Below, piece by piece: positions 1-36,771 of a stretch of 36,771 nucleotides of DNA; within the stretch, counting starts at the first letter, position 1; every line of letters starts with the position of its first letter. Where the stretch lies: contig MNJR01000039.1 of the NCBI GenBank assembly GCA_001920415.1, positions 58,477 through 95,247 of the forward strand, given 5' to 3'. Made by a program: the position numbers and the translations under genes. The stretch is from Acidobacteria bacterium 13_1_20CM_3_53_8 (GTDB taxonomy: Bacteria > Acidobacteriota > Blastocatellia > Pyrinomonadales > Pyrinomonadaceae). The notes under the pieces are model-generated. The model had not been told where the DNA came from, searched no databases, and saw only the letters and a program-made list of their open reading frames with translations.

Positions 1-373
1 ACCTGCGTTTTTCAAAAGCGGTTCTTATCCCGAAAAGCTTTTGCAGACGCAACATGGCATCACACCGAAACTAAAAGCCATCGCGCACAATCGCCATCAA
101 GTCGTTTCCGGCTGGAACTTTGAGAAAGTCAATGTCAAAAACGGAAGAACAATTTGGGGAGAGCCGAAGCCGACACAAAGGCTCGTTCCATCGGGCGCGG
201 TTCTTTTCCTTGAACTCGATGGCGATGTAAATAAACGCAAAGAGTGGGTTGAAAAAACTTGGTTAAGTTGCGTCAGCGATGACGACCCGAATAATCAACA
301 AGACTTTCGCAAAGACGGGTTCGGTCTAGCCGTGCTTGGAGCATGGGACGGCAAACTTTTGGAGATGGGGTAA
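1..373 (+). CDS. cmr3: Cmr3, type III-B CRISPR RAMP subunit (partial, 3' end)
   Basis: The reading frame is open to base 2, so about 123 C-terminal residues are visible and the start lies outside the window. Seen: PAFFKSG at the edge, HQVVSGWNF, and GEPKPTQRLVPSGAVLF, which match the C-terminal pattern of Cmr3 (TPA-x-F-K, then V-S-G-W, then K-P-T-R-R-L-V-P-A-G). In the family, Cmr3 is a RAMP protein that pairs with Cmr2/Cas10 and helps hold the 5' handle of the crRNA. The stop is 5 nt before the likely cmr1 start, so the genes are co-transcribed. An internal TTG at 41 is not a credible start, because the homologous sequence continues upstream of it. Confidence 0.85.
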   Translation, partial: PAFFKSGSYPEKLLQTQHGITPKLKAIAHNRHQVVSGWNFEKVNVKNGRTIWGEPKPTQRLVPSGAVLFLELDGDVNKRKEWVEKTWLSCVSDDDPNNQQDFRKDGFGLAVLGAWDGKLLEMG

Positions 374-1342
374 AAGATATGGGAAGAAAAGTACCGACGG
401 TTACAGCACCTGATTCTATTACACCTAATTTGCAGGCCAAGCGAATCAAGGGGAAAGATGTCGCACTCATCCGACAAGCACGAGAGTATGAACTCATCAC
501 ACCGCTTTTCGGCGGCGGCACTGAAACTCAAAAGGCCGACCCTGTTAGCATCATCCGCGTTCCAAGCATTCGCGGACAACTACGCTTCTGGTGGCGGGCA
601 ATTCGCGGCGGGCCATTCGGCAGCGATTCTCTAGGTTTGCAAAGAATGAAAGAGGCTGAAGATAAGATTTTCGGCTCAGCCAGTATTGGCGACAAAGCGA
701 GCTCGTCTCAATTGCAGATTGATTTAACTATGGCAAATCGCGGAAAGGATTTATCTTTGGTGACTAATTATAAAGGCAAACAAGTTCACATATCTGACAT
801 TAGCTCTCCCTACGGCTACGCAGCATTCCCTTTGAGAGAAAAAAAGTTAGGCACCGTCGTTAATGTTGGCTTCTCTATCTCTCTTTCATATCCCGCAAGC
901 CTTACACCGGAAATTGAAGCGGCTTTGTGGGCTTGGGAGATGTTTGGCGGAATTGGCGGAAGAACAAGGCGCGGTTTCGGCTCTTTACAGCAAAAGAGCT
1001 ATAAACCAACTGTTGATAGTGTTCAAAAAGACATTGAAGGTGGTCTTACAAAACATCTTGCCGGAAACACTTTTCCGCCTAATGTTCCGCATCTCGTCAA
1101 CAATTCTACTTTGATTAAAATCACATCGCCCCACAACAATGTTCCTGACGTTTGGGAGTATCTGATTGGAGAGTTGAAGAAATTCAGGCAAGACCGCCCT
1201 TGGAATTCTACAAAAAATAAACCGAGTCGTAGTAATTGGCATGAGCCTGACGCAATAAGAAATGTGACAAGCTATGCTAAGTATCATCCGCCAAAATCTT
1301 CAAATGTTAATAAGTTTCCAAGAGCTGCTTTCGGATTGCCTA

Positions 1343-1350
1343 TAATTTTT
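1343..1350. repeat. Target site duplication, left copy (TAATTTTT)
   Basis: The eight bases TAATTTTT directly precede the left inverted repeat and are repeated at 4828-4835 directly after the right one. Keeping one copy restores the cmr1 frame. Confidence 0.95.
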
Positions 1351-1376
1351 GGTGATTATCTACTTGACGCGGGATA
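1351..1376 (+). repeat. Left terminal inverted repeat of the IS1595-family element
   Basis: A 26-bp sequence beginning GGTGATTATC and ending GCGGGATA. It is identical to the reverse complement of 4802-4827. It begins directly after the duplicated target bases 1343-1350 and supplies the premature TAG (1375-1377) of cmr1. Confidence 0.95.
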
Positions 1377-1391
1377 GGTAAGAAGAATAAT

Positions 1392-2390
1392 ATGCGGCGC
1401 ATGTCCTTACAAAACATGCCGCCGAAAACATCTCTTACCTTCGCGGAGCGTCACCCGCTTCTAGCTCGCTTCATTCTGAATAAGAAAGTGCTGGGAACAG
1501 GATTACTTGTATTGCTAACAAAGGCTTCGACGTTTTTCACGTTCGGAGAGAAGTTCATTGACAACTTACAGCGTATTCAATTTATCCAAGACAATACACC
1601 AAAGTTTATTGACTTCTTGCGGTATTTGTTTTCGCCTCGTGGCGCAGACGTATTACAGTTGATTGCGCTGACTGTTTTCGTTCTCGTTGTAGCCTATGCG
1701 GTAAACGCGAAAGCATCGGATGGTAGGCAGCCTAAAGAAAGGCTAATTAAAGCTCCTCACGCCGAACAACCAGCTATCAAAGAACCATCTCCCGACGAGA
1801 GACTACATGAACTTGAAGTGACTAGCAACAGGCGCATACAAGTTCTTGAAACACAACATAGGGAACAGGTCTCAAACTTTGAATCGGAAATTGCATCACT
1901 CAAAACTCAGTTAGAAGAACGTCAGGAACACAGTTTAGTATTTGAAGTTGAAGAAGGGTTTCATAATCACGTAAAAATTCGCGGCCAAGCTGAGAGTTGG
2001 GCTATCTCTTTTGACATCAAAATACGTTTTATAAACCGCGACATTTATTCAGATTCGGTACTAGACATAAAAGTGTTGCTCTTTAGAGATGAAAGTCATG
2101 TGGGTTTATCGGAAATCCCCTCGTTGACACCACCACAGTTATATCTAGATCAAGGTGAGGGCACAGAAAAAGTTAAGCCAAGTGGCTTAGAGATTCCATC
2201 GGGGCGCGCGACTGAACATTATATGCTACATGGTCATTTAGAAGTATCACGTGATGCTAGACTTGGCTGGGGGATGTTTTTGCGTGTGACTATGGAAACC
2301 GTAAGGCAAAGTTCAAATACCGTTGACTTAGCCATTGATTATGACCCCGCAATTAGACTCTCTGGTGGGTCTCTTGCTCTCAAAAGGTAG
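1392..2390 (+). CDS. Passenger membrane/coiled-coil protein of unknown function
   Basis: First gene of the element, 332 residues, starting 15 nt beyond the cmr1 stop. I do not recognise a family. Visible architecture: a hydrophobic stretch at about residues 33-50, a clearer membrane helix at about 87-105 (VLQLIALTVFVLVVAYAV), a Pro/Lys-rich linker, a predicted coiled coil at about 136-180 (LHELEVTSNRRIQVLETQ and following heptads), and a mixed beta-like C-terminal domain of about 150 residues. A purine-rich AGGTAAGAAGAA precedes ATG 1392; ATG 1401 is a possible alternative. It reads outward from the left end, on the strand opposite the transposase. A membrane-anchored dimer exposing its C-terminal domain is an inference from this layout only. 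Confidence 0.7.
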   Translation: MRRMSLQNMPPKTSLTFAERHPLLARFILNKKVLGTGLLVLLTKASTFFTFGEKFIDNLQRIQFIQDNTPKFIDFLRYLFSPRGADVLQLIALTVFVLVVAYAVNAKASDGRQPKERLIKAPHAEQPAIKEPSPDERLHELEVTSNRRIQVLETQHREQVSNFESEIASLKTQLEERQEHSLVFEVEEGFHNHVKIRGQAESWAISFDIKIRFINRDIYSDSVLDIKVLLFRDESHVGLSEIPSLTPPQLYLDQGEGTEKVKPSGLEIPSGRATEHYMLHGHLEVSRDARLGWGMFLRVTMETVRQSSNTVDLAIDYDPAIRLSGGSLALKR

Positions 2391-2711
2391 GTTCTTTGAA
2401 AAGAGCAAGGCCGCCGCGCAACATGACGTGGGAGGTCAACGCGACGGCCTCTCCTGCACAAGCCCTACCCACACTATCAGGCGTGCAGGTTATCGAGAGA
2501 CGCTTTCCCTCAAGAGCGTCTCCCGAACCGGAATTTAGTTAGTGCATTGAAAACATAGGGTGAAGTAAAAGCGTGTTATGATGCGCTTGTTCTAGTCTTT
2601 GAAAATTAGCGACGGCTACATGCGACGCCTCAAAACCTCAAGGGAGTAATGAGCATCGCCGTTCGAGATGAAAGGTTTTCACTCACGGCGAACAACTTGA
2701 GGGAATGCATA

Positions 2712-2731
2712 TTATTACCAGATGGTAATAA
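2712..2731. promoter_or_regulatory. Palindrome upstream of the XRE gene, candidate operator
   Basis: TTATTACC, a 4-nt gap (AGAT), then GGTAATAA: perfect 8-bp arms about 60 bp before the XRE regulator start. The dyad size fits an XRE-family repressor site, so autoregulation is a plausible inference. Confidence 0.4.
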
Positions 2732-2755
2732 AAGCAACCTAGTCGTGCCCCGTTT

Positions 2756-2775
2756 ACTAGGAGGTGACTCCTAGT
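2756..2775. promoter_or_regulatory. Palindrome overlapping the ribosome-binding region of the XRE gene
   Basis: ACTAGGAG, GTGA, CTCCTAGT: perfect 8-bp arms with a 4-nt loop. The left arm holds a strong AGGAGG-type Shine-Dalgarno sequence, so the hairpin could mask it in mRNA, or the dyad could be an operator. The half-site TAGGAG recurs in the palindrome at 4583-4597 before the transposase. Confidence 0.4.
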
Positions 2776-2791
2776 GGGAGGGAAGGGGCGC

Positions 2792-3052
2792 ATGAAGCAA
2801 GAGCGTTTAGCTGAGAAGCTAAAGCAAATCAGGCTTGCGTTGGGGTTGTCTCAAACAGAGATGCTTTACCGTTTGGGAGTGGAGGACTTGATTACTTATC
2901 ACCAGATTTCAAGATATGAAACGGGAACGCGAGAGCCACCGTTAAGGATTCTTTTGGAGTATGCGAGAGTGGCGGGAGTTTGTACGGATACGTTAATTGA
3001 TGACAAGAGGGACTTGCCCGCACGGTTGCCGGGCAAGGTGAAGCACAAATAA
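2792..3052 (+). CDS. XRE-family helix-turn-helix regulator (element passenger)
   Basis: 86 residues from ATG 2792; GGGAGGGAAGGGG lies just upstream, which favours it over GTG 2774. Nearly the whole protein is one HTH_3/Cro-C1 domain: KLKQIRLALGLSQTEML then HQISRYETGTREP, then the closing helix LRILLEYARVAGV. The basic tail ends PGKVKHK. DNA binding is clear from the motif; the target is not. It lies between the cargo gene and the transposase within the element, so regulation of the element's own promoters is the simplest role. The nearby TAGGAG-type palindromes are candidate sites. Confidence 0.85.
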   Translation: MKQERLAEKLKQIRLALGLSQTEMLYRLGVEDLITYHQISRYETGTREPPLRILLEYARVAGVCTDTLIDDKRDLPARLPGKVKHK

Positions 3053-3147
3053 AGGCGACGAGTTTTGGTAGAACTCAATCGCCTTCTGAACACTGAATAA
3101 GGGTTCGTTGCTGGTTTGAATCTTACATGATTAGGAGAAAGCCAGCA

Positions 3148-3444
3148 ATGAGCAATCCGATTTTTGAAATAATCACGCCGGAGCAGCACATAAGGATTTA
3201 CGCCAACGGAGTAGTCGAAGGCTGTGGCAAAGAAGGTCGCATTGTAAATCACATAGGGACAGCAATCAGACCGGAGTTATTCGCTTACTTTAGCAAGTCC
3301 CATGAGCCTGAGCCTTGTAACGTTCCATACGTTAATCCAAATCCTACTATCTTAGGGTCGTCAGGGTCGGGTACGTCACAAGGTATAGGCGAAAACGGCG
3401 CAAGAATATCAGCGCAAGAAGTGGCGGCTACTGGCGAAAAATAA
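3148..3444 (+). CDS. Hypothetical small protein of the element
   Basis: 98 residues from ATG 3148, preceded by TTAGGAGAAAGC; ATG 3127 is upstream of that ribosome-binding site and so less likely. The N-terminal part (FEIITPEQHIRIYANGVVEG) reads like a genuine folded protein. The last 40 residues are Gly/Ser-rich and are encoded opposite the gene at 3285-3614. No family recognised. Either the two genes truly converge and overlap by 160 bp, or one of the two tails is fortuitous. Confidence 0.5.
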   Translation: MSNPIFEIITPEQHIRIYANGVVEGCGKEGRIVNHIGTAIRPELFAYFSKSHEPEPCNVPYVNPNPTILGSSGSGTSQGIGENGARISAQEVAATGEK

Positions 3445-3614
3445 TAGCAGAGGGCGGCTGTGTTTTCGTCCTCGTATTCTGTCCCGCTGAATATGGCAAA
3501 GCCAGCAGGGCTGCCAAGTTGAACGTCTCGCACTTGTGCTGCCATTGCCATGTTGGCGGCAATTTTCACGGTTTCTGCTGATGGAAATGGAAGGGCTATT
3601 TTATACCAAGACAT
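3285..3614 (-). CDS. Hypothetical small protein following the transposase
   Basis: 109 residues. The start is well supported: AAAGGAGAAATC directly precedes the ATG on the minus strand. It begins 10 nt after the transposase stop, so the two are likely one transcript. The sequence (MSWYKIALPFPSAETVKIAA, then AALCYYFSPVAATSC) has no family I recognise. Its 3' half overlaps the convergent gene 3148-3444 by 160 bp. An accessory role in transposition cannot be judged from sequence. Confidence 0.55.
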   Translation of the reverse strand: MSWYKIALPFPSAETVKIAANMAMAAQVRDVQLGSPAGFAIFSGTEYEDENTAALCYYFSPVAATSCADILAPFSPIPCDVPDPDDPKIVGFGLTYGTLQGSGSWDLLK

Positions 3615-3624
3615 GATTTCTCCT

Positions 3625-4581
3625 TTATGCGGCCTCGTCCTTTATCAATTCCTTGTACTCAAGGTTTGACGAAGCGATGAGCCGAAGCAAAGTATCACGG
3701 AATAGATAAGGGTTGTTTCGATTGTTGAATCTAAACTCAAACTCGTCAAGGTAACGATCAAGATGCTTTACACTAACTTGATGATACGCGCCAACTATCG
3801 AACGCTTGAAGAGAGAGAACACGCCTTCGACGGTGTTCGTGTGAACGTCTCCGCGCACGTATTCATCTGCGCTATGATTGACAGTCTCATGCGTTGTGTC
3901 GCTATCTTCTATTCCGTTATAAGCAGGCCAGTCGTCAGTCATAATTCGTTTGGTATCTGGCGCGGTCTGTTCACGGATGAAGTTATGAAGAGTCTCGCGG
4001 TCTCGCGTCTTTTCAAGTTTGATGCGAACCGCTCCGTCACGTTGAATGATAGCCAGAGCCATTGCTTTGTTGACCGTGCCTCTGCCTTGAATCTTTCGCT
4101 CTCTGTCCTTTTTGTGCATGTTCTTTGCTTTGCCGCCTATGAATGTTTCATCAACTTCTACAATCTCATTCAGAAGCGATGTATCAGCATCCTTCACGGC
4201 TGCGCGGATTCTATGGCAGAGATACCACGCGGTTTTATATGCTACGTGAAGCGTGCGTTTGAGTTGATTAGCGGAGATACCTTTTCGAGATTCACAGATG
4301 AGATAAATAGCCGCGAACCATTTAGTCAAAGGAAGGTGCGAATCGTGAAAGATTGTTCCGGCAGTTACGGAGAATTTATAACCGCATGATTCACAATCAA
4401 ACTGGTTACGTTTGTACTCGCGCGACATCTTGTCACTCTGGCAACGCGGGCATTTTACGCCGTCCGGCCAGCGCAGTTTTTCAAGAGCGATGCGGCATTG
4501 TTCATCCGTTCCGAACTGCTCAAACAGTTTCATTAAATCCATCTCTTGTTTCGGTGCTTTGACTTTAGCTTTACGTGCCAT
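3625..4581 (-). CDS. IS1595-family (ISXO2-like) DDE transposase
   Basis: 318 residues, full length for the family. The N-terminal zinc ribbon has CPRC (about residues 44-47) and CESCG (about 63-67). The catalytic domain shows the first Asp in VDETFIGG, the second in MTDDWPAY, and a downstream HTNTVEGVFSLFKR with the acidic residue of the third motif. It reads from the right part of the element towards the left. The start has AGGAG on the minus strand, inside the palindrome 4583-4597 shared with the divergent small gene. No frameshift or missing motif is seen, so the protein is probably active. Confidence 0.95.
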   Translation of the reverse strand: MARKAKVKAPKQEMDLMKLFEQFGTDEQCRIALEKLRWPDGVKCPRCQSDKMSREYKRNQFDCESCGYKFSVTAGTIFHDSHLPLTKWFAAIYLICESRKGISANQLKRTLHVAYKTAWYLCHRIRAAVKDADTSLLNEIVEVDETFIGGKAKNMHKKDRERKIQGRGTVNKAMALAIIQRDGAVRIKLEKTRDRETLHNFIREQTAPDTKRIMTDDWPAYNGIEDSDTTHETVNHSADEYVRGDVHTNTVEGVFSLFKRSIVGAYHQVSVKHLDRYLDEFEFRFNNRNNPYLFRDTLLRLIASSNLEYKELIKDEAA

Positions 4582-4582
4582 G

Positions 4583-4597
4583 ATAGGAGTCTCCTAT
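4583..4597. promoter_or_regulatory. Bidirectional Shine-Dalgarno palindrome between divergent starts
   Basis: ATAGGAGTCTCCTAT is a perfect 15-bp palindrome. Read in either direction it supplies AGGAG a few nt before an ATG: the transposase (minus strand, ATG at 4581-4579) and the small gene (plus strand, ATG 4596). Only 14 bp separate the start codons, so promoters for each must lie inside the opposite gene. The shared half-site TAGGAG suggests it may also be an operator for the XRE protein. Confidence 0.6.
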
Positions 4598-4775
4598 GAC
4601 TGAGAAGAAAAAGAGTGAACCGTTGGATTTGAGCAAACAGAAACATCCGATTGATATGACATCGGATGAACTATTGGATTATACGATTGCGCCGGAGATT
4701 GCGGAGCGGTTAAGAGAGATAGCGCGGAGCAATGATGCTCCCGAAGATTGCGAACCGGATGGTGATAGCTCTTGA
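4596..4775 (+). CDS. Small acidic hypothetical protein of the element
   Basis: 59 residues from ATG 4596 to TGA 4775, with AGGAG 7 nt upstream. The composition looks like a real protein: a Lys-rich start (MTEKKKSEPLDL), then a helical segment containing ELLDYTIAPEIAERLREIAR, and an acidic tail. It is divergent from the transposase with a 14-bp gap and ends 26 bp before the right inverted repeat. No family recognised. It could be an antisense-arranged regulator of transposition, which is speculation. Confidence 0.5.
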   Translation: MTEKKKSEPLDLSKQKHPIDMTSDELLDYTIAPEIAERLREIARSNDAPEDCEPDGDSS

Positions 4776-4801
4776 ACACGAAAGCATGATAACATAAGGC
4801 T

Positions 4802-4827
4802 TATCCCGCGTCAAGTAGATAATCACC
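4802..4827 (-). repeat. Right terminal inverted repeat of the IS1595-family element
   Basis: The reverse complement is identical over 26 bp to 1351-1376. It is followed directly by the second copy of the target duplication, TAATTTTT (4828-4835). Confidence 0.95.
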
Positions 4828-5141
4828 TAATTTTTAAGTTTAGCCCTAACGATGTGCCCAATGGCGACCCGCAAGAAACGACGCTTGAAGGTAAAGATGA
4901 GAGTCAAAAACGAATGGCAAGCCCTTTGATATTGCGTCCATTGGCTTGCGCTAACAATCAAGCCGTTGGTCTTGCAGTTGTTTTGTCAGGAACGAGTTTG
5001 CCGCCTAGCGGAATTATCTTGAGCGATGCGCCCGGCAATCCGACTGTCCAAGCAGATTTAACGCCAACAGAAGCAAGCAGCATTACACCGCTTGGTGGCA
5101 ATGCTGATGTCTTGCAAGCTTTTTTAGGCAAACTAAAATAG
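4828..5141 (+). pseudogene. cmr1: Cmr1, 3' part, beyond the inserted element
   Basis: Starts with the second target duplication (4828-4835). From 4836 the frame continues that of 379-1350 once the element and one duplication copy are removed, adding 101 residues. It contains KRMASPLILRPLA, a typical Cmr1 C-terminal motif, followed by a Leu/Pro-rich tail ending FLGKLK. A GTG at 4854 could start a truncated peptide, but no good ribosome-binding site is seen. It ends 12 nt before cmr4. Transcription of cmr4-6 may now depend on read-through or on promoter activity from the element. Confidence 0.9.
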
Positions 5142-5153
5142 GAGTTTTCTATT

Positions 5154-6059
5154 ATGGAAAAGAGATTGATTTTTGTTCACGCACTTTCGCCTTTGCACGC
5201 AGGGACGGGGCAGGGCGTTGGGGTCATTGATTTACCGATAGCAAAAGAGAAAGCTACGGGCTTGCCTTATTTGCCCGGTTCGTCTCTGAAAGGGACGCTA
5301 CGCGATGAGTTCAATGGTGATCTGCAACGCGACAAAATTTTCGGACCCGAAAAAGATAACGCAAGCGATTACGCGGGCGCAATTCAGTTTACAGACCAAA
5401 CGCTTCTATTGTTGCCTGTGCGAAGTCTTGCGGGAACATTCGCTTGGGTGACTTCGCCTTACATCTTGCGAAGATTGAAGCGAGATGCGACGGATGCAGG
5501 CGCAAATGATTTGCCCGCAGACATCCCTAAGCCTAGCAGTGAAAGTCGTTGCGAGGTGCATTCCGAAGATAACGGCGTTGCTGTCACCAAGTTGATCGTC
5601 TCCGGCGTTGATAAAGTTTGCCTTGAAGACTTAGACCTTACGCCGACAGAATCAACGTTAGTGAAAGATTGGGCAGATTGGCTCAAGGGTAGAGTGTTTC
5701 CTGCGGGCAATCCCTGGCAAGAAATGTTGGGCGAAAGACTTTGTGTTGTGCATGACGACGTTCTCTCTTTCATTCTCAACACCGCAACGGAAATCACTGC
5801 GCGAGTGAAAATCCAAGACGATGCAAAGACAGTTGAAAGAGGCGGTTTGTGGTACGAAGAGGCTTTGCCGGCGGAATCAGTCTTGTTCGGCTTGGCTCTA
5901 AGTTTTCCTAATCCGAAAACGCAGATGACAGACACACAAATTTTTGATGCGATAAAACCGAAGCTTGAGAACGCTTTGCAATTCGGCGGCAAGGCTACTG
6001 TCGGGCGCGGCATCTGCCGCGTCAGCATAAGTAACAGCGCGGCACCAAACGGAGGATGA
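5154..6059 (+). CDS. cmr4: Cmr4, backbone and target-RNA nuclease subunit of the type III-B complex
   Basis: 301 residues, normal length. The N-terminal RAMP signature is clear: LSPLHAGTGQGVGVIDLPI, then PYLPGSSLKGTLRDEF. The Asp in VIDLPI is residue 26, the position of the catalytic Asp known from Pyrococcus furiosus Cmr4, so target RNA cleavage every 6 nt is likely preserved. The C-terminal GGKATVGRGICRVS is the usual glycine-rich loop. TAGGAG precedes ATG 5154. The stop overlaps the first ATG near cmr5 (ATGA at 6056-6059). Confidence 0.95.
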   Translation: MEKRLIFVHALSPLHAGTGQGVGVIDLPIAKEKATGLPYLPGSSLKGTLRDEFNGDLQRDKIFGPEKDNASDYAGAIQFTDQTLLLLPVRSLAGTFAWVTSPYILRRLKRDATDAGANDLPADIPKPSSESRCEVHSEDNGVAVTKLIVSGVDKVCLEDLDLTPTESTLVKDWADWLKGRVFPAGNPWQEMLGERLCVVHDDVLSFILNTATEITARVKIQDDAKTVERGGLWYEEALPAESVLFGLALSFPNPKTQMTDTQIFDAIKPKLENALQFGGKATVGRGICRVSISNSAAPNGG

Positions 6060-6064
6060 AAGTT

Positions 6065-6472
6065 ATGTTGACACGCGAACAAGAGTACGCAGCGACGATT
6101 TACGATCAAGTTGCACGCGAGATAGAACCGAAACTGCGTCCGGCGCAAAAGAAATACGGCTCGATGGCTCATAGGCTCCCCGTGTTGATTCGCGTTGCGG
6201 GGTTGGCTCAGGCTCTTCAATTCGTTGAATCACGCGGGAAGGACGAGCAGAAACTTTTACTTCAACATCTCGCCTTAACGCTAGGATTCACAAATGATGA
6301 AGGTGAGAATGCAATAAAAGCTAAAGCGAAGTTGCTAGATGAAAGTCGAACGTCGCATCTCGGGGCTTATATGCGTTTGACTCAGCAATCATTGGCGGCT
6401 CTCGAATGGTACAAGCGTTTTGCCCAATCAGTGTTGAAAGTTGAAGCAGGCGAGGAAAGCGATAACGATTAA
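6065..6472 (+). CDS. cmr5: Cmr5, small helical subunit of the type III-B complex
   Basis: 135 residues from ATG 6065; GGAGG at 6051-6055 is 9 nt upstream, good spacing. The ATG at 6056 abuts the GGAGG directly and would add only MKV. The mostly helical sequence (REQEYAATIYDQVAREIEPK, then KKYGSMAHRLPVLIRVAGLA and QHLALTLGF) matches Cmr5. In the complex Cmr5 stacks on Cmr4 as the second filament. It overlaps or abuts cmr4, and cmr6 follows 21 nt later. Confidence 0.93.
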   Translation: MLTREQEYAATIYDQVAREIEPKLRPAQKKYGSMAHRLPVLIRVAGLAQALQFVESRGKDEQKLLLQHLALTLGFTNDEGENAIKAKAKLLDESRTSHLGAYMRLTQQSLAALEWYKRFAQSVLKVEAGEESDND

Positions 6473-6493
6473 AGAGATTGCAGGAGATTAGAC

Positions 6494-7549
6494 ATGAGTT
6501 CAAGACGCGATGCTCTCGCAACTATAAATCTAAACATCAGCGAACGACCTAACGCGGGTTTGTGGTTGTATAAATATATGGAAGATGCAACGGATACTAA
6601 AAGTCGTGCTGATTTTGCGCGTCAGGTTGCAGAGATAGAAGAGCCTTCCGCCAATAAACCCGACGAGATACCAGTTTACAAAAGGTTCTATGATTCTTGG
6701 GAAAAGACTCTAAAAGAAGAGCTCAACGCAGATTGTCGCAAGGCTAAAGTTCAAAATCGCATGGTCGTCGGGTTGGGCGCGGATGGTGTTCTTGAAACGA
6801 GTGTTGCGCTGCATAGAACTTACGGCGTGCCTTATATTCCAGGCAGCGCTTTGAAAGGCTTGACGGCGGCGTTTGCCCGTCATTACTGCGGCGTTGATTG
6901 GCAGCAGGATTCTACAAAGGGCTATTACAAAATCGTGTTCGGAACAAATGATGAAGCTGGTTATGTGACCTTCTTCGACGCGCTTTACGTTCCAAATTCA
7001 GGACATGATAAAAAGGCTCTTCACTTCGACATCATGACCGTTCATCACGAATCTTACTATCAAGGGAAAAAAGATGATAAGGGGCATCATCTTCCGCCAG
7101 CAGATTGGGACGACCCGAATCCTATTCCTTTCATTTCTACAACGGGCGAATACTTAATCGCCTTAGCCGCGCCCGAAGGTTGTGAAGCGTGGCTTAACGC
7201 CGCGCATATAATTCTCGAAGAGGCATTGAAATGCGAAGGAATCGGTGCCAAAACTTCGAGCGGCTACGGGCGAATGGAAATCATAGACAAGCCCGCGATA
7301 CTCGTTGATGAAGACAAATCATTTGCCGACGCATTGATTGAAAAAATCAAAAGCATTCCCGATAGTAAACTTCCGGGCGAGCTGGGAGAATATGCGAACA
7401 AATTAATTAACTCGACAATCAAAGCCCAACACAAAAAGCGCGTTGCTGAATTGATTGTTACGCGAACAACGAAGTTAGGAAACAAGCAACAAAAGAGATT
7501 TGAAGAAAAAAGGTGGTTCGCACCGATTCAAATCATGTTGAAAAGTTAA
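6494..7549 (+). CDS. cmr6: Cmr6, RAMP subunit of the type III-B complex
   Basis: 351 residues. Typical Cmr6 features: ARNxx-like N-terminal helix, then MVVGLGADGVLETSVALHRT, YGVPYIPGSALKGLTAAFAR, VTFFDALYVP, HHESYYQG and the glycine-rich KTSSGYGRME. It caps the crRNA 3'-side of the filament together with Cmr1. GGAGATTAGAC precedes ATG 6494. It is the last structural cmr gene; 224 bp of non-coding sequence follow. It appears intact, in contrast with cmr1. Confidence 0.95.
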   Translation: MSSRRDALATINLNISERPNAGLWLYKYMEDATDTKSRADFARQVAEIEEPSANKPDEIPVYKRFYDSWEKTLKEELNADCRKAKVQNRMVVGLGADGVLETSVALHRTYGVPYIPGSALKGLTAAFARHYCGVDWQQDSTKGYYKIVFGTNDEAGYVTFFDALYVPNSGHDKKALHFDIMTVHHESYYQGKKDDKGHHLPPADWDDPNPIPFISTTGEYLIALAAPEGCEAWLNAAHIILEEALKCEGIGAKTSSGYGRMEIIDKPAILVDEDKSFADALIEKIKSIPDSKLPGELGEYANKLINSTIKAQHKKRVAELIVTRTTKLGNKQQKRFEEKRWFAPIQIMLKS

Positions 7550-7773
7550 ATGCTACAAGCCTTTACATAACCATAGGTGAATATCTAATCTTTGGCTTAA
7601 GGTGTATATGAAAATCGTTTCCTTTCTTGGAATAGGTGATTATTAGCCAGTCACCTGCTGTGGATTTCGGACACAGCCACGCCCTAGTAATAAAATCTTG
7701 AATGCAGTTGAAGAATTACCGAGGCAATTAGAAACGATGGTTTTTGAAGAACAGGGCAAAATGCGAGGGTGAA
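7550..7773. other. Gap after cmr6 with two hairpins and IS1595-end-like sequences
   Basis: No gene seen. GGTGATTATTAGCCAGTCACC (about 7635-7655) and GCTGTG with CACAGC (about 7657-7677) are small inverted repeats. GGTGAATATCTAATC near 7576 and GGTGATTAT near 7635 resemble the first bases of the IS1595 end at 1351. These may be chance or remnants of a related insertion. Confidence 0.3.
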
Positions 7774-8430
7774 ATGAGCTATGTTCGATTAAACATCATA
7801 GACCAGACCCAAACGATCAATGGTGAGGTTCACGGTTATTTTGGCGATGCGTTGATGGCGGCGTTGACGGCGGAGCCGGAGACGGTTGAGGAGTTGGCGC
7901 TGGCGTTGGCTAGGTTTATTAAGCCGCAGGGCGATTCGTCGCCGTTTGCCGGGTTTCGGGAGGGGGAGGATTTTGAGCCTTACGATGCGGGCGTGGTGGT
8001 GATTGATCTGGGGGCGAGGGTTGTGGCTGCGGATTCGAGTTATTCGCAAGCGTCGGCGGAAGGCAGTTTTCGTGTGCAGAGTGAGTTTGCGGAAGAGGAT
8101 GTTTTTGTTTCTTATCGTCTGTCTGATGATTGGCTGTTCGTTTATTCGATTCCTGAATGCGAAGGCGTTTGTGAGCGAAGACGTGAGGAGCGTTTGGTGG
8201 TCGAACTGTTTGATGCGCGCGAGGTTTTGTATGGCAGAGCGTTGTTGGAATTCATCGCGCGGGAATGTTTTGAGGCGCGAGGTTCAGATGATGAAGAGTT
8301 GTTCACGAAGATTCACGCGAAGTGGTTGATAACGGCGAGAGAAGACCTGCGGGGCAGGACGCCGCGTGAGGTTTTGTTGGAGGAGCGGGAGTTCATTGAT
8401 TTCGATTTACATTCGAGAGCGTTGCAATAG
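7774..8430 (+). CDS. Hypothetical protein, 5' part of an amber-split gene
   Basis: 218 residues from ATG 7774; GAGGG 5 nt upstream favours it over TTG 7744. No family recognised. Acidic, with the block KWLITAREDLRGRTPREVLL near the C-terminus. It ends RALQ-TAG at 8428-8430. The frame stays open beyond the stop into the next gene (8452-8976), so the pair looks like one 400-codon gene split by a single TAG. A TGG-to-TAG change is plausible, since Trp would give RALQWS. Its place between cmr6 and the ring nuclease does not by itself prove a CRISPR role. Confidence 0.6.
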   Translation: MSYVRLNIIDQTQTINGEVHGYFGDALMAALTAEPETVEELALALARFIKPQGDSSPFAGFREGEDFEPYDAGVVVIDLGARVVAADSSYSQASAEGSFRVQSEFAEEDVFVSYRLSDDWLFVYSIPECEGVCERRREERLVVELFDAREVLYGRALLEFIARECFEARGSDDEELFTKIHAKWLITAREDLRGRTPREVLLEEREFIDFDLHSRALQ

Positions 8431-8451
8431 TCTTTCACGAAAGAATGCCCG

Positions 8452-8976
8452 ATGCCTCTGTCTTTAAGCTCAAATGCCTATCGTTTCTCCGGTTTCGGCT
8501 CGCATGAGATTGTCGTTTATTACGACATGGTTCGTCATTTGCTCGGCGAGTGTTTTGAAGATATGCGGCGGGGGTTTTCGCCAGAGGCGGAGATCGAGCG
8601 TTTGGAGAAACTTAAAGCCGCGTGGTTGGATGTGCCACATAAAGATTATTCCAGTAGAAGGCCATCGCACGTTATCGAATGGGAACGTAAGCGAGTGAAC
8701 ATGACTATGTCCGCAAAGGAGTATGTGATTGATGAAGATTGCGAGATGTGTGAGGCGCTGGCCGTAGAGTTTGACACGCCTGTGTTCTGGGGTCTTGACG
8801 GCTCAAGTATGGATGAAGGCTTCGAGTTCTCCTTTTACAAGACTCTTGAGGAATTTGAAGCGGAAGAGCGCAGGCGTGAAGAGTTCAACCGGGAGTTTGA
8901 GAGAGATTGGAAAGTGGGAAAATACAATCAGCCGTTCGATGAGTCGTCGATTGATTTTGACGAGCCTCCGTTCTAG
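8452..8976 (+). CDS. Hypothetical protein, 3' part of the amber-split gene
   Basis: 174 residues if started at ATG 8452; the same frame is open back to the TAG at 8428-8430. No ribosome-binding site is visible before 8452, which supports the split-gene reading. The start YRFSGFGSHEIVVYYDMVRH looks like the middle of a protein. The block KAAWLDVPHKDYSSRRPSHV resembles the GRTPREV block of the upstream half, hinting at an internal duplication. Then comes FDTPVFWGLDGSSMDEGFEF and a Glu/Arg-rich helical tail. Function unknown. Confidence 0.55.
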   Translation: MPLSLSSNAYRFSGFGSHEIVVYYDMVRHLLGECFEDMRRGFSPEAEIERLEKLKAAWLDVPHKDYSSRRPSHVIEWERKRVNMTMSAKEYVIDEDCEMCEALAVEFDTPVFWGLDGSSMDEGFEFSFYKTLEEFEAEERRREEFNREFERDWKVGKYNQPFDESSIDFDEPPF

Positions 8977-9072
8977 AGAAGGCATTGATCTTATACAAAG
9001 CTGACTCACTTTTCTTTTGGCAAGCTTGCCAAGCAATAAGCTCCGCGATAGTTGTGCTATCAAAGCTCTGCT

Positions 9073-9417
9073 ATGGTCGCTACGAAACTGACATTACTCA
9101 ACACCAGCATTCTCACAAGCTTTGGAACTTACACATATGAGCCTCTCTCGCTTGAGGAAGCGCGTGCGCTTGTCGGCGAATTTCAGCGCGAGGGGAAAAG
9201 CATTCAATCGGCCATAGGACATCAGACGACGGCAGATTTGCTTTCGGCTTTGCTCGGAATTGCCGTCGCCGTCAATCGCACCGAATACCAACAAACCGTT
9301 GATGATGCTGCTTTGATTTTCAAACTCAAAGGTCGCCCGCCGGAAGGAAAAGTTTTAAGCCGTGAAGAGTTGGAAGAGATGGGGTATGAGTTTGGTTTAC
9401 TGACTCGAAAATCTTGA
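9073..9417 (+). CDS. crn2: Ring nuclease of the DUF1874 / AcrIII-1 / Crn2 family
   Basis: 114 residues from ATG 9073; family members begin at this point, so TTG 9052 is not used. Seen: LLNTSILTSFGTYTYEPLSL, SAIGHQTTADLLSALLGI and GRPPEGKVLSREELEEMGYE. These match the DUF1874 family. The residues equivalent to SIRV1 gp29 His47, Arg85 and Glu88 are His50, Arg88 and Glu91, a constant offset of 3. The family degrades cyclic tetra-adenylate, the type III second messenger: viral versions are anti-CRISPRs, chromosomal ones in type III loci are called Crn2. Being 42 nt before a CARF gene it is best read as Crn2, an off-switch. A captured viral acr gene is the alternative. Confidence 0.9.
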   Translation: MVATKLTLLNTSILTSFGTYTYEPLSLEEARALVGEFQREGKSIQSAIGHQTTADLLSALLGIAVAVNRTEYQQTVDDAALIFKLKGRPPEGKVLSREELEEMGYEFGLLTRKS

Positions 9418-9459
9418 GAGAAAGCGACCCCTATATCAGAGAAAAAGGATAAGGTTAAA

Positions 9460-10437
9460 ATGCCCGAACGTGCAGATATTATTGATACACTAAGACGCTT
9501 TTTGGATGTCAATAGAAACCGGACAGGCAAATCAATTATTTTGTTTCTTCTGGGGATCATCTGTTTGGGTTGGATTGTGAGCGCCCTTTACGGCCTTTTT
9601 GATATTTTGAGCAGAGGTGTTTTCGGCTTGCTGGGCGCAAACAAACTGCTTGCTGATTGGAAGTGGTCTTTGGGAGTTGCGTTTTTGAATCTTGCTTTTT
9701 CGCTTATCGCTTTTTCAGGAATATATTGGCTGATGAAACGACATTTGAAACCCAACTCAATTCAAACGAAAACGATTTTGTTCGAGACACCATCGCCGCA
9801 TAACGGTCTGATATTTTTGTTGGGTCCGTACAAGCACCGCGATCAAAGCAGATATGGGGCGTTTAATACAATCTATCTTGACGATGCGGATACGAGAGAG
9901 CAGCTTTTGAAGTCTAATTGGGGGCCGTTAGTTGTTGCCGTTCAACATCACGCCCAATCTTCAACTCTCAAACATTGCTGGTTGATCTGCACACAAGGCC
10001 AAGCGGGGTCTGCTTTGCAATTTGAAAAGGCTGAAGAAGTGATAAAACACTTTGCGGGCAAAAAAGTGAAGTGCCACAAACGAGAGGTTGCGAGCATGAA
10101 TGATGTGGGCGAAGTGGCAAAGGTCGTAAATAAAATTTATGAGAGCGCGCCTTTGGGAGAAAACTTGATGCCGGAACAGATCATTGCAGATTTTACAGGC
10201 GGGACCGCCGCCATGAGCGGAGGGTTGATAATTGCTACCTTATTGAAAGATCGTCATGTGCAGTATTTTAGCCAAGACCCTGATAAACCTATTTTCAAAG
10301 AAGACGGACAAGCCTTCACGCCGCAGGAGATCGCAGAGACAAACGCGCTGATAACAGTCGTCATTTCCACTTCGCTGCAACCCGCAGAAATCGCCGACGC
10401 TGATAACGAAGATAATCTTGTAAAGATGGAAATTTGA
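9460..10437 (+). CDS. CARF-domain protein with two N-terminal membrane helices (candidate cA effector)
   Basis: 325 residues. Two hydrophobic helices at about 25-47 (SIILFLLGIICLGWIVSALY) and 70-91 (SLGVAFLNLAFSLIAFSGIY), joined by a short loop, precede a cytosolic domain from about 105 to the end. That domain has Rossmann/CARF features: a first strand GLIFLLGP (116-123), CWLICTQG (173-180), and DFTGGTAAMSGG (244-255), the usual CARF ligand loop. No nuclease motif follows. In Cam1, a membrane-CARF effector of type III systems, one helix precedes CARF and cA4 binding depolarises the membrane; two helices here differ from that. Preceded by AAGGATAAGG; the next gene starts 10 nt later. Function is inferred. 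Confidence 0.85.
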   Translation: MPERADIIDTLRRFLDVNRNRTGKSIILFLLGIICLGWIVSALYGLFDILSRGVFGLLGANKLLADWKWSLGVAFLNLAFSLIAFSGIYWLMKRHLKPNSIQTKTILFETPSPHNGLIFLLGPYKHRDQSRYGAFNTIYLDDADTREQLLKSNWGPLVVAVQHHAQSSTLKHCWLICTQGQAGSALQFEKAEEVIKHFAGKKVKCHKREVASMNDVGEVAKVVNKIYESAPLGENLMPEQIIADFTGGTAAMSGGLIIATLLKDRHVQYFSQDPDKPIFKEDGQAFTPQEIAETNALITVVISTSLQPAEIADADNEDNLVKMEI

Positions 10438-10447
10438 GTGAGGCTTT

Positions 10448-11422
10448 ATGCCGAAAGAAAAACTACCTAAATTATCCGAAGCGCAAGTCCGTGCGCTGGC
10501 GAATGAGAAAAGTTTTGAGCGCGGTCAAAGTTATTATCAGGACGGCGCAATTGCTGAGCCTCTCAGACAAGGCTTGGAACTGAGGGCGGAGTGTGAAGGC
10601 TCTGAGTATGAGCCTTATCAAATCTCCGTCAAGCTCGGAGCAAAGGGCGTCGCGGAAACTTCCTGCACCTGCCCGTATGATTGGGGCGGCATCTGTAAAC
10701 ACATCGTCGCATTGCTGCTCGCCTACGTTCACAATCCGCAAGCCTTTCGCGTCCTTGAACCGCTCGACAAGATGCTTGCCAATAAAAGCAAAGATGAGTT
10801 GATAGCTATCATTCAAGATATGCTCAGGCACAAGCCCGATTTGATTTCAGTCGTCGAGTTGACCAAAGAGACGCAGGAGATCAAACAGGGTAAGCCGCTG
10901 AATGTTTCCGTTTATCGAACGCAAGCGCGTCGTGCGATGCAACACGAAACGCCGCGCAGCGTCGAAAGAGAGTTGCGGTCTCTCAGAGACACCGCCGCGC
11001 GTCTTGCCAAAGGCGGCGACACGTTGAACGCTGGCGCAATCTATCACGCGCTTCTTGATGAAACGGTCGAAGGTTATGTCGAGATAGTTTCTGAGATGGA
11101 CGAAGACGGCGACATTGCCATCATTATTGATGACTTTGCCAAAGGCATGGGCGAATGTCTGGCGAAAAGTGAAGCCGACCCGGAAACTCGCCGCGAGTGG
11201 TTAGAAACTTTGCTGCGCGCTGAACTCGCAGACATAGAACTCGGAGGCATAGACCTTGCGCCGAGCGCGAAAGAAGCGATTTTGAAGTACGCAAATAGAG
11301 AAGAATGGCAGTGGATTGAAGAACGCTTGTCTAAAAGCTTTTCCGCGAACGGCGGCTGGGCGTATGAAATCATCCAGAGCTTTCTAGCCAAAGGGCGCAA
11401 GAAGCACAAGATTAAATCCTGA
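10448..11422 (+). CDS. SWIM zinc-finger protein in the type III locus
   Basis: 324 residues. Seen: a helical N-terminus with SFERGQSYYQDGAI, then a SWIM motif CxC-x7-CxH formed by Cys73, Cys75, Cys83 and His85 (CTCPYDWGGICKH). The rest is helical, with no helicase or transposase domain of the kinds often attached to SWIM. SWIM domains bind zinc and mediate nucleic-acid or protein contacts. It is 10 nt downstream of the membrane-CARF gene, so co-expression is very likely. SWIM proteins also occur outside CRISPR, so a role as adaptor, regulator or effector partner here is inference. Confidence 0.8.
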   Translation: MPKEKLPKLSEAQVRALANEKSFERGQSYYQDGAIAEPLRQGLELRAECEGSEYEPYQISVKLGAKGVAETSCTCPYDWGGICKHIVALLLAYVHNPQAFRVLEPLDKMLANKSKDELIAIIQDMLRHKPDLISVVELTKETQEIKQGKPLNVSVYRTQARRAMQHETPRSVERELRSLRDTAARLAKGGDTLNAGAIYHALLDETVEGYVEIVSEMDEDGDIAIIIDDFAKGMGECLAKSEADPETRREWLETLLRAELADIELGGIDLAPSAKEAILKYANREEWQWIEERLSKSFSANGGWAYEIIQSFLAKGRKKHKIKS

Positions 11423-11449
11423 TCGTTTACCAATCCGAAGTTAAAAGAT

Positions 11450-11665
11450 ATGGAAAAACGAAAGCACATCCTGTTATGCGTTGCGGGCGGAACTCCGGCA
11501 ATTATTACCGAAACGCTTTGGGCATTGAAGGAGCGTGGCGAGCGTGTAGATGAGATTGGACAGCGAGATTTTGCATTTGCGGTGCGAACCTCGTGTCAAA
11601 AAGAGATACAGGTGATTGAGCCTGAAAAGAAAGCAGTATCTCTAAAGGAGATAGGCAGCATTTAG
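11450..11665 (+). pseudogene. Truncated CARF-like (NE0113/Csm6-type) fragment
   Basis: 71 residues. The first 36 (HILLCVAGGTPAIITETLWA, then KERGERVDEI) match the first strand-helix of NE0113-type/Csm6-like CARF proteins, normally several hundred residues. The rest (QRDFAFAVRTSCQKEIQVIE and a short tail) is not the expected continuation. A large internal deletion or a fusion to another fragment is likely. It lies 27 nt after the SWIM gene and just before the CRISPR leader, the typical place for an ancillary effector. A second, lost, cyclic-oligoadenylate effector is the inference. It is probably non-functional. Confidence 0.6.
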
Positions 11666-11706
11666 AAGGACAGATGAGATGCACGGTTTCGCACTCGCTG
11701 AAAACA

Positions 11707-11735
11707 TTGACTTTATATCTAAAAAATTAGATAAA
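11707..11735 (+). promoter_or_regulatory. Putative CRISPR leader promoter
   Basis: TTGACT at 11707-11712, a 17-bp A/T-rich spacer, then GATAAA at 11730-11735, about 85 bp before the first repeat. It lies in the non-coding leader (11666-11820) on the side expected from the repeat orientation (ATTGAAAC at the repeat 3' end). Seen by consensus match only. Confidence 0.55.
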
Positions 11736-11820
11736 TGGCGGCATCCCGAAGCATGGCAAGACGGGGTACGGGAAATCCAGTCGGCAAGATTATCCAGGCT
11801 CAGGGTTTACGATAGCGACA

Positions 11821-12284
11821 GTGAGAATGCATGCCGCGATGAAAGCGGATTGAAACGGTGCCGGAGCTGCTGCAGGACGAGGCGCTACGGGGTGAGAATG
11901 AATGCCGCGTTGAAAGCGGATTGAAACTTATCCATGAGCGTGCCGCCATAATGTCGCGCGGCGTGAGAACGGATGCCGCGACTAAAGCGGATTGAAACAG
12001 GAGTTGGCCTACCCTCCAAGTTGGGGTCACGCGTGAGAATGAATGCCGCGCTCAAAGCGGATTGAAACTCATTGCGCCTTACCTGCCTTTGCCGAAAGAT
12101 TTGTGAGAATGAACGCCGCGTCTAAAGCGGATTGAAACTCCTCCGTGCCGAACTCAATGAGTTCCAATGGTTGACGTGAGAATGAACGCCGCGTCTAAAG
12201 CGGATTGAAACGCTAGAACCTAGCGCGCCAAATCATTTGGGAAGTCGTGTGAGAATGAATGCCGCGATGAAAGCGGATTGAAAC
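11821..12284 (+). CRISPR. CRISPR array, seven 36-bp repeats, six spacers
   Basis: Repeats at 11821-11856, 11892-11927, 11963-11998, 12033-12068, 12103-12138, 12176-12211 and 12249-12284. Spacers are 35, 35, 34, 34, 37 and 37 bp. The repeat starts GTGAGAATGAATGCCGCG (consensus) and ends AAAGCGGATTGAAAC, with three variable bases between. CCGC and GCGG form a short stem around a 7-nt loop; the ATTGAAAC end gives the 8-nt 5' handle typical of type III and I crRNAs. The leader is therefore to the left, next to the Cmr operon. Only repeats 5 and 6 are identical. No further repeat follows 12284. No cas1, cas2 or cas6 is in the window. Confidence 0.97.
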
Positions 12285-12943
12285 ACGCCTGCTTTCTTGC
12301 CAAGTTCCTTAACGAACCTGATTTGAGCCTGAGAGTCGCCGATGTGAATTGGCGCAAAGCTTACGAAGCAATCTATGGCGAGGTGAGTGTGCGCGCTTTC
12401 GCTTGCCGGATACTATTGACCTGATGGCAGGGACTATTCATTCTCTATTTCTACAACCGTATTTTCCCGTCAGAGCGGAAAAGCTATCCACTAAATCACA
12501 CGAAACAGCACGAAACGAGCCAGATGAAATTCGTGTCGCTTCGTGTGATTTAGTGGATAACTCTTTTTCTTTTAAGAATGAATAGACCCTAGACCTGCTG
12601 GGCAGTGGTATTTTCTGGGCGGGTGGCTATATGATACTGAGAGCACTTTATCTCTATACCCAGAAACAACTGCGAAACTTACAAGCTCATATAGTTGCTA
12701 GAGCGCTATTTCTCTGTATCTGAAGAACGTGATTGCGCTGAGCCGAGCGATGCAGCGTTATGAGCATGTCTCTAAAATCAGCCTTGCGGACGCTGTGGCC
12801 CAACTTGATAACGAGAAAGTAATCAGCGCTGGAAAAGAGACGCGCGTCACAGGGCGCGTCACAAAGTAGTTCGTGAAGGTAGCAGGAAGAGGCCGGAAGG
12901 GCTTAGAATAGGGATTGAAGAATAACCCCACGCTAAGACTAAG
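12285..12943. other. Gene-poor region between the array and the transporter, with decayed coding traces
   Basis: About 660 bp without a convincing intact gene. A frame running directly on from the last repeat reads FLAKFLNEPDLSLRVADVNW and stops near 12422. Another from ATG 12750 to TAG 12869 reads MQRYEHVSKISLADAVAQLD and then a basic tail (39 residues). Both look like gene remnants. Bases around 12632-12680 and 12690-12730 resemble each other (GAGAGCACTTTATCTCTATA against TAGAGCGCTATTTCTCTGTA). A long palindrome at 12485-12559 is listed separately. Confidence 0.4.
12485..12559. repeat. Long inverted repeat downstream of the CRISPR array
   Basis: Perfect 20-bp arms, TATCCACTAAATCACACGAA at 12485-12504 and its complement at 12540-12559. 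The inner parts are partly complementary too (CACGAA repeats). It could be a transcription terminator for the array or a dispersed palindromic element. Confidence 0.7.
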
Positions 12944-14371
12944 ATGGACGAACCTGCGAGTTATTTCCTGAGCCTTTTGCTGGATGAGACCACGCACGCC
13001 GAGACAGTATCGTTCGGAAGCGCAATCTGGAAGCTAGCGGCTGTGCTGCTGCTCGTCTGCGCCAACGGCTTCTTCGTCTGCTCGGAGTTTGCGCTCGTCA
13101 CTGTCCGCCGCCCACGCCTTGAGGCGCGAGCCGAAGCTGGCAGCAAGGCGGCACGAGCCGCACTGCGACTGCTGAGCGAGCCTACGGTCTTCATCTCCGC
13201 CACACAGCTAGGCGTAACACTCGCCTCGCTCGCTTTGGGTTGGATAGGCGAGCCGACCGTTGCAGCGCTGCTTCTGCCACTCGCCAACCGAATCGCAGCT
13301 TCCGGCACAGCCAACTACGTGGCGCACGGCGCGGCCATAGCAATCGCGTTCATAGCAATCACATTTCTTCATATTGTGCTAGGCGAATTGATGCCGAAGA
13401 TGGCTGCGCTGGAGCGCGCAGAGCAGCTAGCGCTCATAGCCGCGCCACCGCTTGAACTGTTCGCCAAAACTTTTCGCGCGCCTATATGGGTCTTCAACAA
13501 GACCGGGACGAGTCTGGGTCATCTGCTTGGTCTGAAATCCTCGCTCGAACATACAGCGGTTTACACACAGGCAGAGTTGCAACAGCTTGTTGACATCTCC
13601 GTAGAAAGTGGTCATCTGGGGCATGAAGAGCGGCGATTGATTAATCGCATCTTTCAATTTTCAGATACTCTCGTTCGTGAGGCTATGGTTCCGCGCACGC
13701 AGATAGCTGCAATCTCTGACGATTGCACGCTCGAACAGATTGCAAAAGCTTTCCAGCAACACGGCTACTCGCGTCTGCCCGTCTATCACGGCTCGCTGGA
13801 TAACGCAGTGGGCTTCATACATAGCAAGGACGTGATGCCGTATCTTTTGAAGCCCGAAAAATTCCGGCTCGAACACGTGCTGCAATCGCCGCTCTACGTT
13901 GTTGACACTGCGCGTTTGGAGGACGTGCTCAAGCAGATGCAGAAGGCCAAAGCGCATTTCGGCTTCGTCGTTGACGAGCACGGCGGCACCGAAGGCATCA
14001 TCACGCTCGAAGATTTATTGGAAGAGATTGTCGGCGACATCTCCGACGAGCACGACGAAGAGGTGAACGAGCAGATAAGCGAAGAGCGCGATGGAAGTTT
14101 CGTGTTAGACGGCGGACTTGCTGTGCGCGACCTCAATCGCCGCTTGAATCTCTCGCTTCCAGAATCCGAGGCTTACACGACCGTCGCTGGCTTCCTCATG
14201 AACGAAGCTGGGCGTGTGCTTCAGCCCGGCGAGGTCGTTAGCTATGACGGCCTTCTCTTTCACATAGAGCGCGTTGACCGCCGACGCATAGCCCGCGTTC
14301 GCCTTGAACGCCCAGAAGAGGAAGAACACGCCGAAGACGAAACCCCCACCAACAGCGCGGCAGCAAGTTAA
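12944..14371 (+). CDS. CNNM/CorC-type membrane transporter (hemolysin-like, HlyC/CorC family)
   Basis: 475 residues. Domain order is standard: N-terminal DUF21/CNNM membrane domain (about 25-215; ANGFFVCSEFALVTVRRPRL, ATQLGVTLASLALGWIGEPT), paired CBS domains (about 225-345; MVPRTQIAAI, HGYSRLPVYHGSLDNAVGFI, HFGFVVDEHGGTEGIITLED), and a C-terminal CorC_HlyC domain (VLDGGLAVRDLNRRL and following). The family is linked to Mg2+/Co2+ efflux or homeostasis; older hemolysin names are not supported here. The stop codon overlaps the first bases of the heptad palindrome at 14370. Confidence 0.93.
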   Translation: MDEPASYFLSLLLDETTHAETVSFGSAIWKLAAVLLLVCANGFFVCSEFALVTVRRPRLEARAEAGSKAARAALRLLSEPTVFISATQLGVTLASLALGWIGEPTVAALLLPLANRIAASGTANYVAHGAAIAIAFIAITFLHIVLGELMPKMAALERAEQLALIAAPPLELFAKTFRAPIWVFNKTGTSLGHLLGLKSSLEHTAVYTQAELQQLVDISVESGHLGHEERRLINRIFQFSDTLVREAMVPRTQIAAISDDCTLEQIAKAFQQHGYSRLPVYHGSLDNAVGFIHSKDVMPYLLKPEKFRLEHVLQSPLYVVDTARLEDVLKQMQKAKAHFGFVVDEHGGTEGIITLEDLLEEIVGDISDEHDEEVNEQISEERDGSFVLDGGLAVRDLNRRLNLSLPESEAYTTVAGFLMNEAGRVLQPGEVVSYDGLLFHIERVDRRRIARVRLERPEEEEHAEDETPTNSAAAS

Positions 14372-14518
14372 GGCAAAAGTAAAAAGGTAAAAGGCAAAAG
14401 GGATAAGGACGAAATCAATGCTATTACTTCTTCTCATTCCTAAATCTGTAAAAGCGGTTTCCTCCTAACTTTTTACTTTTACCTTTTGCCTTTCCTTTGC
14501 CTTTTTCCTTTTATCTTT
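14370..14518. repeat. Heptad-armed palindrome, copy upstream of enolase
   Basis: Left arm AAGGCAAAAGTAAAAAGGTA and onward, a central unique segment of about 70 bp, right arm with TTTTTAC/CTTTTGCC units. Arms are tandem 7-bp units (AAAAGGT, AAAAGGC, AAAAGTA). Bases 14370-14473 are repeated perfectly in inverted orientation at 15929-16032, on the other side of enolase. Confidence 0.9.
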
Positions 14519-14560
14519 TCTTTTGGTAAAGTTGCGCGTTAAATTCCTGAAATTATTTGA

Positions 14561-16054
<1,494 letters not shown>

Positions 16055-16081
16055 TAAACTTCTTATTCCGGGAGATTCAAC

Positions 16082-16558
16082 TTGGCCTACGAATTACATC
16101 GCGGCGAATATTTAATCAGCACAGAGCCTGCGCGCCTTGACATAGAATTCATTCACAACTATCTGAGCACACAGACCTACTGGGCCACAGGCAGACCGCT
16201 CAATGTTGTGAAGCGTTCAATCGAAAATTCGCTCCCCTTCGGGCTTTATCATGAGGAGAAGCAGATTGGCTTCGGGCGTGTCGTGACAGACTACGCTACG
16301 TTCGCGTGGATAGCGGACGTGTTCGTGCTTGACGAATATCGCGGTCAGGGTTTGGGGAAATGGCTGATGGAGGCTATGGTCTCTCATCCAGACCTTCAAG
16401 GCTTTCGTCGCTGGGTTCTTGCCACGAAAGACGCGCATGGTCTTTACCACCGATTCGGATTCATGGAATTGAAGCGGCCAGAGCGATGGATGGAGCGGCA
16501 CGACCCGAACACACAGGAAAGACCGGACTACTGGAAAGATGATGAGCAGGCGCGCTGA
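16082..16558 (+). CDS. GNAT-family N-acetyltransferase
   Basis: 158 residues from TTG 16082, preceded by CGGGAG. The GNAT fold is visible: IGFGRVVTDYATFAWIADVF, then the acetyl-CoA loop DEYRGQGLGKWLMEAM (the Q/R-x-x-G-x-G/A motif as RGQGLG), then HGLYHRFGFMEL near the end. It transfers an acetyl group from acetyl-CoA to an unknown amine; the substrate cannot be told from the sequence. The following zinc-ribbon gene starts 23 nt later, so they are probably co-transcribed. Confidence 0.9.
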   Translation: MAYELHRGEYLISTEPARLDIEFIHNYLSTQTYWATGRPLNVVKRSIENSLPFGLYHEEKQIGFGRVVTDYATFAWIADVFVLDEYRGQGLGKWLMEAMVSHPDLQGFRRWVLATKDAHGLYHRFGFMELKRPERWMERHDPNTQERPDYWKDDEQAR

Positions 16559-16581
16559 GTGAAATTAAGTGGAGCAAACTT

Positions 16582-16806
16582 ATGTTCTTTTTCTTCATCA
16601 TCGGCACACACTTTTTCACATGGGGTTCGGAGCAGACGCCGCGCGAGATGCGCTGCGGCAAGTGTGGGACGGTCGCTCATTTCACCTTGAAGAAAGGGAT
16701 GCGTTTCATCACGCTCTTCTTCATCATTCCTATCATCCCCATCAGCGGCGTGAAAGAATTGGCGCAGTGCCCGACTTGCGGAACGCGCTACCAGATGACA
16801 GCATAA
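16582..16806 (+). CDS. Small membrane-associated zinc-ribbon protein
   Basis: 74 residues from ATG 16582. Seen: an aromatic start MFFFFIIGTHFFTWG, a first knuckle CGKCG (about residues 25-29), a hydrophobic segment FITLFFIIPIIPIS (about 42-55), and a second knuckle CPTCG (about 63-67). The layout matches small zinc-ribbon proteins in which two CxxC knuckles flank a membrane hairpin. Function unknown. Its stop lies just before a CTGAAAA-type palindrome. Confidence 0.8.
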   Translation: MFFFFIIGTHFFTWGSEQTPREMRCGKCGTVAHFTLKKGMRFITLFFIIPIIPISGVKELAQCPTCGTRYQMTA

Positions 16807-16887
16807 AACAGTTTTTAGTTTTCAGTTTTCAGAACGAAGGGAACCGGCTTTTAACTGAAAACTGAAAACTAAAAACTGAAAACTGTT
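16807..16887. repeat. Heptad-armed palindrome (CTGAAAA type) before gpmI
   Basis: Left arm 16807-16832 (TTTTCAG/TTTTTAG units), right arm 16855-16887 (CTGAAAA/CTAAAAA units). The right arm has one extra 7-bp unit. The loop contains GGGAACCGGCTTTTAA, similar to the GAAACCGCTTTTA core of the AAAAGGC-type copies. Confidence 0.9.
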
Positions 16888-16907
16888 CTTAAGGGGTAGA
16901 AAATATT

Positions 16908-18458
16908 TTGACTAACAAGAAGGTGCCGCTCGCGCTCATCATTATTGACGGCTGGGGCTACTCTACGGAGCGCGAAGGCAATGCCATAGCGCTCGCCGCG
17001 AAACCTTACTACGATGAACTTTTGGAAAAGTACCCGCACACGCTTCTAGAAGCGTCTGGCACGCGCGTAGGACTTCCCGACAGGATAATGGGCAATTCCG
17101 AAGTCGGCCATCTAAACATAGGCTCTGGTAGAGTGATTCGCATGGACGTGTCGCGCATTGATCACGCCATAGAGACGGGCGAGTTTTTCAGAAATGAAGC
17201 GCTCGTTAAAGCTATGGACGGCGCGAAAGAGCGCGGCACACAGCTTCACCTTATGGGCTTGGTCTCGGATGGTCAGGTTCACTCTTCGCAGGAACATCTT
17301 TACGCGCTGCTGCGCATGGCGAAAGAACGTGGCCTCAGGCGCGTTTACGTTCACTGCTTTCTGGACGGGCGCGACACGCCGCCCATGTCCGCTTACGGCT
17401 ACGTCGAAGCTCTGCAAACGCAGACGAGCCACATAGGCTGCGGTCGTATAGCTACGGTCATCGGTCGCTACTACGCAATGGATAGAGACAAGCGCTGGGA
17501 GCGAACCGAGCGCGCTTACAAACTTTTAATTAATGCCGAAGGCGAGCGAGCGATTGATCCTGTTGAAGCTATCAAAAAATCTTACGAGCGAGGCATCACG
17601 GACGAGTTCGTAGAGCCGATTGTCATCGAACGCGAAGACGGTAAGCCTGTAGCCACGATTCAAGAAGGCGACGCTGTCATCTTCTTCAATTTCCGTCCAG
17701 ACCGCGCACGCCAGATAACGCGCTCTCTGGCCGTCCCGGACTTCGACGCCTTCCCTACGCCGCAGAGACCCAAGATTGATTTCGTCTGCTTCACACGGTA
17801 CGACAATACTTTCCCTCTCGCCATTGCATTCCCGCCTAAGGAGCACAAAAATGTTCTGGCCGAAGTCTGGGGCGCTATCTGCGTGAAAAATTTCCGCCTA
17901 GCCGAAACCGAAAAGTACGCGCACGTCACATATTTTTTCAACGGCGGCGTAGAGAAAGAGTATCCGTGCGAGAACAGACTGCTCGTGCCGTCGCCTAAGA
18001 TTGCGACCTATGATCTTGAGCCTGAGATGTCCGCTTTCAAAGTAACGAACCAGATGTTGAAGGCTATTGACGAAGGCGAGACGGATGTATTCATAATCAA
18101 CTTCGCCAACCCGGACATGGTCGGGCACACGGGCAAGCTAGACAAAACAATCGAAGCGTGCCAGTACGTTGACACCTGTCTGGGCTGGATAGCGAAAGGA
18201 ATACGTTCTCATAAAGGCATCACGCTCATCACAGCCGATCATGGCAACGCCGAGCAGATGATTGACCGCACAACGGGGCAGCCGCACACGGCGCATACGA
18301 CCAACCCTGTGCCCTTTCATTTGATTGATGAAGCATCACGTGGAATAACTTTGCGCGAAGGCGGCGCGCTCGAAGACATAGCGCCAACGATTTTAGGAAT
18401 TCTAGGCATAGAACAGCCCGCCGAGATGACTGGGCGAGATTTGCGAAGTCAAAAGTAA
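16908..18458 (+). CDS. gpmI: 2,3-bisphosphoglycerate-independent phosphoglycerate mutase
   Basis: 516 residues from TTG 16908; AAGGGG lies about 11 nt upstream. Interconverts 3- and 2-phosphoglycerate in the cytosol using two Mn2+. Seen: [10 protein letters not shown] with the first metal Asp14, [15 protein letters not shown] with the phospho-Ser64, [53 protein letters not shown], and [12 protein letters not shown]. All catalytic blocks are present and length is normal. The last codons (SQK-stop) lie in the first heptad of the palindrome at 18447. It forms a small glycolytic neighbourhood with eno. Confidence 0.97.
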
Positions 18459-18580
18459 AAAGGTAAAAGTAAAAAGGCAAAAGTTAAGACAAAGCATTCA
18501 ACTCTGATTTTTAATCTTTAATTCACGCCTGCAAGGCGTGTCCACACTTTTGCCTTTTACCTTTTGACTTTTGACTTCTT
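18447..18580. repeat. Heptad-armed palindrome after gpmI
   Basis: Left arm AGTCAAAAGTAAAAAGGTAA and following 7-bp units; right arm 18546-18578 with TTTTGCC/TTTTACC/TTTTGAC units. The centre differs from other copies and includes its own short hairpin (CACGCCTGCAAGGCGTG, about 18523-18540). It overlaps the last codons and stop of gpmI. Confidence 0.85.
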
Positions 18581-18599
18581 CTTTTTTTATGGAGGAATG

Positions 18600-18713
18600 A
18601 TGACTGAAGCAGAAGAGAAAGAGATTAGAGCAGTTGTACAGAAAGAGCTTCTGGGTTTAATCAACGCTCGAAGGGCTGGCGAATATGATTCGCAGGCGGC
18701 AGGTGGCGCTTGA
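18600..18713 (+). CDS. Possible small protein, 37 residues
   Basis: ATG 18600 (or the adjacent ATG 18597) follows a strong GGAGG at 18591-18595 and reads to TGA 18713. The peptide starts MTEAEEKEIRAVVQKELLGL, an amphipathic acidic helix, and ends in a short Gly/Ala tail. No family recognised. It could be the N-terminal remnant of a longer gene. The strong ribosome-binding site is the main support. Confidence 0.4.
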   Translation: MTEAEEKEIRAVVQKELLGLINARRAGEYDSQAAGGA

Positions 18714-18786
18714 GCATGAGGGCGAATGATTCGTCGCGCTCTCTACTCGAAACATGATGCCTACTTTATTCGTTATCTAACTTGCC

Positions 18787-19812
18787 ATGAGCTTTGACCC
18801 TCGTAACATCCTCGTCATTGATTTCGGCCAACTGGGCGACGTGGTGCTGAGTCTGCCCGCGCTCAGTGCCATTCGAGAAAGATTTCCGCGTGCGCGAATC
18901 ACCGTCGCCGTCGGTACATCGTGCGCGCCTGTCGTAGAGATGTCTGGCTACGCAGATACTATATCAGCGGTTGATCGCGTAGGCTTGCGCGATGGGCCAA
19001 AGCCACTTTCGGTCTGGAAGATCATACAGTTTGTTAAAAAAGTTCGCGCCGAAAAGTTCGATTTCGTGATTGACCTGCACAGTCTATCGGAGACGAACAT
19101 CCTGGGCTTTCTTTCAGGCGCGTCGAAACGGCTCTACGCGCGAAGACCGAATCGCTCGCTAGATTTTCTGGCGAATTTCAGCACGCGGCCACCTCTTGAA
19201 GATTCTAAGCGACATGCTGTTGACCGTTACCTTGACGTGCTGGCGCCGCTCGGTGTGAAGGGCGCGCCGCGTGTGCCGCGACTTAAAACCAGAGCGGAAG
19301 ATGACGAGGCGGTGGAGCGCATGTTGAAGAAGGAGCGAGCGGATACTGGCACACCGCTCGTAGGGCTTTTTCCGGGCGCTGGACACTCAAGCCGACGTTG
19401 GCCGATTGAAAAGTTCGCTGAGCTTGCGGACAGTTTCGTGCGCAATGACGGCGTGCGAGTGATTATTTTCGCGGGGCCGGAAGAGCGATCTCTGATAAAA
19501 GAGTTTCGTGCAAAATTCCCGCGCAACTCTATCATCTTCGACAGGCTCACACTGCCGCAGCTTGCTTCTGCGCTAGCACGATTAGCGGTCTTCGTCTCTA
19601 ACGACACAGGGCCAATGCACATTGCTGCTGCCGTAGGCACTTCGGTCACGCTTCTACTGGACAAGAGCGCGCCCGATAGTTACATACCCGTCGAAGGAAG
19701 ACATCGCATCGTTAGAGGCGGCATGATTGATGAAGTTACGACCGAAGAAGTTTACCTAGCCGCGCGCGAACTTTTGGCTAGCGGGCGCACGGCCACGCTC
19801 TTCGCAAGTTGA
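18787..19812 (+). CDS. Glycosyltransferase family 9 protein (ADP-heptose:LPS heptosyltransferase-like)
   Basis: 341 residues. Rossmann-like N-terminal half starting ILVIDFGQLGDVVLSLPALS, the GT9 signature (I-R-x-x-x-L-G-D), followed by LRERFPRA-type spacing and DFVIDLHSLSETNILGF. The C-terminal donor-binding half has LVGLFPGAGHSSRRWPIEKF and FVSNDTGPMHIAAAVGTSV, both typical of heptosyltransferases. It acts at the cytosolic membrane face in LPS-core or related glycan assembly. The exact sugar is not determinable, since no other LPS genes are adjacent. Confidence 0.9.
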   Translation: MSFDPRNILVIDFGQLGDVVLSLPALSAIRERFPRARITVAVGTSCAPVVEMSGYADTISAVDRVGLRDGPKPLSVWKIIQFVKKVRAEKFDFVIDLHSLSETNILGFLSGASKRLYARRPNRSLDFLANFSTRPPLEDSKRHAVDRYLDVLAPLGVKGAPRVPRLKTRAEDDEAVERMLKKERADTGTPLVGLFPGAGHSSRRWPIEKFAELADSFVRNDGVRVIIFAGPEERSLIKEFRAKFPRNSIIFDRLTLPQLASALARLAVFVSNDTGPMHIAAAVGTSVTLLLDKSAPDSYIPVEGRHRIVRGGMIDEVTTEEVYLAARELLASGRTATLFAS

Positions 19813-19845
19813 TGCGGCGCGGTCTATGGGGCTAACCTGTTAAGA

Positions 19846-21498
19846 ATGAGCAAGGGTGGATTGAGCAGGCAATATCTTGCAGCTACAGGCGTAGTGGCTA
19901 TCCTGCTGCTACTCTCCGGCCTTACAATCCGAAATCCGAATCCCGTAATCCGCAATCCAAAGAGTTCTACATCACAGCGAGCAACACCAACTCCGACCGC
20001 AGCACCGAAGACAAGCAACGCGAATCGCCCTGCGCCGACTTTGGATTCAGCGGCAGCCGTAGAGCTTGGGCACACGATTGACCATTTGATTGACGAGAGC
20101 GAGTTTGCGTCTGCGCGATGGGGCGTATACGTGATGAGATTGAGCGACGGGCGCGCTCTTTACGCGCGCAACGCCGATAGGTTGATAACGCCTGCGTCGA
20201 ACATGAAGCTTTACACAACAGGCGTGGCGCTTGATCTGCTCGGCGCTGGCTACAGGTGGCGCACAAGCGTTTACGCTGGCTCACAGCCGGACGCGAAAGG
20301 GACAATCAGCGGCGACCTCACATTGTATGGTCGCGGCTCGCCTGACCTTGCATCTTACAATTCCAGGAACACGAACGATTCACTGGGCCAACTCGCAGAC
20401 GAGCTTTATAAACGGGGCGTGCGGCGCGTGCGCGGCGCGATTGTTGGCGACGAAAGTTATTTCAAGGGAGAGCCGCTGGGCGACGGCTGGCTTTGGAACG
20501 ACGTTCAGTGGTACTTCGGCGCAGAGGTGAGCGCGCTCACCGTAAACAATAATGAAATCAACATTACCGTCACGCCCGCCGCTAAGGCTGGCGATCAGGC
20601 CGTAGTGAAGCTCAATCTGCCGGGCGGATATTTTCAAGTGAAGAACGATACGGAGACGATCGAGCGTTCGAAGTTAATGACGGTTGGCGTCACACGCGGG
20701 CTTTCCGACAACCAGGTGCGCGTGTGGGGCGAGTTCCCCACAGGAGGCCACAGCATAACGGCGCGCCTGAGCGTTCACCAGCCAGCGCTCTGGGCTGCTG
20801 AGATATTTCGTGACGAGTTGAAAGCTCACGGCATCGCTGTTGACGGCGCGGCTCGCACTGTGGACGCGCGTGTGCCGGATGAAGAGAGAATTGATGCCGG
20901 GCGCGCCGTAGAGATTGCGTCAATCGAAAGCAGCAGGACTCTGGGCGAGGTTGTGCGCGCTACAAACAAAGAGAGCATAAATCTCAATGCTGAACTTATG
21001 CTTCGCACGCTGGGGCGTGAGCGCGGCGCGCAGGCTCCTGACCCAAACCCCAGACGCAACGAGACGCGCGGCGATGATGAAGCAGGCGTGGCAGTAGTTC
21101 TTCAATGGCTTCAGCAGAAAGGTATTTCGACGGAAGGGTTCACGCTTCACGATGGCTCAGGATTGTCTCGTCTTGATCTGATCACACCGCAAGCAACTGC
21201 GCTTCTGCTTGCAGCCATGACGAAATCGCCTGCGGCAGACGCTTACCGCGACTCGCTGCCTGTGGCCGGACGAGACGGCACGCTCGAATCTCGTCTGCGC
21301 AAAGTCGCGCCGGGCAGCATACTGGCAAAGACTGGCACGCTCTCTTACGATAACTCTCTGTCCGGCTACGCTCTGACCGCAGACAACGAATGGCTGGCCT
21401 TCGCAATCTTCTGCAACGACGAAACCCAGCGAACAAGCAGCACGCACGTCATTGACGACATAGCTGCGCTTTTGACTACCTACCATAGTCAACACTGA
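19846..21498 (+). CDS. dacB: PBP4-type D-alanyl-D-alanine carboxypeptidase/endopeptidase
   Basis: 550 residues, peptidase family S13, acting on peptidoglycan in the periplasm. N-terminal signal/anchor (LAATGVVAILLLLSGL, about 11-26), a Thr/Pro/Ala-rich linker to about 70, then the catalytic domain with SxxK at Ser118-Lys121 (PASNMK), the SxN motif in NKESINLNAE, and KTG in ILAKTGTLSYDNSLSG. All three penicillin-binding motifs are intact. The stretch just after the signal (IRNPNPVIRNPKS) is encoded by imperfect ATCCGAA-type 7-bp repeats at about 19925-19960, an odd insertion in a linker. It starts 33 nt after the GT9 gene. Confidence 0.95.
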   Translation: MSKGGLSRQYLAATGVVAILLLLSGLTIRNPNPVIRNPKSSTSQRATPTPTAAPKTSNANRPAPTLDSAAAVELGHTIDHLIDESEFASARWGVYVMRLSDGRALYARNADRLITPASNMKLYTTGVALDLLGAGYRWRTSVYAGSQPDAKGTISGDLTLYGRGSPDLASYNSRNTNDSLGQLADELYKRGVRRVRGAIVGDESYFKGEPLGDGWLWNDVQWYFGAEVSALTVNNNEINITVTPAAKAGDQAVVKLNLPGGYFQVKNDTETIERSKLMTVGVTRGLSDNQVRVWGEFPTGGHSITARLSVHQPALWAAEIFRDELKAHGIAVDGAARTVDARVPDEERIDAGRAVEIASIESSRTLGEVVRATNKESINLNAELMLRTLGRERGAQAPDPNPRRNETRGDDEAGVAVVLQWLQQKGISTEGFTLHDGSGLSRLDLITPQATALLLAAMTKSPAADAYRDSLPVAGRDGTLESRLRKVAPGSILAKTGTLSYDNSLSGYALTADNEWLAFAIFCNDETQRTSSTHVIDDIAALLTTYHSQH

Positions 21499-21519
21499 AA
21501 AAGCAGATGCTAGTAAGAA

Positions 21520-21591
21520 AGTCTGGAGTCTGGAGTCTGAAGAAAAAGCATTTGGCTTTTGACTCCAGACTCCAGACTCCAGACTCCAGAC
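21520..21591. repeat. Heptad-armed palindrome (GACTCCA type)
   Basis: Left arm with GTCTGGA units (21520-21538); right arm is four GACTCCA units (21561-21591). The loop contains AAAAAGCATTTGGCTTTT. It lies between two convergent genes (dacB and the minus-strand secreted protein) and could end transcription from both sides. Confidence 0.9.
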
Positions 21592-21618
21592 TTATTCTGG
21601 CATCTGTTCTTTGCTCGG

Positions 21619-22878
21619 TCATTGCGCAGGAACAAGGAATACATCGTATGCCCAGCGCCCAAGGTCTGTGTGATTCTTGCCGTAGACTTTCGCACGGTAT
21701 CGGAACTCGTTGCCGTAGCGGTCGCGTCTGGGCGATTCCCTGTAATCTAAAGAGATTGACTCGATGCCAAGCTCCGGCAACGTATGTAATTCATCTGGGT
21801 CTGTAATGCCGTTATGGTTTCTATCCTGCCACAGACGCAGTTGAGAGAAGACAGCATCTCTGCTGTCAATCACACCATCGCCGTTACCGCCAAAGTATCC
21901 CGGCCTATCATACATGGCAAGGGCATTAAAGCCGTTGGGGAGAATGTCCGGTGGTGGAGGCAGCTGTGGCGTCACATCACCGAACAATTCGATGCCATTA
22001 TTCACCCTCCCGTCTCCATTACGGTCAAGGAAGAGAAAAGCAACATCGGAATTAGCCGCCGTCCATGATACTTGTTCAGGGAAGCCATCTCCGTCTAAAT
22101 CGAAATTAACGCCATGTTGCGCGTCTGTAAGATCGAAGCCTTTGCCAGAGAGGTCAATTATGATCGGACTGTGATTATTATTGCAGTAAGTCTGAGTTGT
22201 ACATCTGCACAGGCTATCGCACCAGACTTGGGCGAACTGCTCGCAATCCAAAGGACTTCCGGCATCAGTTGGGCAACTTTCGGTACAAGTGTTATTCGTA
22301 AGACTCCAGTGCCATCCTATAGCTATACATGCGCTCTGAGTTGTAGGTGGAGTTGGCGTAGGTGTCGGAGTTGGCGTTGGTGATACCGTTAAAGTAGCAT
22401 TCATCGTCTGTGGAGCAGATGCTTGCGCGAGACCAGTTGCATTTTCTAATCTGACTAGCGTCGCTTGGTAAGTGATGCTCCCGCCCTTGGCATTTTGGGA
22501 ATCTATCGTGACGGTGAAAGGAGGGTCGGGGGTGGAAGGGTTGCCCCCGCCAGCAAGATTTACGCTCACAAGTTGTGAAGGCGTTACCGTGTAATTGATG
22601 CCGCTGGCGTTACTATTTGCGACTACTTGGACGACTGCCCTGATAGGGGTTGCGCCGTCATCGCCAAGTGAAGGGACTTCCGCCCCCGTAGCAACGGACA
22701 CGATAAATGTGGATGAGCCAGTCACGGGGATAGAATTTGGCTGGAGGACAGCCCCGCCTAAATAAACATTTCTTGTTACTGGCAATCCCTGAGCTTTTAC
22801 CGAATTTTTATGCTTAATGCCGTTGGCGACAAGAAGAATACCGACGAGGACGAGCAGTAAAATGAGGCGCAATCGCAT
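21619..22878 (-). CDS. Secreted protein with Asp-rich calcium-binding repeats
   Basis: 419 residues. A signal peptide (MRLRLILLLVLVGILLVANG) is followed by a beta-rich domain to about 160, then a Thr-Pro linker (TPTPTPTPTPPTT), a Cys-rich segment (CTESCPTDAGSPLDCEQFAQ and on to about 235), and a C-terminal part. That part has HSPIIIDLSGKGFDL, FDLDGDGFPEQVSW, LDRNGDGRVNNG and DRNHNGITDPDE. DxDGDG-type loops resemble those of RTX-like and dockerin/EF-hand proteins and suggest Ca2+ binding outside the cell. GGAG precedes the start on the minus strand. No enzymatic motif is seen, so the role is unknown; surface or matrix protein is the likely class. Confidence 0.8.
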   Translation of the reverse strand: MRLRLILLLVLVGILLVANGIKHKNSVKAQGLPVTRNVYLGGAVLQPNSIPVTGSSTFIVSVATGAEVPSLGDDGATPIRAVVQVVANSNASGINYTVTPSQLVSVNLAGGGNPSTPDPPFTVTIDSQNAKGGSITYQATLVRLENATGLAQASAPQTMNATLTVSPTPTPTPTPTPPTTQSACIAIGWHWSLTNNTCTESCPTDAGSPLDCEQFAQVWCDSLCRCTTQTYCNNNHSPIIIDLSGKGFDLTDAQHGVNFDLDGDGFPEQVSWTAANSDVAFLFLDRNGDGRVNNGIELFGDVTPQLPPPPDILPNGFNALAMYDRPGYFGGNGDGVIDSRDAVFSQLRLWQDRNHNGITDPDELHTLPELGIESISLDYRESPRRDRYGNEFRYRAKVYGKNHTDLGRWAYDVFLVPAQ

Positions 22879-23322
22879 ATTGAGGAACTCCTTTTAGCAA
22901 GGATATTGAGTTGGCAAAGGTACTAAAACGAGGGTGGCGAAGATACTAAAACAAGACCGCGCCCGCACAACATACGCTCATCTATACGGTAAAGCAAGCG
23001 CTATTTCTACCTTCCTCGCCGCATCGCCTCGGTCTGACAGATGCCGCGTCTGATGCATTGCCCACTCAAGCATACCACTCTTTCACCTTCTCCTCCCTCT
23101 CGCAGCAAACTTGAAAAATCCTTAAAATCCGAGCCTTTTTCTTAAAAATTTTCATCGTTTGCTCTGGACAAACGTCGTTTGACAGAGTAACATGAAGTCT
23201 GTCTGTGGGGTATGTGCGGCCCCACCAATTTGGCCGCAAGGGTTTGCGTGCCCCAGAGTCTTCAAATTTCTCACCCGCCGATCTTGGGCCATTCTCGAAG
23301 AACATTTCAGGAGCCTCAAGCC
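22879..23322. other. Divergent intergenic region
   Basis: About 440 bp between the minus-strand secreted protein and the plus-strand TonB-C gene. It holds an imperfect direct repeat (two TACTAAAAC units about 23 bp apart near 22920-22950), an A/T-rich tract and a promoter-like site at 23165-23193. An upstream in-frame extension of the TonB-C gene to 23212 exists but has no signal-peptide logic, so it is not used. No gene seen. Confidence 0.5.
23165..23193 (+). promoter_or_regulatory. Putative sigma-70-type promoter of the TonB-C gene
   Basis: TGGACA at 23165-23170, 17-bp spacer, TAACAT at 23188-23193, about 130 bp before the start codon at 23323. Match to consensus is partial (5/6 and 4/6). 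Confidence 0.4.
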
Positions 23323-24492
23323 ATGTTAAAAAAGAGCATACTAACGATGACAGTCTCTGCCTTCTCGCTCTGCTTCTCTCTTCAGGCTTCGGCCCAACAG
23401 AGGAGCACTGCAAACAATTTTCAGCCCGCGAGCGGCGCGTCAACCACTGCGAGCGCTTCGCAGCCTGCGAACTCATCTCGGCCAGCTAATCCCACGTCTT
23501 CCAACAGCGAAAGAGTGCAGGACGGGTTGATTGGGCCTGTGCGCCGCGTACGCACAGAGATGGCGAAATTGACGAGCAAGAACGGGCAGATGGTCGAAGG
23601 CCAGCACCTTCTTCTTGAATCGAGCGCTTACGATTTAAACGGCCACAAGACTGAGAACCAGTATTTCCCAATCGCTGGAGCGGCGCTGACAGGCCGTGAA
23701 GTTTACAGCTATGACGAGCGCGGCAATATCAGCGAGATGACTTTGCACGATGCGAGCGGTGCGCTCATCACTAAAGAGGTTTACACCTACGAATTCGATT
23801 TCGTTGGCAACTGGACGAAGATGACCACGTCGGTCGCCGTCTTAGAGAATGGTCACATCACGTTCGAGCCTACAGAAGTCACCTACCGCACTATCAGCTA
23901 CTATCTGGACGAAAATCTCACACGCATGATGCAGGCTGCGCAAAATCCGCAACAGAACAATGCTGCAACCACTAACAATAACGGCGGTCAGGCTAGCTTG
24001 ACTACACAACAGACATCAAACTCTCAACCCGCCGCGCAAGCTCAGCAGAGAGCAAGGGCGCTGCCTCAAGCCTCTTCAAGCGACGTTAGTCTAATGGCTG
24101 TGTCCGGCAGTGCTCAGCCAGTCATGCCCGCGTCTGGCTCTTCGAGCGGAGCCGCTATGAACCGCACGGATGAAGCGCCGCCTGAAAGACCCGCAGCGCA
24201 CATTCTGAAACCGGTTTCGGGCGGCGTACTAAACGGCGCGGCCAGAAACCTGCCCAGACCCGCTTATCCTGAACTGGCGAAGCGCAGTCATACGACTGGC
24301 TTGGTGGTGGTAGAGGTCGTCATTGACGAAACAGGTCATGTAATCTCTGCGCGTGCTGTGAGCGGGCCAGCAACCTTGCAGCAGGCAGCCGTGCAGGCCG
24401 CACGTCAGGCGCAGTTTTCTCCAACGAAACTTTCCGGCCAGGCGGTCAAAGTTTCAGGCACTATCAACTACAACTTCCAACTGGATCAATAA
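23323..24492 (+). CDS. Exported TonB C-terminal-domain protein
   Basis: 389 residues from ATG 23323, with AGGAG upstream and a clear signal peptide (KKSILTMTVSAFSLCF, cleavage near SAQ-QR). Then come a Ser/Ala/Asn-rich linker, a beta domain with YDLNGHKTENQYF and YDERGNISEMTLHD units that resemble RHS/YD-type strands, a long Gln/Ser/Ala-rich linker, and a C-terminal TonB-like domain of about 80 residues (PRPAYPELAKRSHTTGLVVV, ending SGTINYNFQLD). TonB transmits proton-motive energy to outer-membrane receptors, but with a cleavable signal and no visible ExbB/D partner this protein may use the fold differently. Confidence 0.8.
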   Translation: MLKKSILTMTVSAFSLCFSLQASAQQRSTANNFQPASGASTTASASQPANSSRPANPTSSNSERVQDGLIGPVRRVRTEMAKLTSKNGQMVEGQHLLLESSAYDLNGHKTENQYFPIAGAALTGREVYSYDERGNISEMTLHDASGALITKEVYTYEFDFVGNWTKMTTSVAVLENGHITFEPTEVTYRTISYYLDENLTRMMQAAQNPQQNNAATTNNNGGQASLTTQQTSNSQPAAQAQQRARALPQASSSDVSLMAVSGSAQPVMPASGSSSGAAMNRTDEAPPERPAAHILKPVSGGVLNGAARNLPRPAYPELAKRSHTTGLVVVEVVIDETGHVISARAVSGPATLQQAAVQAARQAQFSPTKLSGQAVKVSGTINYNFQLDQ

Positions 24493-24558
24493 AGGATTCG
24501 AGCGCACGACCAGAGGAATCATCTCTCGCGTCATGCTAATTTTAAGAGGACTATCCCG

Positions 24559-25605
24559 ATGGCATTGACAGGACAACTGAGCGACCTTTCGTTGGCTGAA
24601 CTGATTGAGTTCTTCTGCAACCAATGCAAGACAGGAAGACTCAAGGTGATGTACGAGCGCGCGCCCGGCTACTTCTTCATACAGGAAGGCTCGCTCGTTG
24701 ACGCCAAGATAGGAAATCTTCGGGGCGTTGATGCCGTCTACTACGCGCTCACTTTAGCGAATGCATCTTTCAAATTCAGCACGGCGTTCCAAGCCACGCG
24801 CCGCACGATTCACCAACCCTGGACGCATGTCGCCCTTGAAGGCTTACGTCGTCTTGACGAAGGCATCAAGCCGAAAGATGCTTTCGCCACGGACGTGTCC
24901 GTCGTCGAAGACGAACAGGTCGAGCAAGAGTTGAGCGAAGCTAAAGAGGAAGCCGAAGCGGTCTCATCTGTCGTCGAATCATTTGAAACCGAGCCTAGCT
25001 TTAGCGATTTGAATGATGCGTCGCCACTCTCTCTTACAGTCAGCGGCGCAACCGGGTCAGGCCGCAATCGTTCACTGGTCTTCGGCGTTATAGCGGCTGC
25101 CGTGCTAGTTATCATCGCAGCCATATCCGTGCCCATCGTCCTGCGCAAAGGGAAGGCCAACGCCGCAGCCGCAGCATCTGTTCAGACCGTTGCTCAGCCT
25201 TCTACAGAAGCTAACGCTGGCGTGGAATCAACTCAGGCAGAAGCTGAGCCAGCCGCTTCAGAAAATGGTTCTGCCACAGATGACAGCGCCGCAGCCGCAG
25301 CACGTCATGAGCGTGAGCAGCGAGAGCGTCAACAGAAGCAGGCCGAAGACAGAGCCAGACAGCAGGCCGCACAAGGCTCTGCGACAAACCAACCCGCACA
25401 ACAACAAGCTCCCGCAGGCGTGGCGCAAACTCAGGCCGCTCCAAAGCCCGGCCCAAGAATGGTTACAGTGCAAGTCTCTTATGACGAGAACGGGCGCGTC
25501 ACTCAAGCATCGGGTAGCGACGCAACAGCGCTACGCATAGCACGCCAAAAACATTTCCCTGCTGGCAAAGCTGGCACAGCGACCGTCACGGTTCCAATAA
25601 ACTAA
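24559..25605 (+). CDS. DUF4388 protein with membrane helix and short TonB-C-like tail
   Basis: 348 residues. N-terminal DUF4388 domain (about 1-105: ALTGQLSDLSLAELIEFFCN, KTGRLKV, FFIQEGSLVDAKIGNLRGVD), an acidic linker, one membrane helix at about 173-196 (SLVFGVIAAAVLVIIAAISV), a Gln/Ala/Arg-rich coiled segment, and a C-terminal piece (MVTVQVSYDENGRVTQASGS) that resembles the first half of a TonB-C domain. The DUF4388 domain is common in signalling proteins. Topology suggests a cytosolic sensor domain linked through the membrane to a periplasmic tail. It starts 66 nt after the TonB-C gene, so the two may form a pair. Confidence 0.8.
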   Translation: MALTGQLSDLSLAELIEFFCNQCKTGRLKVMYERAPGYFFIQEGSLVDAKIGNLRGVDAVYYALTLANASFKFSTAFQATRRTIHQPWTHVALEGLRRLDEGIKPKDAFATDVSVVEDEQVEQELSEAKEEAEAVSSVVESFETEPSFSDLNDASPLSLTVSGATGSGRNRSLVFGVIAAAVLVIIAAISVPIVLRKGKANAAAAASVQTVAQPSTEANAGVESTQAEAEPAASENGSATDDSAAAAARHEREQRERQQKQAEDRARQQAAQGSATNQPAQQQAPAGVAQTQAAPKPGPRMVTVQVSYDENGRVTQASGSDATALRIARQKHFPAGKAGTATVTVPIN

Positions 25606-25607
25606 AG

Positions 25608-25745
25608 AAGGAAAAAGGTAAAAGGTAAAAGGCAAAAGTGAGGTGAAGCCAATCTTTTTATTAAAAGATGGTCTCAGCCTTACTTTTGCCTTTTTTCTTT
25701 TACCTTTTTCCTTACTTTTGCCTTTTACCTTTTTACTTTTTCCTT
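25608..25745. repeat. Heptad-armed palindrome between convergent genes
   Basis: Arms of AAAAGGT/AAAAGGC units and complements. The core 25638-25683, read on the minus strand (AAGGCTGAGACCATCTTTTA, then GGCTTCACC), is closely related to the cores at 28324-28367 and 32310-32352. It lies between stop codons of convergent genes, and the minus-strand gene's TAA (25744-25746) overlaps its end. Confidence 0.9.
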
Positions 25746-26967
25746 ATTTGATTCCGACCAGGCCGAGCGTGACCAGCAGCGCGCGTTTGAGTCCTGTCTC
25801 GCGCCCGCGCGGGTCGTACCATTCATCAATCGTGTGAGAGTTTCCCGAAATCCCGCCAGCGCCGAGCGTGATTGCAGGCGTGCCTAGCGAGATTGGAATG
25901 TTCGAGTCGGTTGAAGAGCGATCCAGTCGCGGTTGATAACCGAAGAAGCGCGTGGCCTCTTCCGCCAGCCGAACGATTAAAGCATCTGGCGAAGTCTCTC
26001 CGCTTGGTCTATCGCCTATCAACTTCAAATCCAGTTCGAGCGGAGGGTCGCCCATGCGCCTTGCTCCGTTCTCATCGTCAACAGATTCACGCACTGCGCG
26101 ACGAAAGAATGCATCCAACCTTCGCAACTCTTCGGCAGAAGCCGAGCGAAGGTCAACATCCATTGCGGCCTCGCGCGGGATGACGTTTACGCTCGCGCCG
26201 CCTTCTATTCGTCCAACGTTGAAGGTCGTTCGCGGATCAACCGGCGCCGGGTAACTTGCGAGTCGCGCAACAGCACGCCCCATTGCGTGCACAGGATTGG
26301 CTGCGCCGAAATCTCCCCACGAATGCCCGCCCGTGCCGCGCAAAACCACACGATAGCGGCGCGAGCCTAAAGCAGCGTGCGTGATGCGCTCGACGCCTGG
26401 GCCGTCGAAGCTTATGAAAGCGTCAATGCGATTTGCCCACTCGCTCGTCTGAAAGAGATAACGCACGCCGCGCAAGTTTCCTTCTCCCTCTTCGCCTACG
26501 GTTCCGACGAAGAGCAGAGAGCCTTCCGTCTCGATTGAGCATGCCTGTAGAGCTTGAGCCAAAGCTATTATAGCGGCCAGCCCGCAACCGTCATCCGCAA
26601 TTCCCGGCGCAAACAGTTTTCCCGCTTCTCGTCGAACAGTGTAATCCGTTCCCGGCGGAAAGACCGTATCGAGGTGCGCGCTTACAACGAGCAGAGGTGA
26701 AGGCGAATTGCCGGGACGCAGAGCAACGCAGTTCCCTTCCTCGTCAACTCGCGCATCGTTTAGACCAAGCTTACGGAATTTTTCGACTAAATACTCTGCG
26801 CGCTCGCGCTCGCCAAACGGCGGCGATGGGATTCTACAGATGGCCGCGTGCTCTTCTGTGATTGCGCCAGCGCGAGATTCGAAAAATTGAAAAGCGCGTC
26901 GCACCGCTTCCGTATGAAGCAGGTCACGAATAATCGTCTCATGCGCAAACGTGGCGGTCAGTGTCAT
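25744..26967 (-). CDS. M20-family metallopeptidase
   Basis: 407 residues. Di-zinc amidohydrolase/peptidase fold: LLVVSAHLDTVFPPGTDYTV (metal His and catalytic Asp), GIADDGCGLAA (bridging Asp), GTVGEEGEGNLRG (catalytic Glu and metal Glu), RGTGGHSWGDFGAANPVHAM from the dimerisation domain, and GGISGNSHTIDEW (last metal His). It resembles the peptidase T/M20 subgroup; substrate unknown. The start lies 2 nt after the stop of the LeuA-like gene, so it is translated from the same mRNA. Confidence 0.92.
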   Translation of the reverse strand: MTLTATFAHETIIRDLLHTEAVRRAFQFFESRAGAITEEHAAICRIPSPPFGERERAEYLVEKFRKLGLNDARVDEEGNCVALRPGNSPSPLLVVSAHLDTVFPPGTDYTVRREAGKLFAPGIADDGCGLAAIIALAQALQACSIETEGSLLFVGTVGEEGEGNLRGVRYLFQTSEWANRIDAFISFDGPGVERITHAALGSRRYRVVLRGTGGHSWGDFGAANPVHAMGRAVARLASYPAPVDPRTTFNVGRIEGGASVNVIPREAAMDVDLRSASAEELRRLDAFFRRAVRESVDDENGARRMGDPPLELDLKLIGDRPSGETSPDALIVRLAEEATRFFGYQPRLDRSSTDSNIPISLGTPAITLGAGGISGNSHTIDEWYDPRGRETGLKRALLVTLGLVGIK

Positions 26968-26969
26968 AG

Positions 26970-28184
26970 TTAGACCAACTGCATAATCTCTTCCTCGCTC
27001 AGAACCGATGGCGATTGTTTGGCTTTCGTCAGGATGCGCTCCACACGCTCATCGCTCGCTTCAATGCCGCGCGATTCTAGCCAGTAGACCACGTTAGACT
27101 TTCCGCTCATGTAACCTATCTCTATCTTCTGCTTCAGGCCGAAGAGTCCAGCGGGCACGCCTGAGTAAACAAGGTCTGCAAGTTCCGTGTCGCCCTTCCT
27201 GTAGCTCTTGATGACAGCCGCCGCGTGAACGCCCGTAGCTGTGCGAAAAGCGTCGCGCCCGAATACAGGATAGTTGTATGGAATAGTCCAGCCGCAACTC
27301 TCCGCAGCAACTTTGCAGTATTCGCCCAAGCGCGAAAGATCGTTATCAATCCATCCCATCAGTTTCAGGTTAACGAGCAGTTGATCCATAGGCGCGTTGC
27401 CGACGCGCTCTCCTACGCCAAGAGCAGAGCCGTGAACTTCGTCCGCGCCGCCTTCAATCGCCGCGATGGAATTGATGACTCCCAAACCTCTGTCCTGATG
27501 TCCGTGCCAGTCAAGACGAATGCCTCCGCCCTCGTCTTCTATAATACTTTTCACGTAGCGCACCAACGCGCGCGCACCGTCCGGCGTAGCGTGACCGACG
27601 GTATCGCACACGCACACGGCACGAGCGCCAGCGCGTATAGCCGTCGTGTAGAGCGCGCGTATGGTCTCAGGGTTTGCGCGCGTAGTGTCTTCGGTCACGT
27701 ACATCACGTTGAGACCTTCGCCTACGGCGAAAGAGACTGCTTCTTCGGTCATCTTCAAAAGTTTATCGAGCGTCCAGTCTTCTGCATAGAAGCGCACAGG
27801 GGAAGAGCCTATGAAGGTGCAGGCTTCAATCGGTATTCCGGTTTTTTGGGAAATCTCTATTATCGGGATGATGTCGTTGCGGTGCGTGCGCGCGGCGCAG
27901 TTGGCGCGAATCTTCATCTTGTTGTCGGCAATCTCGCGCGCAAGACGTTCGACGCCCGTTGCGTGCGCGCCGCCAGCGCCCGGCAGCCCTATGTCGGCGG
28001 TGTCAATGCCGAGTTCGTTCATAAGGTGCAGAAGCCTTAACTTCTGCTCAATCGGCGGATCGCACACCGAAGGCGATTGCAGCCCGTCGCGCAATGTTTC
28101 GTCATCAAAAGAGATGTGGCGCGCGGGCTTGTCAACGGCAGGCGCGACCTTGTTCCAATCGTAGATCAACTCATCCGAAGGCAC
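26970..28184 (-). CDS. HMGL-like / LeuA-family acyltransferase (isopropylmalate or homocitrate synthase type)
   Basis: 404 residues from GTG 28184. The frame is open to TTG 28286, but a strong promoter (28248-28276) lies inside that extension, and GAGG precedes the GTG, so 28184 is preferred. TIM-barrel HMGL domain: FDDETLRDGLQSPSV (substrate/metal Asp and Arg), YVTEDTTRANPETI, CDTVGHATPDGARALV, LDWHGHQDRGLGVINSIAAI (HxH metal ligands) and GSALGVGERVGNAPMDQLLV. Such enzymes condense acetyl-CoA with a 2-oxoacid. There is no C-terminal LeuA allosteric domain of full length, so the assignment within the family stays open. Operon with the M20 peptidase. Confidence 0.88.
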   Translation of the reverse strand: MPSDELIYDWNKVAPAVDKPARHISFDDETLRDGLQSPSVCDPPIEQKLRLLHLMNELGIDTADIGLPGAGGAHATGVERLAREIADNKMKIRANCAARTHRNDIIPIIEISQKTGIPIEACTFIGSSPVRFYAEDWTLDKLLKMTEEAVSFAVGEGLNVMYVTEDTTRANPETIRALYTTAIRAGARAVCVCDTVGHATPDGARALVRYVKSIIEDEGGGIRLDWHGHQDRGLGVINSIAAIEGGADEVHGSALGVGERVGNAPMDQLLVNLKLMGWIDNDLSRLGEYCKVAAESCGWTIPYNYPVFGRDAFRTATGVHAAAVIKSYRKGDTELADLVYSGVPAGLFGLKQKIEIGYMSGKSNVVYWLESRGIEASDERVERILTKAKQSPSVLSEEEIMQLV

Positions 28185-28247
28185 TCGCTTGATACCTCGT
28201 TCAAAAAATTCTCGCGTGCAAATTAGCCTTGTGCATGAAGAGATTCG

Positions 28248-28276
28248 ATTACAACAAGCGTCGCATTGATTGTCAA
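28248..28276 (-). promoter_or_regulatory. Promoter of the LeuA-like/M20 operon
   Basis: On the minus strand: TTGACA (28276-28271), exactly 17 bp, TGTAAT (28253-28248). A near-consensus sigma-70 site, which places the transcript start near 28241 and decides for the GTG 28184 start codon. Confidence 0.7.
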
Positions 28277-28290
28277 GACAAGGCAAACTA

Positions 28291-28426
28291 AAGAAGGCAA
28301 AAGTAAAAAGGTAAAAGGTAAAAGGAAGGCTGAAACCGCTTTTAATAAAAAATTGGCTTCCCCTGACTTTTTACTTTTTACTTTTACCTTTTGACTTTCC
28401 TTTGCCTTTTACCTTTTTACTTTTGA
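28291..28426. repeat. Heptad-armed palindrome upstream of the LeuA-like gene
   Basis: Left arm AAGGCAAAAGTAAAAAGGTA and onward; core 28324-28367 (GGAAGGCTGAAACCGCTTTT, then AATTGGCTTCCCCTGAC); right arm of TTTTTAC/TTTTACC/TTTTGCC units. The core is shared with 32310-32352 and, inverted, with 25638-25683. Confidence 0.9.
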
Positions 28427-28504
28427 CGCGCAGCCGCACTCTGTTATAGCCTTCGCTCGTCTTCCTGGCCGAGCGCGTACTAGAGCCAGAGACATCATAA
28501 GCCT

Positions 28505-29104
28505 TTGAGCAGATCGAAGCGACAAGCAGCCCAGACGTTCCGTATAGCGGTCGGCACAGACCGCACGGCGAAGCTTCAGGCTGTGAAGGCTACGGTCGAG
28601 CGCATAGGCGCTATTGATGCCAGATGGAAGCAGGCCGAGATTCTCTCGCGCGCTGTGAAGACGAACGCTCCAGCAATGCCGCTCACGGACTGGGACTTGA
28701 TGCGCGGCGCACGAGCCAGAGCAAGGGCGGTGCGCGAGCTTCTTGAAAAGTCTAGAACGCAGGCGCAGATTTTCGTTGGAATGGAAGGCGGCTTTCATTC
28801 CGTTTCGATTGACGGGCGTTGGCACACGTTCCTGCGCGGCTGGGCTTACGCCACGGACGGCGAGCGCGAGGGCTTCGGCGCTTCGCCTTCTATAACCGTG
28901 CCGGATTCATTGGCGCGGCGCGTGTTTGACGGTCGGCGCGAGCTTGGCGAGATAATTGACGAGATAGCTGGCGAGCAGGACGTACGAAGCCGTCAGGGCG
29001 CTTGGGGCGTGCTCTCGCGCGACCTTCTAACCAGAGCGCAGAGCTTCGAGGTCGCGCTAGTGGCAGCCTTCGCCCCCTTTTATAATTCTAAGCTTTATAC
29101 TTAG
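28505..29104 (+). CDS. Inosine/xanthosine triphosphatase (YjjX/DUF84-like)
   Basis: 199 residues from TTG 28505; no strong ribosome-binding site is visible, so the start is uncertain. House-cleaning NTPase fold: RIAVGTDRTAKLQAVKATVE at the start (nucleotide loop), MPLTDWDLMRGARARAR, and FVGMEGGFHSVSIDGRWHTF, typical of the DUF84/YjjX family, which hydrolyses non-canonical ITP/XTP. The C-terminal SRQGAWGVLSRDLLTRAQSF is the usual conserved end (G-x-x-G-x-L-T). It is divergent from the LeuA-like operon, with a heptad palindrome in between. Confidence 0.85.
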   Translation: MSRSKRQAAQTFRIAVGTDRTAKLQAVKATVERIGAIDARWKQAEILSRAVKTNAPAMPLTDWDLMRGARARARAVRELLEKSRTQAQIFVGMEGGFHSVSIDGRWHTFLRGWAYATDGEREGFGASPSITVPDSLARRVFDGRRELGEIIDEIAGEQDVRSRQGAWGVLSRDLLTRAQSFEVALVAAFAPFYNSKLYT

Positions 29105-29161
29105 AGAGCGTTTCAAAACCTGCTTTGCGCTTCTTCGCTCTTTGCGAGCTTAAGTTTTTAA

Positions 29162-29241
29162 CTTTGCGCCTTTGCGTGAACCATCAATTCACATGAATCT
29201 TGAGCTTTAATAGAATTGATGGTTCACGCAAAGGCGCAAAG
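29162..29241. terminator. Long perfect hairpin, probable terminator or dispersed palindrome
   Basis: 28-bp perfect arms at 29162-29189 (CTTTGCGCCTTTGCGTGAAC and onward) and 29214-29241, separated by 24 nt. It follows the YjjX-like gene and precedes tdk. There is no clear U-tract, so the terminator role is tentative. Confidence 0.6.
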
Positions 29242-29325
29242 GAAAGAGATAAGCTCGCTAAGAGGTTGAGCAGATAATACAGGTTTGAAATAGTTTCTTA
29301 AATTCGTAAAGGCAGAGATTCAGAG

Positions 29326-29958
29326 ATGGAAGAGTTCACATCTTTTGGAAACGACGAGCACATGAGCCACCTGCACACGGAGCCGGGCTGGATAGAGGTC
29401 ATAGCAGGCTCAATGTTTTCTGGAAAATCGGAAGAGCTTATACGCAGACTGCGCCGCGCCAGGATTGCGCGCCAGAAGGTTCAGGTATTCAAGCCGAAGA
29501 TTGACACGCGATACTCGCACGATCACATAGTCTCGCATTCGGAGATGCGACATGAATCTAGAACGGTCTCGACCGCAGCGGAACTGCTCGCCGCCATAGA
29601 GCAGGGCACGCAGGTCGTAGGCATTGATGAAGGGCAGTTCTTCGACATAGAGCTGGTTGAAGTGGTGAACGAGTTGGCGCGGCGCGGATTGCGCGTCATA
29701 GTCGCCGGGCTGGATCAGGATTACACTGGAAAACCTTTCGAGCCTATGCCGCAACTGCTCGCAATAGCCGAGTACATAACGAAGACGCACGCCATCTGCG
29801 TTCGCTGCGGCCAGCCTGCAAACTACTCGCAGCGCACCTTTGAATCCGAAGAGCGCGTGGCCGTAGGCGCTGGCGGCATGTACGAGGCTAGATGCCGCAG
29901 ATGCTTCGTCCCGCATGCTGACACGCCTACGAGTTATGTGACAGAGGCTGCGGATTGA
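29326..29958 (+). CDS. tdk: Thymidine kinase
   Basis: 210 residues, type II thymidine kinase phosphorylating thymidine with ATP in the salvage pathway. Seen: P-loop [18 protein letters not shown], lasso and catalytic region [11 protein letters not shown] (catalytic Glu), [20 protein letters not shown], and two zinc-binding pairs CVRCG and CRRCF near the C-terminus. ATG 29326 gives a slightly long N-terminus; ATG 29362 ([14 protein letters not shown]) is a credible alternative start, and neither has a strong ribosome-binding site. Confidence 0.95.
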
Positions 29959-29976
29959 AAATTTTCCGGCAAAAGA

Positions 29977-30005
29977 TTGACTTCGCGCCGTATTTGGCAT
30001 AGAAG
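29977..30005 (+). promoter_or_regulatory. Putative promoter of the small exported protein gene
   Basis: TTGACT at 29977-29982, 17-bp spacer, TAGAAG at 30000-30005, about 80 bp upstream of the GTG at 30088. Partial match to sigma-70 consensus. Confidence 0.35.
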
Positions 30006-30087
30006 AACGGCAACGTTTCTAAAAACCCTTTGTGCCCTGAGTTAGAGCACATGATTCCGATCTTTCTTTGAAAAGGAGTTAGAAAAA

Positions 30088-30288
30088 GTGAAAAAAGTAA
30101 TCAGCATCTTCTTCGCCCTCTTGCTCGCCGTGAGCTTTGGAGCAATAGTCTTATCCTACGCGCCCGCCGACACGGCTGCGGCGGCCACGCGCCTGAACTT
30201 CGACGGCGGCGCACCGCATCCACGCGCTCGCAAGGCATCAACCAGAAGAGCCACTACGCACCACAGCAGCCGCAGACGGCGCAGATAA
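30088..30288 (+). CDS. Small exported Arg-rich protein
   Basis: 66 residues from GTG 30088, with AAGGAG about 10 nt upstream. A signal peptide (KKVISIFFALLLAVSFGAIV, cleavage probably after the following Ala-rich stretch) leaves a mature peptide of about 30 residues. That peptide ends in RRATTHHSSRRRRR, very basic with His and Ser. No family recognised. A cationic periplasmic peptide could bind polyanions such as LPS or nucleic acid, which is speculation. The stop adjoins a heptad-type palindrome. Confidence 0.6.
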   Translation: MKKVISIFFALLLAVSFGAIVLSYAPADTAAAATRLNFDGGAPHPRARKASTRRATTHHSSRRRRR

Positions 30289-30400
30289 AAAGAAGGGGGA
30301 AGAGGGTAAATGGGTAAGAGGGGAAAAGGTAAAGTCTAACTGCTTACTCCTTTTTACCTTTTCCCCATTTCCCCTTTCCCCTTTTTCCCCTCTTTCTTTC
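30287..30400. repeat. Purine-rich palindrome (GGGGAAA type) after the small exported gene
   Basis: Left arm AAAAAGAAGGGGGAAGAGGG to about 30334; right arm CCTTTTTACCTTTTCCCCAT and onward to about 30400. Units are about 7 bp but more degenerate than in the other copies. The centre is only about 15 bp. It is probably a member of the same class of elements and may act as a terminator. Confidence 0.75.
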
Positions 30401-30555
30401 ATACACTCTTCTTCCTTACAATCTTCTCACTTTCGCAACAACAATTCCTTTGCCGCGCGTGTTATTCTTGAGTCTCGGCCCCCTTTGTATAAATCAGGTG
30501 AAATACAGGCGGCAGCAACAGCGCCCTCGCGCCGCTTCGTGTGAGGAGAGGTCTA

Positions 30556-31494
30556 ATGCGCATCTGTGTCTTGAAAACTTCAACCTGTCATTTTCTAATC
30601 GCCGCGCTTTTACTCGCAGCATTCTCAATCGCCTGTCAGCCGGGGCCAGCGACGAACACAAATACTAACGCCAACGCTTCAAACTTGAACGCGAACGTGA
30701 CGAACACGAACGCCAACACCACTGGCAGCGCTGCGACCATAAATGCGCGCGAGCCTGATAGCTACACGGCGACGCTTGTTCTCTCGGCTGTAACAGAAGG
30801 TGGCGACCGTGTAGTGGGCGTGCCTGAATTGTCTGCGAAGGTCGCTCGCAACGGCGCGGATCGCCGCGTTGAATTCAATCTGCCTAACAATGAGACGCTC
30901 ATCTACATTGACCACGCAGACCAGCACTACGTCATAGCGCAGAGCCGCAAGCAGTACGCGGAGCTAACGCCCGAAGCAACAGGCTTTCAGCTTCAGAAAT
31001 TGATGACGCCCGGACAGATTGCCGAGATGATTAGGCGTCAGAAAGGATTCCAGTACGTTGGCGACGAACAATATCAGGGACATCTGGCAGAAAAATATCA
31101 CTACACGGGCGCGACGCAGACGAACACGCAGGCCGGAACGGTCACATCTGAAATCAACATCTTCATAGACAAGGCTACGGGGCTGCCGCTTCACGCAGAG
31201 CTTTTCTCGGAAGCGACGGGACAGGTCGAAGGCATGCGTGGCGCAAGGCTTGTTGCAGAGATGCGTGACATTCAGACGACGGCTGACCCATCGCTGTTTC
31301 AAGTTCCACCTCAAGGGTACACAAAGGTAGAGCCTCAACAGGTGCGCCAGCAGATTGATGCTTTGACGGGAACGGTCGCAGCAATCGTCAAAGCGCTCTT
31401 GACGAATCTTGGACAGCAGGGCACGACTACAACGACCACAGTGACGACCACTACCGCATCGCCTTCGCCCTCCGCGTCACAGACGAGTCACTGA
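30556..31494 (+). CDS. Lipoprotein, unknown function
   Basis: 312 residues from ATG 30556; GAGGAGAGG lies 4-5 nt upstream, so the in-frame GTG 30541 is rejected. The signal peptide ends in a lipobox FSIAC, so the mature lipoprotein begins at that Cys. An Asn/Thr-rich tether follows (TNTNANASNLNANVTNTNAN), a style common in Blastocatellia lipoproteins. The body (about 75-270) is beta-rich (SYTATLVLSAVTEGGDRVVG, GFQYVGDEQYQGHLAEKYHY, INIFIDKATGLPLHAEL), resembling LolA/DUF4412-like lipid- or ligand-binding folds. The C-terminus is Thr/Ser-rich. It pairs with the next exported gene, 20 nt downstream. Confidence 0.8.
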   Translation: MRICVLKTSTCHFLIAALLLAAFSIACQPGPATNTNTNANASNLNANVTNTNANTTGSAATINAREPDSYTATLVLSAVTEGGDRVVGVPELSAKVARNGADRRVEFNLPNNETLIYIDHADQHYVIAQSRKQYAELTPEATGFQLQKLMTPGQIAEMIRRQKGFQYVGDEQYQGHLAEKYHYTGATQTNTQAGTVTSEINIFIDKATGLPLHAELFSEATGQVEGMRGARLVAEMRDIQTTADPSLFQVPPQGYTKVEPQQVRQQIDALTGTVAAIVKALLTNLGQQGTTTTTTVTTTTASPSPSASQTSH

Positions 31495-31514
31495 GCCGGG
31501 AGTTTTCCAAAAAG

Positions 31515-32267
31515 ATGAAATATCTAATCACGCTCGTATGCGGGTTGCTGGTCGGCGTCGTCGCCACGCTCTTCTTTCTTGGAGGCGCGCGCGCTCACCC
31601 ATCGCCGGGTGCGCTCGTGAAGCCACCAGACCCCGGAGGCGACCCGCCGGGCACAGCCATCGTCGCGCTCGACGACAAATTCTTCGACGCTGTTCTAGGC
31701 ACTATCTTCCGTGATTTGAACGCGCCGTCGTTCCCGCTACAGATTGGCGAGAACGTGAGTGATTCGTCGAACGGTTCTGTTGCTTTTCGTCAAGCAGCTT
31801 TTCAAGAGCAGTGCACAAATCAGGTTATGCTATTGCCTGAAGGGAGCAACGTGAGGACGGGCGTGCGCTTCAATCAGGGGAAGATAGAAGCGCCGCTTGC
31901 TTTTAATGGAAGTTACAACCTGCTGGGAAACTGCTGGCGGTTCAAAGGCTGGGCGCAGGCACGTATGGATTTGTCTTTCGACGTGGCGCAGCAGACCGTT
32001 TACGGTCGAATCAATATAGAGTCTGTTAATCTGGAAGGGATTTCGCCCATCGTCAGCGGCATCATCACGCCGCTCATTCAAAACACTCTAAACGAGCGCG
32101 TCAACCCGATTGAAGTCCTGCGAGCGCAGCAGCTACGCCTGGCCGTTCCCGTCAAAGCAAGCAACGGCACTCTACAGGCGCAGGTCAAAGACGTTCGAGC
32201 CGAAGTCACAGACAATGCCCTGCGCCTTCACATCACTTACGACTTCAACGCGGTAAGACAACAATAA
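31515..32267 (+). CDS. Exported or membrane-anchored hypothetical protein
   Basis: 250 residues. An N-terminal hydrophobic segment (YLITLVCGLLVGVVATLFFL) acts as signal or anchor, followed by a Pro/Gly linker (PPDPGGDPPG). The rest is a beta-rich domain with FDVAQQTVYGRINIESVNLE, then GIITPLIQNTLNERVNPIEV and LRLHITYDFNAVRQQ. The pattern recalls lipid-binding SMP/BPI-like or DUF-type periplasmic folds, but I cannot assign it. It follows the lipoprotein gene by 20 nt (GGGAG upstream), so both are probably co-expressed at the envelope. The stop overlaps the start of the palindrome at 32267. Confidence 0.7.
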   Translation: MKYLITLVCGLLVGVVATLFFLGGARAHPSPGALVKPPDPGGDPPGTAIVALDDKFFDAVLGTIFRDLNAPSFPLQIGENVSDSSNGSVAFRQAAFQEQCTNQVMLLPEGSNVRTGVRFNQGKIEAPLAFNGSYNLLGNCWRFKGWAQARMDLSFDVAQQTVYGRINIESVNLEGISPIVSGIITPLIQNTLNERVNPIEVLRAQQLRLAVPVKASNGTLQAQVKDVRAEVTDNALRLHITYDFNAVRQQ

Positions 32268-32384
32268 GGCAAAAGTAAAAAGGCAAAGGGCAAAAGGTAA
32301 AAGGCAAAAGGAAGGCGGAAACCATTTTAATAAAAATTTGGCTTCCCCTCACTTTTGCCTTTTTCCTTTTACCTTTTGCCTTTA
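32267..32384. repeat. Heptad-armed palindrome between convergent genes
   Basis: Fills the whole 114-bp gap between two convergent stop codons (32267 and 32382). Core 32310-32352 (GGAAGGCGGAAACCATTTTA, then TTGGCTTCCCCTCAC) is shared with the copy at 28291. Arms are AAAAGGC/AAAAGTA/AAAAGGT units and complements. Confidence 0.9.
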
Positions 32385-32870
32385 TTTGAATCTCAGCTTC
32401 GCCGCTTCTTCCTCCGGCGTATCGTCTTGCGGGGCTACGCCTACGCCGTGATCGTAAGCGAGGCTACCGCCGAGCCAGCCTGAGATGGCAATCAGAATCA
32501 CGCCTACGAAGGAGAGCAGGAAAGCAATCTTCATGTAGTGGCTGATTAGCCCGGCACCGTAGCGCGTGCGCAGGTATAGACTGATGGCGAAGATGATTAG
32601 CGCTATGACATTAAGGCGCGCATGCCAGTTCGCGATTCTTTTGACCTCGTCGCTCTTGAGCGCAAGCCAGTCAATTATCCCCGGCACTGCGGCAGCCAAT
32701 CCGCCGAGTATGCCCGCCGCCAGCAGGAATTTCGAGACCAGCAGAAGGCTGCTATTGGAGATGAAATAGTAGAGCACGTCTACGAAGAACGAAGTCGTCC
32801 AGAGAGCAAGTGGGAAAGGAATGAGCATAGGATGAACGGGATGTCCTGCAATGCTTGCTTTGCTTGCCAT
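32382..32870 (-). CDS. DUF2231 membrane protein
   Basis: 162 residues. It begins ASIAGHPVHPMLIPFPLALW, the diagnostic DUF2231 start (GHPxHP), and has four hydrophobic helices: about 14-34, 43-68, 84-100 and 112-132, with VPGIIDWLAL between helices 2 and 3. The C-terminus is acidic and cytosolic. Such proteins are inner-membrane, often linked to haem or redox functions, but the role is not established. GAGG precedes the start. Confidence 0.88.
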   Translation of the reverse strand: MASKASIAGHPVHPMLIPFPLALWTTSFFVDVLYYFISNSSLLLVSKFLLAAGILGGLAAAVPGIIDWLALKSDEVKRIANWHARLNVIALIIFAISLYLRTRYGAGLISHYMKIAFLLSFVGVILIAISGWLGGSLAYDHGVGVAPQDDTPEEEAAKLRFK

Positions 32871-33037
32871 ACAAGTTTTCCTCTCAGATGGTCAGAAGGT
32901 TTGGGGCGAGCCGTTTCAACGCATGGGCGAATCTATGCTGTTGACGAAAATTCTCGCCCGGCATCTCTTTTCGGAAATCTTTTACGCAGATTCTCTGACT
33001 CTGCGACCGGCGCGTCAAGCTTTATTTCACACGAAAA

Positions 33038-33111
33038 GTCAGTACCGCCTGCGGTAGCGGGCGGGTAGTCATCACATCAATCACCCGCCCGCTACCGCAG
33101 GCGGTACTGAC
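33038..33111. repeat. GC-rich perfect palindrome
   Basis: 29-bp perfect arms at 33038-33066 (GTCAGTACCGCCTGCGGTAG and onward) and 33083-33111, with a 16-nt loop. It lies in the 327-bp gap (32871-33197) between uvrC and the DUF2231 gene, in which no gene is seen. It could terminate uvrC transcription. The arms have internal symmetry (CCGCCTGCGGTAGCGGGCGG), as in REP-like elements. Confidence 0.85.
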
Positions 33112-33197
33112 ACGCTCGTTCAACTGCGTAACCCATAACTTATTCCTTGGTGAATCAACGTTGAGGCGATTTTCTGTCAAGTTTGTGTCAAGCTTCT

Positions 33198-35351
33198 TCA
33201 ATCTCTTCGCGCTCTGTCTCTGCCATCTTTTCCCTGCGGACTGTGTGAGGATTCCCCAGAGCGCTTGCGCCGCTTGCGCTTGAGCGGTCGCACCTCGCCC
33301 TCATGATTCACAGAGCGAATCGGTTGCAAGTCTTCCGCCTCGCCTTCTGGGTCAACCAGATTCGTCTCCACACTCTCAGGCGTCACGACATCGCCGCTCA
33401 TAACAGCAAGCTCCTCATCAAAATCATCACGCGCTGTTTCTGACATTTTAGCTTCATCATCTTCGACCTTCGCCGCGTCTCCGCGTCCCCGCGTCTCCGC
33501 GTCTTCACCACTTTGGGCCAACGCGCGCTGTCTAGTGAAATGTTCTGAAATCTCCTCTGCGGTCTTTCGTCCTACGAAGGGTGTGAGTTCAGCTATGGAA
33601 GCATTCGCCACGCGCGAGATAGAACCAAAATTTCTCAGAAGACGGGTCTTGCGCTTTTCGCCCACGCCCGGAATTGCCGTCAACTCTGATGTGAAGTCGC
33701 GCAACTCTCGCCGCTTGCGGTGATAAGCGACAGCCGTGCGATGCGTCTCGTCGCGTATCATCTGAAGCAGGCGCAAGCTCGCCGAATGAGAATCAAGAAA
33801 GACAGGCTCGTGCTCTCTGCCTTTAATTAAGAGATGCGAGACTTCGTTGTGACGACCTGGCGGCTTCACCACACCAATCATCGGCAGAGCTTCAAGATCA
33901 AGCTCGCGCATTGCGCTGGCCGCCGCGCTCAACTGTCCCTTGCCTCCGTCAATCATCACAAGATCGGTCAGAGGTTTCCCTTCGTCAAGCAGCCTGCGGT
34001 AACGCCGCGATACAGCCTCGCGCATAGAAGCAGGATCGTTCGAGCCTTCGACCGTTTTGATTTTGAATCGCCTGTACTCCGCTCGATTCATCTTGCCGTT
34101 CTCGCACACGACCATTCCGGCTACGTTCTCCGAGCCTGAGATGTTCGACACGTCAAAGGATTCAATGCGCGCAGGAAATCGCGGCAATTCCAGAACCTCT
34201 TGAAGCTCTTCGAGCACTCGCTCCATGTCCGGCTTCAAGATTCTGAATCGCTGCTCGAAAGCAATCTTCGCGTTCTTCTCAACCAGATCAATAAGGTCGC
34301 GCTTCTCGCCGCGCTGCGGGTCAAGGATTCGCACGCGCCGCCCGCGCCTTTCAGTTAATGCTCTTTCAAGAACTTCGCGATCTTCAAAATCCACAGGCAC
34401 GTTAATCTCGCGCGGCACGTAGTCCGTAGAATAGTATTGCCCCAGAACATCGCCCAAGAACGCGGACGGGTCGAACTCGTCTTCCGATAAATCCTCCCAG
34501 AAGAATTCACGTCGGCCTACAATTTTCCCTTCGCGCATTGTAAAAAGCTGCAACGCAAGGCGCGGCCCTTCGCGGTAATAGCCGAAGATGTCAACGTCTC
34601 GGTCTGCTGCGGTCGCCATCTTCTGCTGCTCGGAAAGCACGGCGACAGTTTTGCGCAAATCTCTGTATTTGGCCGCAAGCTCGTACTTCATCTCTTCCGA
34701 CGCGGCCATCATTCTCGTTTCCAGATCGTCAACAAGCTCCTTGTTTCTTCCTTCAAGAAACAGCCGCACATCGCGCACAGCTTCTTGATACTCCGCAGGC
34801 GCGCACAACTCTTTCACGCACGGGCCAAGGCATCGCTTGATGTGATATTCAAGACAGGGGCGCGGAAGTTTTCCATCAATCTCAATATCACACGAGCGCA
34901 GTTGAAATTTCCTGTGAACCAGATCAATCGTGCGGCGTGCTATGCTTGCCGGAAGATACGGCCCGAAGTATAGAGCGCCGTCGCGCTGAATTTTCCGGGT
35001 TATCATCAGGCGCGGGAACGGCTCGTTGATTGTCAGTTTAAGATGAGGATATTGCTTCTCGTCTTTCAAGAGCACGTTGTAGCGCGGCCTGTGTAGCTTT
35101 ATCAGAGTAGATTCAAGAACGAGCGCTTCGACTTCCGTGTCCGTGACTATGAATTCCAGATCCGCTATGCGGCGAACAAGCTCGCGCGTCTTGCGGTCGT
35201 GCCCGCGCCCCTGTTGAAAATAGGAGCGCACACGGTTGCGCAAATTTTTAGCCTTGCCGACGTAAATAATTTTGCCCGCGTCGTCCTTGTGCAGATAGAC
35301 TCCGGGCGATGTGGGCAAATTTTTGAGCTTCTCTTCTAAAACAGCCGTCAT
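33198..35351 (-). CDS. uvrC: UvrC, excinuclease ABC subunit C, with extended C-terminus
   Basis: 717 residues. Makes both incisions in nucleotide excision repair with UvrA/UvrB. Seen: GIY-YIG domain (about 10-95; PTSPGVYLHKDDAGKIIYVG, KAKNLRNRVRSYF), the Cys-containing CLEYHIKRCLGPC, a UVR motif (MMAASEEMKYELAAKYRDLR), the RNase H-like endonuclease (ESFDVSNISGSENVAGMVV, LVMIDGGKGQLSAA, FLDSHSASLRLLQMIRDETH), and HhH repeats (IPGVGEKRKTRLLRNFGSI). Beyond about residue 610 there is an unusual acidic, then Lys/Arg-rich tail of about 100 residues, including AETRGRGDAA encoded by GCGGAGAC-type 8-bp repeats. The core is complete. Confidence 0.97.
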   Translation of the reverse strand: MTAVLEEKLKNLPTSPGVYLHKDDAGKIIYVGKAKNLRNRVRSYFQQGRGHDRKTRELVRRIADLEFIVTDTEVEALVLESTLIKLHRPRYNVLLKDEKQYPHLKLTINEPFPRLMITRKIQRDGALYFGPYLPASIARRTIDLVHRKFQLRSCDIEIDGKLPRPCLEYHIKRCLGPCVKELCAPAEYQEAVRDVRLFLEGRNKELVDDLETRMMAASEEMKYELAAKYRDLRKTVAVLSEQQKMATAADRDVDIFGYYREGPRLALQLFTMREGKIVGRREFFWEDLSEDEFDPSAFLGDVLGQYYSTDYVPREINVPVDFEDREVLERALTERRGRRVRILDPQRGEKRDLIDLVEKNAKIAFEQRFRILKPDMERVLEELQEVLELPRFPARIESFDVSNISGSENVAGMVVCENGKMNRAEYRRFKIKTVEGSNDPASMREAVSRRYRRLLDEGKPLTDLVMIDGGKGQLSAAASAMRELDLEALPMIGVVKPPGRHNEVSHLLIKGREHEPVFLDSHSASLRLLQMIRDETHRTAVAYHRKRRELRDFTSELTAIPGVGEKRKTRLLRNFGSISRVANASIAELTPFVGRKTAEEISEHFTRQRALAQSGEDAETRGRGDAAKVEDDEAKMSETARDDFDEELAVMSGDVVTPESVETNLVDPEGEAEDLQPIRSVNHEGEVRPLKRKRRKRSGESSHSPQGKDGRDRARRD

Positions 35352-35399
35352 TCTCGCCTAAAAATTCTTGTAAAATGGTTTCTGATAGATGATAGCCTA

Positions 35400-36401
35400 T
35401 TGACCCAAAAAACCGTGAGGACGCAGGAAGTGCTTTTCCCTTTCAAATTTTCCGAAAAAAAAGAGTTCGACGCCGTTGGCTTCGGCCTTAACGCCGTTGA
35501 CCATCTGGTGGTCGTGCCCGAATATCCTGAGTTTGATACGAAGATAAGATTGACGGAGCACGTGCGCGCGGCTGGTGGGCAGACTGCTTCGGCTATGGTC
35601 GCGCTGCAAAGATTGGGGATGAAGACGGCTTACAGTGGGCGCTTCGGCTCGGACGCGGAAGGAGAGTTCGGGTTAGAGACTTTGCGCAAGGAGGGCGTGA
35701 ACACTGATTTCGCAGAGGTGATTGAAGGTGCGCGCAATCAGATCGCATTCATCATCATTGATGCGCGCACGGGCGAGCGCACTATCATCTGGGATAGAGA
35801 TAAGAGGTTGGCTTATTTGCGCGAAGATGCTCCGGTTGAATTATCTTCGCGCACCTCTGTGCTGCACATGGACGCGCACGATCCGCACGCGTGCGCGCGT
35901 ATGGCTCGCGCGGCGCATGACGCGGGCGCAATCGTCTCGGTTGACATTGATAACATCTATGATGGCTTGCATGAATTATTGCCGCAGATTGATATTATGA
36001 TTTCGTCGAAAGAGTTTCCTCATCGTCTGACGGGAATCAGCGACGCTCGCGCTGCGCTCGTCGAAACAAGAGCGCGAACGGGTTGCCGGATTGTAGGGAT
36101 GACGCTCGGCGCGTGCGGCGCGATTCTTTACGTTGGCGGCGTGTTTCTTGAATCGCCAGCTTACAGTGTGCCCGGTGGCTGTCGGGACACAACGGGCGCG
36201 GGCGACGCATTTCACGCTGGATTCCTGTACGGCCTGTTGCGGGGTGAAACCATCGAGACAAGTCTGAAGCTTGCCAACGCAACTGCCGCATTGAAGTGCA
36301 GAGGATTAGGCGCGCGCGCCTTTCTGCCAACAAGAGCGGAGTTAGATGATTTTTTGAGAAGCGCAACACCTCTCAGAAGCCAGATTGATTTTAGATTTTA
36401 G
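35400..36401 (+). CDS. PfkB-family carbohydrate kinase
   Basis: 333 residues from TTG 35400; no clear ribosome-binding site, and GTG 35415 is an alternative. Ribokinase fold: DAVGFGLNAVDHLVVVPEYP, the GG substrate switch HVRAAGGQTASAMVALQRLG, and the PfkB signature with DTTGAGDAFHAGFLYGLL (catalytic Asp in GAGD). It phosphorylates a sugar or nucleoside; the substrate cannot be told. Divergent from uvrC with 48 bp between starts. The last residues (SQIDFRF) are encoded by the left arm of the palindrome at 36378. Confidence 0.9.
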   Translation: MTQKTVRTQEVLFPFKFSEKKEFDAVGFGLNAVDHLVVVPEYPEFDTKIRLTEHVRAAGGQTASAMVALQRLGMKTAYSGRFGSDAEGEFGLETLRKEGVNTDFAEVIEGARNQIAFIIIDARTGERTIIWDRDKRLAYLREDAPVELSSRTSVLHMDAHDPHACARMARAAHDAGAIVSVDIDNIYDGLHELLPQIDIMISSKEFPHRLTGISDARAALVETRARTGCRIVGMTLGACGAILYVGGVFLESPAYSVPGGCRDTTGAGDAFHAGFLYGLLRGETIETSLKLANATAALKCRGLGARAFLPTRAELDDFLRSATPLRSQIDFRF

Positions 36402-36480
36402 ATTTTGGATTTTCGATTTAAAATCTCGCCGCTTCTTCCAATCTAAAATCTAAAATCCAAAATCTAAAATCAATCTGGCT
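36378..36480. repeat. Heptad-armed palindrome (ATCTAAA type)
   Basis: Left arm AGCCAGATTGATTTTAGATT and onward, with TTTTAGA/TTTTGGA units; right arm 36441-36480 with ATCTAAA/ATCCAAA units, ending CAATCTGGCT. It lies between convergent genes and overlaps the last codons and stop of the PfkB gene. Confidence 0.9.
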
Positions 36481-36490
36481 CCAGACTTAT

Positions 36491-36771
36491 TTATGTCTGC
36501 AAATACTCCCTGAAATGCGTGAGCACGCGCCGCCATGAATCTCTTGCAGCTTCAGGGTTGTAAACTTCGGGGCGCGTATTGTTGAAGAAACCGTGGTCGG
36601 CGTCGTAGCTTAGGACTTCTACGGGCAGACTGAATTTCCGCGCGGCCTCTCTCAACCCGTTCACCTTCTCCGGCGTAATCCAGTTGTCTCTGTTTCCCGC
36701 TATGAAGAGCGTGGGCACGCTCAATCGTGAGAGCGCATCGTCGCCGGGGATGTCGCCATAGAACACAGCGG
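36491..36771 (-). CDS. Dienelactone-hydrolase-like alpha/beta hydrolase (partial, 3' end)
   Basis: The C-terminal 93 residues or so; the frame is open to the right edge of the window. Seen: LSVPTLFIAGNRDNWITPEK, the strand and loop carrying the catalytic Asp, and YDADHGFFNNTRPEVYNPEA with the catalytic His of the triad in HGFF. This matches the dienelactone hydrolase family (DLH). Substrate unknown. The GTG at 36766 is internal, not the true start. Confidence 0.85.
   Translation of the reverse strand, partial: AVFYGDIPGDDALSRLSVPTLFIAGNRDNWITPEKVNGLREAARKFSLPVEVLSYDADHGFFNNTRPEVYNPEAARDSWRRVLTHFREYLQT

Follow-up and report, generated by a model that had tools for sequence, protein, structure and literature searches.

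An IS1595-family element has entered an A/T-rich site inside the cmr1 gene of a type III-B CRISPR locus by transposition, within the window analysed here (the whole stretch of 36,771 nucleotides). Very probably this is a young, ordinary insertion that has removed the last 101 residues of Cmr1, and it probably weakens the III-B complex. The element also carries a gene for a small XRE repressor, preceded by a structured leader whose possible wider significance is taken up below. The element and its parts are as follows.

1351..4827, no strand assigned: IS1595-family element, 3,477 bp, defined by its ends, the duplication and the transposase
1343..1350, no strand assigned: left target duplication TAATTTTT, 8 bp
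4828..4835, no strand assigned: right target duplication TAATTTTT, 8 bp
1351..1376, plus strand: left terminal inverted repeat, 26 bp
4802..4827, minus strand: right terminal inverted repeat, 26 bp
3625..4581, minus strand: IS1595 transposase gene, 318 aa, matching NF033547, PF12762 and PF12760

The inverted repeats are identical over exactly 26 bp, while a separate repeat listing gave 29 nt at 97%. The transposase, an ISXO2/IS1595-type DDE enzyme with a zinc ribbon, matched NF033547 in NCBIfam (E 1e-65) as well as PF12762 and PF12760 in Pfam (E 1.1e-41 and 2.7e-13), and contains the blocks DETFIG, TDDWP and HTNTVE. Family membership is further seen in the terminal inverted repeats and the 8-bp target duplication. 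A perfect 26-bp repeat, identical flanking 8-mers and an enclosed IS1595 transposase together rule out a chance pattern. The family, perfect repeats and duplication given in a preliminary description of this DNA thus agree with both the ends and the transposase; its span of 1343-4835 is right if both duplications are counted, the element proper being 1351-4827. Since the ends and duplication are perfect and the 3' frame of cmr1 is undamaged, the insertion appears to be fairly recent.

The insertion divides cmr1 into two pieces.

379..1350, plus strand: 5' piece, codons 1-324, matching TIGR01894 (E 1.5e-16) and the RAMPs family PF03787 (E 9.3e-23)
4836..5141, plus strand: 3' piece, last 101 codons and stop, identified from the joined frame and from relatives

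As it stands, the frame enters the element and stops at 1377. Joining 1350 to 4836 yields 425 codons from the ATG at 379, the start from which the earlier figure of about 425 is reproduced, or, if the frame is read from its first ATG, at 343, 438 codons with the stop counted in. The motif KRMASPLILRPLA, described earlier as the end of the joined protein, is present but lies in its C-terminal quarter, about 60 residues from the end. The joined protein aligned as Cmr1 across the junction, free of gaps over the insertion point, in 15 of 15 uninterrupted relatives, the empty site being seen in distant relatives only (29-44% identity, best tblastn segment). Both pieces are followed by cmr4 in the same order in 12 of the 15, and they abut in L028; when the pieces were searched apart, three relatives (L037, L038 and L039) matched the 5' piece only.

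By its profile match the 5' piece is Cmr1, although the gene is split at 1350/4836 and so is not continuous at full length. The RAMP fold was recognised on the intact orthologue L028 only, whose model matches Cmr1 structures up to the C-terminus (Z 20.6 for 9l7c_A) and in which the last 101 residues form five strands of the fold's second half. It is very unlikely that both pieces are translated and join in the complex as a functional split Cmr1. The 3' frame is indeed open, continues the reading frame of the element's final part and has a GTG at 4854, and the break falls between conserved blocks, outside any domain known to need continuity; yet the 3' piece shows no obvious translation signal, the orthologue's model places the break within the second fold, and all 15 relatives are uninterrupted.

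We found no second cmr1 in a RAMP search of the genome, which returned seven places: three belong to this locus, and the remaining four share a contig with a type III-D system. As the assembly is 95.9% complete, a second copy could be missing from it. The earlier statement that full-length Cmr1 is probably lacking is nevertheless supported by the split frame and by this search. An intact cmr1 might also be kept by part of the population, the assembly representing one form of a polymorphic insertion. The youth of the element and the draft state of the genome (155 contigs) would suit this, and no observation contradicts it, but we consider it improbable, the inserted form alone being present in the assembly, with cleanly assembled junctions.

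The neighbouring genes place the insertion in a type III-B locus.

5154..7549, plus strand: cmr4, cmr5 and cmr6 (TIGR02580 E 1.2e-71, TIGR01881 E 1.2e-09, TIGR01898 E 3.7e-40)
9052..9417, plus strand: csx16 (PDLC01147 E 6.2e-25; PF08960 E 2.7e-25)
9460..10437, plus strand: CARF membrane protein gene (PDLC01168 CARF_2M E 3.2e-34)
11821..12284, plus strand: CRISPR array with seven repeats

In addition, cas10/cmr2 was matched (TIGR02577 E 1.2e-64), and 11 of the 15 relatives gave a match to the C-terminal part of cmr3 next to their cmr1; the set from cas10/cmr2 and cmr3 to cmr6 thus corresponds to type III-B, with cmr3 assigned by match in relatives. The profile matches bear out the presence of cmr4-6, a CARF gene and csx16, whose product is of the ring-nuclease type.

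The product left would comprise 324 N-terminal residues and a few foreign ones. With the last 101 residues it would lose the five strands seen in the orthologue model, so that a working Cmr1 is probably not made and is probably absent from the cell. If still expressed, the Cmr complex should capture target RNA poorly, and immunity through it would therefore be weakened and not cleanly switched off, judging from a review of another organism. In the available part of that review, interference by a Cmr1-deficient type III complex is decreased, not abolished (PMC7694759). The "knock-out of immunity" proposed earlier is for this reason too strong, the more so as the same genome also carries the type III-D system.

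Nor do we retain the suggestion that the knock-out is reversible. Given perfect ends and a perfect duplication, precise excision would restore the cmr1 frame and, with it, immunity; this, however, is expected of any fresh, clean insertion and was the sole support for the suggestion. Precise excision is rare for elements of this kind, an excised form was not observed, and the genome holds just one full-length copy of the element. The available part of PMC12561309 describes no excision switch for IS1595-family elements. We regard such a switch as extremely improbable and favour an ordinary insertion.

Passenger genes are known in the IS1595 family, and several open reading frames accompany the transposase gene here.

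1392..2390, plus strand: ORF of 332 aa, for which Pfam and NCBIfam gave only weak, sub-threshold matches
3127..3444, plus strand: ORF of 105 aa, no family above cut-off
3285-3614, strand opposite to the 105-aa ORF, which it overlaps: ORF of 109 aa, no family above cut-off
4596..4775, plus strand: small ORF, scanned as 59 aa and divergent with respect to the transposase gene, no family
2774..3052, plus strand: XRE-type HTH gene, 92 aa (PF13560 E 8.6e-08, PF01381 E 1.1e-07)
2585..2783, plus strand: structured leader of the XRE gene, matching model R1
2714..2729, no strand assigned: palindrome ATTACCAGATGGTAAT, proposed private operator, the sole ATTACCN4GGTAAT place in the genome
2756..2775, plus strand: hairpin over the Shine-Dalgarno sequence, reaching the GTG start at 2774

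The first four had zero matches above curated cut-off in the libraries scanned for each. The 332-aa ORF is present in one of 162 genomes of the class, its own, and either of the 105-aa and 109-aa ORFs may be no gene. Promoter and terminator predictions between 1300 and 5200 (8 and 6, against shuffle means of 5.6 and 4.4) were not informative.

The XRE protein carries an XRE-type HTH domain with both Pfam matches above cut-off; its best NCBIfam match, RstR (E 1.3e-08), is far below cut-off. The conserved stretch of its leader begins near 2401 and is common to three other places in the genome. At 2585-2783 the leader had no Rfam 15 match at gathering score, with two sub-threshold matches elsewhere in 1300-5200. 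Across the host's family, the leader occurs 100 times, spread over 28 of the 119 genomes, and an XRE gene follows it in 53 of 54 held-out copies examined. The palindrome varies with the recognition residues of the repressor (53 held-out copies; partial r 0.36, 0 of 999 permutations), and we read the copies as autoregulated, with one private operator each. Helix 3 of the leader, which contains 9 G-U cells and 18 mismatches among the 269 cells of its core, could instead be a pure RNA hairpin; a DNA operator is preferred because the palindrome letters follow the recognition residues. A search of ten viral contigs with a related HTH protein gave one chance-level partial match to the leader (8.5 bits), and no IS1595 transposase lay in the stretches surrounding 67 of the other leader loci. 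The family is apparently undescribed: among the entries returned by a literature search, none was recognised as bearing on an XRE leader or structured RNA in such bacteria. On balance we lean towards the view that the element mobilises a member of an undescribed multi-copy family in the host's family. This would combine a small XRE repressor with a conserved structured leader, in which an RNA hairpin covers both the start codon and the Shine-Dalgarno sequence and a palindrome private to each copy serves as an operator co-evolving with the recognition helix, giving up to a dozen mutually insulated self-repressing switches per genome, here as transposon cargo perhaps controlling its own passengers.

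The split cmr1 is a naturally occurring example of a type III-B complex that lacks the C-terminus of Cmr1, and it shows a defence system damaged by a mobile element. If true, the leader family would be the weightier result: with its paralogous repressors, matching private operators and built-in translational hairpin, it would be a ready source of orthogonal switches from nature, and a recognition-helix-to-operator code would be readable from sequence.

Mobile elements in CRISPR-Cas parts are already known, and such insertions are ordinary. In the available part of PMC4390879, csa3 of Sulfolobales is interrupted by an integrated element and ISC1359 lies in a spacer; there, too, part of the CRISPR machinery is inactivated by a mobile element, whereas the target here is type III-B cmr1 and the element an IS1595-family member with cargo. 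Judged by title and opening of the abstract, the literature returned by a search held no earlier report of cmr1 disrupted by insertion sequences. ISApl4 (IS1595 family, IS1016 subgroup), as presented in the accessible text of PMC12561309, shares the DDE transposase, perfect terminal inverted repeats and 8-bp A/T-rich duplications, but measures 712 bp with 14-bp repeats, against 3,477 bp, 26-bp repeats and several passenger ORFs here. Type III-B Cmr1 proteins (4w8x, 4l6u, 9l7c) resemble the orthologue model over its whole folded length and the joined protein by sequence; unlike theirs, the gene here is broken after codon 324. Finally, XRE/Cro-type autorepressors likewise pair a small HTH protein with a palindrome located upstream of the gene that encodes it, but here the palindrome is embedded in a conserved structured leader, which covers the Shine-Dalgarno sequence as well, and paralogues are numerous, each having a palindrome of its own and often lying beside a divergent REC-domain gene.

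The IS1595-family element that splits cmr1 occupies 1351-4827 (3,477 bp), with terminal inverted repeats that match exactly over 26 bp and TAATTTTT flanking it on both sides (1343-1350 and 4828-4835) as an 8-bp duplication. The span of 1343-4835 given in the preliminary description takes in both duplications and is otherwise right. The transposase, encoded on the minus strand, was assigned to the IS1595 family by its matches to NF033547 (E 1e-65), PF12762 (E 1.1e-41) and PF12760 (E 2.7e-13). Between the divergent transposase gene and a 59-aa ORF lies a near-palindrome, ATAGGAGTCTCCTAT (4583-4597), which could supply a Shine-Dalgarno sequence to both.

Joining 1350 to 4836 in silico yields a cmr1 of 425 codons from the ATG at 379; its 5' piece matches TIGR01894 (E 1.5e-16), and the insertion point, codon 324, directly follows the conserved GLPI block. 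The joined protein found matches in 25 of 195 genomes, its own counted, and three loci came from scanning named genomes. These three were aligned with the best match from each of the 12 top-scoring other genomes, leaving out the weaker matches of the 195-genome search. Since the frame is uninterrupted in all 15 relatives and codon 324 is without a gap in every one of them, the earlier proposal that the joined protein is Cmr1 across position 324 stands. Searched separately, the two pieces abut exactly in the L028 locus, and the 5' piece, 3' piece and cmr4 follow the window's order in 12 of the 15 relatives; loci L037, L038 and L039 matched the 5' piece only.

The intact L028 orthologue was folded together with 11 others as alignment A4, giving a model with a mean pLDDT of 76.9 and a pTM of 0.80. 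The insertion point maps between its residues 325 and 326, beyond which the model comprises five strands and two helices, with several blocks below pLDDT 70. It matches Cmr1 structures through to its last residue.

Structural matches of the L028 Cmr1 model
9l7c_A: Z 20.6, rmsd 3.5, 281 aligned
4l6u_A: Z 20.5, rmsd 3.4, 252 aligned
4w8x: Z 20.1, rmsd 4.2, 279 aligned

Foldseek placed the model against 4w8x with E 8.7e-13 and a TM-score of 0.49 by query, and the C-terminal part matched solved Cmr1 chains weakly by sequence profile.

Upstream of cmr1, the same scaffold carries cas6, cas10/cmr2 with GGDD, and cmr3, which is readable in two parts flanking a stretch of N. Downstream follow cmr4, cmr5, cmr6, two ORFs with no family above the cut-off, Csx16, a CARF membrane protein, a SWIM-domain protein and a CRISPR array. 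A RAMP search of the genome (assembly completeness 95.9%) returned seven places, three in the III-B locus and four on one short contig matching the III-D profiles Cas10d, Cas5, Cas7 and Csx19; a single cas1 lies on a different contig. The III-D contig (C107, 8,410 bases, locus L017) encodes large fused RAMP proteins of 899 and 596 aa. A review (PMC7694759) describes interference as decreased in a type III complex that was deficient in Cmr1. The split of cmr1 is expected to weaken the III-B complex, perhaps strongly, rather than being a proven knock-out. The reversible knock-out first envisaged found no support, the perfect ends being the sole fact that bears on reversibility.

The CRISPR repeats have a constant stem and a variable loop trinucleotide (ATG, TTG, ACT, CTC, TCT or CTG); 22 repeats in three clusters match this pattern (window 11821-12284; 52606-54136 on C25, the window's contig; 31994-32537 on contig C3). 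Purine-rich heptamer-like repeats of the AAAAGGCAAAAGGT type and its complement form intergenic runs at several places in window 14367-32400, where many gene boundaries carry them.

The genome holds one full-length copy of the element and IS1595-type transposase domains in four places (contigs C5, C14, C25 and C31). The C14 element (L018 4556-6474) has a transposase with 73% DNA identity to the window's over ~1 kb, and its ends are almost identical (0 and 1 mismatches in 18); its passenger differs, being a 228-aa ORF with weak matches below the cut-off, and no identical 8-mer was present in its flanks. At E <= 1e-20, 12 of 162 class genomes matched the element, its own counted, and all matches in the others were partial, covering either the transposase or the leader and XRE gene. 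A related transposase occurs in 461 plasmid records, in every one below 60% identity.

The stretch at ~2401-2780, ahead of the XRE repressor passenger, recurs in its own and related genomes. We aligned 14 leader copies (alignment A2, excluding L022, which has no leader) to derive a consensus structure and a model, R1. R1 was found at five places in its own genome, one of them weak, in three of 247 genomes drawn evenly across the phylum, its own counted, and, within the host's family, in 28 of 119 genomes (100 places, at most 13 per genome). From 86 places outside the model, 53 loci supplied 54 matches for a held-out test, the remaining 32 being mostly weaker. In these copies 94.0% of cells pair (83.6 shuffled), changes on both sides occur in 142 cells (37.5 shuffled, 29-42 slid) and the covariation score is 0.397 (0.197 shuffled), values reached by none of 500 shuffles; for further pair types, 12 of the 500 shuffles did reach the observed value. 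The alignment was fitted to R1, which favours the structure, and the shuffles ignore relatedness.

An XRE gene follows the leader in 53 of the 54 held-out copies (the exception being L156), and in most of them the start codon lies in the 3' arm of a hairpin containing the Shine-Dalgarno sequence. Of 67 loci, 37 have a REC-domain gene in the sequence examined, near the leader except in L159, where it lies far away; it encodes a single-domain response regulator and is mostly divergent (e.g. L122, L125, L144, L160). None was found in window 1-8000, the element included. No IS1595 transposase was found in the sequence examined around the 67 loci, so the window's leader is the only copy seen as transposon cargo.

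Helices 1, 2 and 4 contain G-U cells (39/319, 14/212 and 95/472, respectively), as RNA helices do. The helix 3 core, with 9 G-U cells in 269, 18 further mismatched cells and freely varying letters, behaves as a DNA palindrome would. Palindrome distance tracks that of five residues around the recognition helix (r 0.376, 53 of 54 copies), also given C-terminal and leader distances (partial r 0.364; 0/999 permutations as high), and does not track the C-terminal part (partial r 0.034; 139/999). We regard this covariation as suggestive of a copy-specific, putative private operator and not as proof, because the five residues were picked after inspecting the sequences and the permutations had no tree model. 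The genome contains a single instance of ATTACC-N4-GGTAAT, the palindrome of the element itself (2714-2729), which fits autoregulation by the XRE passenger.

The break in cmr1 is real but of an ordinary kind, made by a young IS1595-family insertion that carries cargo; more novel is the leader with its putative private operators. Precedents for mobile elements interrupting CRISPR-Cas parts are described in an excerpt of PMC4390879, which calls such interruptions in CRISPR loci rare. The transposase blocks DETFIG, TDDWP and HTNTVE are comparable to the catalytic pattern given for ISApl4 in the excerpted text of PMC12561309.
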